64,000 bases of DNA from Anaerococcus tetradius ATCC 35098 (GTDB taxonomy: Bacteria; Bacillota; Clostridia; Tissierellales; Peptoniphilaceae): contig NZ_GG666296.1 of NCBI RefSeq assembly GCF_000159095.1, positions 398,720-462,719 of the forward strand. Direction: 5' to 3'. The translations under genes and the position numbers were made by a program. A model generated the notes under the pieces. That model did not search any database. It was given only the letters and a program-made list of their open reading frames with translations, and was not told the origin of the DNA. This document shows, in pieces, positions 1-64,000 of the stretch (positions are counted from its first letter, which is position 1; every line of letters starts with the position of its first letter).

Positions 1-1236
1 ATAATCGTAGTTGGAGCTGCAACTAAGGCCCACCCAGAACTTCAAATTGACTTACCAATGCTAATTCAAAATGCAATGTTTGTAGCAGGTCTTGGATCAC
101 TTATCCAACTTTATCCAGTATGGAAGATTGGTGCAAAGCTTCCAGTAATAATGGGAGTTAGTTTTTCTTTCCTAGCTTCTCTTTTGTATGTAGCTACTAC
201 ATATAATTATCCAACAATGATTGGTGCAGTTATAGTTGGTGGCTGTATAGAAGGAAGCCTTGGTCTTTGTGCTAAGTATTGGAGAAAGTTTGTTTCTCCT
301 ATAGTTTCTGCCTGTGTAGTTACAACGATTGGTTTCTCCATACTTAATGTAGGTGCAGCTTCCTTCGGTGGTGGACATGGAGCAGCAGATTTTGGATCAA
401 CACAAAATTTAATCATAGGCACAGTTACTTTGGTAGCATGTTTATTATTTAATATTTATGCAAAAGGTTTTTGGAAGCGACTTTCTGTATTATTTGGTCT
501 AATCGTAGGTTATATACTTTCTGTATTTTTGGGAAAGATTGATTTTGGACCAATACTTAGTGCAAAATTCTTATCTATACCACAATTTATGCCATTCAAG
601 CCAGAGTTTAATTTAAATGCTATTATAGCTCTTGTTGTAGTATATCTCGTTTCAGCAGCTGAAACTATAGGCGATACTACAGCAGTTTGTGTGGGTGGTT
701 TAGGAAGAGATATAACTGAAAGAGAAGTACAAGGTTCCCTTGCTTGTGATGGTTTCCTAAGTGCTGTATCTGGACTATTCGGATGTACACCAATCACTTC
801 ATTTAGCCAAAACGTTGGTCTTGTTGCAATGACAAAGGTAGTAAATAGATTTACCATAAGATTTGGTGCTTTGACTCTAATTCTTGCAGCTTTGTTCCCA
901 AAAATAGGAGCATTCTTCTCAACCCTACCAGAGCCAGTTCTTGGTGGTTGTACAATTATGATGTTCGGTTCAATTGTTGTAAGTGGTATGAATATGATTG
1001 CTAGATGTGGTTTCACATCAAGAAATACTACAATAGCATCCCTTTCTCTAAGTATGGGTATTGGTTTTACACAAGTGCCAGAAATATTTAAGGAATTCCC
1101 ACCTCTATTAAGAGATGTATTTTCAGCAAACCCAGTAGCAAATGTATTTGTAATTGCCCTAGTGCTAACATTCCTACTTCCAAAAGTTAAAAAGGAAGAA
1201 GAAATGGAAATAGCAATAGATATTGAAGAAAAATAA
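1..1236 (+). CDS. NCS2-family purine (xanthine/uracil) permease, 5' end outside the window
   Basis: This is the C-terminal 411 residues of a polytopic nucleobase:cation symporter. The frame is open from base 1, so the true start lies upstream and the Met codon at 58 is internal. Many hydrophobic segments are visible. The family signature is clear: SAAETIGDTTAV, then GGLGRDITEREVQGSLACDG, then a segment with FGCTPITSFSQNVGL (the QNxG motif). It would import a purine base such as xanthine or urate with protons or sodium. The neighbouring molybdenum hydroxylases and dihydropyrimidinase fit a purine catabolic role. The exact substrate cannot be told from the sequence. Confidence 0.9.
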   Translation: MIVVGAATKAHPELQIDLPMLIQNAMFVAGLGSLIQLYPVWKIGAKLPVIMGVSFSFLASLLYVATTYNYPTMIGAVIVGGCIEGSLGLCAKYWRKFVSPIVSACVVTTIGFSILNVGAASFGGGHGAADFGSTQNLIIGTVTLVACLLFNIYAKGFWKRLSVLFGLIVGYILSVFLGKIDFGPILSAKFLSIPQFMPFKPEFNLNAIIALVVVYLVSAAETIGDTTAVCVGGLGRDITEREVQGSLACDGFLSAVSGLFGCTPITSFSQNVGLVAMTKVVNRFTIRFGALTLILAALFPKIGAFFSTLPEPVLGGCTIMMFGSIVVSGMNMIARCGFTSRNTTIASLSLSMGIGFTQVPEIFKEFPPLLRDVFSANPVANVFVIALVLTFLLPKVKKEEEMEIAIDIEEK

Positions 1237-1237
1237 C

Positions 1238-1264
1238 AAAAATTGGGGATTTTCCCCAATTTTT
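1238..1264 (+). terminator. Rho-independent terminator after the permease
   Basis: A perfect 12-bp inverted repeat (AAAAATTGGGGA / TCCCCAATTTTT) with a 3-base loop ends in five T and starts two bases after the permease stop. It separates the permease from the hydroxylase operon. Confidence 0.8.
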
Positions 1265-1340
1265 GCCCCATCTGGGGTATACATATAAAAGGGATTGCAA
1301 ATATAAATTAATATATAAATATTTCTAAAATATATTCTTG

Positions 1341-1410
1341 CATCTAATAGTATATTTTAGATGTCTTTATACAAGCGGAAAAAGCTTGAAGGCTTGCTTT
1401 ATTTTTTCGC
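1341..1410 (+). promoter_or_regulatory. Two inverted repeats in the leader of the first hydroxylase operon
   Basis: CATCTAA (1341-1347) and TTAGATG (1357-1363) form a perfect 7-bp inverted repeat with a 9-base spacer, the size of a typical repressor operator. Downstream, GCGGAAAAAGC (1375-1385) can pair imperfectly with the GCTTTATTTTTTCGC arm ending at 1410. No purine riboswitch core was recognised in this 237-base gap. The role is a guess. Confidence 0.3.
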
Positions 1411-1473
1411 AGATTATAATCCAAGCGAGTCGAAATTCTTACAAATTAACTTATTGTCGATAGGAGGTTAAGT

Positions 1474-3768
1474 ATGTACGTAGGAAAAGATGTGAAAAGA
1501 GTAGATGCTTTCGATAAGGTAACTGGAAGAGCAAAGTTTGCTGAAGACTTGATGCCTAAAGATTGCTACACTGCAAAAATATTGCATTCTACTATAGGAC
1601 ATGGTCGAGTAGTAAGCTTTGATCTTGAAGAAGCAAAGAAAGTGCCAGGGGTTATCAAAATAGTAACTTGTTTTGATGTACCAAAGCATTGCTTTCCAAC
1701 TGCAGGTCACCCTTGGTCAACAGAAAAAGCCCACCAAGATATAGCTGATAGGAGATTGCTAAATGAGCATGTGAGATATTTTGGTGATGATATTGCAGCA
1801 GTAATAGCCCTAGATGAAGTTTCTGCCAAACAAGCCTTAAAGAAAATCAAGGTAGAGTATGAAGAATATGAGGTAAAAACTGATGTTTTCGATGCTATGA
1901 AGGATGTAAGCCATCCAATTCATGAAGAAAACCCAGACAATATTCTAAAGCATACTACTAATATCAGAGGAAATTTCGAAGAAGCTATTAAGGAAGAAGG
2001 ACTAATTAAGGTTGAAGGTTGGTATGAAACACCAATGATTCAACATTGCCATTTGGAAAATCCAGATGTTTATGCCTATATGGAGGCAGGTAAAATCGTC
2101 TGTGTTGCTTCAACACAAATCCCTCACATAGTAAGAAGATGTATCGGTCAAGCCCTAGGTATTGGTTGGGGTAAGGTTAGAGTTATAAAGCCATATATAG
2201 GTGGAGGTTTTGGTAATAAACAAGATACCCTCTATGAACCTCTATGTTCCTACCTAACAACCCAAGTGGCAGGCCATCCTGTTAAGCTTCTACCAAGTAG
2301 GGAAGAAACTTTTGTATCTACTAGAACAAGACACGCTATGAAGGTATATATAGCTTCATATGTTAGAAAAAATGGCGATTATGTAGCAAGAGAGCTAAGA
2401 ATTTTCTCAAATAATGGTGCTTATGCTTCTCACGGCCACTCAATTGCATCCAAGGCTTTAAACTGTTTCCACCAATTATATCCTTGTGAGAATGTTAAAG
2501 CTGAAGCTTACTCAATCTATACAAATCTTCCAACAGGTGGAGCTATGAGAGGTTATGGTATTCCTCAAGCTATGTTTGTAAATGAGAGCCACCACGATGA
2601 AGTTGCCAAGGCCTTAGGCATGGATCCTTTGGAATTAAAATTAAGAAATGTAATGCCTAAAGACTATTATGATCCATTCTCCCACAATCAAAACTATTTT
2701 GATTCTTTCAGAGCTTGCCTAGAAAAGGGAGCTAAGGAGATGGATTATTACAAGAAGAAAGAAAAATATCAAAATCAAACAGGTAATTATAGAAGAGGGG
2801 TAGGATGTGCAGTTTACTGGTATAACACAGGTGTTTATCCAATTTCCCTAGAATCATCTTCTTGTAGGATGATAGTTAATGAAGATGGTTCAGTCCAAGT
2901 CCAACTTCCTGAAACAGAGATTGGTCAAGGTGCAGATACTGCATTTTCACAAATGGCAGCCGATGCAATAGGAATGAAGTTTGAAGATATCCACATAGTA
3001 TCAAACCAAGATACAGATGTAGCTCCATTCGGTTTTGGAGCTTATGCTTCAAGACAAACCTATATGGCTTCCTTCTCAATAACAAAAACTGCAAAATCTC
3101 TAAAGAAAAAAATCCTTCACAGGGCTTATCTACAAACAGGTATAACAGAAGATAATCTCGATATTGTTGAAAGTAACATAGTTAGAGTTCCTGACGGAAA
3201 GATTTTACTAAGTATGGAAGATCTTGCGACAGAAGCAATGTACACCCTAAAAGATCCAAACCTACACATAACAGCAGAAGAAACCCACACCATAAGGTCT
3301 AATGCCTACTCTTTCGGAGCAAGCTTTGCTGAAGTTGAAGTTGATATCAATTTAGGAAAGGTAAAAGTTCTAAAATTAATCAATGTTCATGATGTAGGTA
3401 GACTTATAAATCCAGCCCTAGCAGAAGCCCAAGCCCATGGTGGTATGAGCATGGCTGTAGGTTTCGCTCTATCAGAAGAGATGAAATATAACGATAAGGG
3501 AAAAATCCTAAATAACAACCTATTAGACTATAAGCTAGGAACTGTAGCTGATACTCCAGAATTTGAAGTATATTTTATAGAAAATCCTGAACCAACAAGT
3601 CCATTCAACACCAAATCCCTTGGAGAGCCACCAACATGTGCACCAGCTCCTGCCATTAGAAATGCTATCTATCAGGCAACAGGAGTACCAGTTAGAAAGG
3701 CTCCAATGACACCACACGTTCTCTTCCCATTATTTAAGGAAGCTGGACTAATAGATAACGACTTATAA
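1474..3768 (+). CDS. xdhA: Molybdenum-binding subunit of a xanthine-dehydrogenase-type hydroxylase
   Basis: This 764-residue protein is a full-length large subunit of the xanthine oxidase family. It would bind molybdopterin cytosine dinucleotide and hydroxylate a purine or related N-heterocycle. Visible family motifs are GGGFGNKQD, FSNNGAYASHG, GGAMRGYGIPQ and EIGQGADT. The loop SLGEPPTCAPAPAI carries the catalytic Glu (about residue 718). It begins with an ATG behind a strong AGGAGG (1461-1466). FAD and FeS subunit genes follow immediately, in the same Mo-FAD-FeS order as E. coli xdhABC. The substrate may be xanthine, hypoxanthine, nicotinate or another heterocycle; the sequence alone does not decide. 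The surrounding selenium genes suggest a labile selenium ligand at Mo, which is an inference. Confidence 0.88.
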   Translation: MYVGKDVKRVDAFDKVTGRAKFAEDLMPKDCYTAKILHSTIGHGRVVSFDLEEAKKVPGVIKIVTCFDVPKHCFPTAGHPWSTEKAHQDIADRRLLNEHVRYFGDDIAAVIALDEVSAKQALKKIKVEYEEYEVKTDVFDAMKDVSHPIHEENPDNILKHTTNIRGNFEEAIKEEGLIKVEGWYETPMIQHCHLENPDVYAYMEAGKIVCVASTQIPHIVRRCIGQALGIGWGKVRVIKPYIGGGFGNKQDTLYEPLCSYLTTQVAGHPVKLLPSREETFVSTRTRHAMKVYIASYVRKNGDYVARELRIFSNNGAYASHGHSIASKALNCFHQLYPCENVKAEAYSIYTNLPTGGAMRGYGIPQAMFVNESHHDEVAKALGMDPLELKLRNVMPKDYYDPFSHNQNYFDSFRACLEKGAKEMDYYKKKEKYQNQTGNYRRGVGCAVYWYNTGVYPISLESSSCRMIVNEDGSVQVQLPETEIGQGADTAFSQMAADAIGMKFEDIHIVSNQDTDVAPFGFGAYASRQTYMASFSITKTAKSLKKKILHRAYLQTGITEDNLDIVESNIVRVPDGKILLSMEDLATEAMYTLKDPNLHITAEETHTIRSNAYSFGASFAEVEVDINLGKVKVLKLINVHDVGRLINPALAEAQAHGGMSMAVGFALSEEMKYNDKGKILNNNLLDYKLGTVADTPEFEVYFIENPEPTSPFNTKSLGEPPTCAPAPAIRNAIYQATGVPVRKAPMTPHVLFPLFKEAGLIDNDL

Positions 3769-3781
3769 GAAAGGATTTGAA

Positions 3782-4669
3782 ATGTTTGATGTAGAAAATA
3801 TTTATGAAGCTTATACTGTAGATGAAGCATGCGAAATTCTAAAGGAAAAACCAAACTTGAGAATAATCGCAGGTGGAACAGATGTCCTCGTTAAGCTAAG
3901 AGAAGGTAGCATGGAAGATAAAGAACTTCTATCTATCCACCTTATTGATGAACTAGATAAAATTGAAATGCTAGAAGATAAAACAATAAAAATCGGAAGC
4001 ATACAAACTTTCGCCCACCTAGCAGGAAATCCAATAATCAAAGAAAATATAGATTTCCTTGGCAAGGCTGTCCTAACAGCAGGGGGCCCTCAACTAAGAA
4101 ATGCTGCAACAATTGGAGGAAATATCTGCAATGCTGCTCCATCAGCAGACTCTGCACCTAGTATGTTTGTTCTAGATGCTATTGTAGAAATAGCTAGCAC
4201 AAAAGGCAGAAGAGAAGTGCCAATTACAGAGTTTTACAAGGGACTTGGCAAGGTTTATCTAGAAGATGATGAACTATGCGTAGGATTTAAGATAAAAGAA
4301 GAAAACTACAAGGGCTTTTATGGTCATTACTTCAAATATGCTATGAGAAATGCCATGGATATAGCAACAAGCTCTTGTGCAGTTAATGTAAAGCTAGACG
4401 ATAAGGGAATAATAGAAAAAATCAAGGCCTGCTATGGAGTTGCTTCAGTTATTCCAGTAAGAGTCTACAAGGCTGAAGAAGCCTTCATAGGAAAAGAACT
4501 AAACGAAGAAAATATAAGGGCCTTTGCAAAACTTGCCCTTGAAGAACTCTCACCAAGAAACTCTTGGAGAGCTAGCAAAGAGTTAAGAACACAAATCTTA
4601 TACGAAATTTGCTGTAGAAACCTAAGAGCCTGCCTAGAAGATTTTAGAGGAGAGAAAAATGCACACTAA
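3782..4669 (+). CDS. xdhB: FAD-binding subunit of the molybdenum hydroxylase
   Basis: This is a 295-residue medium subunit of the CoxM/XdhB type. It shows the two FAD-binding signatures of the family, IAGGTDVLVKLREG near residue 30 and TAGGPQLRNAATIGGNICNA near residues 100-120, and a C-terminal CO-dehydrogenase-flavoprotein domain. It would pass electrons from the FeS clusters to NAD or another acceptor. It starts 13 bases after the Mo subunit stop and overlaps the FeS subunit start by 11 bases, so the three genes are one transcriptional and probably translationally coupled unit. The second hydroxylase downstream (6955-9594) has no FAD domain of its own, so this subunit might be shared; that is speculative. 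Confidence 0.87.
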   Translation: MFDVENIYEAYTVDEACEILKEKPNLRIIAGGTDVLVKLREGSMEDKELLSIHLIDELDKIEMLEDKTIKIGSIQTFAHLAGNPIIKENIDFLGKAVLTAGGPQLRNAATIGGNICNAAPSADSAPSMFVLDAIVEIASTKGRREVPITEFYKGLGKVYLEDDELCVGFKIKEENYKGFYGHYFKYAMRNAMDIATSSCAVNVKLDDKGIIEKIKACYGVASVIPVRVYKAEEAFIGKELNEENIRAFAKLALEELSPRNSWRASKELRTQILYEICCRNLRACLEDFRGEKNAH

Positions 4670-5213
4670 AGAATATGGACCATACGCACCAAAAGCAGAA
4701 AAAATATCATATTACAAACCAAATTACAAGCTCGTAAAATGTAGGGTAAATGGAGTGCCTGTCGAAAAGATGGTAGATAAGAGAGCATCCCTAACAGACT
4801 TTTTGAGGGGAGATTTTGGCCTAACATCTGTTAAGAAGGGTTGTGAAGTTGGAGAATGTGGAGCATGTTCCGTCTTAATAGATGGAGAGAGTGTTGACTC
4901 TTGCCTATCTCTTGCCATTTGGGCTGAAGGAAAAGACATATGGACAACAGAAGGCCTTAAAGCCTCTGATGGCTCAATAAGCTTAGTCCAACAAGCCTTC
5001 ATTGATCATGCAGCAGTTCAATGTGGATTCTGTACTCCAGGATTTATAATAAGGGCGACAGAAGTAGTTCATAGAAAGATTAGATATACAAGAGATGAAC
5101 TAAGGGTTGAACTTGCAGGAAATATGTGTAGATGCACAGGATATGAAAATATCCTAAGAGCTGTTGAAGATGCAATAGAGATAGAAATAGCTAAAGACGG
5201 CGAAAATAAATAA
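4659..5213 (+). CDS. xdhC: [2Fe-2S] subunit of the molybdenum hydroxylase
   Basis: This 184-residue small subunit carries both clusters of the family. The plant-ferredoxin-type cluster uses Cys62, Cys67, Cys70 and Cys82 in GCEVGECGAC. The helical-domain cluster uses Cys122 and Cys125 (QCGFCTPG) and Cys157 and Cys159 (CRCTGYEN). About 25 residues precede the ferredoxin fold, slightly more than in typical family members. It overlaps the end of xdhB by 11 bases. The name follows E. coli xdhC, the FeS subunit, and must not be confused with the XdhC/CoxI maturation protein at 11637-12443. Confidence 0.88.
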   Translation: MHTKEYGPYAPKAEKISYYKPNYKLVKCRVNGVPVEKMVDKRASLTDFLRGDFGLTSVKKGCEVGECGACSVLIDGESVDSCLSLAIWAEGKDIWTTEGLKASDGSISLVQQAFIDHAAVQCGFCTPGFIIRATEVVHRKIRYTRDELRVELAGNMCRCTGYENILRAVEDAIEIEIAKDGENK

Positions 5214-5266
5214 AAGCCAAGCCATAAATCCAGATAAGGCAATAAAGATTCAATCAAAAAAGATAT

Positions 5267-5303
5267 AAAACTCAAAAAGGGCTTATGCTTCTTTTTGAGT
5301 TTT
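5267..5303 (+). terminator. Terminator closing the xdhABC operon
   Basis: A perfect 13-bp stem (AAAACTCAAAAAG / CTTTTTGAGTTTT) with an 11-base loop lies 53 bases after the FeS subunit stop. The symmetric A and T ends would let it work in both directions. The rest of the gap from 5304 to 5463 is AT-rich with no gene seen. Confidence 0.8.
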
Positions 5304-5463
5304 ATCAAATTTACATCTATCTAGCTTTACAAGAAAAGTACAAGCACTAGCCTAGAAAAAAGCTTTAGAATTTACTTGCTTAATAATAAGCTTAGTTAAG
5401 AAATTTTAATTATCTAAATCCTTAATTAAGTCTAAAAATCTAATGAATTTCTTTAAGGAAAAA

Positions 5464-5550
5464 TTTAACTTTTAGTTCGTTTGTGTTAAAATATAAGTGA
5501 GTGTAAACGTTAACTGAAATTCATTTTAATTTTTATTGTAACATGTTACA
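5464..5550 (+). promoter_or_regulatory. Candidate promoter and palindromic operator upstream of the dihydropyrimidinase
   Basis: TTTAAC (5464-5469) and TAAAAT (5487-5492), with a 17-base spacer, form a plausible sigma-A promoter. Forty-five bases further on, TGTAACATGTTACA (5537-5550) is a perfect 14-bp palindrome placed between the expected start of transcription and the ribosome site. Its position suits a repressor that blocks elongation or promoter escape. No regulator gene is next to it. Confidence 0.45.
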
Positions 5551-5572
5551 TACTATAAATTTAGGAGATAAG

Positions 5573-6946
5573 ATGTCTATTTTATTAAAAAATGCGCAAA
5601 TACTTTGCGAAGATAAATTTTTGAAAAAGGATTTATATATTGAAGATGAAACAATAGCTGAAATAGCAGATTGTATAGATAAGAGAGCAGATAGGGAAAT
5701 TAACTGTGAAGGAAAACTCGTCCTTGCAGGAGGAGTAGATGTTCACACCCACCTATCCCTTGACTTGGGAAAATTTGTATCCATTGATGACTTCTATACA
5801 GGAACAAGGGCGGCAAGCTATGGAGGAACAACTTCTATTGTCGATCATATAGCCTTTGGTCCAAAAGATTCTTTGGTTTCAGATATGATAGCTAAGTACC
5901 ACAAGATGGCAGATGGAGTTTGTGTAATTGATTATTCTTTCCATGGGGCTATCCAAAAAGCATCTGATCAAATTTTGGATGAGCTTGAAAAGCTTTACAA
6001 AGAAGGGATTGTTTCTACAAAGATTTATACAACCTATGGCGGAAAGCTTGAAGATGATTCTATGCTAAAGATATTAAAGAAGGCAAAAGAAACTGGCACA
6101 GTAGTATGCGTTCATTGTGAAAACGATGGTATGATTAAAGAATTAAGAGACGAAGCCCAAAAGGCAGGCAAGCTTTCACCAATTTTCCATGCCAAAACTA
6201 GACCAGCAGAAGCTGAGGCAGAAGCAATTAATAGGCTAATTTATTTAAGCGAGCTTGCAGGTTTTCCTAAGCTTTATATAGTTCATACTTCATCAGCCTT
6301 GGGTCTAAATGAGATTAGAAATGCTAGAAAACGTGGGGTAAAGAACCTATATTGTGAAACCTGCACCCAATATTTGACCTTAACTGAAGAAAAATATGAA
6401 GAGGGTGGCCCAAGCCAAGGAGTTAAATATATTTGTGCTCCACCTCTAAGGAAAAAATCTGACCTAGAGGCTCTCTGGGAAGGGGTAGCTGATGGCACAG
6501 TTAATGTTATTGCTACTGATCATTGCCCATTTTTCTATGAAAAAGAAAAACTTCCTTACAAGGATGATTTCCTCAATGCTCCAGGAGGCATACCAGGAAT
6601 AGAAGAGAGGATGGAAGTTATTCTTACTGAAGGAGTAAGGAGGGGAATTTCCCTAAAGACTTTGACAGAGTTTCTTAGCAAAAATCCTGCTAAGATTTTC
6701 GGTCTTTCCCACAAGAAGGGAAGTATTGAAGTAGGAAAAGATGCTGACATTGCCATATTTGATGAGAAAAGCTATACAATTAGCCAGGCCAATAGACATT
6801 CGGTATGTGATTATACGACTTATGAAGGATTTAAGTCCTCTTATAAATTAAAGCTACTTATAGCGCGTGGAAAGGTTATTTTAGATGATGATGGCTACCA
6901 TGCTAAGAAGGGCCAGGGTAGATTTATTAAAAGAAAATTTGATTAG
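5573..6946 (+). CDS. hydA: Dihydropyrimidinase / D-hydantoinase-type cyclic amidohydrolase
   Basis: This 457-residue amidohydrolase has the metal-site signature GGVDVHTHLS near residue 60, the carboxylated-Lys region STKIYTTYGG (Lys150), VCVHCEND, YIVHTSSALG and ATDHCPFF. These are the usual metal ligands of hydantoinases and dihydropyrimidinases. It opens cyclic ureides or hydantoins, which suits a step after purine hydroxylation. The start chosen is the ATG at 5573, with AGGAGA at 5563-5568. An in-frame ATG at 5543 lies inside the palindrome region and has no ribosome site. It is followed after 8 bases by the fused hydroxylase, so the two are co-transcribed. The natural substrate is not determined. 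Confidence 0.85.
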   Translation: MSILLKNAQILCEDKFLKKDLYIEDETIAEIADCIDKRADREINCEGKLVLAGGVDVHTHLSLDLGKFVSIDDFYTGTRAASYGGTTSIVDHIAFGPKDSLVSDMIAKYHKMADGVCVIDYSFHGAIQKASDQILDELEKLYKEGIVSTKIYTTYGGKLEDDSMLKILKKAKETGTVVCVHCENDGMIKELRDEAQKAGKLSPIFHAKTRPAEAEAEAINRLIYLSELAGFPKLYIVHTSSALGLNEIRNARKRGVKNLYCETCTQYLTLTEEKYEEGGPSQGVKYICAPPLRKKSDLEALWEGVADGTVNVIATDHCPFFYEKEKLPYKDDFLNAPGGIPGIEERMEVILTEGVRRGISLKTLTEFLSKNPAKIFGLSHKKGSIEVGKDADIAIFDEKSYTISQANRHSVCDYTTYEGFKSSYKLKLLIARGKVILDDDGYHAKKGQGRFIKRKFD

Positions 6947-6954
6947 GAGAAAAC

Positions 6955-9594
6955 ATGACTAATATTTTGATAGGAGAAAGGATAGAAGGTCAAGAACCTT
7001 TTATCGTTAATATAAATAACAAATCGTATGAGACCTACGAAGATAAAACTCTACTGAGGTTTTTGCGTGATGATTTAAAAATTGTTTCAGTAAAAGACGG
7101 TTGTTCCCAAGGAGCTTGTGGTACTTGTACGGTAATGGTCGATGATGCCAAGACCCTAGCTTGTACTAGGAAGTTATCAAAACTTGCTGGCAAAGAAATC
7201 CTTACCATAGAAGGCCTAACAGACTTAGAAAAAAATGCCTTTGTCCACGCCTTCTCTAAGGCTGGGGCAGTTCAATGTGGTTTCTGTATTCCAGGCATGG
7301 TTATGAGTGGAGCGGCGATCATTCGTCAAAATCCAAACCCTAGCGAAGATGATATCAAGGATGGTATTAAGCAAAATATTTGTAGGTGCACAGGCTATGT
7401 TAAAATCATCGAAGGCATTAAGCTTGCCTCAGAGATAATTAATGGCAATATAGAAATAACAAATGACGAAAAAGACAGGATTAAGGTTGGAGATGAGTTC
7501 TTTAGAATAGATGCTCATGATAAGGTTCTTGGAGTTGGTGAATATGTCGATGATATGATTCTTCCAGATACAAAAGTCGCATCAGCCATAAGAAGCAAAT
7601 ATCCAAGGGCAAAAATCCTTAAAATTGATAAGTCCAAGGCCGAAGCCCTCGATGGGGTTTATGGGGTTCTTACAGCTAAAGACGTTCCAAACAACAAGGT
7701 AGGCCATATCTTCCAAGATTGGGATGTCTTCATAGCTGAGGGCGATATAACAAGGAGCATGGGAGATGCAATCTGTCTTGTAGTCGCAGAAAATACAAAA
7801 ATTCTTGAAGAAGCTAAAAAGCTCGTAGAAATAGAATATGAGGAGCTTACTCCTGTTTCATCAATAGCCGAAGCAGAAGATCCAAATGCTCCTCTCGTTC
7901 ATCCTACAGGAAATCTCTGCCAAGAACGTCACGTAAGCCGTGGTAATGCCGAGGAAGCCTTCAAGAAGTGTAAGTACATAGTTGAAGAAACTTATACAAC
8001 CCCCTTTACAGAGCACGCCTTTCTAGAGCCAGAATGTGCAATAGCTGAGCCTATGGGAGATGGAGTTAAGCTTTATACAACTGACCAATCCGTTTATGAT
8101 ACAAGGAAAGAAACTCTAATAATGTTTGGCTGGCAAGATGAACCAGAAAGAGTTGTAGTTGAGAATAAATTGATAGGAGGAGGCTTTGGAGGTAAGGAAG
8201 ATGTTTCCTGCCAACACTTAGCAGCCCTTGCAGCCTATAAGTATCAAATTAGGGTTAAGGTTAAATTTACTAGGGATGAATCATTAAGATTCCACCCAAA
8301 AAGACACCCTATGATTGGAACCTTCAAGCTCGGTTGTGATGAAGAAGGAAACTTCCTAGCCATGCAAGCAACTATCAAGATGGATACAGGTGCTTACGCA
8401 TCCCTTTGCGGACCAGTTCTAGAAAGAGCCTGTACCCACTCAGTAGGCCCTTACCATTATGAGAACACTCAAATAGATGGTTATGGCTACTACACCAACA
8501 ATCCACCAGCAGGAGCTTTCAGAGGTTTTGGTGTTTGCCAATCAAACTTTGCCTTCGAAAGTAATATAAACTTACTTGCCGAAAAAGTAGGGATTTCTCC
8601 TTGGGAGATAAGATACAAAAACGCTATTAGACCTGGCGAAGTCTTGCCAAATGGTCAAATTGCTGATACATCTACATCCCTTGTCGAGACCCTTGAAGCT
8701 GCAAAAGCTATCTATGAAGAAAATATAGACAGGGCAGGTATAGCCTGTGCCATGAAAAACGCTGGTGTCGGAGTTGGACTTCCTGATAAGGGTAGGGCTA
8801 AGATAGTTGTAGAAGATGGCATAGCAGTTTTATATTGTGCAGCAAGCGATCTTGGTCAAGGAGCGCAAACAGTCTTTAAGCAAATGGTTCTTGATGTAAC
8901 AGGCTTAAAAGCTAATCAAGTTAAGATTATCCATCCAAATTCAGCAAACTCGCCAGATTCAGGAACATCATCAGGTTCTCGTCAAACCCTAATATCTGGT
9001 GAAGCGGTTAAGAAGGTTTCTGAGAAATTTAAGGTAGAGTTAGATAAGGTTAGTGACATCAAAGAACTTAATGGTAAAGAATTCATACATGAATATTTTG
9101 ATCCAACAGATCCTCTAAATTCTGATAAGGAAAACCCTGTAAGCCACATAGCCTATGGTTTTTCTACAAATGTTGTAATCTTAAATGACGATGGAACTGT
9201 TAGAAAAGTATTTGCAGCTACTGATGCTGGTAAGGTAATAAATCCTAAGGCCATAGAAGGTCAGCTAGAAGGTGGAATAATCATGGGACTAGGTTATGCT
9301 CTAACTGAGGACTTCAAGCTTGATAAATCTAAGGTCAAGGCCAAATATGGAACTTTGGGCTTGTGGAGAGCACCAATGATTCCAGAAATTGAAACAGTCT
9401 TTGTACAAAAAAAGGATGAAGATTTACTAGATAGGGCCTTCGGAGCTAAGGGAGTTGGAGAGATTGCTACAATTCCAGTAGCCCCAGCTGTTCAGGGAGC
9501 TTATTATAGGCTTGATCATGTTCTAAGAAGGGATTTCCCTATGAAGGAAACTGCTTATAGTAAACCAAAGAAGAATTTTAATGAAAAAAATTGA
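6955..9594 (+). CDS. Selenium-dependent xanthine dehydrogenase, fused FeS and Mo domains
   Basis: This 879-residue protein joins an N-terminal [2Fe-2S] module to a molybdopterin-binding module without a FAD domain. The FeS module uses Cys50, 55, 58 and 70, then Cys108, 111, 143 and 145. The Mo part shows GGGFGGKED, MDTGAYASLCGP, GAFRGFGVCQ and DLGQGAQT. The catalytic loop is GAKGVGEIAT, with Glu836. This layout matches the selenium-dependent xanthine dehydrogenase family first described around orphan selD genes. It sits directly upstream of yqeC, mocA-like, yqeB and XdhC-family genes, the known companions of that family. Electrons must leave through another flavoprotein, possibly the XdhB subunit above. 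Selenium dependence is inferred from family and context. Confidence 0.88.
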   Translation: MTNILIGERIEGQEPFIVNINNKSYETYEDKTLLRFLRDDLKIVSVKDGCSQGACGTCTVMVDDAKTLACTRKLSKLAGKEILTIEGLTDLEKNAFVHAFSKAGAVQCGFCIPGMVMSGAAIIRQNPNPSEDDIKDGIKQNICRCTGYVKIIEGIKLASEIINGNIEITNDEKDRIKVGDEFFRIDAHDKVLGVGEYVDDMILPDTKVASAIRSKYPRAKILKIDKSKAEALDGVYGVLTAKDVPNNKVGHIFQDWDVFIAEGDITRSMGDAICLVVAENTKILEEAKKLVEIEYEELTPVSSIAEAEDPNAPLVHPTGNLCQERHVSRGNAEEAFKKCKYIVEETYTTPFTEHAFLEPECAIAEPMGDGVKLYTTDQSVYDTRKETLIMFGWQDEPERVVVENKLIGGGFGGKEDVSCQHLAALAAYKYQIRVKVKFTRDESLRFHPKRHPMIGTFKLGCDEEGNFLAMQATIKMDTGAYASLCGPVLERACTHSVGPYHYENTQIDGYGYYTNNPPAGAFRGFGVCQSNFAFESNINLLAEKVGISPWEIRYKNAIRPGEVLPNGQIADTSTSLVETLEAAKAIYEENIDRAGIACAMKNAGVGVGLPDKGRAKIVVEDGIAVLYCAASDLGQGAQTVFKQMVLDVTGLKANQVKIIHPNSANSPDSGTSSGSRQTLISGEAVKKVSEKFKVELDKVSDIKELNGKEFIHEYFDPTDPLNSDKENPVSHIAYGFSTNVVILNDDGTVRKVFAATDAGKVINPKAIEGQLEGGIIMGLGYALTEDFKLDKSKVKAKYGTLGLWRAPMIPEIETVFVQKKDEDLLDRAFGAKGVGEIATIPVAPAVQGAYYRLDHVLRRDFPMKETAYSKPKKNFNEKN

Positions 9595-10282
9595 AGAGAT
9601 ATTTGATATAAGAAAAAATGATATAATTTCTATTACTGGATGTGGGGGCAAGACAAGTCTTATGACAAGTCTTGCCCTAAGTTTAAGAAAAAAGGGGAGG
9701 GTCTTGGTCACGACTTCTACTAAGATAGCCCTTCCTAAAGATGGATTTGATAGGATTTACCCTTCTTTTGATTCTTATAAGTATGACAAGTTGGAAAGAT
9801 TAGTCTGTCTTGGAGAAAAAGTAGAAGGAAAGGATAAGCTACAAAGCCTAGGCTATGATAAATTAAAAGCTATACTAGGAGATTTTGATTATGTCCTAAT
9901 CGAAGCCGATGGATGTAGGAATCTTCCCCTAAAGTTTCGGTATGACCACGAACCTGTGATCTATGATTTTACAAGTAAGCTTATAGGAGTCCTTCCTATA
10001 AAAATACTTGGAAGAAAGACCAATGAAGAATTTATCTACAATTTCCAGGGCTTTTCAAAAAATATTGGCTCTGGTATCATAGATAATAAGATGATTAATA
10101 AATTGATAGCCTATGAGAAGGGTTTCTACAAGGCTTTTGATAAAGATAAATATTTCTTCTTTAACCAAGTAGAAAGCAGGAAAGATTACGAAAGGATTGA
10201 AGAATTTAAGAAAGACTTCGCCTTTAAGGATATCAAATTTACTTATGGCTCTATAAAGGAGGGCAAATTTTATGAAAATTAA
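9581..10282 (+). CDS. yqeC: Selenium-dependent hydroxylase accessory protein, YqeC family
   Basis: This 233-residue protein has an N-terminal P-loop-like motif, ISITGCGGKTSLMTSLA at about residues 17-33, and an acidic Walker-B-like YVLIEADGC near residue 105. The layout matches the YqeC family, found with selenium-dependent molybdenum hydroxylases. Its biochemical function is not established; a nucleotide-driven role in enzyme maturation is usually assumed. It overlaps the hydroxylase gene by 14 bases and the next gene by 11 bases, so it is tightly coupled. The call rests on both the motif and the genomic setting. Confidence 0.8.
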   Translation: MKKIEEIFDIRKNDIISITGCGGKTSLMTSLALSLRKKGRVLVTTSTKIALPKDGFDRIYPSFDSYKYDKLERLVCLGEKVEGKDKLQSLGYDKLKAILGDFDYVLIEADGCRNLPLKFRYDHEPVIYDFTSKLIGVLPIKILGRKTNEEFIYNFQGFSKNIGSGIIDNKMINKLIAYEKGFYKAFDKDKYFFFNQVESRKDYERIEEFKKDFAFKDIKFTYGSIKEGKFYEN

Positions 10283-10844
10283 TGCAATACTAATGGCTTC
10301 AGGACTTTCAAAAAGGATGGGCGAAAATAAGCTCATGCTCGAATTTAGGGGAAAGAAAATTTACGAATATGCCCTAGGTCTCTTAGAAGAAATAGGTTTT
10401 GACAAGGTTGTTGTTGCTTCTTCTTATGAAAAAATCCTAAAAGATGCTGAGGCTAGGGGCTTTCTAGCCTTGGAAAATAAGGATAATGAAGTAGGTAAGT
10501 CATCATCTATAAAGCTTGGAGTTAGGGCTTGTGATGAGGATGCGGCTATGATGTTTTTTGTAGCAGACCAACCCCTCCTTAGTAAGGAAACTTGTAAGAA
10601 TTTGATAGCTTCCTTTAAGGAAAATCCTTTAATGACCTACCCTAGAGTTGGTATGAGAAGGGGAGCTCCAGTAATATTTCCAGCTTCCTATAGAAAAAAA
10701 CTCCTAAGCCTTGAAGCTGACCAAGGGGGAATGATTTTTGCAAAAGACGATAAGACAAACAAGGTTGAGATAGGAAATGAAGATGAGCTTTTGGATATTG
10801 ACACCCTAGAAGCTTATGAAAGGCTAAAAAAAGATCATGAATAA
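10272..10844 (+). CDS. mocA: Molybdenum cofactor cytidylyltransferase-like NTP transferase (MocA/MobA type)
   Basis: This 190-residue nucleotidyltransferase starts with the diagnostic LMASGLSKRMGENKLML signature of the MobA/MocA/GlmU fold, and has FFVADQPLLS around residue 95 and GAPVIFP around residue 135. MocA makes molybdopterin cytosine dinucleotide, the cofactor form used by xanthine-dehydrogenase-family enzymes, which fits its place beside two such enzymes. It overlaps yqeC by 11 bases and yqeB by 8. GTP versus CTP specificity cannot be settled from the sequence, but context favours CTP. Confidence 0.82.
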   Translation: MKINAILMASGLSKRMGENKLMLEFRGKKIYEYALGLLEEIGFDKVVVASSYEKILKDAEARGFLALENKDNEVGKSSSIKLGVRACDEDAAMMFFVADQPLLSKETCKNLIASFKENPLMTYPRVGMRRGAPVIFPASYRKKLLSLEADQGGMIFAKDDKTNKVEIGNEDELLDIDTLEAYERLKKDHE

Positions 10845-11640
10845 AAAGCTTGTAATAGTAAGGGGCGGTGGCGATGTAGCCACAGGGACTATCCAAAAGC
10901 TAAATAGGGTAGGCTTTGATGTCCTCGTCCTTGAAATCGAAAAGCCAACCTGTATTAGAAGAAATGTAGCTGTAGCCCAAGCTCTTTTTGAGGGAGAAAT
11001 CCAAATCGAAGATATAAGGGCAGTAAAATGTGAGAATCTAGAAGAGATAAAAAAGGCCTTTGATGAGGGTTTGATTGCCGTAACAGTTGACCCAGAGGGT
11101 AAATTTATTGATGAGCTTAAACCTATAGCGGTAATTGATGGAATACTAGCTAAGAAAAACCTAGGCACTAATAGGGATATGGCTCCAATTACAATAGGAC
11201 TAGGCCCTGGATTTGAGGCAGGAGTTGACGTTGATTTAGTAATAGAAACAAATAGGGGCCATGACCTTGGTCGATTAATCTTTGAGGGACCTGCTGCAGC
11301 AAACACAGGTAATCCTGGAAACATCAACGGCTTTACAACAGAAAGAATCTTAAGGGCAAGTGCTTGTGGCAAGCTTCATATCATAAAAGACCTAGGCTCT
11401 GTCGTAAAAAAAGGTGAAGCTGTAGCAGAAGTTTCTGGCAAAAAGATCTACTCAGGTCTTTGCGGGATGGTTCGTGGCATGATTAACGAAGGCTTAGAAG
11501 TTAGTGAGGGAATGAAGATTGGAGATGTCGATCCAAGAGTCATCCCAAGAAATGCCAAGACCATATCAGATAAGGCAAGGCTAATAGGAGGAGGAAGTCT
11601 CGAAGGTCTTCTCATCCTAAAAAGAAGGAAGGGTCTATGA
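10837..11640 (+). CDS. yqeB: Selenium-dependent molybdenum hydroxylase accessory protein, YqeB (EF2563) family
   Basis: This 267-residue protein opens with RGGGDVATGTIQKL, a glycine-rich nucleotide-binding-like start. It continues with EKPTCIRRNVAVAQAL, typical of the YqeB/EF2563 family. The family is a phylogenetic marker of selenium-dependent molybdenum hydroxylases. Its exact activity is unknown, although a role in loading or activating selenium at the Mo centre has been suggested. Overlaps of 8 and 4 bases with its neighbours show translational coupling in the maturation operon. Confidence 0.82.
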   Translation: MNKKLVIVRGGGDVATGTIQKLNRVGFDVLVLEIEKPTCIRRNVAVAQALFEGEIQIEDIRAVKCENLEEIKKAFDEGLIAVTVDPEGKFIDELKPIAVIDGILAKKNLGTNRDMAPITIGLGPGFEAGVDVDLVIETNRGHDLGRLIFEGPAAANTGNPGNINGFTTERILRASACGKLHIIKDLGSVVKKGEAVAEVSGKKIYSGLCGMVRGMINEGLEVSEGMKIGDVDPRVIPRNAKTISDKARLIGGGSLEGLLILKRRKGL

Positions 11641-12443
11641 AAGCTGAAATATTAGAAAAAATTTATGAGGAAAACCAAAAAGGCAGGGATTGTGCCCTAG
11701 TCTTTCTTATAGAAAACAAGGGCTCAACTCCAGGCGAAGATAATTCCTTGATGGCAGTTTTTGAAGATGGGTCATCACTTGGAACAATTGGCGGAGGAAA
11801 AATCGAGGCAGATGTAATTAGAAGGGCGATGGAAGGCATGGAAAAAGCTAAGTCCTTCGAGTTTGACTACAATCTTTCTACAAGTGGTGAGTTAAAGATG
11901 AGCTGTGGAGGAAATTCCCGAGGCTTCGTAAAATATTTTAGGGCGAAAAATAAGCTAGTAATCTTTGGAGCTGGCCATGTTTCCCAAAAGTTAGCTAGAA
12001 TTGCAACAAGGACTAACTTCGAAGTAACCATTGTTGACGATAGGGAAGAATTTAAAGCTGCAAACGACTTTGAAGGAATTAAAGAATATTTATCTATGGA
12101 AATCGAGGAAGCTGTTAGAAAAATCGACTTCGATAAGGATAAGACCTACCTAGTACTTGCAACTAGGGGTCACGCCAATGATACACAGGCCCTAAGGGAA
12201 ATTCTTAAAAACAAGAAAGATTCCTACCACTATCTAGGGATGATTGGCTCAAAAAATAAGGTAATTAGAGTATTTGACCAACTAGAAAAAGAAGGCTTCG
12301 ACAAAAAAGACCTTCAAAAAATCTACACTCCTATAGGCCTTGACTTAGACAATGGCTCCGTAGAAGAGATAGCCATATCAATAATGGCAGAAATATTGAT
12401 GGTAAAAAACAATAAAAATGCCGCAAGTCAGAAGTTTAACTAA
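11637..12443 (+). CDS. XdhC/CoxI-family molybdenum enzyme maturation protein
   Basis: This 268-residue protein has the two expected domains. The N-terminal XdhC/CoxI part shows ENKGSTPGEDNSLMAVF and GTIGGGKIEADV, with a conserved Cys in KMSCGGN. The C-terminal Rossmann part starts at VIFGAGHVSQKLARIA, about residue 110. In relatives such as Rhodobacter XdhC the protein binds the molybdenum cofactor and inserts its sulfurated form into xanthine dehydrogenase. Here it may deliver a sulfurated or selenated cofactor; that is inference. Its start overlaps the yqeB stop by 4 bases (ATGA). It is the last gene of the plus-strand operon, with a terminator shortly after. Confidence 0.84.
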   Translation: MKAEILEKIYEENQKGRDCALVFLIENKGSTPGEDNSLMAVFEDGSSLGTIGGGKIEADVIRRAMEGMEKAKSFEFDYNLSTSGELKMSCGGNSRGFVKYFRAKNKLVIFGAGHVSQKLARIATRTNFEVTIVDDREEFKAANDFEGIKEYLSMEIEEAVRKIDFDKDKTYLVLATRGHANDTQALREILKNKKDSYHYLGMIGSKNKVIRVFDQLEKEGFDKKDLQKIYTPIGLDLDNGSVEEIAISIMAEILMVKNNKNAASQKFN

Positions 12444-12505
12444 AGCCATGATATTTGATGCCTATAATAGAAGATTAAATTATAGAGAAAAAATAAGAAA
12501 ATTAC

Positions 12506-12546
12506 AAAAGCTGGTGTAAGGGCATTTGGTCTAAGCACCAGCTTTT
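12506..12546. terminator. Terminator between convergent hydroxylase and selenium operons
   Basis: An 11-bp perfect stem (AAAAGCTGGTG / CACCAGCTTTT) with a 19-base loop has a T run on the plus strand and a shorter one on the minus strand. It lies between the plus-strand operon and the convergent desulfurase gene, so it probably serves both. Confidence 0.8.
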
Positions 12547-12558
12547 TTGCTTATATCA

Positions 12559-13698
12559 TTAGTCGCTAAGGCTTCTTGCTATATGAAAAAGAGCCTCTAC
12601 AGCCTTATCGACTTCCTCAAAGCTATTAAAATATGAAAAAGAAAATCTCACAAGGCCTTGGACTTCTGTGCCCAAGTGCTTATGAATTAGGGGAGAGCAG
12701 TGGGCTCCAGGCCTTGTTTGGATGTTGTAGTCTTCATCCAAAATCATGGCGACTTCGCCTGATGGAAGGTCTTTGATATTTAAAGAAACTATGGGAGTTT
12801 TAAGATTTTTATCATCTTTTGAGTAGAATTTTATTCCATCAATTGCTGAAGCTTTCTTGTAAAAACTTCTCGCAAGCCTTAGGGACTTAGCTCTGATTTT
12901 TTCTATTCCCTCATCAAGAATAAAATCAACACTAGTCTTTAGGGCTATTTGATTTAAGAAATTAGCCGTTCCAACTTCAAAAATCTGAGGAAAGGCACAG
13001 GGCATGGTCTTAGCAAAGGAATCTATCCCACTTCCTCCAGAAAAAACTTCTTTAAAGGGAAATTCACCATTTTTTATCAGCCCTCCTGTTCCGCTCGGCC
13101 CATAGAGGGACTTATGACCTGTGAAGGCAAAGATAGAATTATCGTATTTACTAAGGTTCATATCAAGTAGGCCAAAGGATTGGGCGAGGTCAACTATCAT
13201 TATTAGCTTATTGGCCTTGGCAAAGTCGTAAAGACGGTCTAGGTCCTTGGCTTCTCCAAGAAGATTTGAAGCTGAATTTATAATTAGAAATTTGCTATTT
13301 TTCCTCAATTCTTTCTCAAGGGCTCCGTAGTCAAGGTCGAAATTTTCATCAAAATCGACCAAGGAAAGCTCACAGCCACTTTGATAGAGGGGACGGAGGA
13401 CAGAATTGTGCTCGCTTGTCGAACTTATCACATGGTCTTTCTTCTCAACTAGGCTTTTGATAGCAAAATTTAGGGCATAGGTCGCATTTTCTGTAAGGAC
13501 TATGTCAGAAGGATTAGCTATGTGGGCAAGTCTTGCTAGGGACTTTTTAGTCTCGTAGATAGCAAGCATGGTATTTTGTGAAAGAAGATGACCTGACCTT
13601 GCGGGGTTGCCATATTTTTCTGATTCTATAAGCTCTATGAACTTTTCTTTTAGGGCTTGGGGCTTGTGAAGGCTAGTTGCAGAATTATCAAAATACAT
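12559..13698 (-). CDS. Cysteine desulfurase-like class V aminotransferase (copy 1, selD-linked)
   Basis: This 379-residue PLP enzyme is of the EF2568-like desulfurase family. It keeps the PLP Lys (TGHKSLYG, Lys196), the Asp-x-x-Gln of IVDLAQSFG, and the active-site Cys in RPGAHCSPLIHK (Cys334). The His that stacks on PLP in this fold, present in the second copy as VISHVSNLSG, is replaced here: the aligned segment reads INSASNLLG, with Ser142 at that place. It would draw sulfur or selenium from Cys or selenocysteine and pass it to SelD or the Mo cofactor. It is the last gene of the minus-strand operon and overlaps the carrier gene by 11 bases. The His loss may change activity or substrate. Confidence 0.8.
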   Translation of the reverse strand: MYFDNSATSLHKPQALKEKFIELIESEKYGNPARSGHLLSQNTMLAIYETKKSLARLAHIANPSDIVLTENATYALNFAIKSLVEKKDHVISSTSEHNSVLRPLYQSGCELSLVDFDENFDLDYGALEKELRKNSKFLIINSASNLLGEAKDLDRLYDFAKANKLIMIVDLAQSFGLLDMNLSKYDNSIFAFTGHKSLYGPSGTGGLIKNGEFPFKEVFSGGSGIDSFAKTMPCAFPQIFEVGTANFLNQIALKTSVDFILDEGIEKIRAKSLRLARSFYKKASAIDGIKFYSKDDKNLKTPIVSLNIKDLPSGEVAMILDEDYNIQTRPGAHCSPLIHKHLGTEVQGLVRFSFSYFNSFEEVDKAVEALFHIARSLSD

Positions 13699-13951
13699 AT
13701 TTTTCTATTAACATCCTTCCATTTTTATCTCTTTTCATCAAAAATATCCCATCATAATCTCTTTTAGTAAGTCTATTTAGGGCGAGGGGCAAATCTCTTT
13801 CCAAAATCCTAAGGGCAAAGCCACATCCTGCATCAATTTGACTGGGTAGGGGAATTAGCCTTGCCTTTTCTAAATCTTTTAGCTTATCTAGGGCTGCCGT
13901 AGGTTCTTCAAACTTTTCGAAGGAAAAAAGGATAAAAGTCTTATCTAGCAT
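13688..13951 (-). CDS. Putative Se/S carrier-like protein (DUF3343 family), copy 1
   Basis: This small 87-residue protein contains the motif RLIPLPSQIDAGCGFALR, with one invariant-looking Cys. The second copy at 16903-17145 shares QLIPIPNFLSASCGLAFK. The family (formerly DUF3343) is named as a putative selenium/sulfur carrier because of its genomic company; the function is unproven. It sits between yedF and the desulfurase with 7- and 11-base overlaps, which favours a direct handover of sulfur or selenium from the desulfurase to the Cys. That handover is inference. Confidence 0.7.
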   Translation of the reverse strand: MLDKTFILFSFEKFEEPTAALDKLKDLEKARLIPLPSQIDAGCGFALRILERDLPLALNRLTKRDYDGIFLMKRDKNGRMLIEKYVF

Positions 13952-14544
13952 GGGCTAACTACATGATGACTTCTTAGGATTTCTACGATTTTATACATAT
14001 TTGTAATTTCTCCGACTTTAAGTTTTTCCTTTAGCTTATAATTTCCAAGACAAAGGCCACAAGATAGGATTTCTACACCCTTGGAAGCCAAGTTTTGGAG
14101 GTCTTCGACAGTTTTTTCATTTACACTGGTGAGCATTACTCCCCTGTTATAGAAAATTACCTTCTCTGGAATTACATCTTGCTCGGTTAGGGCATAGATA
14201 AAGCCTTCGAGTAGGCTTTTTGAAAATTCTTCATCGCCCTTACCCATCCTATCATCAGAAATAGCAACTACATAAGAAGAAGTATCTATTGAACTAGTAT
14301 CTTCTATAAGCTCACATTGGCTGGCCTCATTTTTCTTTAGGCTAACCCTATAAAGGCCATTTTCGATTTTTTCGCAAGTTGATTCGATTTTAAGCTCCTT
14401 TGCCATCTTTTTTAGATTTTCAGTTGCAACTTCATTATCAACTAGGATTTCAAAATCTTTTTCTTCTGGATTTTCCTTAATCATTTTCTTAGTTTCGATT
14501 ACTGGAATGGGACAAACTTTTCCTAAACAATCTATTTTTTTCAT
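13945..14544 (-). CDS. yedF: Sulfurtransferase-like selenium metabolism protein YedF
   Basis: This 199-residue protein has an N-terminal TusA-like domain with the CPIPVIETKK signature (Cys near residue 11). Its C-terminal DsrE-like domain contains SCGLCLGNYKL. This two-domain form is the YedF family associated with selenium use. It lies 10 bases downstream of selD on the same strand and overlaps the carrier gene. Its likely role is to bind and relay activated sulfur or selenium. The precise partner is unknown. Confidence 0.83.
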   Translation of the reverse strand: MKKIDCLGKVCPIPVIETKKMIKENPEEKDFEILVDNEVATENLKKMAKELKIESTCEKIENGLYRVSLKKNEASQCELIEDTSSIDTSSYVVAISDDRMGKGDEEFSKSLLEGFIYALTEQDVIPEKVIFYNRGVMLTSVNEKTVEDLQNLASKGVEILSCGLCLGNYKLKEKLKVGEITNMYKIVEILRSHHVVSPC

Positions 14545-14554
14545 AAAATCTCCT

Positions 14555-15568
14555 TTATTTTACAATTAGGGCGTAGGATCTTTTCTTCATTACTCGGCCG
14601 ATTTGCCAAATATCCATATCATTTTCCCTAAATTCTTCTATAATTTTTTCTGCTTCTTTTTCACCAACTGCTACACAAAGACCACCAGAAGTTTGAGGGT
14701 CAAAGAGAACTTCCTCCATGGCAAAATCATCAATCATAAATTCTAGCTTATCAGCTAGGAAATTCCTATTATTCTGTCCTCCTGAGGTGTAAAGGAAATC
14801 TCTCGCAAGGTCAAGACTTGGTCTAAGGATAGGGACTTTCTTGCTATCAATAACTATAGAAAAATCATCTCCTGCCATCTCAGATAAGTGCCCTAAAAGG
14901 CCGAAGCCTGTAATATCCGTTGCTGCATGGATATCATACTTTACAAAAATATCTCTTGCGTACTTATTTAGCCTTGCCATTTGCTCTGTGCAAGCCAAAA
15001 AGTCCGCTTCTTTAACAAGACCCTGGGCGAAATTCGCTGTAAGAAGACCTGTACCTAATTTTTTTGTAAGCAAAATTACATCCTTATCTTGGGGAGTGTT
15101 GTTTTGCCAAATATCCTTTTTATTGACCTTGCCTGTAACAGAAAGACCATATTTAATAGTCTTATCGTGGATGGAATGACCACCAGTAAGGCTAGCCTTA
15201 GCTTCGCAAACCTTATCATTACCACCACGAAGGATTTCCTTTAGGATGGAAAAATCCTCTTCTAGAGGAAAAGTAACAATATTAAGGGCACAAAGGACTT
15301 CGCCACCCATAGCATAGACATCGCTTAGGGCGTTGGCTGCTGCAATCTGACCAAAAAGATAGGGGTCTTCTACCATAGTTGGAAAAAAATCCAAGGTCTG
15401 AATCACGCAAGTTTCTCCATCAATATCAATAACTGCTGCATCATCCTTCTTGTCAAAGCCGACAAGGATGTCAGCTCTCTTGTAGGGTTTAATATCAAAA
15501 AGCAATTTATCCAAATTGCCGGCGGAGATTTTTGCATTACATCCACCGCACACTTCTAAGTTTTTCAT
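14555..15568 (-). CDS. selD: Selenide, water dikinase (selenophosphate synthase)
   Basis: This 337-residue SelD makes selenophosphate from selenide and ATP. The N-terminal active-site loop reads CGGCNAKISAG. Cys10 aligns with the essential Cys17 of E. coli, and Lys13 with the catalytic Lys20. The second E. coli Cys (Cys19) is Ala here. Conserved Asp-rich metal/ATP segments follow, such as VGFDKKDDAAVIDID, plus SLTGGHSIHD and DPQTSGGLCVAV. The residue is Cys, not selenocysteine. It leads the minus-strand operon selD-yedF-carrier-desulfurase with an AGGAGG ribosome site. As no selA, selB or selC is nearby, it fits the orphan-SelD trait serving molybdenum hydroxylases, though the rest of the genome is not visible. 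Confidence 0.92.
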   Translation of the reverse strand: MKNLEVCGGCNAKISAGNLDKLLFDIKPYKRADILVGFDKKDDAAVIDIDGETCVIQTLDFFPTMVEDPYLFGQIAAANALSDVYAMGGEVLCALNIVTFPLEEDFSILKEILRGGNDKVCEAKASLTGGHSIHDKTIKYGLSVTGKVNKKDIWQNNTPQDKDVILLTKKLGTGLLTANFAQGLVKEADFLACTEQMARLNKYARDIFVKYDIHAATDITGFGLLGHLSEMAGDDFSIVIDSKKVPILRPSLDLARDFLYTSGGQNNRNFLADKLEFMIDDFAMEEVLFDPQTSGGLCVAVGEKEAEKIIEEFRENDMDIWQIGRVMKKRSYALIVK

Positions 15569-15689
15569 AAAACCTCCTATTAATATTTTACCGAATATTT
15601 TTTAAAAACAAACAGAAAAATGTTTTCACAAAAACTTATAAACTTTTCTAAGTAGAGGGAAATACAGCTAGATGGCTTAAAGATAACGA

Positions 15690-15718
15690 TTGACAAAGCC
15701 TAGTATATATTAGATAAT
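15690..15718 (+). promoter_or_regulatory. Sigma-A promoter of the second desulfurase/carrier pair
   Basis: TTGACA (15690-15695) and GATAAT (15713-15718), with a 17-base spacer, form a near-perfect promoter in the divergent gap between selD and the second desulfurase. An AAGGGAG ribosome site follows before the ATG at 15753. Confidence 0.7.
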
Positions 15719-15752
15719 AGTTTTATGCAAGCTATATTAGAAGGGAGTTATC

Positions 15753-16901
15753 ATGATTTACTTAGACAATGCAGCGACAAGTCTTATTAAGCCAGACCTA
15801 GTTAGGGATAGGCTTATGGAAAATTTTAACAAAATTGGCAATCCTTCTAGGGGTTTCAATAAAATCAGCCTAGAAACTTCAAGGATGGTTCTTGAAACAA
15901 GGATTAAGCTTGCCAAGTTTTTTAATATCAAAGACCCGAGAAGAATTTCCTTCACCAACAACGCAACAGAAGCCTTAAACATTGCAATTTCTTCTTTCAT
16001 AGATGGGGAAAGTCATGTCATAACAAGCGTGATGGAACATAACTCAGTCCTAAGACCCCTCTATCTAAAGGAGGCTAAGGGAACTACCATCTCTTACATA
16101 GATATAAAAAAAGACAAAAGGATTAGGGCTATATTAGACCTTGATAGCCTAGAAGACTTGCTAAAAGAAAATACCAGGGCCATAGTAATAAGTCATGTCT
16201 CAAACCTAAGTGGCAACATCACCGACCTTAGAAGAATTTCTACCTTTGCCAAAGCCCATGGCCTCATCCTAATTGTAGATTCTGCACAAAGTGCAGGACT
16301 TTTGTACATAGATGTAGAAAAATATGGAATCGACGTCTTGTGCTTTACAGGTCATAAATCCCTTTTCGCCATCCAAGGCATAGGGGGCATATATGTTAGG
16401 GAGGGTCTAAATCCAAGACCTATCAAAGTTGGTGGCTCAGGCATAAATTCCTTTGATAAAATTCATCCGACAAAGATGCCCGAAGCCCTTGAAGCAGGAA
16501 CAATCAATGCTTATGGCATACTCTCCCTTAATGCAGGCCTTGACTTTATAAATGATATAGGCCTTAACAAAATAAGAGATAAGGAAAAAGACCTACTAAG
16601 CTACTTTACAAAAAGACTAAAAGAAGTGCCTCAAATAATAATCTATGGAGATGACAATTTAGAAAATAGGGCTGGCATAGTATCAATCAGCTCAAAGAAA
16701 CTTTCATCTGATGAAATTTCTAAAATACTAGCTGAAAAATACGACATATCAACAAGAGCAGGCGTCCACTGTGCACCCCTAGCCCACAAGGCCTTGGGTA
16801 CAGAAAAAGACGGCATAGTGAGATTTTCCTTCTCCTACTTCAATGAAAAAGAAGAAATAGATCAAACAATAGCCGCCCTAAAAGAAATACTGGGAGATTA
16901 A
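15753..16901 (+). CDS. Cysteine desulfurase-like class V aminotransferase (copy 2)
   Basis: This 382-residue PLP enzyme is paralogous to the one at 12559-13698. It retains the complete active site: PLP-stacking His148 in VISHVSNLSG, Asp and Gln in IVDSAQSAG, PLP Lys202 in TGHKSLF and Cys340 in RAGVHCAPLAHK. It would release sulfur from Cys or selenium from selenocysteine. It has its own promoter and is read divergently from selD. The second DUF3343 carrier gene follows one base after its stop. With copy 1 lacking the His, this copy is the better candidate for the working desulfurase. Confidence 0.82.
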   Translation: MIYLDNAATSLIKPDLVRDRLMENFNKIGNPSRGFNKISLETSRMVLETRIKLAKFFNIKDPRRISFTNNATEALNIAISSFIDGESHVITSVMEHNSVLRPLYLKEAKGTTISYIDIKKDKRIRAILDLDSLEDLLKENTRAIVISHVSNLSGNITDLRRISTFAKAHGLILIVDSAQSAGLLYIDVEKYGIDVLCFTGHKSLFAIQGIGGIYVREGLNPRPIKVGGSGINSFDKIHPTKMPEALEAGTINAYGILSLNAGLDFINDIGLNKIRDKEKDLLSYFTKRLKEVPQIIIYGDDNLENRAGIVSISSKKLSSDEISKILAEKYDISTRAGVHCAPLAHKALGTEKDGIVRFSFSYFNEKEEIDQTIAALKEILGD

Positions 16902-16902
16902 A

Positions 16903-17145
16903 ATGATAGTAATAACCTTCGACACAACAACAGATGCCATGATGATGGAACTTTTCGCAAAGGCTAATGACTTTCCCGGCCAATTAATACCCATCCCCAA
17001 CTTCCTATCAGCCTCCTGCGGTCTCGCCTTTAAATCCACTCTAGAAGAAGACCAAGCAAAAACAAGGCTAGCTGATAAACAAATAAACTACGCCAAAATA
17101 TATAAAATTGAAGAAGAAAAAAAGATTCCAAAGGCAAAAAAATAA
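16903..17145 (+). CDS. Putative Se/S carrier-like protein (DUF3343 family), copy 2
   Basis: This 80-residue protein has the motif QLIPIPNFLSASCGLAFK with the single conserved Cys of the family. The rest diverges strongly from copy 1, and it has a Lys-rich tail (residues 69-80). It starts immediately after the desulfurase stop, so the two are one unit, repeating the desulfurase/carrier pairing of the minus-strand operon. Confidence 0.68.
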   Translation: MIVITFDTTTDAMMMELFAKANDFPGQLIPIPNFLSASCGLAFKSTLEEDQAKTRLADKQINYAKIYKIEEEKKIPKAKK

Positions 17146-17174
17146 AGGAAACTAGCTAGTTCTTAGAAAAATAG

Positions 17175-17199
17175 ACAAGTAAGAAATTACTTGTTTTTT
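17175..17199 (+). terminator. Terminator after the second desulfurase/carrier pair
   Basis: ACAAGTAA and TTACTTGT form an 8-bp perfect stem with a GAAA loop, followed by five T. The following 17200-17382 is AT-rich with no recognisable gene. Confidence 0.75.
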
Positions 17200-17382
17200 A
17201 ATTATGAATAATATCGATAATCATGGGATTTATAAGTATAAATATGGAAGAAATTTGATAAAGTATTATTTCTTATAAATTGTATATCGAAAATTGATGG
17301 TAATTATATCATATGCAAATTCTAAAATAAATTTACTATAATTTTAATTGAGAAGAAAGATTATGATATAATAATTTTATAA

Positions 17383-17489
17383 ATAAAAAACTTGCAAATG
17401 CAAGTTTAGTGTACACAGCGTACAACCTACTACAGGTAGGCGAATTGAATAAATTTTTATTTGAACTCGTTAGTAATTTAAGTACTAAC
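17383..17489 (-). ncRNA. tracrRNA of the type II-A CRISPR system
   Basis: Read on the minus strand, 17489-17459 is an anti-repeat. TACTTAAATTAC and TAAC match the complement of the CRISPR repeat, then GAGT forms the usual bulge, then TCAAAT pairs with the repeat start GTTTGA. The layout parallels the S. pyogenes duplex (lower stem, bulge, upper stem). Downstream hairpins follow: AATAAA/TTTATT (nexus-like), CCTAC/GTAGG and TGTAC/GTACA. The end is the terminator stem AAACTTGCA / TGCAAGTTT (17388-17407) and a T run. Length is about 100 nt. It directs RNase III processing of the pre-crRNA and loads Cas9. Confidence 0.88.
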
Positions 17490-17517
17490 ATTATATTGTT
17501 GAAATCGTTTTTGTCAA
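17490..17517 (-). promoter_or_regulatory. Consensus promoter of the tracrRNA
   Basis: On the minus strand TTGACA (17517-17512) and TATAAT (17495-17490) match both consensus boxes exactly, with a 16-base spacer. Transcription would begin about 7 bases later, inside or at the edge of the anti-repeat. The promoter lies between the tracrRNA and the cas9 ribosome site and points away from cas9. Confidence 0.82.
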
Positions 17518-17532
17518 ATAATTGGAGGAAAT

Positions 17533-20500
17533 ATGGGAAATTATTATTTAGGATTGGATATAGGAACAAACTCTGTTGGCTGGGCAGTTACTGATGAAAA
17601 TTATAATATTGAAAGATTTAAAAAGAAAAATATGTGGGGAATTAGGCTCTTTGATGAAGCAAAAACTGCTGAATCAAGAAGAATTCATAGACAAGCAAGA
17701 AGGATGAGGCAAAGAAAGATCCAAAGGCTTAATCTATTAATGGAATTATTTGATGTAGAAATTTCAAAAGTAGATGAATCGTTCTTCATTAGGAAAAAAG
17801 AGAGCGACCTTCATTATGAAGATAAATCTCAAGATTCTAGATATGCACTATTTAACGACAAAGAATTTAATGACAAGGATTATCACAATAAATATCCTAC
17901 AATTTTTCATCTTATAATGGATTTGATTGAAAATGATGAAAAGAAAGATATTAGGCTACTTTATCTCGCTTGCCACTATCTAATAAAAAATAGGGGACAC
18001 TTTATTTTTGAAGGTCAGAAGTTTGATGTTAATTCTAGTCTAAATAATAATATAAATAAGTTAAAATCACACTTGGATCAATTTTACAATATCTGCCTTG
18101 ACTTTGATAATGATAAATTAATAGAGATTCTTGTTAATCAAAACTTAAATATAAGTGAGAAGTCAAAGAAGATTAAAGAATTACTTAGGAAAACTAACTT
18201 GGAAGTAGGTATAGCTAATCTCATAGCTGGTGGAAGTATCAAATTGTCAAATATGTTTGATGATGATGAACTAAAAAACCTTGACTATAATAGTTTATCT
18301 TTTAAAAATTCCAACTTCGATGAAGGAAGAGAATTATTTGAAGAAGTTTTAGAAGATAGATTTGAACTTGTTGAAATTTTAAAAGATATTCATGATGCTT
18401 CTGTACTTGAAACTATGTTATCTTCTGCTAGTATTAGTCCAGATGGTGGAAAATATATTTCATCTTCAATGATTAATTCCTATAACAAACATAAAAGAGA
18501 CCTTAAATTACTAAAAAAGATAATAAAAAAATATAAAAAATCAGAATATGATAATATTTTCAGGGATGAAAATATTAAAAACAATTATCTTTCATATACT
18601 AGAACTGGAATTAACAAAAATAAAAAAGTACAAGCTGAAGATAATACTGATTCCGATGGTTTTTACAAATATATTGTAAAAATACTTAAAGATATCAAGG
18701 AGAATGATTCAGATGAGGATATTAAATATATCTTATCTGAAATAGACAAAAAAAATTTCGTGCCCAAGCAAAGAACTAAGGAAAATTCTGTTATTCCATA
18801 TCAGCTAAGGGAAATCGAATTAAGGAAGATTATCGATAATCAATCTAAATATCATAAATTTCTAAACGAAGTTGACGAAAAAGGTATAAGCGTAAAGGAG
18901 AAAATCATTTCACTTTTAACTTTTAGAATACCTTATTATATAGGACCTCTTAACCCTTCCTATAATGAAGAAAAAAACTTTACCACATCTTGGGTTAAAA
19001 GATTAGCAAAAGGAAAAGTAACTCCATGGAACTTTGAAGATATGGTTGATATAGACGCTAGTAGAGAAGCTTTTATAGAAAATAAATTAAATAAATGTAG
19101 TTTTTTATTAGATGAAACAGTTCTACCAAAGGATTCCTTGCTTTATCAGGAATATATGGTTTTAAATGAGCTAAACAATCTTAAAATCAATGGTCAGTCT
19201 ATAAATACTGATTTAAAGAAAAGTATTTATGAAGAATTATTTAAAAAATACAAGAAAGTCACTCGAAAAAGGCTTATATCTTATATCAAAGAAAAAGAGA
19301 ACATGAGTGGAGATATTGTAATAACTGGCATAGATGGTGATTTCAAACAAGGACTTAAGTCTTATATTGCTTTTAAAGATATAATTGGCGAAAAAATCGA
19401 TGATGATATATATAGAAAAGAAGTTGAAAAAATAATTAGGGATATTAGTTTATATGGAGATGACAAAAGTTTTATCCAAAAGAAAATAAAAAATGAAAAT
19501 AAGCTCGACTTAAGTGATGATCAGATAAGTAAGATTGCAAAACTTAAATTTAAGGATTGGGGAAGATTTTCTAAAAAACTATTAGTGGGAATTAAGGCCT
19601 CTGACAAAAATACTGGTGAAATTGATAATATTATAGGATTTATGAGAAATTACAATTATAATATTATGCAATTAATGGCCAATGTTTTCACTTTTAAAGA
19701 TGAAATAGAAAAATTGAATAGCAAATATTACACAGATGAAAAAATAAATATTGACTACTTAGATGACTTATATCTATCATCTCCTGCTAAAAGGATGCTT
19801 TGGCAAAGCTTCCAAATCGTAGATGAGATAAAAAATATAAAAAATTCAGATCCTAAAAAGATTTTTATAGAAATGGCCAGATCTAAGGAAGATAAGCCTA
19901 CTAGAAAAATGTCAAGAAAATCTAGACTAGAAAAACTATACACTGATTCCAAAAAACAATTTATAAAATTATTTGGCCCTGATGAATATGATAAACTAAA
20001 TAACGAAATAAAAAATAAATCCGAAAGTGATTTTAGATGGGACAATCTTTATTTGTATTACACTCAATTTGGTAGATGTATGTATTCTTTAGATCCAATA
20101 GATTTGGAAGAATTAAGTAACAAAAACTTATATGACCAAGATCATATTTACCCAAAATCTAAAATTTACGATGATTCTATTGAAAACAGAGTTTTGGTTA
20201 AAAAACAATTAAATCTTGATAAATCTAATGAATATCCTATACCTGATAGAGTATTAAACAAAGATAAAAACAAACTTTTAGCCTTTTGGAAAATGCTAAA
20301 TGAAAAGGAGCTTATAGGCGATAAAAAATATGCAAGGTTAATAAGGAAGTCTCCATTTACGGACGAGGAATTAGGTGATTTCATAGCAAGACAACTTGTT
20401 GAAACAAGACAAGCTACAAAAGAAACTGCAAATATGCTAAAAAGGCTATGCCCTGATTCTAAAATAGTATATGTGAAAGCAAAAAACGTATCCGATTTCA

Positions 20501-21618
20501 GAAGAAAATTTGATATTTTGAAGTGTAGGAGCATAAATGATCTACACCATGCCCATGATGCATACCTAAATATAGTTGTAGGAAATGTATTTGATACAAA
20601 ATTTACGTCCAACCCTTTGAATTTCATAAAAAATAATTCGAAAAATAGAAGCTATAATCTAGAGAAAATCTATGATTATGATGTCATAAGAAATGAAAAA
20701 ATAGCATGGCTTGCTGAGAGAAAAGAAGAAAATCAAGATGGAAGTATAGCAACTGTATTAAAGAACTTGTCAAAAAATGATATAAGGGTTACACGAAGAA
20801 CTTATATAAAATGTGAAGATTTATTTGATGAAAATATCGTAAGAAAAGGTAATGGTAAGTTTCCGATAAAAGAGAATAATAATAAATCTGATACTAATAA
20901 ATATGGTGGTTATTCTGGTATAAAAAACGCTTACTTTGTATTGCTAGAAGATGAAAAACACAATAGAATCCTAGAAGCTATCCCAAGCTTTATCTACAAA
21001 AAAGAAAAAAATGGTGAAAAAGGCTCAGTAATAAATTATCTTCAAAATATCTTAGGTATAAAATCAGCTAAAATATTAAGAGATAAAATAAAAATAGGAA
21101 GTCTATTGAAGATAGATAAATTTCCATATAATTTAGCTGGCAAGTCAGGAAATGGAATACTTATTAGTGGTGGTGTGCAGCTAATACTAGATAAAAATAC
21201 TAGTAAATATATAAAGAAAATTGAAAATTACAAGTATAAGTTAGATGAAAATAAAGATTATCAAATAAACATATTTGATAAGTTAAGCAAGGAAGAAAAT
21301 ATAAAATTATTTGATTTATTTGTAGACAAATTTGAAAACTCAATTTACAAAAACAGGGTAAATATCAAATTAAAAGAAATCAAATTAGCTAGGCCTAAAT
21401 TTGAACATTTAAGCATTGAAGAGCAAATAAAAACCTTGACACAGATGTTAATATTATTTGGTAGGGAAAATAATGCGGTAAATTTGGAATATATAGGTTT
21501 ACCTAAAAATACAGGAAAAACTAAAATTAACAAGAAAATAAATAACAAGGATATAAAAATTATTAATCAATCAATAACAGGGCTCTACGAAACTGAAGAG
21601 GATTTGGCAAATATATGA
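17533..21618 (+). CDS. cas9: Cas9 endonuclease, type II-A
   Basis: This 1361-residue Cas9 appears intact. RuvC-I is YYLGLDIGTNSVGWAV with Asp9. The Arg-rich bridge helix spans about residues 50-75 (ESRRIHRQARRMRQRKIQRL). RuvC-II is IFIEMARSK with Glu780. The HNH domain contains DQDHIYPKS with Asp870 and His871, then ENRVLV. RuvC-III is HHAHDAYLNIVVGN with His1006 and Asp1009. A PAM-interacting C-terminal region follows to the end. The size and neighbours (csn2) place it in II-A. GGAGG precedes the ATG by 4 bases. Its stop overlaps cas1 by 4 bases. The PAM cannot be predicted from the sequence. Confidence 0.96.
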   Translation: MGNYYLGLDIGTNSVGWAVTDENYNIERFKKKNMWGIRLFDEAKTAESRRIHRQARRMRQRKIQRLNLLMELFDVEISKVDESFFIRKKESDLHYEDKSQDSRYALFNDKEFNDKDYHNKYPTIFHLIMDLIENDEKKDIRLLYLACHYLIKNRGHFIFEGQKFDVNSSLNNNINKLKSHLDQFYNICLDFDNDKLIEILVNQNLNISEKSKKIKELLRKTNLEVGIANLIAGGSIKLSNMFDDDELKNLDYNSLSFKNSNFDEGRELFEEVLEDRFELVEILKDIHDASVLETMLSSASISPDGGKYISSSMINSYNKHKRDLKLLKKIIKKYKKSEYDNIFRDENIKNNYLSYTRTGINKNKKVQAEDNTDSDGFYKYIVKILKDIKENDSDEDIKYILSEIDKKNFVPKQRTKENSVIPYQLREIELRKIIDNQSKYHKFLNEVDEKGISVKEKIISLLTFRIPYYIGPLNPSYNEEKNFTTSWVKRLAKGKVTPWNFEDMVDIDASREAFIENKLNKCSFLLDETVLPKDSLLYQEYMVLNELNNLKINGQSINTDLKKSIYEELFKKYKKVTRKRLISYIKEKENMSGDIVITGIDGDFKQGLKSYIAFKDIIGEKIDDDIYRKEVEKIIRDISLYGDDKSFIQKKIKNENKLDLSDDQISKIAKLKFKDWGRFSKKLLVGIKASDKNTGEIDNIIGFMRNYNYNIMQLMANVFTFKDEIEKLNSKYYTDEKINIDYLDDLYLSSPAKRMLWQSFQIVDEIKNIKNSDPKKIFIEMARSKEDKPTRKMSRKSRLEKLYTDSKKQFIKLFGPDEYDKLNNEIKNKSESDFRWDNLYLYYTQFGRCMYSLDPIDLEELSNKNLYDQDHIYPKSKIYDDSIENRVLVKKQLNLDKSNEYPIPDRVLNKDKNKLLAFWKMLNEKELIGDKKYARLIRKSPFTDEELGDFIARQLVETRQATKETANMLKRLCPDSKIVYVKAKNVSDFRRKFDILKCRSINDLHHAHDAYLNIVVGNVFDTKFTSNPLNFIKNNSKNRSYNLEKIYDYDVIRNEKIAWLAERKEENQDGSIATVLKNLSKNDIRVTRRTYIKCEDLFDENIVRKGNGKFPIKENNNKSDTNKYGGYSGIKNAYFVLLEDEKHNRILEAIPSFIYKKEKNGEKGSVINYLQNILGIKSAKILRDKIKIGSLLKIDKFPYNLAGKSGNGILISGGVQLILDKNTSKYIKKIENYKYKLDENKDYQINIFDKLSKEENIKLFDLFVDKFENSIYKNRVNIKLKEIKLARPKFEHLSIEEQIKTLTQMLILFGRENNAVNLEYIGLPKNTGKTKINKKINNKDIKIINQSITGLYETEEDLANI

Positions 21619-22493
21619 CATGGAGAACAGTTGTAATATCAAAAAGATCTAAGTTATTTCTAAAAATGGGTCATATGATAGTTAGGGACTTTGAAAATAA
21701 CATAAGTAGGATATATTTGAAGGATATATCACACATAATAGTTACAACTACAGAAGCATCAATTACCCTTGCCCTAATAAATGAGATACAAAAGCAAAAA
21801 ATAAAATTAATAATTTGTGATGAAAAAGGAAATCCAAGCGCAGAACTAAGTTCCTACTATAACTCATACAATTCTAGTGAAAAAATAAGGGCACAAATAA
21901 GGTGGACCAGCGACATAAAAGGTGAAGTATGGAAGAGAATTGTTGAAGAAAAAATAAAAAATCAGATGCATCTGTTAAAATCTTTTAGACTGGAAAAATC
22001 AAATCTTCTTGAAGGATATTTGGGGCAAGTGGAAATATTTGACTCAACTAATAGGGAAGCTCATGCAGCTAAAGTTTATTTCAATTCCTTATTTGGAAAT
22101 GACTTTTCTAGAAATGACGATACTAATCTAAACGCTAACCTAAATTATGGATATTCAATAATACTATCGGCAATAAATAGATGTGTTGTTTCCATGGGAT
22201 ATCTGACTCAGTTAGGTATATTTCATGAAAACATATATAATCAATTTAATTTATCAAGCGATTTAATTGAACCATGGAGGCCAATGGTAGATAGGGAGGT
22301 CTTAGATATGGATTACAATAGATTTGAAAAATGTCACAAAAAAAGATTAATAAATCTATTAAATAAAAAAGTGAAAATAGATCAAAAAGAATGGTATTTT
22401 AATCAAGCATGTCATATATATTGTAAATCAATAGTGGATGCACTCAACAATAAAGATACTTCAACAATGCTGTTTCCTGCTTATGAGTTATAG
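21615..22493 (+). CDS. cas1: Cas1 integrase, type II
   Basis: This 292-residue Cas1 is of the length usual for type II systems. It begins MTWRTVVISKRSKLFLKMGH. It contains NREAHAAKVYFNSLFG, the helical-domain active-site region with its conserved Glu and nearby acidic/His residues. LIEPWRPMVDREVLDMDYN supplies the Asp-rich part. With Cas2 and Csn2 it integrates new spacers at the leader end. Start and stop overlaps with cas9 (ATGA) and cas2 show tight coupling. It shows no damage. Confidence 0.95.
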   Translation: MTWRTVVISKRSKLFLKMGHMIVRDFENNISRIYLKDISHIIVTTTEASITLALINEIQKQKIKLIICDEKGNPSAELSSYYNSYNSSEKIRAQIRWTSDIKGEVWKRIVEEKIKNQMHLLKSFRLEKSNLLEGYLGQVEIFDSTNREAHAAKVYFNSLFGNDFSRNDDTNLNANLNYGYSIILSAINRCVVSMGYLTQLGIFHENIYNQFNLSSDLIEPWRPMVDREVLDMDYNRFEKCHKKRLINLLNKKVKIDQKEWYFNQACHIYCKSIVDALNNKDTSTMLFPAYEL

Positions 22494-22804
22494 ATTTATG
22501 AGAATAATAGTATTTTTCGACTTGCCAACGACAAGTGCTATAGATTTAAAAAATTACAGAAATTTTAGAAAATTTTTGATAAAAGAAGGATTTATGATGA
22601 TGCAGGAATCAGTGTATACGAAAATAACTAAAAATATGGCACATTCCACTGCTATAGCTCATCAAGTAAAATTAAATCTACCAAAAAAAAGGACTCGTTC
22701 AAATGTTAACAGTAACAGAAAAACAGTATTCTAGAATGGAAATTCTATTAGGTGAAGAAAATGGAGAATATATTAACGACGATAGGAGGTTAATAATCTT
22801 ATGA
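22483..22804 (+). pseudogene. cas2: cas2, broken by one extra base in an A8 run
   Basis: The N-terminal 67 residues are a typical Cas2 (MSYRFMRIIVFFDLPTT, then YRNFRKFLIKEGFMMMQESVYTKI). At 22683-22690 there are eight A after CC. As written, the frame goes on with an unrelated arginine/asparagine-rich tail and stops at 22734 (83 residues). With seven A the frame would read on as GLVQMLTVTEKQY and EILLGEENGEYI, the normal Cas2 C-terminus, to a TGA at 22802-22804. That stop would overlap the csn2 ATG by 4 bases, exactly as cas9 overlaps cas1. The intact product would be about 106 residues. It may be a true mutation, a slippery tract corrected by polymerase slippage, or a sequencing error. Confidence 0.85.
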
Positions 22805-23469
22805 TTCTAACGTCGGAATATCTAGAAAAGTCCTTTGAAATAAAGGAACAAAGACTGAATACAATTGTTTTAGAAAACAAAATATATTATAGAAAAATCA
22901 TACAGGCAGTTAGAGATACAATAAATTTAGACCTTAAGGAATTTGTTCTTTATGAAGACGAAGAAGAAGTAAAGTTAAATAAAATTGCGGAACTAATAAC
23001 AAATGTTTTTAACATAAATCCTAATGATAACAAAATATTAGCTAAATTATATGAAAAATTAGGACAGGAAATAACTTACGAAGATATCTATTGTTATAAT
23101 AGAAATTTTAAAAGTGCTCTATCAAAGCTATTAGAAGAGCTATCAATGTTAAGTGAATATGACTTCAAATATGAAGATGTAGATTATAAATATATATTCA
23201 AGGCTGTAGGATTAGAAATTGATACAAAATTTACAGGCTTGATGGCTAATATAATTGAATATCTTGATATATCCCACAAACTTCTAAATAAAAAAATATT
23301 CTTCATAGTAGGAATTGACGATTACTTTGAAGAAAGAGAATTGTATGATTTAAATGAATATCTGTGCTATAATGATATTATAGTAATTTGCTTACAAAAT
23401 AGGTTAGATAGAGATCTTCTTCCTAATGAAAATCTTAGGATCATAGATGAAGATTTAGGAGAAATCTAA
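22801..23469 (+). CDS. csn2: Csn2, type II-A adaptation protein
   Basis: This 222-residue protein ends the cas operon and fits the Csn2 family in length, position and sequence (N-terminal ILTSEYLEKSFEIKEQRL, later FFIVGIDDYFEERELYDLNE). Csn2 forms a toroidal tetramer that binds DNA ends and is needed for spacer acquisition with Cas9, Cas1 and Cas2. A perfect AGGAGGT lies at 22784-22790. Its ATG overlaps the stop of the ancestral cas2 frame. Only 39 bases separate its stop from the first CRISPR repeat. Confidence 0.9.
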   Translation: MILTSEYLEKSFEIKEQRLNTIVLENKIYYRKIIQAVRDTINLDLKEFVLYEDEEEVKLNKIAELITNVFNINPNDNKILAKLYEKLGQEITYEDIYCYNRNFKSALSKLLEELSMLSEYDFKYEDVDYKYIFKAVGLEIDTKFTGLMANIIEYLDISHKLLNKKIFFIVGIDDYFEERELYDLNEYLCYNDIIVICLQNRLDRDLLPNENLRIIDEDLGEI

Positions 23470-23480
23470 AAAAGTAAAGC

Positions 23481-23515
23481 CTCAAACCTCAAAAGTCGTT
23501 AATTTGAGGTTTGAG
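23481..23515 (+). promoter_or_regulatory. CRISPR leader end with ATTTGAG anchor and 13-bp inverted repeat
   Basis: The last seven leader bases are ATTTGAG (23502-23508), the same as the leader-anchoring sequence known from Streptococcus type II-A loci that fixes spacer integration. CTCAAACCTCAAA (23481-23493) and TTTGAGGTTTGAG (23503-23515) form a perfect 13-bp inverted repeat with a 9-base loop. The second arm runs across the anchor into the first seven bases of repeat 1. The whole leader outside csn2 is only 39 bases, with no clear array promoter in it. Confidence 0.7.
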
Positions 23516-24867
23516 AGTTATGTAATTTAAGTAGTAAGTAAAACCAAAAACTCCTTATTCCTAACCTTTTTATGAGTTTGAGAGTTATGTAATTTAAGTA
23601 GTAAGTAAAACTGCGTAGACCTATTTCTATGCTTTGTGATTCGTTTGAGAGTTATGTAATTTAAGTAGTAAGTAAAACAGGTAAATCTCTTTCCAGCATC
23701 TCTTCCTAGTTTGAGAGTTATGTAATTTAAGTAGTAAGTAAAACGTTTATAATGGAGTTAAAGGAGAACCCTATGTTTGAGAGTTATGTAATTTAAGTAG
23801 TAAGTAAAACTAGAATACTCATTAGCATATTTCCCTCTAAGTTTGAGAGTTATGTAATTTAAGTAGTAAGTAAAACCATAGAAAATTGCGGCAACGCTAA
23901 AGATTAGTTTGAGAGTTATGTAATTTAAGTAGTAAGTAAAACAATTTCTCTTTCTTATCATTTCCCTTATAAGTTTGAGAGTTATGTAATTTAAGTAGTA
24001 AGTAAAACTAAGTAATTATTATATTTATCTTTCAATTTGTTTGAGAGTTATGTAATTTAAGTAGTAAGTAAAACTCAGAAAAACATCATCATTCACATAC
24101 TCGATGTTTGAGAGTTATGTAATTTAAGTAGTAAGTAAAACCTCACTCCCGGAGGTCATTATATATTAATAGTTTGAGAGTTATGTAATTTAAGTAGTAA
24201 GTAAAACAGTATAGGTAAAGCCTGTATTCTTAGCCCCGTTTGAGAGTTATGTAATTTAAGTAGTAAGTAAAACGCAGGCAGTCCGACCACTATAAACGGT
24301 ATGGGTTTGAGAGTTATGTAATTTAAGTAGTAAGTAAAACAAAAGCAATGATACAAAATACAAACTTTGAGTTTGAGAGTTATGTAATTTAAGTAGTAAG
24401 TAAAACTTTATATCAAGGAACAAGGATCACTAATCTGTTTGAGAGTTATGTAATTTAAGTAGTAAGTAAAACTATATCATCTATGAAATGTTTATCTCCA
24501 TCGTTTGAGAGTTATGTAATTTAAGTAGTAAGTAAAACGAGCCTTGGCTGGTGGATATAAGATGTTTAGTTTGAGAGTTATGTAATTTAAGTAGTAAGTA
24601 AAACCTTTGCATCGGCAAAGGGATAAATGTCCCGTTTGAGAGTTATGTAATTTAAGTAGTAAGTAAAACTAATCATAAGAGATTATCCGTATTATTAGAG
24701 TTTGAGAGTTATGTAATTTAAGTAGTAAGTAAAACAAAAAGACTTTATTAACCCATATCCCACAAGTTTGAGAGTTATGTAATTTAAGTAGTAAGTAAAA
24801 CTTATGAATTGAGGATAAAAAAATTATTAAAGTTTGAGAGTTATATATTTTGCTAGCAAGCAAAAAT
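23509..24867 (+). CRISPR. Type II-A CRISPR array, 21 repeats and 20 spacers
   Basis: Twenty identical 36-bp repeats begin GTTTGAGAGTTATGTAA and end AGTAAGTAAAAC, starting at 23509, 23576, 23643, 23709 and so on to 24766. A twenty-first repeat (24832-24867) keeps only the first 12 bases well and is degenerate after that, as expected at the leader-distal end. Spacers are 29 to 31 bases (mostly 30), and all 20 look different. The orientation follows from the leader next to csn2 and from pairing of the repeat start with the tracrRNA. No spacer was seen to match elsewhere in this window by eye. Confidence 0.98.
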
Positions 24868-24948
24868 TATCAGCTCCTTAGTCCTATAGATGATTTTTGT
24901 GTTCCAATCTTACATTTTTAAATAATAAATTTTTTAAAATTTTAAATC

Positions 24949-24972
24949 CACTCCTATGGAGTGTATTTTTTT
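24949..24972 (+). terminator. Terminator beyond the CRISPR array
   Basis: CACTCC-TAT-GGAGTG (24949-24963) followed by seven T makes a simple terminator for the pre-crRNA. A second small hairpin, GGGAA-AA-TTCCC (24974-24985), with a run of T follows directly. The region between the last repeat and 24948 is plain AT-rich sequence. Confidence 0.6.
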
Positions 24973-25029
24973 GGGGAAAATTCCCGATTTTTTTTCTATA
25001 TATTGGTAGAAAGATTTTGATGAGATTTT

Positions 25030-25244
25030 ATGATTGTAAGAAGAGTTAAGAAAATTAAAAATTTTACTATCATGGATAACGCCTATCTAACGATATTAGG
25101 ATTTCTTTTAAGGCGAAGTGAATAATGACTTATCTGTTAAGTTTGCCAGATGATTTTGTGGTTCATATTGATCAAATTGTGGTCAAATCTAAAGATGGAA
25201 TAGCTTCTTTTAGGTCTGGCATTGATGAATTAATCAAGTCATGA
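25030..25244 (+). pseudogene. Remnant of a phage/plasmid-type helix-turn-helix replication protein
   Basis: Short pieces in different frames line up as one degraded protein start. The first is MIVRRVKKIKNFTIMDNAYL (from ATG 25030). A frameshift follows, then ISFKAK, a TGA, and then MTYLLSLPDDF with KDGIASFRSGIDELIKS up to a stop at 25244. The order KNFTIMDN, SLKAKG, LSLPDDW and G-x-x-S-x-R-S-x-I-x-E-L is typical of the winged-helix N-terminal domain of replication initiators on phages and integrative elements. The rest of the gene is gone. It is a scar of a mobile element beside the array. Recognition is by eye. Confidence 0.5.
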
Positions 25245-25277
25245 CGAGGACTTTTCCCCTTTTATTTGCAAAGATAT

Positions 25278-25336
25278 TTTACATAAACTTTACATGAGTT
25301 TTAGATAAGCTAAACAATTGTCTTGTATTATATACT
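25278..25336 (+). promoter_or_regulatory. Four-fold Pho box and -10 element upstream of pstS
   Basis: TTTACA (25278), TTTACA (25289), TTTAGA (25300) and TAAACA (25311) recur every 11 bases on one DNA face, the pattern of PhoP/PhoB direct repeats in Firmicutes. A -10 like TATACT (25331-25336) follows about 14 bases after the last repeat, with no good -35, as expected for an activator-dependent promoter. The PhoP and PhoR genes are in the same operon, so the loop is autoregulatory. Confidence 0.75.
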
Positions 25337-25368
25337 TACAAAATAAATGATTTTAATAAGGAGATTTT

Positions 25369-26295
25369 ATGAAAATTAATAATGCAAAGATTCTTGTGGG
25401 AGTTCTTTCTTTTGGTTTGTTATTTACTGCTTGCTCAAATGATAATAAGGCAGTTGATACTCCTAAAGATAGTAAAGAGGAAGTAGCTAATAATGAAGCT
25501 AGTAAGGATAAGGCAGATTATGATTTTACTGTAGTTTCTAGGGAGGATGGGTCTGGTACTCGTGGAGCCTTTGTTGAAATTGTAGGTCTTGAGGAAGAAA
25601 AAGATGGCAAAAAAGAAGATATGACTACTGATGATGCTGTGGTTCAAAATTCTACAAATGGCGTTATGCAAACTGTAAGCCAAGATGCTAATGCAATAGG
25701 CTATATATCTCTAGGTTCTTTGAATGATACTGTTAAGGCCCTAAAGGTTGATGGTGTTGAAGCTACAGAAGAAAGTGTCGCTGATAAGTCTTACAAGATT
25801 TCTAGGCCCTTTAACCTAGCTTACAAGGAAGCTGGACTTGATGATTTGTCTAAGGACTTCCTAAAATATGTTAAGTCAGACCAAGGGCAAAAAATAGTTA
25901 AGGAAAAAGGCTACGTTCCAATCAAAGAAACTGAAAAGTATGAGGCAAGTGGAGTTAAGGGAACTATTACTGTGGCAGGTTCTACTTCAGTTACTCCCCT
26001 AATGGAAAAAATGGCAGAGGCTTATCAAAAGCTAAATCCAGATGCTAAAATCGAAATCCAATCCAATGGCTCATCATCAGGTATTGAGGCTTGTATTGAT
26101 GGGGCAGCTCAAATAGCTATGGCTTCTCGTGAACTAAAGGATGAAGAAAAGGCCAAGCTTAAAGTTTCTGTTATTGCAACAGATGGTATAGCCATAGTTG
26201 TTAATAAGGAAAGTAAACTTGATGATGTTAGTGTTGATCAATTAAAAGATATTTTCAAGGGCACTATCAAAAACACCAGTGAGTTAGGAAAGTAA
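25369..26295 (+). CDS. pstS: Phosphate-binding lipoprotein PstS, permuted domain order
   Basis: This 308-residue lipoprotein has a signal peptide and lipobox LLFTAC with Cys22. It binds phosphate outside the cell for the PstCAB importer. The order of its parts is swapped relative to the common PstS. The segment with VVSREDGSGTRGAF and NAIGYISLGS (normally C-terminal) comes first. The segment GTITVAGSTSVTPLMEKMAE, NGSSSGIEA and ASRELKDEEKA (normally N-terminal) comes last and ends at KDIFKGTIKNTSELGK. All phosphate-contact motifs are present, so it should fold as a circular permutant. A similar order is recalled in some streptococcal PstS proteins. Confidence 0.9.
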   Translation: MKINNAKILVGVLSFGLLFTACSNDNKAVDTPKDSKEEVANNEASKDKADYDFTVVSREDGSGTRGAFVEIVGLEEEKDGKKEDMTTDDAVVQNSTNGVMQTVSQDANAIGYISLGSLNDTVKALKVDGVEATEESVADKSYKISRPFNLAYKEAGLDDLSKDFLKYVKSDQGQKIVKEKGYVPIKETEKYEASGVKGTITVAGSTSVTPLMEKMAEAYQKLNPDAKIEIQSNGSSSGIEACIDGAAQIAMASRELKDEEKAKLKVSVIATDGIAIVVNKESKLDDVSVDQLKDIFKGTIKNTSELGK

Positions 26296-26296
26296 T

Positions 26297-27160
26297 ATGA
26301 ATAAAACAAGGGAAAGAATCGGAGAGATAATTTTCCTATTATCAGCAGTCTTGTCCGTATTGCTTATCTTTCTTATTATATTCTTCATTTTCAGTGAGGG
26401 AATTAAGTTTGTTAGGGACTACGGACTTCTTCCGTTTTTGACGGGTACTAAGTGGAAGCCAACAGCAAGCAATCCTTACTTTGGTATTTTTCCAATGATA
26501 ATAGCATCGATCATTGTTACTTTTTTATCGACCCTAATAGCTCTTCCTTTTGGTTTAGGCACATCAATATTTATGGCCTATTATGCTAAAAAAAGTTATT
26601 CGTCACTTAAAGCATTAATCAATCTCATGGCGGCTATACCCTCAGTTGTATATGGTTTTTTCGCTATGATGGTTTTAGTTCCAATAATAAAGAGTCTTTT
26701 TGGTCTAAGAAGTGGTATGACCATGCTTACTGCATCAATCCTCCTTGCTACTATGATTCTTCCAACTATGGTCAATATTTCAGAAAATTCTTTGAGAAAA
26801 GTACCGATTACTTTTTACCAAGGATCCCTTGCCCTGGGTGCAAGTAAGGAAGAAACTATCCAAAAAGTAATGCTCCCTTATGCAAAAAGTGGGATTTTCT
26901 CTTCCATAATTCTTGCCATAGGTAGGGCTATAGGAGAGACTATGGCAGTCTACCTTGTAGTAGGAAATCAACCAAGACTTCCAGGCTCCATCCTAACTGG
27001 GGCAAGGACTCTTACAACAAATATAGTTTTGGAGATGGGCTATGCTTCTGGCTTACATAGACAAGCCTTGATTGCTACAGCTATGGTTCTTTTCTTCTTC
27101 ATCCTCCTTATCAATATTATATTTAATATAATCAGATACAAAAATGAGAAGAAATTTTAG
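26297..27160 (+). CDS. pstC: Phosphate ABC transporter permease PstC
   Basis: This 287-residue membrane protein has about six hydrophobic segments. The first spans residues 10-35. Typical PstC features are present: MAAIPSVVYGFFAMMVL, the EAA-like loop ASLALGASKEETIQKVMLP in the form GSLALGASKEETIQKVML, and IGRAIGETMAVYLV. With PstA it forms the phosphate channel in the membrane. It starts one base after the pstS stop. Confidence 0.93.
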   Translation: MNKTRERIGEIIFLLSAVLSVLLIFLIIFFIFSEGIKFVRDYGLLPFLTGTKWKPTASNPYFGIFPMIIASIIVTFLSTLIALPFGLGTSIFMAYYAKKSYSSLKALINLMAAIPSVVYGFFAMMVLVPIIKSLFGLRSGMTMLTASILLATMILPTMVNISENSLRKVPITFYQGSLALGASKEETIQKVMLPYAKSGIFSSIILAIGRAIGETMAVYLVVGNQPRLPGSILTGARTLTTNIVLEMGYASGLHRQALIATAMVLFFFILLINIIFNIIRYKNEKKF

Positions 27161-27169
27161 GAGTTATTT

Positions 27170-27982
27170 ATGAGTAAAACTTACAAGGCCTTAATAATGA
27201 TTTTTACCTCCCTAGCCCTTGCTATGAGCGGAATAATTATTGCCTATATACTTTTTAAGGGCGTAGCTAATATTAGTCCAGATCTTTTTAAGTTAAAATA
27301 TACAAGTGAAAATGTTTCAATAATACCAGCCTTGATTTCGACCTTTTTTACTATTGTTCTTAGCCTATTGATAGCTCTTCCCATAGGAATATTTACGGCT
27401 ATCTACCTATCCCAATACGCAAAAAACAAAGTTTTTATAAGGGTGGTGAGATTTTCCACAGAAATTCTTTCTTCTATTCCTTCCATAGTTTATGCTTTGT
27501 TTGGATATTTGTTCTTTGTAACTAGTACAGGTCTGGGGCTTGGTATGGGTTTTTCCCTTATTGCAGGTTGCTTTACTGTAGCTATCATGGTTCTACCAAC
27601 TATTATTAGAACTACAGAAGAAGCTATTTTAACCGTAAATCCCCTCCAAGCCCACGCCTCCCTTGCTCTTGGAGCGACTAAGATTCAAACTATCTTTAAG
27701 GTAGTTTTGCCTGAAGCCATGGATGGAATCTTGAGTGGAATATTTTTATCAACAGGAAGAATAGTAGGAGAATCGGCTGCTTTAATCTATACCATGGGAA
27801 CTGACGCACAAATTCCAAAAAGCCTATTTAATTCTGCAAGAACAATGGCTGTTCACATGTATGTCCTAGCATCAGAGGGCTTCCATGTAAAGGAAGCTTA
27901 TGCAACAGCAGTTATTCTTTTGGTATTTGTTATGGGGCTTAACTTCCTATCTGTAAAAATCAGCAAAAAACTCCTAGGCTAG
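27170..27982 (+). CDS. pstA: Phosphate ABC transporter permease PstA
   Basis: This 270-residue membrane protein resembles PstC in fold, with about six membrane segments. It shows [18 protein letters not shown], the cytoplasmic coupling loop [19 protein letters not shown], and [16 protein letters not shown]. It partners PstC and binds PstB. It lies 9 bases after pstC with an AGGAG ribosome site. Confidence 0.93.
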
Positions 27983-28002
27983 GAGATGAAAGGATAGAAT
28001 TA

Positions 28003-28794
28003 ATGGAAAATAAGAAAGATACAATCACAAAAAATATAGGAGATACATCCATAGGGGTTAAAGATTTAGACCTTTACTATGGAGATTTTAATGCTCTAAA
28101 AAATATAAATATGGATATAAAAAAGGGAAGGGTTACTGCCTTCATAGGCCCATCTGGTTGTGGAAAGTCTACTATGCTTCGTTGTTTTAATAGGATGAAT
28201 GATTTGGTAGATGCTTGCAAAATTGACGGACTTATTACTATAGATGGTGAAGATATCTACAAAAAAGATGTGGATGTAGTACAATTAAGAAGAAAGGTGG
28301 GAATGGTTTTTCAAGCACCAAATCCTTTTTCTAAGTCTATTTATGATAATATAAGCTATGGACCAAAGATTTCTGGAATCAAAAATAAGGATGAGCTAGA
28401 TTATATAGTTGAAAAATCACTGAAAGCTGCAGCAATTTGGGATGAAGTTAAAGATAAGCTAAATCAAAATGCCCTAGCATTTTCCGGTGGTCAACAGCAA
28501 AGAATCTGCATTGCTAGGACTCTTTCGGTAAATCCTAAGATAATTTTGATGGATGAGCCAACAAGTGCCCTAGATCCTATATCAACATCAGCTATCGAAG
28601 ATTTGATGGATGGATTAAAGAACGAATACACTATAGTTATAGTAACCCATAATATGCAGCAAGCAGCTAGAATCTCAGATCAAACTGCCTTTTTCTTAAC
28701 AGGAGAGGTCGTTGAGATGTCGGATACTATAGACATTTTTGAAAATCCAAAAGATAAGAGAACAGAAGATTATATAACAGGAAGGTTTGGTTGA
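28003..28794 (+). CDS. pstB: Phosphate ABC transporter ATPase PstB
   Basis: This 263-residue ATPase powers phosphate import. Walker A is GPSGCGKST (residues 49-57). The signature is [14 protein letters not shown], with Phe in place of the usual Leu. Walker B is [13 protein letters not shown], and the switch His lies in [10 protein letters not shown]. The N-terminal 15 or so residues are a short polar extension. It overlaps the upstream end of the phoU reading frame only if a TTG start is used there. Confidence 0.95.
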
Positions 28795-28795
28795 T

Positions 28796-29413
28796 ATGAG
28801 AGAAAGATTTAAGGAAGACTTAGAGCAAGTAAAGTCCATCTCAAAAGAAATCATGGCTTATGTAAGTTCCTCCTATGATAAGCTTAGCCAATATATAGAA
28901 AAATCCGATGAAGCTATCCTAAAAGATATACTTGATATCAAAGAAGATATCAGAAGGAAGGCTACTAGTTTGGAAAGATTAAGCTATGAGCTTATGGCCC
29001 TCCAACAGCCAGTAGCCAAGGACTTAAAGCTTTTACAGATGGCAATGAAGCTTGCTTCTTCCTACAAGAGGATAGGTGGCCACTTCGAGCAAATTTCTTT
29101 GATTTTGATGGACTACTCACTAAATGAGAGTGAAAAAGACTATGTCAATAAGCTAATAGAAAATGAAAAAAAGATGGCTATTGATTCTATTGATTCTTTC
29201 ATAAAAATTGATAAGGATCTTGCTAGAAAAACCATAGAAGCTGATAAGATTAACAACGATTTGTTCAAAGAAGCAGTAGAATTTATTGCTAGGGAAAATA
29301 AGAATGACTTGATAAGTCCTGTAGAACTTGCAGAAAAAGTTCTTCTTTACAAATATTTTGAAAGGTTAGGAGATAGGCTCGCTAGAGTTGGTGATTTGGC
29401 AACGAGGTTGTAG
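28796..29413 (+). CDS. phoU: Phosphate signalling protein PhoU
   Basis: This 205-residue, largely helical protein has the two repeated three-helix bundles of PhoU, including ASSYKRIGGHFEQISLI and YKYFERLGDRLARVGDLA with metal-binding acidic and His residues. It relays the transporter state to the sensor kinase and limits uptake. The ATG at 28796 is chosen because GGAAGG lies 10 bases upstream; an in-frame TTG at 28787 lies too close to that site. Response regulator and kinase genes follow without a gap. Confidence 0.9.
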   Translation: MRERFKEDLEQVKSISKEIMAYVSSSYDKLSQYIEKSDEAILKDILDIKEDIRRKATSLERLSYELMALQQPVAKDLKLLQMAMKLASSYKRIGGHFEQISLILMDYSLNESEKDYVNKLIENEKKMAIDSIDSFIKIDKDLARKTIEADKINNDLFKEAVEFIARENKNDLISPVELAEKVLLYKYFERLGDRLARVGDLATRL

Positions 29414-30073
29414 ATGATTTATGTAGTAGAAGATGATAAGTCTATTAGAAACTTGCTAGAATATGCCCTAAGGGAAAAGGGCTATGAAATGAAATCTTTC
29501 GAAGATGGAAGTGAAATTGTTAGGGAAGTAAAAGATAAGCCTTGCGATCTTTTGATTCTTGATATTATGCTTCCTGAAAAAGACGGAATTAGTATTCTCA
29601 AAGAGATTAGACAGTTTTCCAATCTGCCAATAATAATGCTAACAGCAAAAAGCGATGAATTTGACAAAGTCATGGGTCTAGACCTTGGAGCTGATGATTA
29701 TATAACCAAGCCTTTTTCTATCCTTGAATTTTTAAGCAGGGTCAAGGCAGTATTAAGGCGTAGCAATAAAAAAGATACTGACCATATAAGCTACAAGGAA
29801 GTAAGATTAAATACCAAAAAACGCTCAGTTAAGGTCAAGGGAGAAAAGGTCGATCTCACCTACAAGGAATTTGAGATGTTACTTTTATTTTTATCAAATA
29901 TAGGAAATGTCATAAGCCGAGATGACTTCCTCCTAAAGATTTGGGGATATGATTATGAAGGAGAAACAAGGACTGTCGATGTTCATATAGCAAGCCTTAG
30001 GGCTAAGCTTAAAGAAAGTGGCAAGTACATAGAAACAGTTAGAAACTTAGGCTATAGGTTTGGAGAAATATGA
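29414..30073 (+). CDS. phoP: Phosphate response regulator PhoP (OmpR family)
   Basis: This 219-residue regulator has a receiver domain (residues 1-115) with acidic pocket Glu6, Asp7 and Asp8, and phospho-acceptor Asp50 in LLILDIMLPEKDG. The conserved Lys is in ADDYITKPFS. A C-terminal winged-helix DNA-binding domain contains TYKEFEMLLLFLSNIGN and RTVDVHIASLRAKL. It starts right after the phoU stop and overlaps the kinase start by 4 bases. Its likely target is the four-fold Pho box at 25278. Confidence 0.88.
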   Translation: MIYVVEDDKSIRNLLEYALREKGYEMKSFEDGSEIVREVKDKPCDLLILDIMLPEKDGISILKEIRQFSNLPIIMLTAKSDEFDKVMGLDLGADDYITKPFSILEFLSRVKAVLRRSNKKDTDHISYKEVRLNTKKRSVKVKGEKVDLTYKEFEMLLLFLSNIGNVISRDDFLLKIWGYDYEGETRTVDVHIASLRAKLKESGKYIETVRNLGYRFGEI

Positions 30074-31695
30074 AAAATTTACTAGAGAAAAGCATGGTTA
30101 AAATATTTAGCTTAATCTTGCTTTTGACATTTTTTATAAATATCAGCATATCCTTTAGGGAAAAGATAAAAGCTCAAAATGAATTCATGAGGAATTCTTT
30201 GGGCTTTCTTTTCTATGAGTTAAAAACAAGGGATGTTGAAATTCTAAGGGATTTTGAAAAATCTTATCCTTCCTATAAATTGATTTATTTTGACGATGAT
30301 AAAAACATCATCTTTAGGTCAAAAAACGAACTAAAAATTGATAAGGTCAAGATAAACAATAGGGAAAAAACTCAAAAAATCGACTACAAGCTAGACGATT
30401 CCCTAAACACTGCCTACTATATCGGAGGGAATAATAACCTTATGATTAAGTCAAACAATACTATCCTCGATTTCTTTGACGGTAGAATTATTTCTCTCTA
30501 TCTCTTGCTTTACATCTTAATTTTTGGCCTTATAAAATTCATCTCTTCAACTATGGTTGACACTTACATCAAAGGCCTTAGTCGCCTTGATGAAAATTAT
30601 GATTTTTCAAGCCTTGATCCAGCTTATGAGGAACTTAGGCCATATTTTAAAAATCTAATCTCATCCAAAAAAGAATTAAGGAAAGAAGTAGACCTCTATG
30701 CCAGAAACTTCAAGGAAATTATTAATATAACAGAAAATATGCAAGAGGGCCTAGTTATCTGTGATGAAGATGGCAAAATTGAAATCATGAATACAGCTGC
30801 CAAAAAATACCTTGATAAGGAAAGTTACCTTTCCTTTATGGACCTTATAGATGATGAACAATACAAAAAGGCCATAGATGAAACCCTCAAAAGTCAAAAA
30901 AGCAGGTCTCTAGTCCTTGATGTAAATAACTTCAACCTAAAAATTTTCATCGACCCAATTATTGACACCAAGCCTAGGGGTTTTGTCCTAATAATTCTTG
31001 ATAACTCAGAAACAAGGAAGGCTGAGCTAATGAGAAGGGAATTTTCTGCCAATGTAAGCCACGAACTAAAAAGTCCACTAACAAGCATAAATGGCTATGC
31101 AGAATTGATAGCAACTGGCATAGCCAAAAAGGAAGATATAAGAAGCTTTGGCAAAATCATCTACAAGGAAGGTAACAGACTCCTACATATAATCGATGAT
31201 ATCCTAAAATTATCTAGACTTGATGAAGATGACAAAGAAAATGACTATGTCAAGCTTGATATAAAAGATATAGTAGACTCCATAATAGAAAATTATAGAA
31301 AAAAGTCTGATGATAAAAATTTGGAAGTTACAAACAAGCTTACATCCTTTAAGATAAAGACATCACTATCTCTTTTTACCGACCTAATCTCAAATATTTA
31401 CGAAAATGCTATAAAATATACTTTGGATGGAGGAAAAATAGAAATTTCATCTATCTTATTAGATAAAAAACTAACTATATTTATCAAAGACACTGGGGTA
31501 GGAATAAGTCAAAAAGATATACCTAGAATTTTTGAGAGGTTCTATGTAGTTGATAAGGCAAGAAAGAGGGATCAAGAATCGACAGGACTTGGCCTTTCAA
31601 TTGCTAAGCACATAGCAGATCATCTAGGTATAAAGCTTGCACTTACAAGCAAGCTAGGTCTGGGTACAACTTTTAAAATCATCATAAATTTATAA
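30070..31695 (+). CDS. phoR: Phosphate sensor histidine kinase PhoR
   Basis: This 541-residue membrane kinase has one membrane segment at residues 10-28, an extracytoplasmic stretch, and a second at about 140-162. A HAMP/PAS-like region follows, with TENMQEGLVICDEDGKIEIM. The HisKA box is FSANVSHELKSPLTS, with phospho-acceptor His331. The ATPase domain has the N box ISNIYENAIKYT, G1 KDTGVGIS and G2 STGLGLSIAKHIA. All catalytic boxes are intact. The ATGA overlap with phoP shows they are co-translated. Confidence 0.88.
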   Translation: MKNLLEKSMVKIFSLILLLTFFINISISFREKIKAQNEFMRNSLGFLFYELKTRDVEILRDFEKSYPSYKLIYFDDDKNIIFRSKNELKIDKVKINNREKTQKIDYKLDDSLNTAYYIGGNNNLMIKSNNTILDFFDGRIISLYLLLYILIFGLIKFISSTMVDTYIKGLSRLDENYDFSSLDPAYEELRPYFKNLISSKKELRKEVDLYARNFKEIINITENMQEGLVICDEDGKIEIMNTAAKKYLDKESYLSFMDLIDDEQYKKAIDETLKSQKSRSLVLDVNNFNLKIFIDPIIDTKPRGFVLIILDNSETRKAELMRREFSANVSHELKSPLTSINGYAELIATGIAKKEDIRSFGKIIYKEGNRLLHIIDDILKLSRLDEDDKENDYVKLDIKDIVDSIIENYRKKSDDKNLEVTNKLTSFKIKTSLSLFTDLISNIYENAIKYTLDGGKIEISSILLDKKLTIFIKDTGVGISQKDIPRIFERFYVVDKARKRDQESTGLGLSIAKHIADHLGIKLALTSKLGLGTTFKIIINL

Positions 31696-31709
31696 GATAT
31701 GAAAATTAA

Positions 31710-31738
31710 TTGCTTTATCCTGTTAAATTTGATACAAT
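31710..31738 (+). promoter_or_regulatory. Promoter of the hydrogenase operon
   Basis: TTGCTT (31710-31715) and TACAAT (31733-31738) with a 17-base spacer form a good sigma-A promoter. A TTGGAGGG ribosome site follows before the ATG at 31768. No terminator was seen between phoR and this promoter, so read-through from the pho operon is possible. Confidence 0.6.
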
Positions 31739-31767
31739 CTAACTAACGATAATATTGGAGGGAAATT

Positions 31768-32049
31768 ATGAAAGTAACTATATGTTCTTGTGCAAGATGC
31801 ACTGCCCATGGAAATGATTTTCTTTATGATTCAGCAAATATAGTTAAGACTGATATAGCCTATGCTTACAAGCTGGAAGGTCTTAGCGATGTTCCTGAAA
31901 TAGAGATAGTTTATGAAAATATAATGAATGAAATTGACAACCCATCAAAAAATGCTCCATTAGTAAAAATTGACGATACATATATTAAGAAGGCTAAGCC
32001 TGAAGTAATGATGGAGATGATGTTTGATAAATTAAAACCACATAAGTAG
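31768..32049 (+). CDS. Small Cys-motif protein upstream of the hydrogenase, function unknown
   Basis: This 93-residue protein begins VTICSCARCTAHGNDFLYD, with three Cys in C-x-C-x-x-C spacing and no other Cys. The beginning recalls the thioredoxin-like [2Fe-2S] fold of NuoE/HymA-type hydrogenase partners, but the two later cluster Cys of that fold are absent, so a normal [2Fe-2S] site is unlikely. It is 17 bases upstream of the [FeFe] hydrogenase and shares its promoter, so it may be a partner or maturation helper. No function is assigned. Confidence 0.6.
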   Translation: MKVTICSCARCTAHGNDFLYDSANIVKTDIAYAYKLEGLSDVPEIEIVYENIMNEIDNPSKNAPLVKIDDTYIKKAKPEVMMEMMFDKLKPHK

Positions 32050-32066
32050 CAAAAAGAGGATAAATA

Positions 32067-33593
32067 ATGAAAGAATCATACATAGATATACTCAACATCA
32101 GAAGAATGGCCTTCGAAGCAGTAGCAAAGATTGCCTATGAAGATAGACCAATCACTGACATAGCTCTTGAAATATACGATATTCTTCCTGGTGAAGAGGC
32201 AAAGTACAGAGAAAATATTTTTAGAGAAAGAGCAGTAATGGGAGAAAGACTTAGAATGTGTATAGGTCTTGATGCTAGAACTGCTGCAAATACAGACGCT
32301 GTAACAGATGGTCTAGACTCAATGGATTATGATAGGAGAATCTACAATCCACCTCTAGTTTCTGTTATCAAGATTGCCTGCGAAGCCTGCCCAGAAAACA
32401 AGGTAACTGTAACTGACCAATGTCACGCTTGTATAGGCCATCCTTGTGTTAATGTCTGCCCAAAAAATGCTGTTAGCTACTCAGCTAAGGGTGCTTATAT
32501 AGATCAAGACAAATGTATAAAATGTGGCAAGTGTGTTGATGCTTGTCCATATCATGCCATAAACCACCAAAAAAGACCATGCGCAGAGTCTTGTGGAGTT
32601 AAAGCTATAAGCTCAGATGATCTAGGCAGAGCTGATATTAACGAAGATAAGTGTGTAGCCTGTGGTAGATGTATAATATCCTGCCCATTTGGAGCAATTT
32701 CTGATAAGAGCGAGATCTACCAACTTATCAAATCCCTACAATCTGAAAGGAAAGTCTATGCCATAGTAGCTCCTTCCTTTGTAGGTCAATTTGGTGCCCA
32801 TGTAAGTCCTGAACAAATCAGAGAAGCCATTAAACAACTAGGCTTTGATGATGTAATAGAAGTAGGCCTTGGGGCTGACCTTACAACCATGAACGAAGCT
32901 CACGAATTCCTAGAACAAGTTCCAACAGGAGAGATTCCTTTTATGGGTACAAGTTGTTGTTTCTCATGGAAGTCCATGGTTAGAAAGCAATTCCCTGACA
33001 TAAATGACAAGATTTCAGAATCATCAACACCAATGATTTATTCTGGCAAGCAAATGAAAAAACGTGACCCAAACTGCGAAGTAGTTTTCATAGGACCATG
33101 TATATCAAAGAAGCTTGAAGCCCTAGAAGAAGAAGTAGCAGAAGTAATTGACTTCGTTATAACCTACGAAGAACTTTTAGGAATGTTCCTTGCTAAGGGT
33201 ATCGAGCCATCAGAAATAGAAGTTGATGAACCAATGATGGATGCATCAGAAACAGGAAGATTTTACGCCGTAAGCGGTGGAGTTGCTGAAGCTGTAAAAA
33301 GAAGAATAAACGAAATCAATCCAGACATAGCAGTAAATGTAGAAGCAGCAGAAGGGCTTGACAATTGCGTTAAGCTTGCAAGAATGGCTAAGCTTGGCAA
33401 GATGAATGGCAAGCTAATCGAAGGAATGGCATGCTTGGGTGGTTGCGTTGGTGGTCCTGGTACTGTAGTTGCAGAAAATAAAACAGGCAAGGCTGTCAAG
33501 GCTTTCGCTAGTAAGTCAATCTACAAATCACCAGCAGAAAACGAACACATACCTCAAGAAGATAGACCAGACGATAGCAAATTACAAAAATAA
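32067..33593 (+). CDS. Monomeric [FeFe] hydrogenase, group B type
   Basis: This 508-residue enzyme carries several ferredoxin-like clusters in its first 220 residues (CHACIGHPCVNVCP, CIKCGKCVDACP, CVACGRCIISCP) plus a CAESCG segment. The H-cluster domain then shows TSCCFSW (Cys297, Cys298), IGPCISKKLEA (Cys345) and GMACLGGCVGG (Cys456, Cys460). All H-cluster Cys ligands are present. Residues next to them differ from the classic group A motifs: TSCCF for TSCCP, GPC for MPC and ACLGGC for ACPGGC, which fits the group B monomeric family. It would make or take up hydrogen with ferredoxin. Fermentative redox balancing is the likely use. Confidence 0.87.
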   Translation: MKESYIDILNIRRMAFEAVAKIAYEDRPITDIALEIYDILPGEEAKYRENIFRERAVMGERLRMCIGLDARTAANTDAVTDGLDSMDYDRRIYNPPLVSVIKIACEACPENKVTVTDQCHACIGHPCVNVCPKNAVSYSAKGAYIDQDKCIKCGKCVDACPYHAINHQKRPCAESCGVKAISSDDLGRADINEDKCVACGRCIISCPFGAISDKSEIYQLIKSLQSERKVYAIVAPSFVGQFGAHVSPEQIREAIKQLGFDDVIEVGLGADLTTMNEAHEFLEQVPTGEIPFMGTSCCFSWKSMVRKQFPDINDKISESSTPMIYSGKQMKKRDPNCEVVFIGPCISKKLEALEEEVAEVIDFVITYEELLGMFLAKGIEPSEIEVDEPMMDASETGRFYAVSGGVAEAVKRRINEINPDIAVNVEAAEGLDNCVKLARMAKLGKMNGKLIEGMACLGGCVGGPGTVVAENKTGKAVKAFASKSIYKSPAENEHIPQEDRPDDSKLQK

Positions 33594-33598
33594 TTAAT

Positions 33599-33648
33599 AA
33601 CTCAACTCGAAAGAAGCTAGGAAGACTTACTTTTGGGTTGAGTTTTTC
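33599..33648 (+). terminator. Terminator after the hydrogenase
   Basis: AACTCAAC at 33599-33606 pairs with GTTGAGTT at 33637-33644. The stem extends inward through CGAAAG/CTTTTG with a wobble pair, and T residues follow. It closes the hydrogenase operon. Confidence 0.75.
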
Positions 33649-33735
33649 TTTGCTAAAAGGGCCATTACAGAAAAATAACTTATCCTAGCCCTGATTCGGT
33701 GGAGGGTCTAGTTTAAACTCGAGAGTGAAAATCAA

Positions 33736-33865
33736 TTGCAATCCTTTAGTTAATATGATAGAATTAAGTAAACGAACAATGTTCAGTATTTAAGGTCAGC
33801 AAGTATAATTAACCATTTGAATATTTTACTAAGGCCAAGTCTGCCCTATACATGAACAAAGTTCA
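33736..33865 (+). promoter_or_regulatory. Promoter and two GAAC palindromes controlling the ABC exporter
   Basis: TTGCAA (33736-33741) and TAGAAT (33759-33764) with a 17-base spacer form the promoter. GAACAATGTTC (33774-33784) sits at the expected transcription start. A second site, TGAACAAAGTTCA (33853-33865), lies in the leader just before the ribosome site. The two palindromes share the GAAC-N3-GTTC core, so one dimeric repressor, for example TetR-like, could bind both. No regulator gene is adjacent. Confidence 0.6.
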
Positions 33866-33884
33866 ATATTTTAAAGGAGTTCTT

Positions 33885-35621
33885 ATGATTAACAAAAAGC
33901 TTGCTAAACTTTTAGCTACTGACAAAAAATATCTTTTTGCAAATTTGTTTTTTAGATATCTGTCTCTCTTAATGCAGATAGGAATTTTTTATCTTATTAG
34001 TGATTGTATAGGGAGGATTTTTGAAGATAGGCCAATTGATTATCCCAAATACCTAGCCCTAGGCCTAGTTTTTATAGGTATAAGGGTTTATAGTCAGTAC
34101 AAGGTGTCAGATATTTCTTTTATCTCTACTATGAAGCTAAAGGAGAAGATGAGGCTTATGATTTTTGATAAGCTAATGGACGATGGTCTTGATTACAAAA
34201 GATCCCTTTCCACATCCTCACTCTTGCAATTAGCTGTCGAGGGTGTCGATCAATTGGAAATATATTTTACTTCCTACTTACCTCAGCTTTATTACAGTTT
34301 GTCATCAGCTCTTGTAGTTTTTGCACTAATTTCTTTTATAAGCCTAAAGGCATCACTTATCCTTTTGATTTGCGTTCCTCTAATACCGATATCCATAGTT
34401 CTTGTCCAAAAAATCGCCAAGAAACTTTTGGGTAACTACTGGACTTCCTATACGACCCTTTCTGATATCTTCTTAGAAAATCTCGAAGGCCTAACAGAGC
34501 TTAAAGTCTATGGGTCAGATGCTTATAGGCAAGATTTGATGGATGATTTTGCAGAAAAGTTTAGGAAGGCGACCATGAGGGTTCTTGTAATGCAATTAAA
34601 CTCAACTTCAATCATGGACATAATAGCCTATGGTGGAGCAGGCCTTGGTATTTCGATAGCCTTAATAGAATTTGCCCAGGGAAATATTACGATTTTTGCT
34701 CTAATTTTTATTAGTCTTTTGGCAAGCGAGTTCTTCCTTCCCCTAAGGCTTTTGGGTTCATTTTTCCATATAGCAATGAATGGAATCGCAGCTTCAAATA
34801 AACTTATGGCCCTTATCGATTGTGAAAGTCCTAAAGAGGGTGGAGAAAAAATAAAGGACGATAATATAGCTATTAGCCTAAAAAATGTAAGTTTTTCTTA
34901 TAATAATGATAGAAAAATCTTGGATGACATAAATATCGACCTTAAAAGTGGAGAATTTATAAGTCTAGTAGGTCTAAGTGGGTCAGGTAAATCAACCATA
35001 GCAAGACTTCTTACAGACATGACCTTAAAATATGAGGGGGCAATCCTCGTAAATGGTAAGGAGAAAAGTAAGCTTGACCCAAAAGATTTGCATGAGAAAA
35101 TCATAAGAGTTGACTTTGACCAAAAACTCTTTAAGGGAAGCCTCAGGGAAAATCTCCTTATCGCTAATCCAAAACTAAAAGACCAAGATCTAATCAAGGT
35201 CCTAAAGGAGGTCAATCTTTACGAATTTTTTGACCAAGAAGCAGGCCTTGATACTCAAATTTTGGAAAATTCTTCTAATCTATCGGGAGGTCAAAGGCAG
35301 AGGCTAGTCCTTGCTAGGGCATTTTTGGCTGATGGACTCCTCTATATCTTTGACGAAGCTACAAGCAATATCGACTGTGTAAACGAAGAAAAAATTATGA
35401 AAATCATCAAAAAACTAAGCGAGGATAAGGCGGTCTTAATGATTTCGCATAAGCTAATAAATCTCACAGCTTCCAAGAGGATTTACTTTATGGAGAAGGG
35501 TCAAATAAAATCCTTCGGAAGCCACGAAGAACTTTATAGAAATTCTAAGCCTTATAGGGAAATTTTTGATAAGCAAGAAGAACTTGTTAATTATATAAAG
35601 GGGGTAGACTATGAAAAATAG
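33885..35621 (+). CDS. ABC exporter half-transporter (membrane plus ATPase), subunit 1
   Basis: This 578-residue protein has an N-terminal six-helix exporter domain (about residues 15-310) and a C-terminal ATPase. Walker A is GLSGSGKST, the signature LSGGQRQRLVLARA, Walker B ILYIFDEATSN in the form LLYIFDEATSN, and the switch His is in MISHKLINL. The overall look is CydD/CydC or multidrug type. The start is the ATG at 33885 with AAAGGAG. The upstream in-frame ATG at 33852 is inside an operator and lacks a ribosome site. It overlaps subunit 2 by 11 bases, so the two form a heterodimer. The cargo is unknown; thiol or peptide export and drug efflux are all possible. Confidence 0.82.
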   Translation: MINKKLAKLLATDKKYLFANLFFRYLSLLMQIGIFYLISDCIGRIFEDRPIDYPKYLALGLVFIGIRVYSQYKVSDISFISTMKLKEKMRLMIFDKLMDDGLDYKRSLSTSSLLQLAVEGVDQLEIYFTSYLPQLYYSLSSALVVFALISFISLKASLILLICVPLIPISIVLVQKIAKKLLGNYWTSYTTLSDIFLENLEGLTELKVYGSDAYRQDLMDDFAEKFRKATMRVLVMQLNSTSIMDIIAYGGAGLGISIALIEFAQGNITIFALIFISLLASEFFLPLRLLGSFFHIAMNGIAASNKLMALIDCESPKEGGEKIKDDNIAISLKNVSFSYNNDRKILDDINIDLKSGEFISLVGLSGSGKSTIARLLTDMTLKYEGAILVNGKEKSKLDPKDLHEKIIRVDFDQKLFKGSLRENLLIANPKLKDQDLIKVLKEVNLYEFFDQEAGLDTQILENSSNLSGGQRQRLVLARAFLADGLLYIFDEATSNIDCVNEEKIMKIIKKLSEDKAVLMISHKLINLTASKRIYFMEKGQIKSFGSHEELYRNSKPYREIFDKQEELVNYIKGVDYEK

Positions 35622-37266
35622 AAGGAGCGGTTTTCTGATAATGAAAAATATGCTAAGTCTTGTGGGTGATTTGTATCCCCTTATGATTCTAGCAGTTTTT
35701 ATAGGAAGTCTTGGCCACTTGTGTGCAAGCTTCGTTACAATATTTGCAGGCTTTGGTCTTCTTGCTATAATTAAAGGAGCAAATTTTTACTTTTTTATAA
35801 AAGTGATTCTAAGTATTGCTGTCTTTAGGGGAATCTTTCACTATATAGAGCAATACCTAAACCACTACCTAGCCTTCAAAATCTTGGCAAAGATTAGACA
35901 TCTAGTTTTTAAAAAAATGAGAAAGCTTGCACCAGCCAAGCTATGTACAAAGGAAAGGGGCAAACTAATAAGCCTTATCACATCAGATGTCGAGCTACTA
36001 GAAGTCTTTTATGCCCACACGATTTCGCCTATAGCCATAGCCATCTGCTACATGATTTTTATGCTAATCTTTATCAGTCGCCTTAGTATCTACCAAGCAG
36101 GTCTAGCCTTCCTAGCCTATCTATCCATAGGATGTATAATTCCTCTCTATATAGGAAAATTAAACAAAGACCTAGGCCTTCTTAGTAGAAATAAGACTGG
36201 AGAGCTTAACTCCTTTGTTCTAGAAAGAATTAGAAATCTTTATGAAGTAAAGCAATTTAAGCTTAAAGAAGAAACTAAGGAAAAATTAATAGAAAAATCT
36301 AGAGCTTTGAAGGAGGTAGATTATAAAATAAATAAAATAAAATCCCTCCAAGAAGCCCTAACAACTGGACTTGTCCTTTTATCGAGCCTTGCCATGCTTA
36401 TCCTATCCATCTACCTATACAAGAAACAAATCATAGGACTTTATGCAATAATCCTTGCAAGTCTTTCTATCCTATCAAGTTTTGGCCCCTTCATAGCCCT
36501 AGCCAATCTTGGTAACTTCTTAGCCTTTAGCCTTGCTAGTGCCGATAGACTTCTAGACCTCCTTGAAGAAAGTCCAATAGTAGAAGAAAATCTAGAAGAT
36601 AGACAAGGGGAAGATTTCATTAAGGCTAATATAAAAAACATTTCCTTTGCCTACAAGAATGAAGAAATCATAAAAGACTTTTCTCTCCCTATAGAAAAAG
36701 GCAAGATTTTAGGACTTTATGGGAAAAGCGGTTGCGGCAAATCGACTATTCTAAGGCTTTTGATGAGATTTTGGGATGTCGATAAGGGAGAAATAAGCAT
36801 AAATGATGACAACATAAAAAATATCCCTAGCAAAAATCTAAGAAAAATGCAAAGTCTTTTGGCCCAAGACACATATATTTTCAATATAAGTATAGAAGAT
36901 AACATAAGACTTGCCAAGCTTGATGCAACAAAAGAAGAAATAATCGAAGCTTCAAAGAAAGCCTCCATCCACGACTTTATAGTTTCCCTCCCAAACTCCT
37001 ACAAAAGCCTTGCAGGAGAAGTGGGCAGTGGACTTTCTGCTGGAGAAAGACAAAGGATTGGAGTCGCTCGTGCCTTCCTCCACGATTCAGAGCTTATGCT
37101 CTTTGATGAACCAACCAGCAATCTTGATATCCTAAATGAGATAATAATTCTAAAATCAATCAAAGAATCCTCCAAGGACAAGACCATCCTACTTGTATCC
37201 CACAGCCTATCAAGCTTATCCATAGCTGATCAAAAAATAAAAGTAGGAGATAGAAGGAAATCCTAG
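35611..37266 (+). CDS. ABC exporter half-transporter, subunit 2
   Basis: This 551-residue partner of the preceding gene has a membrane domain (about residues 15-310) and an ATPase domain. Walker A is GKSGCGKST, the signature is LSAGERQRIGVARAF, with Ala in place of the first Gly, and Walker B is LMLFDEPTSNLD. The altered signature, against the canonical LSGGQ of subunit 1, suggests one degenerate and one full ATP site, as in many heterodimeric exporters. It begins behind a run of G (AAAGGGGG) within the end of subunit 1. Confidence 0.82.
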   Translation: MKNRRSGFLIMKNMLSLVGDLYPLMILAVFIGSLGHLCASFVTIFAGFGLLAIIKGANFYFFIKVILSIAVFRGIFHYIEQYLNHYLAFKILAKIRHLVFKKMRKLAPAKLCTKERGKLISLITSDVELLEVFYAHTISPIAIAICYMIFMLIFISRLSIYQAGLAFLAYLSIGCIIPLYIGKLNKDLGLLSRNKTGELNSFVLERIRNLYEVKQFKLKEETKEKLIEKSRALKEVDYKINKIKSLQEALTTGLVLLSSLAMLILSIYLYKKQIIGLYAIILASLSILSSFGPFIALANLGNFLAFSLASADRLLDLLEESPIVEENLEDRQGEDFIKANIKNISFAYKNEEIIKDFSLPIEKGKILGLYGKSGCGKSTILRLLMRFWDVDKGEISINDDNIKNIPSKNLRKMQSLLAQDTYIFNISIEDNIRLAKLDATKEEIIEASKKASIHDFIVSLPNSYKSLAGEVGSGLSAGERQRIGVARAFLHDSELMLFDEPTSNLDILNEIIILKSIKESSKDKTILLVSHSLSSLSIADQKIKVGDRRKS

Positions 37267-37275
37267 AAGCCTTAT

Positions 37276-37303
37276 TTGTCTTTATCAATCTTAATGATAT
37301 AAT
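37276..37303 (+). promoter_or_regulatory. Promoter of murJ
   Basis: TTGTCT (37276-37281) and TATAAT (37298-37303) with a 16-base spacer lie directly after the exporter genes, about 30 bases before the murJ start. Confidence 0.65.
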
Positions 37304-37333
37304 TAAGGAGATAAGAAAAAAAGAGAGGTAACT

Positions 37334-38857
37334 ATGGGTCAAACTACTATCATGCTCATGATTGTAACCGTTGTATCTAAGATATTCGGTTTTCTGAGAG
37401 AAGCTGTAATGGCTTCCTACATTGGAGCAAGTGATTTAAAAAGTATATACACCACTGCCAACACCCTTCCAGTTGTAATAGCAAACTTTGTGGCAGTTGG
37501 GATTATTTCAGGCTTTATACCAATTTATAATAAGGCCAAGAAGGAAGAAGGAGAAAAAGCAGCAGAGGACTTTACATCAAATATCCTAAACATCTTGATG
37601 GTCTTTGGAGTATTCGCAGTCATATTCGGCATAATACTTGCAAGACCATTTTCTAAAATCCTTTCGCCAGACCTATCGGGCCAGTCCCTAGATCTTGCGA
37701 CTAACTACACAAGAATAATGATGTTTGCAGTCTTCGCCTACCTATACTCAGCAGTATTTAGAGGATATCTGAACTTAAAGGGCAATTTCTTTGATCCTGC
37801 CATAACAGGCATAATCATGAATATAATAATAATTGCCTTCACAATCCTTACAGGACTTACTAAAAATCCTTACATGCTAATTATAGGAGCCCTTCTGGGA
37901 AATACTCTCCAGTATATCCTATTTCCACGAGCAGCAAGAAAGAAAGGCTATAAGCACAAGAAAATCTTAGACATCCACAACAAATATGTAAGAAGTCTTA
38001 TGCTTGTTGCAGTTCCTATCATCCTATCATCAGCTGCCGGAGAAATTTCTATAATAATAGATAACTCCATGGCATCAGCTTTCTTTGGTAAGGCTTCCAT
38101 ATCAAAGCTCTTTTACTCAAAGACCATGCTAACAATGATAACAGGAATTATAACAATCTCAATAACTACAGCCCTATTTCCAACCATAGCTGAGCTTGGA
38201 GCAAGTGGTCAGATAGAAAAGATGAAAAAATCCATCAGCTCATCTGTAGTATCCACCATGCTTTTGGTAATACCTGCAAGTATAGGCATGGCTGTCTTGG
38301 CAGAGCCAGTAATAGGAGTAATATTCGAAAGAAATGCCTTTACGAGGGAAGATACCATAGCCGTAGCAATCCTTGTAGCAGCCTATGCACCAAACAACAT
38401 CTTCCAATCCATGATAGATGTAATAGATAGGGGTTTTTATGCAGTTGGAGATTCCAAAACACCAGTAATAGTCGTACTGATCCAACAAGGGCTAAATGTA
38501 ATCTTTAACCTAATCCTAATTAAATTCTTCGGCATCAGGGGTCTTGCTTATGCTACTGTCCTATCAACAGCAGTAGGAACTATCCTTATGGCATATCAAT
38601 TTAGGAAAAAATTTGGAAGCTTTAACTTCAAAACTTCCATCATATCCATAATCAAGATATGCATAATCACAGCCATAATGTCCCTTGTAGCTGTAAGATC
38701 AAACAACTTCCTAGCGGCTCATACATCTAGGCTACTAGCCTTGTTTGGAGCAATAATACTAGCTATGCTAATCTATGCTATCCTAATCTTAATTGCAAGA
38801 ATCCCAGAAGTAATGGTAGCAAGCAACAAAATATATCACAAGATAAAAAGAAAATAA
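37334..38857 (+). CDS. murJ: Lipid II flippase MurJ (MviN family)
   Basis: This 507-residue protein has about 14 hydrophobic segments. It contains the MurJ start VSKIFGFLREAVMASYIGAS and the later PVIAGLF-type region FERNAFTREDTIAVA. These are typical of the MurJ/MviN family, which moves lipid II across the membrane for peptidoglycan synthesis. It stands alone with its own promoter and terminator. Confidence 0.9.
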   Translation: MGQTTIMLMIVTVVSKIFGFLREAVMASYIGASDLKSIYTTANTLPVVIANFVAVGIISGFIPIYNKAKKEEGEKAAEDFTSNILNILMVFGVFAVIFGIILARPFSKILSPDLSGQSLDLATNYTRIMMFAVFAYLYSAVFRGYLNLKGNFFDPAITGIIMNIIIIAFTILTGLTKNPYMLIIGALLGNTLQYILFPRAARKKGYKHKKILDIHNKYVRSLMLVAVPIILSSAAGEISIIIDNSMASAFFGKASISKLFYSKTMLTMITGIITISITTALFPTIAELGASGQIEKMKKSISSSVVSTMLLVIPASIGMAVLAEPVIGVIFERNAFTREDTIAVAILVAAYAPNNIFQSMIDVIDRGFYAVGDSKTPVIVVLIQQGLNVIFNLILIKFFGIRGLAYATVLSTAVGTILMAYQFRKKFGSFNFKTSIISIIKICIITAIMSLVAVRSNNFLAAHTSRLLALFGAIILAMLIYAILILIARIPEVMVASNKIYHKIKRK

Positions 38858-38872
38858 AAAACCGAGCCAAGT

Positions 38873-38925
38873 GGCATAAAGCAATCCAATAAAGGAAGCT
38901 TTAAGCCTACCGGCTCGTTTTTTTT
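38873..38925 (+). terminator. Terminator after murJ
   Basis: CGAGCC (38873-38878) pairs with GGCTCG (38912-38917), an inner GGC/GCC pair supports the stem, and eight T follow. Confidence 0.7.
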
Positions 38926-38958
38926 ACTAAAATAATAAAAAACTCCCACGACCACCCC

Positions 38959-39087
38959 TGTCATCCTTAATGGAATTGTCACAGTAAGCATAGCGAACTG
39001 ATGAAATTCCTTAATCGAGGCTTTGCGAGGCGAAGCAGTGCTAAGCCCGCAAACTACCGTCGAGGAGCGATAGCGACGTGAGGATCT
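38959..39087. repeat. Intergenic structured repeat, copy 1
   Basis: The unit starts TGTCATCCTTAATGGAATTG and ends GACGTGAGGATCT. Inside, TTAATGGAATT can pair with AATTCCTTAA, and CGTCG near the end can pair with CGACG, so the element can fold into stem-loops. GC content is clearly above the surroundings. No long open frame is convincing here. Confidence 0.8.
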
Positions 39088-39093
39088 CCCACC

Positions 39094-39231
39094 TGTCATC
39101 CTTAATGGAATTGTCACAGTAAGCAAAGCGTGCTGATGAAATTCCTTAATCGAGGCTTTTCGAGATGAGCATTCAGTTTATAAGGCGAATCCGAAAACTA
39201 CCGTCGAGGAGCGATAGCGACGTGAGGATCT
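39094..39231. repeat. Intergenic structured repeat, copy 2
   Basis: It has the same ends as copy 1 and is separated from it by six bases. The middle differs: the part after CGAGGCTTT carries a variant segment (GAGATGAGCATTCAGTTTATAA) that copy 1 lacks. Confidence 0.8.
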
Positions 39232-39334
39232 TTTGACGTCATTATATTACTATGACTTTTAAAAAAGCTATTAAGATTCCTCCTCACTTAGTTCGTTCGG
39301 AATGACAGAAGGTCTTCTTTCTACGTCCCTTTTT

Positions 39335-39383
39335 TGTCATCCTTAATGGAATTGTCATAGCAAAAATAGCAACGTGAGGATCT
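39335..39383. repeat. Intergenic structured repeat, copy 3 (internally deleted)
   Basis: Only the two ends remain, TGTCATCCTTAATGGAATTG and AACGTGAGGATCT, joined by a short bridge of about 15 bases. A further related fragment (39268-39306, CTCACTTAGTTCGTTCGGAA with neighbours) lies between copies 2 and 3. Confidence 0.7.
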
Positions 39384-39391
39384 ACCAACCC

Positions 39392-39536
39392 TGTCATCCT
39401 TAATGGAATTGTCACAGTAAGCAAAGCGTGCTGATGAAATTCCTTAATCGAGGCTTTTCGAGATGAGCATTCTGCTTATAAGGCGAATCCGAAAACTACC
39501 GTCGAGGAAGAAGCTTTGCTTCTGACGTGAGGATCT
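39392..39536. repeat. Intergenic structured repeat, copy 4
   Basis: It is closest to copy 2, with a full body. The terminal loop is different: GGAGCGATAGCGACG is replaced by GGAAGAAGCTTTGCTTCTGACG, which still forms a hairpin (AGAAGC/GCTTCT). Structure is kept while sequence changes. Confidence 0.8.
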
Positions 39537-39575
39537 TTTTCTAAGTTATTAGAAATTTAGTGAAAATCTCATATT

Positions 39576-41309
39576 TTAATTTGCTTGTAGTATTTGATTT
39601 TTCATAAATATTGATACTATTTTTGAGAAGTTTTCTAGGTTTGTTATCCTACAAAAGTCTGTGTTGTAGATTAGCTTGGCATTTTCTACGTCTTCTTCTT
39701 CTCCAGTAAAGACTCCTAAAATTGAAACGTCATTTTCCTTTATATTTCTAACTTCCTTAGCAGTATCTTTGACAGCATTGTCATCGATATATTGGTCCTT
39801 GTCTAGTAATTTTACTGTGTTGATATTACTTTTTTCATCGTGGGGTTTGCCATCGGATAGGATTATTATAATGTTTTTGCAAGTATCCTTATCTTTTTCT
39901 AACAAGTCGTGGAGGGTCTTAAAGGCAAGGCCATCCCTGTTAGAGCCGGAAGCAAAATAGTTAAAGATTTTCTCGTTATTTTCCCTTTCGTCATAGTCCC
40001 TAAAGATATTAAAGACCGTAAAATCTTTGAGGGTCGAAAAACTCATCACCCTTATTGGGATATTTAGGGCATCCATTGCCTTTTCTATTATATAGGCTTC
40101 ATTGGCGACCATGGCTTGGCGGCTTATCTGACTGGCAGAGCCATCAAGGAGGAGGTCTACCTTAAATTTACTTACATCGTCACTTTCTTCGTTGATAAAA
40201 ACATCATAATCATGAAGGACACTTGCCCTCCAAGCCTTGGTTGAATCAATTGCTCCAAAGTTCTTGTAGACCTCGTTGTAGTCGAGGAAGTTTGCTATGG
40301 AATTTTTGATAGAAAGGGTTAGCTCGTTTATGGAGCGGTTGTTGATAGCCATATTTTCTTTGATATATTTTTCGTTTTTCTCAGCCTGTTTGACCCTAGC
40401 TTTTTTGTAGAAACGGGCGTTGGCTTTGGTGGAGTATTCTCCCCTAGTAAAGTAGAGCCTCTTGTTCTTGTGGATTCCCTTACACATCTTCTCTTCCAGA
40501 GCCGATAGCTTTTCTTTAGGCATAACTGATAGGCCATAGAAGTCTTCTATAAATTCGCTTGAAGAGTGGTAGGCATCCTCGCCCTTGTTTAAAAACATGA
40601 GGTTTCTATCATTGTCTTGTTTTTTCTCTGCAAGGTAGATATTACCCGTAAATTCTGCAGACCCTATACCGAATTGCTCCCTAAGATATTCTTCAGTGTA
40701 CTTGGCATTATCAAGGTCTATATCCTCATCATCAAACTTTTGGGGCTTCTTCTCCTTGACCATCTGAGAAAAAGCCTCCCTATCCTTAGCCGACCTATCA
40801 AAGCGGAAATAAGTCTTAAAAAACTTATCAAGTTTATCGATTAAATCGGTAGTATTTGTAGTTTGGATAGAAAAAAGGGCAGAGTATATATCCCTGAAAA
40901 GCCTACCTTCAGTGATTGGTCTAGCAAGTATCCTTCCGTAGTAAGCCTTTTCTATTTGCTCTTTTAAATCCTTAGGCTCGTGGTAGGCGTACTTATCCAT
41001 AATCTCCTTGGCATATTTTTTCCTAAAGTCTTCAATAACAAGATTATCCTTGGCGATTTCCTTATAGGAAATATCAGCTAGGAGAATTTCTGTCATAAAC
41101 TTAAAATCTTCATAGAAGCTATTATCCTTCTTTATATAAGAAAAGAAGGAGGCTAAAATCTGCAAATCAAAATTACCTATCTTAAAACCTGTAATCATAT
41201 TAAGGTAGATTTGATCCATGGGGTAGGATTCTTTAGGTAGGAAGTCATAGGACTTGGCGAAGTCCCAGATTATGTTGTACTGTCTGATTTTTTCTAATTG
41301 ATCAATCAT
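39576..41309 (-). CDS. VWA-domain protein paired with a MoxR ATPase
   Basis: The protein is 577 residues from the ATG at 41309; a GTG at 41318 would add three residues but sits too close to the AGGAGA site. The first 380 residues are helical and charged. A von Willebrand A domain starts about residue 384, with MIDAS motif LLLDGSASQIS (Asp389, Ser391, Ser393) and later SDGKPHDE. This layout resembles NorD/CobT-like partners of MoxR ATPases, which act as metal-dependent chaperones or assembly factors. Its gene overlaps the MoxR gene. The client is not indicated by neighbours. Confidence 0.78.
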   Translation of the reverse strand: MIDQLEKIRQYNIIWDFAKSYDFLPKESYPMDQIYLNMITGFKIGNFDLQILASFFSYIKKDNSFYEDFKFMTEILLADISYKEIAKDNLVIEDFRKKYAKEIMDKYAYHEPKDLKEQIEKAYYGRILARPITEGRLFRDIYSALFSIQTTNTTDLIDKLDKFFKTYFRFDRSAKDREAFSQMVKEKKPQKFDDEDIDLDNAKYTEEYLREQFGIGSAEFTGNIYLAEKKQDNDRNLMFLNKGEDAYHSSSEFIEDFYGLSVMPKEKLSALEEKMCKGIHKNKRLYFTRGEYSTKANARFYKKARVKQAEKNEKYIKENMAINNRSINELTLSIKNSIANFLDYNEVYKNFGAIDSTKAWRASVLHDYDVFINEESDDVSKFKVDLLLDGSASQISRQAMVANEAYIIEKAMDALNIPIRVMSFSTLKDFTVFNIFRDYDERENNEKIFNYFASGSNRDGLAFKTLHDLLEKDKDTCKNIIIILSDGKPHDEKSNINTVKLLDKDQYIDDNAVKDTAKEVRNIKENDVSILGVFTGEEEDVENAKLIYNTDFCRITNLENFSKIVSIFMKNQILQAN

Positions 41310-42207
41310 CAAAGACACTTTCTCCTATATCTGTTGGAATTTTACTCTTTAGGCTATCGAGGACGATTTGTCTTTCAAACTCGTCAAAGGACTTGTTGAC
41401 AAGACCCATCATGAGGGCTTGGTAAGGAGAAAGACCAATCTTTATAGTTTCGATTGCTCCGATTAGACCACGAAGGTCGACAGACTTAGTAGAAATTTCG
41501 TTGTTCTCGCTTTTTGTTTGTAGGCTTATAAAAAGGTCAATAAAGGCCTTTCTATACTTTTCTTTAAGAGTTGGGAAATTGTCAGAAAGGAGCTTATCCA
41601 AGTTAGCCTTGGAAATATTTGGAACATTGATAATCATAAACCTTGATGAAAGGGCTTCATTTAGCTCTCTAGTACCAACATAACCGTAGTTCATTGTAGC
41701 AATAAATCTTGTATTAGGATCAAGGACTATCTTCTCATAACCTGAAAGGTCGATAATCCTCCTATGGTCAAGACTTGCGTGGAGGACGGAAATCGCCTCG
41801 TTTTTCGCCATATTTATCTCATCCAAAATAGCAAAGCCTCCCTTTTCGGCTGCTTCTGTAATAGGACCCTTCCTAAAAACAACTTCACCATTTTTGAAAG
41901 TATCTGCACCAATAAGGGAAGCTGAGTCGGTATTGACATGGAAAGAAACATTATAGGAAGGCCTTTGGAAAAGATAGGAAAGATTGGACGAAAGGACGTT
42001 CTTTCCTGTAGCCTTGGCTCCAGTAAGGAGAATGTTCTTTCCAGCCAAAAGAGCAGCTATGGCCTCTTCCAAAACTTCCTTGCCATAATATTTGTATTCG
42101 GGCTTAATAACCCTGTCGTTGTCAGGAAGTCCATTTTCTTTTCTATATGCTTCTAATTGTCTAATCAAATTTTCATCTATATTTTCTTCTTTTAAGTATT
42201 GTATCAT
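41302..42207 (-). CDS. MoxR-family AAA+ ATPase
   Basis: This 301-residue AAA+ ATPase has Walker A LLTGAKATGKN (residues 61-70) and Walker B GGFAILDEINMAKNEA. Sensor-1-like IATMNYGYVGTRELNEAL and the usual C-terminal lid follow. The P-loop ends GKN instead of GKS or GKT. It is translated just ahead of the VWA partner, with overlapping ends. A GAGGTG ribosome site precedes its ATG. MoxR/VWA pairs remodel or insert cofactors into client proteins; the client here is unknown. Confidence 0.82.
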   Translation of the reverse strand: MIQYLKEENIDENLIRQLEAYRKENGLPDNDRVIKPEYKYYGKEVLEEAIAALLAGKNILLTGAKATGKNVLSSNLSYLFQRPSYNVSFHVNTDSASLIGADTFKNGEVVFRKGPITEAAEKGGFAILDEINMAKNEAISVLHASLDHRRIIDLSGYEKIVLDPNTRFIATMNYGYVGTRELNEALSSRFMIINVPNISKANLDKLLSDNFPTLKEKYRKAFIDLFISLQTKSENNEISTKSVDLRGLIGAIETIKIGLSPYQALMMGLVNKSFDEFERQIVLDSLKSKIPTDIGESVFDD

Positions 42208-42309
42208 GTTTCACCTCGGCTTTATTATACATTTTTAAGCCAAATAATCACTTAATAAAAAAATCAAAAATTTTTACTAAAAAGTCTATATTTTCCTAAA
42301 AAATGGGTG

Positions 42310-42315
42310 TATAAT
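42310..42315 (+). promoter_or_regulatory. -10 element of the first giant surface-protein gene
   Basis: A perfect TATAAT preceded by GGGTG lies about 45 bases before the ATG at 42361. The -35 is weak. The second giant gene has a similar GTGTATAAT with TTTCCT upstream (54534-54562), so the two may be co-regulated. Confidence 0.5.
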
Positions 42316-42360
42316 AAAAAAATAAAAAAGCTATAAAATCATATATTAGAAGGGTAAATA

Positions 42361-44118
42361 ATGAAAAAAGCGAAAAGAATTTTAGCATTAATAACTTCAT
42401 TAACTATAGTTGCATCAAATATAAGCCCAGCTTTTGCGGGAAAATTTGAAAGCGAATACAATGATATAAACAAAGACAAGAAATATCCCCAAATAGATAA
42501 TAGAATCATCAACACACTAGATAATGATGAAATTTATAATCTAAAGGAAGGGGAAAGCATAAGTGATCCAGAACAGCCTGATGTCTATACATACAGGTGG
42601 TCTTACAAAAGACCAGTAACTGGAAGATCGGTAAACATTAAGGAAATGGAGCTTGCCTCCCAACCCTATGTAGCAAGCGTTGGAGAAAAGGCAAGCGAGG
42701 AAGAAAAAGCCAAGGTAAATTACAAGCTTAAACCTCCAATCCTTAAAGGATACAAGAAGCCAGAAGAAGATTATCAAGCAAGCTATGACTTCATAAAGGA
42801 CAATGCTAGTGAAAAAGAAGCCTTCCTACACAATGGCACAAGGGACATAAACTACGAGCCTACCACAAACAGTGGCATCAAGGTAAAACACCTCTTTCAA
42901 AAACTGGAAGATAGAAACTCCTACGAAAACCTAGATGGTGGAGCTGACATCATAACCAAGCAGAAAAACTTCTTTGGAGAATTTCCAAAGACAGGTCAAA
43001 AGTTGAAGCTTGATAATCTCTTCAGTAGAAATGTCGAAAACCCAATAGGTTATTCGGACAGAGAGTTTTTGGATTTGAAAGAAAAAATCAAGGGATTCGA
43101 ACCAGAAAGAAATGCCGACAATTTGGAAATAATTGTTCCAGAAGTTGCTAACGCTCCTTTTGTAATCCACTACAACAGAAAGAGCTTCCAAGTAAAAATA
43201 AATACCGATGGAGGAACTTACATTCCAGATATGATCCTCTTTTATGGTCAAACTATCCCACCAGTAACACAGATACCTAAAAAAGACGGAGCAGTATTCG
43301 ATCATTGGGAAGCAGATAAGGATATTTTAATAAAAGATAAGAGTGGGGCAGAAACAACAATAAAAGCCAAGACTCCTATCGATATGAAAAAATATCAAGA
43401 TGGCTTTAGACATGCTATGCCGGCAGAAGATATCACCTTCAAGGCTATCTATAAGGAAAATGATAAGGCTGAGTATTCGGTGGAATTTTGGGTAGAAAAA
43501 GCAGATTATGATGACAAAAAGCCAAATCTTTCCATCAAAGATAAGTATGAATTTGTTGGAAACCGTGTACTTACAGGTAAGACAGGATCCGTTCCAGATA
43601 TAGCCAGTACATCCAAAGATGGTATAGCCTTTCCTGACCTAGACAAGGCTAGGCTAAACAAAATTTATAAGGATAGTGCTGAGTTTGATAAATATTTTAA
43701 GTATAACAAGGAACTAACCGACAAGCAAAATCAAGATGTATCCAATGAAAAGGTGGAAGATGATTCTGGCGAATCGGTATACAAAAAAGTCTCTAGAACC
43801 ATAGACGCTGCTGGCAATACCAGCTACAAAATCTACTTCGATAGGCAAGTCTACACCCTCTACTTTTCAAAGTTAATTACGGAAAATGATAGTAAAGGTG
43901 AATTTTGGCCTATTATTACAAAGGATGGCAAGGTCTATGACTCTAAAAAAGGCAATCCTTATAGCTTCAAGGCTCGTTTTAACCAAAACTTGCAAGGCTT
44001 GTGGCCAGATCCAATCGAAAATGTCAAAGGCTACCCTGAAGATTATCGTAGTTTGGGTTGGGTAGCTTCGACCAAGAATAAAGCATATTCTTATAGGGAT
44101 ACCCACCCTATAGGCTAA
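42361..44118 (+). CDS. Giant secreted surface protein, N-terminal piece before a frameshift
   Basis: This 585-residue piece has a Sec signal peptide ending AFA at residue 26. A region shared with the next giant protein follows (QPYVASVGEKASEEEKAKVN) and then an InlB B-repeat-like domain (FQVKINTDGGTYIPD to HWEAD). It stops at 44116-44118 in THPIG. Two bases into the last codons, the third frame carries PPYRLTADDFLD, which matches PPYRLNADQFLD in the paralog at 54624-62348, and it stays open to the next piece. One base is therefore missing in the GATACCCACCC stretch at 44098-44108. This is the start of a single gene reaching 54257. If the lesion is real, only this secreted fragment is made. 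Confidence 0.85.
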   Translation: MKKAKRILALITSLTIVASNISPAFAGKFESEYNDINKDKKYPQIDNRIINTLDNDEIYNLKEGESISDPEQPDVYTYRWSYKRPVTGRSVNIKEMELASQPYVASVGEKASEEEKAKVNYKLKPPILKGYKKPEEDYQASYDFIKDNASEKEAFLHNGTRDINYEPTTNSGIKVKHLFQKLEDRNSYENLDGGADIITKQKNFFGEFPKTGQKLKLDNLFSRNVENPIGYSDREFLDLKEKIKGFEPERNADNLEIIVPEVANAPFVIHYNRKSFQVKINTDGGTYIPDMILFYGQTIPPVTQIPKKDGAVFDHWEADKDILIKDKSGAETTIKAKTPIDMKKYQDGFRHAMPAEDITFKAIYKENDKAEYSVEFWVEKADYDDKKPNLSIKDKYEFVGNRVLTGKTGSVPDIASTSKDGIAFPDLDKARLNKIYKDSAEFDKYFKYNKELTDKQNQDVSNEKVEDDSGESVYKKVSRTIDAAGNTSYKIYFDRQVYTLYFSKLITENDSKGEFWPIITKDGKVYDSKKGNPYSFKARFNQNLQGLWPDPIENVKGYPEDYRSLGWVASTKNKAYSYRDTHPIG

Positions 44119-44228
44119 CAGCAGATGACTTCCTAGATTCTAGCGATATTAAAGATAAAAAAAAGGGTGGTTACTCAAAGACACTTCCCCTTGGCGATAA
44201 TGGCGAAAGGCCATTAGGAGAAAGGGAG

Positions 44229-47200
44229 ATGTGCTTTGGTATAGATTCAAGTGATCAAAGCGTACCTTACCAAGTTCAGTTTATTATGGATACCTATCCT
44301 GGTTTTGAAGTTGAAGGCGAACATGTAGAATCCCTCCACGACTTTGCCCTACATTATAGGAAATTTGATTCCCCTTTAGGTGATTATGATTTCACTCCGC
44401 CTGATATAGAAGGCTTTGAGCCAAAAAATGAGAAAACAAAAAGAAAAGAAGCGAAGGATAAGGATGATTGGGAAGGACTAAATGATGAGGATAGTGATAG
44501 GTTAGAGGAATTTAAGACCTACCTAAAATTTATAGGAGCCCCAAGAGAAGATGTAAAAAACTATGAAGACCTCTATAATGAAAAATATAAGATAAGATTT
44601 TTAGGTCAGTTTCCTGAAAAAGTTGAGAATGATCAAGAAGAAGAGAATCAAGATGAAAATAAGGAAGAGAATAATCAAGAGGGCAATCAAGAAGATAAAA
44701 ACAAGGAAGAAAATAATCAAGAAAAAGAAAATGTTGAACCGATAGAATTTGATCAAAATTACAATCTAGAATTTGAATATTCACGCAAGTCCTACACAAT
44801 AAACTTTAACAATGACCCAAGAAAGGTTAGGGATGATACTTCCTACAAAAAATCAGAAAAAGAATCAGTCCCTTACCAACATCCACTAAGGTGGCTAGAC
44901 GGAGTTTACAACTTTGATTATGATAAGTCTGATGAAGAAAACAAAGAGGCAAGGGAAGAATATGATCAAGAGCATATCATAGACAATAGGGTTCCAGAAA
45001 AGCCTGCTTGGGTGCCAAAGTCCTGGAAGTTTTTGGGTTGGTCCTTAAACCCTGAGGGCACTAGCCTAGTTAGGGATGGAAATTATACCATGCCAGCTCG
45101 CAATATTACCCTCTATGCTAAATGGGGATGTGATACCAAGAGGAAAGTTACTTTCGATTTAGGCTTGGATGCTGGTGAAACTACTAAGTACATGATAAAG
45201 GCTAATGACCTAAAGAGTATCAAGTATGATGTTGGCGATGACGTAAGGACAAGTATTAAGGAAAATAAGAAGTACAAACTCCCTACAGAAGATAAGACTT
45301 CGACTTCTGGCAAGCAAGTCTTTCTTGTTGATAATGGTTTATCTATAAAATCCCCAGCCATACCTAGAAGACCTGGTTATGATTTTATGGGTTGGGAGCA
45401 TGTAGTATATAAAAAAGATAGCAAGGGAGACGATACTAGCGAAGTTGATGATTCATTCAAACAAAAATATCATCTACCTCGCCAATATACTTTCGAAAGT
45501 GAAGTATATTCGGATGTTTACCTAAAGGCTATTTGGGCAAAGAACAACCTCTATGATGTTAAGATAAAAGATCATATATTAGACGATAAGCTAAATGAAG
45601 TAAAGACAGAAACTAATATTTTGGAAAATCAAAGAGAGGGTACTTTTGCCTTCTACTTTGCAAGACTCCAAGGCGAAAAGCTAACCCTAGTAGCAGATAA
45701 GGATCTTGACCAAGCACCAGAAGATGTCAAAAACACCTTTACACAATACAGGGCTAAGCTTAAAGAGAAATCTGCCATAGCTGATAATAGAAATGCTGAT
45801 TCAAGCGATGGGGTAAATACCTACTATCAAAACATCAAGGTTGATCCTACCACTTCCCCAAATGCCTACAATGAGTTGCAATTTTTCTATAAGCCATATC
45901 GTAAGAGGGAATACAAGGTAAATTACCTACTCGTAGATAATAATGCCGACCTTAATGATACAAAAAAATACCCAAGTGTTGGAAAGCCAAATACAAACTT
46001 GACCAAGCCAATAATGGATCAGGATGATGTATTAAATGGTAACAGACACTACGATGCGAGAAACTTTAGGTCAATCCCAGGTTTTAAACTTGTAAGCAAG
46101 CCTCAAGTTCAACTTGTTTTCGATGTAAATGAAGAAAATAACAAGCTTCTAAAAATAAATGGAGTAGATGTTGGAGATGATTTAGAAAATGCTCAAGTCA
46201 ACTTCTACTACAAGGATATTAGGGTTATCAAAAATAATGGCGATAAACCACCAAAAGGCTATCATAGGGTAAGCTTTATAGCAAAAGACCATGGTTCATT
46301 CGGTAAGGATGAACATGGCAAGCCAATCAAGGAAGTCCATTACGATGTTATTGATGGTTTGTACTTTGCCAAAGCCCATGTTCCTACTAATGAGGGTAAA
46401 AAAGATAAGAATGACGCAGACCTTATCGCAGATCCTGGCTATCAAATAGGTAACTGGTCGCAAGAAGGCAATCCTACAAGTGGCTTGCTTGATCCTTATA
46501 CAGTTATAAGCAAGGATTACACCTTCGAGATTAACTTTATAGAAAGAAAGTATCCGGAAATAAGTCCTATCAAGGTCTTTGAATCAGCTAAGGATGGAGA
46601 TAGCTATATCAACAACTTTATGCTAACTAAGGCTGATTACGATAAGGCCCTAGAAGACTTTAGAAAGATGCCTGATTACGAGTCTTACCAAATACTTGAT
46701 GACGATGAGGCTATTTATGAAAAGCTAAAGGAAGATCCTCTTTATAGGGATCAACCTTCTGACCCAGAGCCAATCAAGACAAGTATAAGGGTCAAAATCA
46801 ACTTTAATGATAAGTCTAGCAAAGAATTTGCTATTCCAGTCTTAGTTTACAAAAATATTTACAGGGCCCTTGATAGCAAGAGCAAACCAAATATCGTAAA
46901 TAAAGATGACTTCTTGAAAGGTTTTGTTAAAGTAACAGTTGACCCAACTGATAATGCGACTGATAAGCAAACAAAAACTTATTATGTAAATCCAAAGGCA
47001 AAGCTGATAATTCCAGAAAAAGACCCAAGTCCAGAAGATGCCAAGAAATATACTTTTGAAAAATGGTCTGATGGAAAGGTGGACTATAACTTTAAATATA
47101 GATTTAAGTTCCAAAAAGATACAGAGATCCAAGCTATATATAAGGAAGATAAGAAAGATATTATAGCCTATGATCCAAAAGAACCAATCACAAGACCAGA

Positions 47201-50200
47201 AGGCTATGTGAGGGTAAGCTTTAAGGCAGACGAAGGTCTAAGCCTTGGTCAAGAAAAAGCCTACTATATAAGGAAGGAAGCAAAAATCAATCTAGGAAAT
47301 AAGGCGATTGAAAAACCTTCTGTAAATAATGACATAGGCTACAAATTTGACAAGTGGGATTATAAGGATGACACACTTATCGACAAAGATATCCTAGTGA
47401 GGGCAAAAGCCACAAAATTTGATGATGTAATAGCAAAAATTGATGAAAATACTAAAAAGCCAGACAGATATGTAGAAGTAAAATTTGTTGCAGGGGAACA
47501 TGGTAGCGTTGAAGAAAAAACATACTATGTAAATCCAACCAAGTATGTAAAACTAACCCCACCAAGCACCAAGGCCGATACTGGTTATACCTTTGCAGGT
47601 TGGGATAAGAATGCTACAGAATTTAATATCTACGATACAGGTACAACAATCACAGCAAACTTTAACCCAATTGATTCTGTAATACCAAAGACCAAGGATG
47701 ACGATTCAGAAAAACCAGCGGGCTTCGTAGAAGTAAACTTTGAAATAGAAGGAAAAGGTGGAAAAATAGTAGACGGACAACCAACAACCTACTATGTAAA
47801 ACCAAATACCGAAGTAACAATCCCACAACCACAAACCAAGGCAGACATAGGCTATGAGTTTGACAAATGGGAACCAGATACAACAACTCCAAGAAAATAC
47901 ACAGACAAAGTAACAACAATAAAAGGTTCCTTCAAAGCCCTCCCTGCATATATACCAGCAAAAGATAAAGACGAAAAAGATAAACCTAATGGATATATAA
48001 GAATAGTCTTTAGGGCAGATAAAAATGGTTGGCTAGCTGATGAACAAAATAATTTTATTGACCAAAAAGTTTACTATGTAAATCCAAAGGCGAAAATTGA
48101 CTATGTGAAGGACTTAACACAAGGAATAGAAAAAGTCGCAAACCCAGCCTACACAGCAGACGGTGGATCTTGGAAAGACGAAACAGGCTTACTAAGTAAA
48201 CTCTTCACCAAGGACAAACTATATGTCTACCACTTCAAAGAAGCCCAAAATATAATAGCTGAAGGAAATGGTCAACCAATACCAGACGGATTTGTAAAAG
48301 TAAGCTTCAAGGCTGACGAAAATGGCAAACTAGAAGGCGACAAAAAAGAAATCACCTACTATGTAAACCCACAAGCAGGCATCAAACTAGTAGATGGTCA
48401 AGCAGGCGAGAAAGAACTTCAAGTACCAGATACAAAGCCAGATGAAAATTACAAATTCATCAAATGGTTTGAAGCTATTGACAAAACCACACCAATAACT
48501 GGAAATAGGGAATATGTTGCAATCTTTGGAAAAACTGAAGTAAGCTTAACCTACGACCTAAACGGTGGAAGTGGAAAAGCTCCAGAAACTAAGAAAGTTC
48601 CTTACGGCACAAGCCTAAGGCTTGCAACAGATGAAGGCATAAGCAAAAAAGATGCCAAATTCATAGGTTGGGATATAGAAGGAACAATCTACAAGCCAGG
48701 AGCTAAAATTACCCTAACCAAGGCTCAAAAAGCTAAAGCTAAATGGACTGATGATGAAAATATCATCTCATACAATCCAAAAGATCCAATCACAAGACCA
48801 TCTGGCTATGTGAGAGTAACATTTAAGGCTGACAAAGGCCTAAGCCTCACCGAGGAAAGAGCCTATTATGTAAAAGCTGACAAGGGAATAAGCTTAAAAG
48901 AAATAAAAGATAATAAAGTGTTAGGATACCCAACATATGCAGAAGAAACTGGCTATAGTTTCAACAAGTGGGATAAAGACGAATCAACAGAAATAAAGAC
49001 AGACATTGAACTAACAGCTAAGGCAAGAGAAGTTAATGATGTAGTGCCAAAAACTAAGGACGACGATTCAGAAAAACCAGCGGGCTTCGTAAAAGTAACC
49101 TTCGTAGCAGGGGCAAATGGAAACTTAGGAAAAGAAACAAATACATTCTTTGTAAATCCAAACAAGTATGCAAAACTAACCCCACCAAGCACAAAAGCAG
49201 ATACAGGTTATGTATTTGCAGGCTGGGATAAGAATGCTAAAGAATTTAATATCTACGATACAGATACAACAATAAAAGCAAGCTTTAACCAAATTGATTC
49301 TGTAATAGCAAAAACAAAGGATGACGACTCCGAAAAACCAGCTGGCTTCGTAGAAGTAAACTTTGCGATAGACGGAGAAGGTGGAAAAATAGTAGACGGA
49401 CAAGCAAAAACCTACTATGTAAAACCAAATACCGAAGTAACAATCCCACAACCACAAACCAAGGCAGACATAGGCTATGAGTTTGACAAATGGGAACCAG
49501 ATACAACAACTCCAAGAAAATACAAAGACCAAGTAACAACTATAAAAGGTTCTTTCAAAGCCCTCCCTGCATATATACCAGCAAAAGATAAAGACGAAAA
49601 AGATAAACCTAATGGATATATAAGAATAGTCTTTAGGGCAGATAAAAATGGTTGGCTAGCTGATGAACAAAATAATTTTATTGACCAAAAAGTTTACTAT
49701 GTAAATCCAAAGGCGAAAATTGACTATGTGAAGGACTTAACACAAGGAATAGAAAAAGTCGCAAACCCAGCCTACACAGCAGACGGTGGATCTTGGAAAG
49801 ACGAAACAGGCTTATTAAGCAAATTGTTCTTCAAGGACAAACTATTTGTCTACCACTTCAAGGAAGCCAAGAATGTAATTCCTGATGGAGAGGGTCAACC
49901 AATACCAAAAGGATTTGTAAAAGTAAGCTTCAAGGCTGATGAGAATGGCAAACTAGAAGGCGACAAAAAAGAAATCACCTACTATGTAAACCCACAAGCA
50001 GGCATCAAACTAAAAGTTCTAGGTAAAAATGAACAAGCATCTGATAAAGAACTTGCAGTACCAGAAGCTATCGCTGATAAAGACTACACTTTCACCAAAT
50101 GGGTAGAAGACCTAGACCTAGAAAACCCAATCACAGGTGATAGAAAATATGTAGCAAAATTCGCCAAAGGTCAAGTAAGCCTAAACTATGAAATAGGAGA

Positions 50201-53200
50201 AGATGCCCAAGGTACAGCTCCAGAAACAGTAACAAGAGCAAAAGGCACAAAAATAAGACTTGCAAGCGATAAAGGCATTAGTAAAAAAGACCACACATTC
50301 AAAGGCTGGAAAATAGGAGATGAAATCTACCAAGCTGGAGATGAGATAACCCTAAACAAAAACACAACAGCCACAGCTCAGTGGGAAAAAGATGCGGATG
50401 TTATCCCATACAAGCCAGAAAACCCAATAGCAAAACCACAAGGCTATCACAGGGTAAAATTTGAAGCTGATAACGGATTGGAATTAAGTGATGTTAACTA
50501 CTACTATGTAAAAGATGGAAGTACACTAAAACTCGATGATCAAACACCAATCAAATATCCAACAGCAAGCCCTAAAGTAGGATACAAGTTTGACAAATGG
50601 GACAATGGCCCAGAAATCAAAAACATAACAGAAGATGTAACAATAAAAGCAACATCAAGGCAACTTCCACCTACAATCGAAAAGAAAGATGGAGAAGACA
50701 AACCAGACGGTTATGTAGAAGTAAAATTTGTTGCAGGGGAACATGGTCAGCTAGAAAAAGATGGAAAGAAAATAGAAGAAAAAATCTATTATGTAAATCC
50801 AACCAAGTATGTAAAACTAACCCCACCAAGCACCAAGGCCGATACAGGTTATACCTTTGCAGGTTGGGATAAGAATGCTACAGAATTTAATATCTACGAT
50901 AAAGATACAACAATCACAGCAAACTTTAACCCAATTGATTCTGTAATACCAAAGACCAAGACAGATGATTCAGAAAAACCAGCTGACTATGTAGAAGTAA
51001 ACTTTGAAATAGAAGGAAAAGGTGGAAAAATAGTAGACGGACAAACAACAACCTACTATGTAAAACCAAATACCGAAGTAACAATCCCACAACCACAAAC
51101 CAAGGCAGAAATTGGCTATGAGTTTGACACATGGGATAAGAATACAAGTGAAAAAGCTGAGTATTCAACAGATACAAAAGTAAAAGGAAGCTTCAAAGAA
51201 CTAGACAAATATATCCCAGCCAAAGATGGCAATATAGAAAACAAAAAACCAGAGGGATATATAGCAGTAGTATTCAAAGCTGACAAAAATGGAAGCCTAG
51301 AAGAAAAAGGTCAAACAATCGACCAAAAACTATACTACCTTCACCCAGACCTTAAAATTAATGAAGGATTAGTAGAAAAACTAACAAAAGACCTAGTCAA
51401 AAAACCAAACCCAGCCTATACAGCAGATGGAGGAAATTGGAAAGACGAAACAGGCTTATTAAGCAAATTGTTCTTCAAGGACAAACTATTTGTCTACCAC
51501 TTCAAAGAAGCCAAGAATGTAATTCCTGATGGAGAGGGTCAACCAATACCAAAAGGATTTGTAAAAGTAAGCCTAGTTCCAACCGACAAGGCAAAAGATT
51601 CTACAGAAAAATCATATTGGGTAAATCCAAGAGAAGAAGTAGAAATCCCATTCGATAATCCAGAAGGAAAAACTGTTGAAGACAAAGCTCACAAAGGCTA
51701 CAAAACAAGCTACACCTTCAAAGAATGGAAAGTAACAAAAGGAAGCGTAGCGACCTATACAGGTAAAGTAAAGGGACAATTCAAAGAAGAAACAGTCCTA
51801 GAAGCGACTTATACAGTAAAAACTTCAGGAAATATGGGAGAACTTCTTCCTGCTCCAAATGCAAAGAAGAAAATAGTAGTTCCACTAGGAAAGAAACTAG
51901 AAGCTGAGGAACTAATAGCAAATATTCCAGGTAAAGGTGATAATCCACTAGCAAAAGGAACAAAGATAAGCTACGAAGATGGCGAACCTGACACAAGCAA
52001 GCCAGGCAGACCAACAGCCAAAATCAAGATAGAATATCCAAACGGCAAAATCGTAGTAATCGAAGTACCAATAAAAGTAGTAGATAACATCGTTCCACAA
52101 GAAGGAGATGACAAGCCAGAAGTGCCAGCAAACTATGTAAAAGTAGTAATAGACACAACAGACAAGGCAACAGAAAACACCTACTTTGTAAAAACCTACT
52201 GGGTAAACCCAGAAGCAGAAGTAAGCTTCCCTGTTAAAGCTCCAAGTGGAAAAGCCGATAAGCAAGGAGAAATAACGAAGACCTATAGCTTCAGCAAGTG
52301 GCAAGTAGAAAATAGTGATAAAACTTACGACAACGAAATAAAAGATACCTTCAAGGCTGATACGACAATCAAAGCAAGCTATAGCGAAGGTGAAAATATT
52401 AAGCCAGAAGCTAATGAAGGCCTACTAATTCCAGAAGATGAAAATCCAGATCCTAGGGACTTCATCAAAAACGACTACGATGACAAGAATCCAGATAAAA
52501 AGGACAAGCTTCCACCAGGAACTAAGTTTACCTTCAAGGAAGGCAAAGATCCAAAGACTGATTCACCTCATGAAGGAAAAACAACTATAGTTGTTGAATA
52601 TCCAAACGGAGAAAAGAAGGAAATAGAAGTAGGATACAAGGTCGTAGGAAAAGTCGTTCCTCAAGAAGGAGAAGAAAAACCAGAAGTTCCAGATGACTAT
52701 GTAAAGGTGAGCCTAGATCCAACTGATAAGTCAGATGATCAAGAAAAAATCTATTGGGTAAGGCCAAGAGTTGAAGTTACAATTCCTGACTACAAGCCAC
52801 AAGGAAAAGATGGCTGGCAATTCTTAGATTGGGAAAAGAGCCTAAGATCAGTCTTTATCAAAAATACAGAAATAAAGGCAAATTATACGATGCCTTATGT
52901 TCCAAGATATGGTAATATAAACGCTTATGGTAATGAGATTATAACTGCTAAGGGATGTCAGCCTTCCGAAGAAGATTATAGAAGTGTAATCGAAATTGAA
53001 GAAGATGGCAAGCCATATCATCTAACAGACGAGGATAAGATAGAGTATACAGAACCTAATGTTGATGAAGTAAAAGCACATAATGTTGATGTTACGATAA
53101 GCCTAAAAGATGGAAGAACAATTGAGGCGATAGTTAAAGTAATAGTAGTTGATAATATTTTCGAACTAGATAAGAGCAATCCAGAAAATAATACAAATGT

Positions 53201-54257
53201 ACCTGATGGTTACGTCCAAGTAATCGTAGTGCCTACGACTGATAACAAGGATTCCCAAGAACACTATTACGCAGTCAAGATTTCAGAAAATGCTGATGAT
53301 ATAAGGAAAATACAACTACCTAAGATTGACCCAGTAGAAGGAAAGACCTTCCTAGGCTGGGAAGTTAGGAAGGGAGATAAGCCTTATGAAGCCTATGACA
53401 GTGAGAATGGCACAAGCTTTACTGATGCGATTAATGTAATTAGAGCTAGGTTTGTCGATGATGTTCTTATCCAAACAGGAGAAGAAAAACCACAAGTACC
53501 AGACAACTATGTCAAAGTAGTAGTCGATAGGACCAAACTTGCTAGAAAGCCAAGGAAGACTATCTATTGGGTAAATCCTGACAAGGAAGTAGACTTAGGC
53601 GAAGTTGATCCATCAGCTAAGGATGGATATAGCTTTAAGGGATGGAAGCTTAGTGAGAAGAAAAAAGAAGAAGACAAAGGCTTTAAGGATATTACTTCTA
53701 ACTTCGACCTAGAAGGCAAAAAGCACAAATTCGAAGCCTATGAAAGCCATATTGAGGCAGTCTTCGAGAAAATCAAAACTCCTAGTCCATCACCAGGATC
53801 TTGTCCAAGGCCAAAACCTGATTCAACATCAGGAAATAATCAAGGCAAAGGAAAAACACAAGATAATGGCAAGAATGGCTCTGATGATAATACCCATAAT
53901 CCAGGCGGAGCAAAACCACAAGATGGACAAGCTGGTAAGGATGGTCAAAGAGGAGATACTGAAAATAAAGAATCTACTGATAAGCAAGGAGGAGACAATC
54001 AAACTCCACCAAGCACAAAAGGAAGCGATGATAATTCAGAAGATGAAGATGACAAAGGCACAATAAGCTCCGTAGCATCTACTTCTAATGAAGGAAATCC
54101 AAAAGTTATAACCACAAGACATCCTAGCGCAAGTAGCAAGGGCTCTAACAAAAGAGTCTTTAGCAAAGTCAAGACAGGCATAAGAAGCAACCTTAGCGTC
54201 TACCTAACAATAATTACTATTAGCGCCATAGGATATGTATTAAGCAAAAAGAAATAA
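44229..54257 (+). CDS. Giant repeat-rich surface protein, C-terminal piece after the frameshift
   Basis: This 3342-residue frame is open upstream to 44103 and lacks its own ribosome site and signal peptide, so it is the continuation of the gene starting at 42361 (about 3965 residues when joined). It has a Glu/Asn-rich linker (nt 44625-44740) and InlB B-like repeats (e.g. FLGWSLNPEG, then ITLYAKW). Many modules have the pattern P-x-G-[YF]-V-x-V-x-F, YYVNP and GY-x-F-x-x-W. Three Rib-like repeats follow (nt 51830-53160). A Gly/Asn/Gln wall-spanning tail (nt 53780-54060) leads to a C-terminal anchor with SKVKTG, a hydrophobic stretch and SKKK. It probably mediates adhesion. The LPXTG signal is degenerate. 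Confidence 0.85.
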   Translation: MCFGIDSSDQSVPYQVQFIMDTYPGFEVEGEHVESLHDFALHYRKFDSPLGDYDFTPPDIEGFEPKNEKTKRKEAKDKDDWEGLNDEDSDRLEEFKTYLKFIGAPREDVKNYEDLYNEKYKIRFLGQFPEKVENDQEEENQDENKEENNQEGNQEDKNKEENNQEKENVEPIEFDQNYNLEFEYSRKSYTINFNNDPRKVRDDTSYKKSEKESVPYQHPLRWLDGVYNFDYDKSDEENKEAREEYDQEHIIDNRVPEKPAWVPKSWKFLGWSLNPEGTSLVRDGNYTMPARNITLYAKWGCDTKRKVTFDLGLDAGETTKYMIKANDLKSIKYDVGDDVRTSIKENKKYKLPTEDKTSTSGKQVFLVDNGLSIKSPAIPRRPGYDFMGWEHVVYKKDSKGDDTSEVDDSFKQKYHLPRQYTFESEVYSDVYLKAIWAKNNLYDVKIKDHILDDKLNEVKTETNILENQREGTFAFYFARLQGEKLTLVADKDLDQAPEDVKNTFTQYRAKLKEKSAIADNRNADSSDGVNTYYQNIKVDPTTSPNAYNELQFFYKPYRKREYKVNYLLVDNNADLNDTKKYPSVGKPNTNLTKPIMDQDDVLNGNRHYDARNFRSIPGFKLVSKPQVQLVFDVNEENNKLLKINGVDVGDDLENAQVNFYYKDIRVIKNNGDKPPKGYHRVSFIAKDHGSFGKDEHGKPIKEVHYDVIDGLYFAKAHVPTNEGKKDKNDADLIADPGYQIGNWSQEGNPTSGLLDPYTVISKDYTFEINFIERKYPEISPIKVFESAKDGDSYINNFMLTKADYDKALEDFRKMPDYESYQILDDDEAIYEKLKEDPLYRDQPSDPEPIKTSIRVKINFNDKSSKEFAIPVLVYKNIYRALDSKSKPNIVNKDDFLKGFVKVTVDPTDNATDKQTKTYYVNPKAKLIIPEKDPSPEDAKKYTFEKWSDGKVDYNFKYRFKFQKDTEIQAIYKEDKKDIIAYDPKEPITRPEGYVRVSFKADEGLSLGQEKAYYIRKEAKINLGNKAIEKPSVNNDIGYKFDKWDYKDDTLIDKDILVRAKATKFDDVIAKIDENTKKPDRYVEVKFVAGEHGSVEEKTYYVNPTKYVKLTPPSTKADTGYTFAGWDKNATEFNIYDTGTTITANFNPIDSVIPKTKDDDSEKPAGFVEVNFEIEGKGGKIVDGQPTTYYVKPNTEVTIPQPQTKADIGYEFDKWEPDTTTPRKYTDKVTTIKGSFKALPAYIPAKDKDEKDKPNGYIRIVFRADKNGWLADEQNNFIDQKVYYVNPKAKIDYVKDLTQGIEKVANPAYTADGGSWKDETGLLSKLFTKDKLYVYHFKEAQNIIAEGNGQPIPDGFVKVSFKADENGKLEGDKKEITYYVNPQAGIKLVDGQAGEKELQVPDTKPDENYKFIKWFEAIDKTTPITGNREYVAIFGKTEVSLTYDLNGGSGKAPETKKVPYGTSLRLATDEGISKKDAKFIGWDIEGTIYKPGAKITLTKAQKAKAKWTDDENIISYNPKDPITRPSGYVRVTFKADKGLSLTEERAYYVKADKGISLKEIKDNKVLGYPTYAEETGYSFNKWDKDESTEIKTDIELTAKAREVNDVVPKTKDDDSEKPAGFVKVTFVAGANGNLGKETNTFFVNPNKYAKLTPPSTKADTGYVFAGWDKNAKEFNIYDTDTTIKASFNQIDSVIAKTKDDDSEKPAGFVEVNFAIDGEGGKIVDGQAKTYYVKPNTEVTIPQPQTKADIGYEFDKWEPDTTTPRKYKDQVTTIKGSFKALPAYIPAKDKDEKDKPNGYIRIVFRADKNGWLADEQNNFIDQKVYYVNPKAKIDYVKDLTQGIEKVANPAYTADGGSWKDETGLLSKLFFKDKLFVYHFKEAKNVIPDGEGQPIPKGFVKVSFKADENGKLEGDKKEITYYVNPQAGIKLKVLGKNEQASDKELAVPEAIADKDYTFTKWVEDLDLENPITGDRKYVAKFAKGQVSLNYEIGEDAQGTAPETVTRAKGTKIRLASDKGISKKDHTFKGWKIGDEIYQAGDEITLNKNTTATAQWEKDADVIPYKPENPIAKPQGYHRVKFEADNGLELSDVNYYYVKDGSTLKLDDQTPIKYPTASPKVGYKFDKWDNGPEIKNITEDVTIKATSRQLPPTIEKKDGEDKPDGYVEVKFVAGEHGQLEKDGKKIEEKIYYVNPTKYVKLTPPSTKADTGYTFAGWDKNATEFNIYDKDTTITANFNPIDSVIPKTKTDDSEKPADYVEVNFEIEGKGGKIVDGQTTTYYVKPNTEVTIPQPQTKAEIGYEFDTWDKNTSEKAEYSTDTKVKGSFKELDKYIPAKDGNIENKKPEGYIAVVFKADKNGSLEEKGQTIDQKLYYLHPDLKINEGLVEKLTKDLVKKPNPAYTADGGNWKDETGLLSKLFFKDKLFVYHFKEAKNVIPDGEGQPIPKGFVKVSLVPTDKAKDSTEKSYWVNPREEVEIPFDNPEGKTVEDKAHKGYKTSYTFKEWKVTKGSVATYTGKVKGQFKEETVLEATYTVKTSGNMGELLPAPNAKKKIVVPLGKKLEAEELIANIPGKGDNPLAKGTKISYEDGEPDTSKPGRPTAKIKIEYPNGKIVVIEVPIKVVDNIVPQEGDDKPEVPANYVKVVIDTTDKATENTYFVKTYWVNPEAEVSFPVKAPSGKADKQGEITKTYSFSKWQVENSDKTYDNEIKDTFKADTTIKASYSEGENIKPEANEGLLIPEDENPDPRDFIKNDYDDKNPDKKDKLPPGTKFTFKEGKDPKTDSPHEGKTTIVVEYPNGEKKEIEVGYKVVGKVVPQEGEEKPEVPDDYVKVSLDPTDKSDDQEKIYWVRPRVEVTIPDYKPQGKDGWQFLDWEKSLRSVFIKNTEIKANYTMPYVPRYGNINAYGNEIITAKGCQPSEEDYRSVIEIEEDGKPYHLTDEDKIEYTEPNVDEVKAHNVDVTISLKDGRTIEAIVKVIVVDNIFELDKSNPENNTNVPDGYVQVIVVPTTDNKDSQEHYYAVKISENADDIRKIQLPKIDPVEGKTFLGWEVRKGDKPYEAYDSENGTSFTDAINVIRARFVDDVLIQTGEEKPQVPDNYVKVVVDRTKLARKPRKTIYWVNPDKEVDLGEVDPSAKDGYSFKGWKLSEKKKEEDKGFKDITSNFDLEGKKHKFEAYESHIEAVFEKIKTPSPSPGSCPRPKPDSTSGNNQGKGKTQDNGKNGSDDNTHNPGGAKPQDGQAGKDGQRGDTENKESTDKQGGDNQTPPSTKGSDDNSEDEDDKGTISSVASTSNEGNPKVITTRHPSASSKGSNKRVFSKVKTGIRSNLSVYLTIITISAIGYVLSKKK
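47430..51220 (+). repeat. Three tandem ~1.63-kb repeats inside the giant surface-protein gene
   Basis: The YYVNPTKYVKLTPPS segment recurs at about 47522, 49149 and 50788, giving a period of 1623 to 1640 bases. Units 1 and 2 share long stretches that look identical by eye; for example the more than 240 bases starting TCCCTGCATA at 47941 recur at 49564. Unit 3 is partly diverged. Such near-identity points to recent duplication or gene conversion. Confidence 0.85.
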
Positions 54258-54291
54258 TTAGTTCGACTTTTTCCAAAAATAAGTCGAGTAA

Positions 54292-54331
54292 ATACCAGAG
54301 TGAGTATCAAGCTTACTCTGGTATTTTTTTT
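54292..54331 (+). terminator. Terminator after the first giant gene
   Basis: ATACCAGAGTGAG and CTTACTCTGGTAT (one G-T pair) form a 13-bp stem followed by a run of T. A smaller hairpin with TCGACTT/AAGTCGA lies just before it (54263-54288). The following 54332-54530 is AT-rich with no gene seen. Confidence 0.8.
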
Positions 54332-54533
54332 ATCATTTTATAAGGAAGATGAGAAAAAATTTGCTAGCTAAGCTAGTTTCCTTAAATTTGTCAATTAATA
54401 TTTTAGAAATATTTATTAATTTTATGTATATTAGCATATTTTTTTAGCTTGTATTTTTCAGTTTTAGAAAAATAGCCATTTATAATAAAATAAAAAAAAT
54501 CTAAGCTTAGAACAATTAAATTCGTATAAAAAG

Positions 54534-54562
54534 TTTCCTTTAATTTTTAGATAGTGTATAAT
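54534..54562 (+). promoter_or_regulatory. Promoter of the second giant gene
   Basis: TATAAT (54557-54562) lies 17 bases after a weak -35 TTTCCT (54534-54539). A very strong AGGAGGAGG (54611-54619) precedes the GTG start. Confidence 0.5.
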
Positions 54563-54623
54563 GTAATCAAATGGACAATTATGTAAATAAACACAAAATT
54601 ACTAATAAATAGGAGGAGGATTT

Positions 54624-57600
54624 GTGAAAGTTATAAGGAAGTTTATGGCTCTGTTGATAGCCACAACAATGATGGTATCAAACATTGCCCCTGCTTTTGC
54701 TAGTGATGAAACGACATCTGATGATAAGTATGAATATAATTATCAAAACCTAGCAAAGGATAAGGATAAGATAATAAACGAGAAGACGCCTGTTAATATA
54801 GCAAGGCCAGAAAAATCTGAGGAATATGTAAAGGAAGCTCCTTTACCTGCTATCTACACCTTGCGTACCGACTACAAGGCAGAAAAGGGAGAAAAGTATA
54901 GTGTAAACTACCAACCCTATGTAGCAAGTGTCGGAGCAAATGCAAATAAAGAAGAACAAGCCAAGGTAAATAAGAAAATAGACCTACCAGACATGGCAGG
55001 CTACGAAAAACCTAGATGGACCCGTTCTTTTAAGAATGATTATAAAAAAATCGTAGACAAGGCTAAGGACGGAAACAAAACTTATGATAATGGGGACAGA
55101 TACCTAGCCCTTGATGAATACAAATATACGGCTATGCAAAATACTGTTCTCGTTAAGCATGTTTTCCAAAATATGGAAGACTTTAATAAGTTTACCAACA
55201 AAGATGGGACTATTACTAAAAATGATGGAACAGTTATAGACGAAGAAGGTAGAGTAACAAAGTATGATCTAAAAGATAAAGAACAAAAAGAAAAATACCA
55301 AGCCTTTGTCAGAGACCATGAAACTATTAGCAAGTTAAATGGTAATACTGGTTCTACCCTAGAGGTTCAAGCCTTGCCAGAAAATGAAAGGCCTGGTTTT
55401 GAACCACAAGTTACCAAGCTAAAGACCCAAATCCCAGAAGATACATCTGATTTTAAGATTGAGTATCGCTATAACCGTGCAGCCTACGATGTAGTTTTTG
55501 ACACCGTAGATGGTACACCACTTCCAACTAGGACTTACTATTATGACCAAGAGATACCTAAGATAGATGAAAATAGCATCCCTACAAAGGAAGGATGTGA
55601 ATTCCAAGGTTGGAAGCCTTCTCATGATTTAGTAGATGCTGATGGAAATAAATATAAAAAAGGTGAAATCATTAAAGATGCGAAGGGTAATACCATAGTC
55701 GATTTGGGTAATACTTTCTATAAAAAAGATGGCAGTGGTAAATACATTGTTAAAAACGGCGACCCTGTAAAGGGAAACAATCAAAAAGAAATAAAACTAA
55801 AAATGCCAGCCCTTAAACTAGGGGACGGCAAGTATATCCCAAGAGAAAAGCTAACCTTCACAGCAGTGTGGAAGGATAAGGAAAAGGCTGACTATGCTGT
55901 ACAGTTTTGGGTTGAAAAGGCAGACCATGCTGATGGTGCATCTATTTTAGAAAAATATGAATATATGAGCACTCGTGTTTATAAACAACAAGACACAGGC
56001 AAAAGACCAGAATTAGATAAGGAACCTGTAAATGGACTAAAATTCCCAGACTTAGATCAAGCTCGTCTTAATAAGATTTGGAAAGGCGATAAATTCAATC
56101 GTGGCAGCACTCCTTATATAAACAAGTTCTTTGTCTACAACAAAGACTTAACAGATAAAGAAAATGCTGACCCTAAACAACCAACGATAACCAAGGCAGT
56201 TTCAGCCACAGGTAAGACCGTCTACAACATCTACTACGACAGACAAGTCTATGACCTCTACTTCACAAAGTCCAATGCCCTCTCCGATAAAGAAACCTTC
56301 TATCCAGAGATTTGGGGTCGTGACCAAAAAAAGAACGAACTTGTAAAACTAGGTGGACCTGGCAATCTTTACCACTACAAGGCGAGATTCAACGAGATGA
56401 TGTATAAGTGGCCAAATGATGCCATGCAAACCAAGGGTTTTACAGAAGGCTACCAAAGCTTTGGCTGGGGACCAAACTATGATAGCCCTAAGTGGCCAGT
56501 TCACCTTGACACACCACCTTATAGACTTAATGCAGACCAGTTCCTTGACATGGCTAACTATAATAACTTGGGCGGCTATACTAAGCATATAGATAAGGGC
56601 GATGGCACAAACATAGACTTAGATCCGTTAGACTTCAAAACCCTTTCCTTCGGTATAAAACAGGAAAAACCATCCATCCCTCACCACATGGACTTTTGGA
56701 TGGACGGCTTTAAGGATGGAGAAACCATCATACGTTATGACCTTGTTAGGACTAAGGCAGATACAGCTGACCCAGGGTATACCCACAAATACCCTATAGT
56801 TACAGGTTTCACTCCTTATGGACAATATATTCAAGAGGAAAGTCAGGAGGATGGCAGAGTCAATGAAGATAGGATTGATGAACTAAACGACGAGCGTGAA
56901 GAGATTACTCCATATCCTGGCAATGGCAAGGCTTACTATAATATATTTGGTATCAACTCACACGTAGGCGAACTAAAATTTATACCAGCCTTCTTTAGTA
57001 ATGCCGACGAATTTGGCGATCCTTTAGGCGGAGAAGAAAGTGGTTTTAAAGAAAACGGCTACCTTCAATTCCATTACAAACGTAATAAGTATCCACTAAG
57101 GTTCAACTACGACCCAACAAAGATTAAGGCAGATACTGAGTTTTTCTACCCTAATGAAAATGGATCAGAAGCAGAAAAAAATAAGGCAAACGCCCTAGAA
57201 ACCTTCTACGAATTCCCACTAAAATGTCTAAGCCCTGATGTCGATGACAATGATGAATACAAAAAACTTGATGATGGGAAAAATCCTGCAAATTTACTAG
57301 ATAATCCTAACAACTTATACAAACTAGGCCTCTACGACCTCTTGCAAAGGGATAAAAATGACCCTAGTAAATTCTTCCAAGATAAAAAAGGCAACTACAG
57401 GGTAAAAAGACCAGAAGGCCTATCAGACCAAATGGTATTTAAGGGTTGGGCCCTAGATCCAGCTGGAAATAAGATGGTTTGGAAAAACCCAAAAGAAACA
57501 ATGCCTTTCCATCCATTAAACCTCTACGCTATTTGGGATGAGCCAGACTATAAATGGAAGGTAACTATTGACCCTAATGGAGGAGAGCTCAATGAAATAG

Positions 57601-60600
57601 GTCTAGAAGACCTTACAACTGAGAAGAAAACCATAAAAGAAGGGGACATTGGTCAAGAGGAAGAAAAGACCTATCCTGTCGCAGGCTATGAAAATGAAAC
57701 TGCCAAGGATGGTACACAAATCTTTACCGTGGTTCAAAAACAAAAACTTAATAAGCTTCCAAAACCTACTCGTTACGGTTATGACTTCTTGGGTTGGGAA
57801 GTAATTCGATACACTAAGGATAAAGATGGCAACTATACTAATATAATTGACAACTCATATCGTAATAGATACAAGGTACCAGAACTTTATTCCTTCGGAA
57901 CAGATGTTGTTGCTCCGATATACCTAAAGGCAATTTGGGTTGAAAACAAGAGAGCAGAGGTAAAAGTTTACCACTACTACCTAAAGAACCAAAAGACTGA
58001 TAAGGACGAAAAGCTAGTTCTAGACACATCCAAGTATCCAAACCCAGAACCTAACAGCCTTTCCTACAAGCGTGTAGATGACTACGTTCCAGCAACAGGA
58101 GAAAAGCAAGACGAACACTGGATCCTCGCAAGTAATACTGAGTTAATGAAAAAACTCCACGGCACTTATAAGGAAAATGGTAAAGAGGTTGATTTAAAAC
58201 AAGAATACGAAAAATACAATGAACGTGTCAAATTAAACAACACCTACTTCCAAACCTTCAGAGTCAAAGACAATATTAATGTAGGTACTGAAGATAATCC
58301 TGTCTATAAACCAAATCCAGAAAATGTCTTTAGATTCTACTACAGACCATTTAGGACCCGTAACTATAAGGTCAACTACCTTGACGAAAAAGGCAGGGCT
58401 GAGGTTGATAAATTCTTTAGTGATTTGAAACTTACAGATACTCAAAACCTAACAGGCGATAAGCTATTAGAAGCAAATACTAAAAACAAAGAAACATTTG
58501 AGGCTAAGAGAGCGGACTTGGAAAAAATCCTCGACCAATACAAGATAATCGACAAGGAAGAAGTAACAAGCAATTGTCGTCACTACGACGCAAGAAACTA
58601 CCGTCACATACCTGGATGGACCCTAGCAAGTGACCCTCAACAACAGCTCTTCTACGATGTAAACGAGAATACCCACGAATTTTTGGGCATAAATGGCACA
58701 GGCTCAGATGAAATTTACTTCTACTACAAAGACGCAAGAGTAATAGAAGTAAAAAATCCTAAAGACCCAACTCCAAAAGGCTATGTAAGAGTAATCTTCA
58801 AGGCAGACAAGGGCGGATCCTTTGGTAAGGATAAAGATGGTAAAGATATTAAAGAACTTTACTATGATGTAATCAAGGGACTTAAATCAGACTTGCTTCC
58901 AGTTCCAAAAGAACTTGCAGAAGGCGAAACTGTAGATAAAGATAAGTATTACATCACTCCAGAAACTGGCAAGAAATTTGTTAAGTGGGATAAGAGTCCA
59001 TTATTAAACAAAGATACAATTATCAACGAAGACCACACCTTCACAGCTTACTTTGAATGGTCAGGTCTAAGCGCATCTGGACTAGTAAGGACAGAAGCCT
59101 TCAAAGATCCAAATGGAAAATGGACAAATAACTTTGCTCCAACTATTGACCAATTAAAAGCACAATTAGTTTGGAGAGAAAAAGATCAAGTAAAAGATCT
59201 TCCAGCAGGAACTGAAATAAAATTATATGACGAAGCTGGCAATGAATTAACAACTGATGATCAAGTCTTTGAATTAGTAAATGAAAAGAAAGCTCTCGAC
59301 AAGGATGAGCTTGTTCGCAAAGTAAATATCAAGGCTAAAGTTACTTTCAAAGATGGCAAAGACCCACAAGAGCTTGATATACCAATCACAGTTTACAAAA
59401 ATGTTTACGAAGCCCTTAACAAGGCTGGCGACAAACCACTATTCTTAAAAGAAGCTGAAGGAAAAGAAGCAAAAGATGGTGGATTAAGCGATGTAACTGG
59501 TAATTATGTAAAAGTTACAGTAAAAGCAAGCAAAGACTTTAACGATAAAGACGACAAGATTTACTATGTAAACAAAAATGCATGGGTAGAAATTCCAGAA
59601 GTTAAAACTGATGGTTCTTCAACATTTATCAATTGGACAGCTGATAGGGTTGCTCAAAACGAAAACGGAATTTTTGATTTTACAAAGCGTCACAAGTTTA
59701 TTGAAGATACAGTTATAAGTCCAAGTGATGCTAAGGACGTAGTTGAACAAACAGATCCAAACAAGAAACCAGACGTACCAGATTCTTATGTAAAAGTAAT
59801 AGTTGAAACAACTGATAAGGCTACAGATGAAACAACCTTCAAAAAAACTTTCTGGGTTAATCCTACTAAGGAAGTAACAATAGATGTGACAAATCCAACA
59901 GGAAAAACTGACCAAGATGTAACTATACCAATCTTTGGCAGGAAAAAAGCAAGCTATGACTTTAAGAAATGGCAAATCGTACAGACAGGCGAAGCTGATG
60001 ATAAGTTACAAAAGGTTGAACCTACAAAAATAGACATAGCTAAGCATAGGTACACCGATAAGGTTACAGTCATAGAAGCATCTTACTCACAAAAAATCGC
60101 TTGGTTTGACATACTCAAGCCAACTGAGACCAAAGAGCTTCACACCCCACAAGGTAAAGAAATAACAAATGATGATTTAATTAAACAAATCACTCCTCAA
60201 GAGGATAAAGAGATTGAATCAATAGACGTTATCTCAACACCAAATCCAAATACTGTAGGAAAATCAGAAGCCAAGGTAATCATAAAATACAAAGATGGTA
60301 CTACACAAGGAACAAATGACAATCCTATAGTAATTCCTGTAGAAGTTCACGAACCAATACTAGAAGCAGGGCCAAAAGGTCAAAAACCAAAAGAAGCCTT
60401 AGACAATTATGTAAAGGTAATCTTCAAAGCTGGCACAGGTGGCAAGCTTGGCAATACCCTAAGCGGAAGCTTCACATATTATGTATCACCAGAAGTTGAA
60501 GTAGATATGACTGAAACTGCTGGAAATATTATAAAGATTCCAGATGTTGGATATATAAGCGGAGATTGGGATACAAGCGAAACTAAAAAATTAAAAGACA

Positions 60601-62348
60601 AATTTACTCCTAAAGAAACTGAATTTACTTTTAATTTTACAAAGACAAAAGATATAGTAGAAAAAACAGACGACAATGTTAAAAAGCCAGATGGATATGT
60701 AAAAGTAAGCTTCATAAGTAAAGATGGAAATATGGGCAAGCTTGAAGGAGATAAATTAGAAAAAATCTACTATGTAAATCCAAAAGCTGACATTAAACTT
60801 GTAGAACTAGCAGACGGACAAAAAGCAAAAGATAATCAATTAGCAGTTCCAAAGACTAAGCCTAGCGCAAACTACGTCTTTGATAGATGGTATGAAGATA
60901 TCAATACTAAAGATTCAATTACAAGCGAAAGAAAATATGAGGCTAGATTTAAGCTAGACGAGCTAACATTAACTTACAAAGCTGGCGAGGGTGCGAAAGG
61001 AACAGTTCCAGAAGCAATTACAGTAGATTATGGAAAAAGTGTTAGACTTGCAAGACCAGATGGACTAACAAAAGAAAATGCAACATTTGCAGGCTGGAAG
61101 CTTGATGGTGAAGAAAAAATTTACCAAGCAGGAGATCTAGTTAAACTTGAAAAAGCAAGAACAGCCACAGCCCAATGGAAGCCAGTAGAGCATACTGTGA
61201 CATTTGATAGTAATGGTGGATCTAAGATTGATGATCAAAAAGTTAAGCATAATGATAAATTAAAAGCTTTTGCTGAGCCTAAGCAAGAAGGAAAGGTCTT
61301 TATGGGCTGGAAAGAAAAAGACAAAGAAGATAAAGAATCTTACTTTGATTTAACAAGCCCAATCACCGAAGATAAAAACTTAGTTGCCATCTGGCAAGAC
61401 CCAGTTCAAGAAATAAAAGACGGGGATAAGATTGAAGATAAATTCATCAAGGTAAGTTTCAAGAAGGGTAGCCATGGTAAGCTTGATCCAGGCGAAAAAA
61501 CCTACAAGATTGCCAAAAACTATAGCTTCGAGAAAGCCAAAGAAAAGGGAATGGAAGTTCCAACAATCAAGGCAGACAAATATTATAAGGCTAAAGATGG
61601 AGAATCTGCTTGGGATAAAAAACTCGAACTAAAAGGTCAATCTATCGAATTTACTGCCCAATACGAGCTTATGGGAGATGTAATTCCTGTAGATAAAGCA
61701 GATAGAGATGATGATGAAATCAAACAAGAACAGCCTGAAGGAACTGTCCTTGTTGAGTACAAGGTAGCTAATACTGACAAGGCATATCTTGATGGAGCTT
61801 ACAAGTTCTTCGTCAAGAAAGGAAAAGAAGTTACTATAAGATCACCATTGTTTGTAAAGACTGACAAAGATTACGACTTCAAGGGTTGGACATCTGGAAA
61901 TCCTGATGACCAAGCTAACGAAGAAGAAAAGAATAAATGGGAGCAAGTAGCGAAAAAAGATGGAGAAGAAAAAGTTTATATAAGGGGTATCTTTGTAAAA
62001 GATGAAATAATTATCAATCAAAACGAAGATAAACCATTTATAGAAATCTTCAAGGCTAATGCTGGAGATAAATATGTCGAGATCAATGAATTATCTGAAG
62101 GAGCAGAGGGTAGGCTAAGTATAGTTAGAAGCGATGTAGAAGGTAATGAAGTTGAAACTGAGTACGAATCTGGAATTAAAACTTTCAAGGTTAGAAGAAG
62201 GAGAAAGCTTGTAGAAATCAAGAAGAAAGTCTTTGACTTTAAAGGTGATTCCCTCCAAAGTGGTGACATTATTAGATTTAAGGCAGTAAAAGTAAAAGAT
62301 GGAGAAATTACATCAGAATCAGATGTTACAGAAATAGTAATAGATTAA
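54624..62348 (+). CDS. Giant secreted repeat protein, paralog of the first, without wall anchor
   Basis: This 2574-residue protein starts with GTG behind AGGAGGAGG. It has a Sec signal peptide ending AFA at residue 26. The first 1400 or so residues parallel the first giant protein (QPYVASVGANANKEEQAKVN, TPPYRLNADQF, NCRHYDARNYRHIPG against NGNRHYDARNFRSIPG). InlB B-like repeats follow (HTVTFDSNGGSKIDDQKV to NLVAIWQD), then P-x-x-Y-V-K-V modules. The C-terminus (FKAVKVKDGEITSESDVTEIVID) has no LPXTG-like motif, membrane segment or charged tail, so it should be released or held non-covalently. The stop overlaps the ribosome site of the next gene. It is intact and probably an adhesin or matrix protein, an inference from repeats. 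Confidence 0.82.
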   Translation: MKVIRKFMALLIATTMMVSNIAPAFASDETTSDDKYEYNYQNLAKDKDKIINEKTPVNIARPEKSEEYVKEAPLPAIYTLRTDYKAEKGEKYSVNYQPYVASVGANANKEEQAKVNKKIDLPDMAGYEKPRWTRSFKNDYKKIVDKAKDGNKTYDNGDRYLALDEYKYTAMQNTVLVKHVFQNMEDFNKFTNKDGTITKNDGTVIDEEGRVTKYDLKDKEQKEKYQAFVRDHETISKLNGNTGSTLEVQALPENERPGFEPQVTKLKTQIPEDTSDFKIEYRYNRAAYDVVFDTVDGTPLPTRTYYYDQEIPKIDENSIPTKEGCEFQGWKPSHDLVDADGNKYKKGEIIKDAKGNTIVDLGNTFYKKDGSGKYIVKNGDPVKGNNQKEIKLKMPALKLGDGKYIPREKLTFTAVWKDKEKADYAVQFWVEKADHADGASILEKYEYMSTRVYKQQDTGKRPELDKEPVNGLKFPDLDQARLNKIWKGDKFNRGSTPYINKFFVYNKDLTDKENADPKQPTITKAVSATGKTVYNIYYDRQVYDLYFTKSNALSDKETFYPEIWGRDQKKNELVKLGGPGNLYHYKARFNEMMYKWPNDAMQTKGFTEGYQSFGWGPNYDSPKWPVHLDTPPYRLNADQFLDMANYNNLGGYTKHIDKGDGTNIDLDPLDFKTLSFGIKQEKPSIPHHMDFWMDGFKDGETIIRYDLVRTKADTADPGYTHKYPIVTGFTPYGQYIQEESQEDGRVNEDRIDELNDEREEITPYPGNGKAYYNIFGINSHVGELKFIPAFFSNADEFGDPLGGEESGFKENGYLQFHYKRNKYPLRFNYDPTKIKADTEFFYPNENGSEAEKNKANALETFYEFPLKCLSPDVDDNDEYKKLDDGKNPANLLDNPNNLYKLGLYDLLQRDKNDPSKFFQDKKGNYRVKRPEGLSDQMVFKGWALDPAGNKMVWKNPKETMPFHPLNLYAIWDEPDYKWKVTIDPNGGELNEIGLEDLTTEKKTIKEGDIGQEEEKTYPVAGYENETAKDGTQIFTVVQKQKLNKLPKPTRYGYDFLGWEVIRYTKDKDGNYTNIIDNSYRNRYKVPELYSFGTDVVAPIYLKAIWVENKRAEVKVYHYYLKNQKTDKDEKLVLDTSKYPNPEPNSLSYKRVDDYVPATGEKQDEHWILASNTELMKKLHGTYKENGKEVDLKQEYEKYNERVKLNNTYFQTFRVKDNINVGTEDNPVYKPNPENVFRFYYRPFRTRNYKVNYLDEKGRAEVDKFFSDLKLTDTQNLTGDKLLEANTKNKETFEAKRADLEKILDQYKIIDKEEVTSNCRHYDARNYRHIPGWTLASDPQQQLFYDVNENTHEFLGINGTGSDEIYFYYKDARVIEVKNPKDPTPKGYVRVIFKADKGGSFGKDKDGKDIKELYYDVIKGLKSDLLPVPKELAEGETVDKDKYYITPETGKKFVKWDKSPLLNKDTIINEDHTFTAYFEWSGLSASGLVRTEAFKDPNGKWTNNFAPTIDQLKAQLVWREKDQVKDLPAGTEIKLYDEAGNELTTDDQVFELVNEKKALDKDELVRKVNIKAKVTFKDGKDPQELDIPITVYKNVYEALNKAGDKPLFLKEAEGKEAKDGGLSDVTGNYVKVTVKASKDFNDKDDKIYYVNKNAWVEIPEVKTDGSSTFINWTADRVAQNENGIFDFTKRHKFIEDTVISPSDAKDVVEQTDPNKKPDVPDSYVKVIVETTDKATDETTFKKTFWVNPTKEVTIDVTNPTGKTDQDVTIPIFGRKKASYDFKKWQIVQTGEADDKLQKVEPTKIDIAKHRYTDKVTVIEASYSQKIAWFDILKPTETKELHTPQGKEITNDDLIKQITPQEDKEIESIDVISTPNPNTVGKSEAKVIIKYKDGTTQGTNDNPIVIPVEVHEPILEAGPKGQKPKEALDNYVKVIFKAGTGGKLGNTLSGSFTYYVSPEVEVDMTETAGNIIKIPDVGYISGDWDTSETKKLKDKFTPKETEFTFNFTKTKDIVEKTDDNVKKPDGYVKVSFISKDGNMGKLEGDKLEKIYYVNPKADIKLVELADGQKAKDNQLAVPKTKPSANYVFDRWYEDINTKDSITSERKYEARFKLDELTLTYKAGEGAKGTVPEAITVDYGKSVRLARPDGLTKENATFAGWKLDGEEKIYQAGDLVKLEKARTATAQWKPVEHTVTFDSNGGSKIDDQKVKHNDKLKAFAEPKQEGKVFMGWKEKDKEDKESYFDLTSPITEDKNLVAIWQDPVQEIKDGDKIEDKFIKVSFKKGSHGKLDPGEKTYKIAKNYSFEKAKEKGMEVPTIKADKYYKAKDGESAWDKKLELKGQSIEFTAQYELMGDVIPVDKADRDDDEIKQEQPEGTVLVEYKVANTDKAYLDGAYKFFVKKGKEVTIRSPLFVKTDKDYDFKGWTSGNPDDQANEEEKNKWEQVAKKDGEEKVYIRGIFVKDEIIINQNEDKPFIEIFKANAGDKYVEINELSEGAEGRLSIVRSDVEGNEVETEYESGIKTFKVRRRRKLVEIKKKVFDFKGDSLQSGDIIRFKAVKVKDGEITSESDVTEIVID

Positions 62349-62359
62349 GGAGGCACTAT

Positions 62360-64000
62360 TTGAAGAAGGGAATAATAACTGCAGTACTTAGCATTAGCAT
62401 GATTTGTGCTGCAGTTAACCCAACTGAGGGGCTAGCTAAGGATAACTACCAAGACAACTTAGTAAAGGTGGCTAGCATTGATGTTAGCTCCTACCCCAAG
62501 TTGGATAATAAAACTATTATAGAAGCAAATAGAAGACAAGCACGAAACAGAAGGTAAATTAGAGTAGAAAGGGGAGCACGCTTATTTAGATCTCCTTACT
62601 TCCCTAAACAAGAACCTGATGATCAGCAAAAAGCAAAATTCTTCGCTAATGTAAGTGCGGATTTTGATGCAAGAGGACTTGATGATAAGGACTTTGACTG
62701 GGCTGGAGTCTTTGGCAAAGATATAGATGGAAATAAAAATAAGGCGCAAATTGTACTTGAACAGCAATATGAAAATGGTAAAAGTACTGGAACTACATTT
62801 GGTCTAAAAGTTGATGGTAAGGGAAATTATAAATGGATTGATGGGTATGGAAAATCAGTAAAGTTACCCTTGTATTCATCTGATTTAAAACCATATAGAT
62901 ACGAAGTATCACTAGATAAGAATGTTTCAAACCATGTAAAACTTCTTACTGTAGAAATAAATGAGTCTGGAAAAAGCTCATATGAATACGGTCGTCCAGA
63001 TCCTACAAGTGGAGAGGTAATAGGAAACATTACTCTAAAACTAACTATACAACAGCTAGCTTCTACTAAATTTACTTCTAAGTGGAATACAGAAGTAAAA
63101 GAAGAAGATAGACCTAAAGTAGATGGATCTTTCCTTCCTGGGAATGAAACAGACTCAGAAAATTATGGAATTTATAGTTTTCCAAAAAATGATACAGGAA
63201 AGACGATTATAAGAAATGACAAGCCAGATCCAGATAATCCTGGAGAAAACAGCGAGTATGGTCCTAAAAATTTGGACACAAGCCCAACGGTTGATGTAGC
63301 AGATCCGGACCCTGACTCCACTGATACTTATACTCTTGATAGGGATAAACATAGAATCTCTTATAAGGATAAGACCTACAAATATGATTTAAAATACGAT
63401 GTCATAAATGGTGGTAGGCTTACTATGACAGAAATCTTGCCTGTAACCTTTGATGCTAATGGTGGCAAGTTTGCTTCTATTACAGAAGAAGGTAAAGAGC
63501 AAAAGATTGTCAAAGAAGTTGACTTCGATAATGATTTGACTGAAAAAGTAGAAGAGCCAAAAAAGGACCTCGAGACCTTTATGGGTTGGTCAGAAAGTAA
63601 AGATGGGTCAGTGCTCTCCAAGGAAGACTTTAGTGAAGCTATAAAAAATATAAAAGAAGCTAAGACTTTCTATGCTATCTGGGATAATAATGACCTAGTT
63701 AGCCATGAGCTTGTCGTTAATGAGTCCTACAAAGAAGGCGATACTTTCGTAAATAACTTCATACCTGATTTGTCTACCATAAAAAACCAAATCAAGATTA
63801 AAAAAGAAGATGGAAGTGAAGCCCAATTAGCTGAAAATGATAAGGTAGATATATTAGGAGATACAGGAAATGCCTATACTCCTGCTGAGCTTAATAACAA
63901 ACTTTATGATTTGCTAAGTGAAAAAACTAATCCTAAAGGAGAACCAAGTAGAAGTGAAAGCTTAACAGCTAAAGTAACTTTCGCAAATGGCAAGACCAAG
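62360..64000 (+). pseudogene. Third giant surface-protein gene, interrupted by an in-frame stop, 3' end outside the window
   Basis: It begins with TTG at 62360 behind AAGGAGG (62347-62353) and a signal peptide of about 26 residues. The frame stops at TAA 62555-62557 (after QARNRR), then remains open in the same frame for 481 codons to the end of the window. The downstream part includes RSPYFPKQEPDD, an InlB B-repeat (PVTFDANGGKFASITEEG to TFYAIWDN) and a Rib-like start (FVNNFIPDLSTIKNQIK). No convincing new start lies just after the stop, so a nonsense mutation or sequence error is likely. With the two genes before it, this forms a tandem family. An alternative is a short secreted peptide plus a separate gene. 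Confidence 0.7.

Follow-up and report, generated by a model that had tools for sequence, protein, structure and literature searches.

A frame-broken cas2 gene in an otherwise intact type II-A CRISPR-Cas locus of Anaerococcus tetradius, and integrase lesions in related genomes

The type II-A CRISPR-Cas locus of A. tetradius ATCC 35098 carries a cas2 gene that changes frame at a tract of eight A. We consider it rather probable, from the sequence, that the lesion is a real and recent loss of cas2, which would leave the memory frozen but still armed. Integrase lesions of a comparable kind are found repeatedly in related genomes. This goes beyond the first-pass annotation of the DNA, and the integrase-biased pattern among the csn2-bearing genomes of the order is the part of this work that is new and worth following.

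The locus and its broken cas2 gene

The window, by which we mean the whole stretch of 64,000 nucleotides that was analyzed, corresponds to C99:398720-462719 of a draft genome of 2,145,347 bases. The genes of the locus lie in the order cas9-cas1-cas2-csn2 and are followed by the CRISPR array (Table 1). The first-pass annotation had described cas9, cas1 and csn2 as whole and the array as holding 20 distinct spacers. Both descriptions held: the three proteins, whose completeness we judged by comparison with NCBIfam models, matched these from end to end, and the array consists of 20 perfect repeats plus a degenerate terminal one, with all 20 spacers distinct. A tracrRNA is predicted upstream of cas9 on the opposite strand. 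Its candidate promoter (TTGACA-16-TATAAT, 17517-17490) agrees with the consensus at 12 of 12 positions, its anti-repeat is a repeat-like match at 17460-17488, and its predicted fold (z -3.77) was better than all of 200 shuffled sequences. The leader ends in ATTTGAG, a motif described for Group 1 (PMC5382924). Full-length Cas9, the Csn2 signature, the presence of cas1 and of the broken cas2, the predicted tracrRNA with its anti-repeat, the leader-end motif and the repeat array place the locus among type II-A systems. With those of the Group 1 leader class it has in common the gene order, Csn2, repeats of 36 nt, ATTTGAG and a tracrRNA upstream of cas9; it differs from them in its frame-broken cas2. 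Among the 31 genomes of the genus that were examined, csn2 was found in this one only.

Table 1. Positions of the features of the locus within the window.
Feature	Position	Strand	Basis and remarks
tracrRNA (predicted)	17388-17488	-	Anti-repeat 17488-17460, structured tail, terminator hairpin 17407-17388
cas9, 1361 aa, intact	17533-21618	+	TIGR01865 profile 1-1070 of 1070, 886 bits
cas1, 292 aa, intact	21615-22493	+	TIGR03639 profile 1-277 of 278; 4-base overlap with cas9
cas2, zero frame, truncated, 78 aa	22498-22734	+	64 Cas2 residues plus 14 foreign residues
Eight-A tract AAAAAAAA	22683-22690	+	Site of the cas2 frame change; read from the sequence
Conserved Cas2 C-terminal part, other frame, 37 aa	22691-22804	+	Alignment and profile match; no further damage
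csn2, 222 aa, intact	22801-23469	+	TIGR01866 profile 1-222 of 222; PADLOC Csn2
Leader-end motif ATTTGAG	23502-23508	+	Sequence; abuts the first repeat
CRISPR array, 20 perfect 36-nt repeats	23509-24801	+	19 spacers between the repeats
Spacer 7	23943-23972	+	Exact match, duplicated prophage-like element of same-genus genome G017
Spacer 9	24075-24105	+	3 mismatches, DnaD-like replisome-organizer gene in G018
Spacer 12	24274-24304	+	Phage repressor genes: 1 mismatch in G017, 2 in G018
Spacer 15	24473-24502	+	1 mismatch, phage terminase large-subunit gene in G017
Spacer 20	24802-24831	+	
Degenerate terminal repeat	24832-24865	+	Aligned to the repeat

The zero frame of cas2 runs from the ATG at 22498 to a TAG stop at 22732-22734, and its product matched the NCBIfam model TIGR01573 over profile positions 1-63 of 96 only. 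It had been claimed at first pass that the gene is broken at the A tract and that another frame restores a normal C-terminus overlapping csn2 by four bases, and our analysis bears this out. The second frame has 37 open codons before a TGA at 22802-22804, its product ends in RLIIL, and its end overlaps the csn2 ATG at 22801 by these four bases. The C-termini of ten intact Cas2 proteins from relatives align with the 37-residue product, which on its own matched the Cas2 profile at positions 61-101 (E 4.3e-13), so that cas2 as a whole yields two separate matches to this profile, at positions 1-64 and 61-101. Because the C-terminal frame is open, aligns with relatives and is profile-positive alone, misreading of a gene boundary does not account for the break. 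Among the five Cas2 sequences with a solved structure that we found, three align across all 101 profile positions. A PF09827 search of the genome returned the cas2 of this locus as the sole Cas2 match and found no second copy. At the level of the assembly, the locus thus has a disrupted integrase gene with no second copy behind it, as expected of one that is dead for adaptation.

Error, mutation or switch at the A tract

The first-pass annotation had itself raised the alternative of a sequencing or assembly error. The length of the tract would then have been miscalled, cas2 would be intact in the living strain and the locus would be an ordinary, competent type II-A system. We rank this explanation second. 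A homopolymer lesion would, taken by itself, make an error look more probable than it is here, because all of the 1090 assessable A/T runs of 6-8 bases in the stretches sampled keep the frame. The case for an error starts from the lesion, in which an eight-base run is off by a single base, since homopolymer length differences are a common assembly error; for one clostridial genome, the excerpted report lists 207 of 243 discrepancies in homopolymers of more than 5 bases, which were judged to be sequencing errors (PMC4687164). The draft is also fragmented, with 100 contigs and N gaps, and the part of cas2 that lies 3' of the break is undecayed, which fits an error too. Further isolated frame breaks are present in the assembly, in an ABC transporter gene and a large surface-protein gene, and the sole assessable run of nine bases, in a larC-like gene, breaks the frame as well. 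Against an error stand the run counts, the intact eight-A run in cas9 and the finding that relatives carry integrase lesions outside homopolymers.

For the run counts, sampled stretches of this genome (682 kb, of which about 397 kb were assessable) were compared with the same-genus genome G015, and alignment on either side of a frame change was required before a break was counted, so that badly damaged genes were classed as not assessable. The frame was kept in 799/799 runs of six, 257/257 of seven and 34/34 of eight, and in 0/1 of nine; a further 699, 284, 50 and 5 runs of these lengths were left unassessable. Homopolymer errors are thus not widespread in the assembly. Eight-base A/T runs are ordinary in this genome, and the 34 assessable others all lie in conserved genes; with the cas9 run added, 0/35 were broken, which gives a 95% upper bound of 8% on broken runs of eight. 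A smaller and looser count found the frame kept in 116/117 sevens, 13/13 eights and 0/1 nines. The one seven flagged there (C99:84498-84504) was rejected, as it lies in a damaged gene and fails the two-frame criterion of the final count.

The nine-base run consists of T and belongs to C99:94645-94656 (locus L127), where the gene that we take to be larC-like shifts frame; in G015 the corresponding run is of ten bases, and the ORF, of 432 aa, is intact. In lactobacilli, larC is subject to programmed frameshifting, of which the excerpts returned by our literature search made no mention. The ABC transporter gene, named from its sequence, breaks frame without a long run. Within the window, the ORF at 42361-44118, whose start resembles a signal peptide, and that at 44229-54257 (3342 aa) appear to be parts of a single, very large surface-protein gene spanning 42361-54257; its frame breaks near 44100, and no long run is found there. 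At about 84.5-85.9 kb of C99, two adjacent genes with stops, a deletion and a frame break form an apparently decaying pair. The gene at 85.3-85.9 kb was rejected as an example of error, as its in-frame stop and damaged neighbor speak for ordinary decay.

The reverse scan, over about 399 kb of G015, returned three frame rows, which we attribute to overlaps at gene starts or to a small ORF of doubtful status and not to true breaks. A first homology scan against a non-syntenic stretch of a relative, covering about 39 kb, found no frame break in either direction. A scan for frame changes by coding potential was discarded: it reported mostly operon junctions and missed both frame breaks of the window.

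The first-pass annotation had also suggested that polymerase slippage or reversible switching at the tract might control adaptation. Slippage would then yield some full-length Cas2 or toggle the gene and so meter adaptation, a proposal that we find improbable. Bacterial A runs can slip: there are reports for A or T runs of 9 bases, and for long poly(A) tracts of endosymbionts 12-50% of transcripts are given as corrected in the excerpt at hand (PMC5009743). The downstream Cas2 frame is moreover conserved and undecayed. An evolved slippage switch is nevertheless unlikely, because the tract is not conserved in other cas2 genes. Conservation between relatives would be expected of a phase-variable gene; among 100 other cas2 loci, the longest A run at the lysine-rich site (codons 56-70) was 8 in just 3, 7 in 1, 6 in 17 and at most 5 in 79, with a mode of 5. 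Three loci with no recognised start were left out of this survey, in which at least three species occur twice. Runs of this length are also commonplace in the genome, and rescue would require an unusual slip, one that runs counter to the -1 frameshift usual in bacteria. The literature excerpts retrieved on CRISPR phase variation by homopolymers contained nothing on cas2. The long A tract would most simply reflect chance plus lysine codons, although slippage may permit leaky expression of Cas2.

Integrase lesions in related genomes

We surveyed the order to which A. tetradius belongs. A csn2 model scored over its cut-off in 18 of 249 genomes, from each of which one locus was taken (17 plus the window; a second contig of G089 was left out). 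A broken integrase gene was present in four of these 18 csn2-bearing genomes, affecting cas2 in two and cas1 in two. Besides the genome studied here, these are G044, where cas2 has a TGA at codon 58 (L214, G044:C1:16001-30000) and cas9, cas1, csn2 and an array of 22 repeats are intact; G125 (L218/L022, Peptoniphilus obesi), where cas1 has a TGA at codon 3, which another start might rescue, in an operon that is otherwise whole and has 15 repeats; and G060, where cas1 has a TAG at codon 48 and the contig ends after four repeats. A close parallel is the G044 locus, from the same family: there too cas9, cas1, csn2 and the array are intact and cas2 alone is broken. It differs in that the lesion is a nonsense codon with no homopolymer, in another genus. 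By contrast with the integrase genes, cas9 was intact in 18/18 loci, as was csn2, which however served as the anchor of the search. The comparison of 4/18 with 0/18 gave P 0.0025, or 0.011 without the window and 0.05 without the window and G125, values that, like those below, presuppose that all codons are equally mutable and the loci independent, and that come from a test devised after the first lesions had been seen.

To these 18 loci were added 14 from the class (from 16 strong new ones, G492 and G572 being left out) and 80 from the genome collection, for a total of 112, of which 107 were distinct. The 80 had been ranked by their Cas2 match and are therefore biased against cas2 lesions. Lesions were called by alignment to references and inspection; ORF length alone was set aside as a basis, as were references with long N-termini, which over-called. 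Loci at which a contig edge, N or a partial alignment interfered were set aside, five for csn2 and nine for cas9 (L032, L036, L038, L041, L045, L050, L095, L233 and L242). Among the distinct loci, cas1 was broken in 5/107, cas2 in 2/107, cas9 in 3/98 assessable (L047, L075 and L051) and csn2 in 0/102 assessable, with several of the comparison lesions lying in MAGs or drafts. Per codon, lesions were 7.4-fold more frequent in cas1 plus cas2 than in cas9 (7 versus 3 in 107 loci, P 0.003); the excess was 6.3-fold (P 0.008) without the window and 5.3-fold (P 0.023) without the window and G125. In L038 and L050, cas9 has a stop close to the contig end. Counting these two doubtful cases as lesions left 7 versus 5, a 4.5-fold excess (P 0.010), or 3.9-fold (P 0.026) when the window was omitted as well. 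L049 was rejected as a cas9 lesion, as its stops fall only within the N-terminal extension of the reference. L051 (Gemella haemolysans DNF01167) lacks the first two thirds of cas9, of which 389 codons are left, with other ORFs upstream; cas1, cas2 and csn2 are whole and the N gaps lie elsewhere, and the locus was therefore kept as a true truncation. As a separate observation, most of cas1 is deleted in L239 (G478), where about 64 codons are directly followed by cas2, with cas9, cas2, csn2 and an array of 14 repeats intact.

The A. tetradius locus would thus be one of several integrase losses in the order, losses that would best be explained by selection that is weaker or intermittent on adaptation compared with that on interference. 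A stronger proposal holds that type II-A systems of the order are repeatedly and selectively frozen, their integrase lost or switched off and Cas9, tracrRNA, Csn2 and array kept by selection, and that this state is advantageous and, here, possibly reversible through the A tract. We think this doubtful; were it true, less autoimmunity and the keeping of prophages would be the benefits. Whether CRISPR stops learning before it stops defending bears on the cost of adaptation. Should a larger survey, verified by reads, bear out the excess of integrase lesions, finding cas9 with an array would be no grounds for assuming that a system adapts, and past exposure to phages could be dated from frozen arrays.

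Cas9 loci that are dead for adaptation are already known, and the present one is a further example. House-finch isolates of Mycoplasma gallisepticum likewise have a type II system in which mutations inactivate Cas1 or Cas2, but unlike the present locus they have Cas9 inactivated too, according to the excerpted report (PMC11893278). Clade 3 of Campylobacter coli resembles our locus in having cas9 and repeats with no usable integrase; as far as the excerpt describes it, the system differs in being of type II-C and in that cas1 and cas2 are wholly absent rather than freshly broken (PMC4607530). Excerpts of mycoplasma reports in which cas9 itself is broken argue against a general rule that the integrase goes first (PMC8725752, PMC6882279, PMC11893278). 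In the excerpts retrieved on type II-A cas2 frameshifts, on CRISPR in Anaerococcus or Peptoniphilus and on loss of the adaptation module, no report of this locus was found.

Predicted consequence and stored spacers

The explanation that we favor is that a genuine, recent one-base change in the length of the A tract inactivated cas2. The 78-residue product would lack the C-terminal part by which Cas2 joins Cas1, so that no integrase or capture complex should form and no spacer would be added. Adaptation has in this way probably been lost at the locus. In the S. thermophilus complex only Cas1 was recovered when Cas2 was absent, and the C-terminal strand of Cas2 adds to the Cas1 sheet, as the excerpted study describes (PMC6620040). 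For S. pyogenes, the Cas2 C-terminus is reported, again in excerpt, to be essential for the interaction with Cas1 (PMC12216489), and Cas1, Cas2, Csn2 and Cas9 are all reported as essential for type II-A acquisition in the part of a further article at hand (PMC7316486). That the truncated product might be a working short Cas2 is hardly credible: the invariant FDLP region and the rest of the N-terminal part are retained, but the product lacks both the Cas1-docking strand and the C-terminal third, which is in frame in 16/18 loci of the order, and its final 14 residues are unrelated to Cas2.

After a genuine loss of cas2, phages that match any of the 20 stored spacers should still be cut by Cas9 with the tracrRNA. 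The first-pass annotation had predicted such a state, with adaptation off and interference on. The prediction follows from the anatomy of the locus, in which cas2 is broken and the effector parts look intact, and the intact-looking tracrRNA, the leader motif and the phage-matching spacers strengthen it; both halves stay predictions from sequence.

Four of the 20 spacers, one of them exactly, match phage-like DNA in two genomes of the same genus, G017 and G018 (Table 1). The system therefore appears to have adapted in the past, and its memory appears to be relevant. The target of spacer 7 lies outside any ORF of at least 130 aa. The 3' flanks of the four targets fit NNRA, which with n=4 is only a hint. 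A search of phage records with the spacers gave no significant match (all E 0.4 or worse), and viral contigs contained no exact copy of the 25-base cores taken from spacers 1, 2, 3 and 7. Weaker matches within the genus were seen in G020, G022 and G030 (E 3e-4 to 5e-4). In G017, the prophage-like element occurs twice within 914-968 kb of contig C1, the two copies lying about 36.7 kb apart, and in each of them spacers 7, 12 and 15 have their targets.
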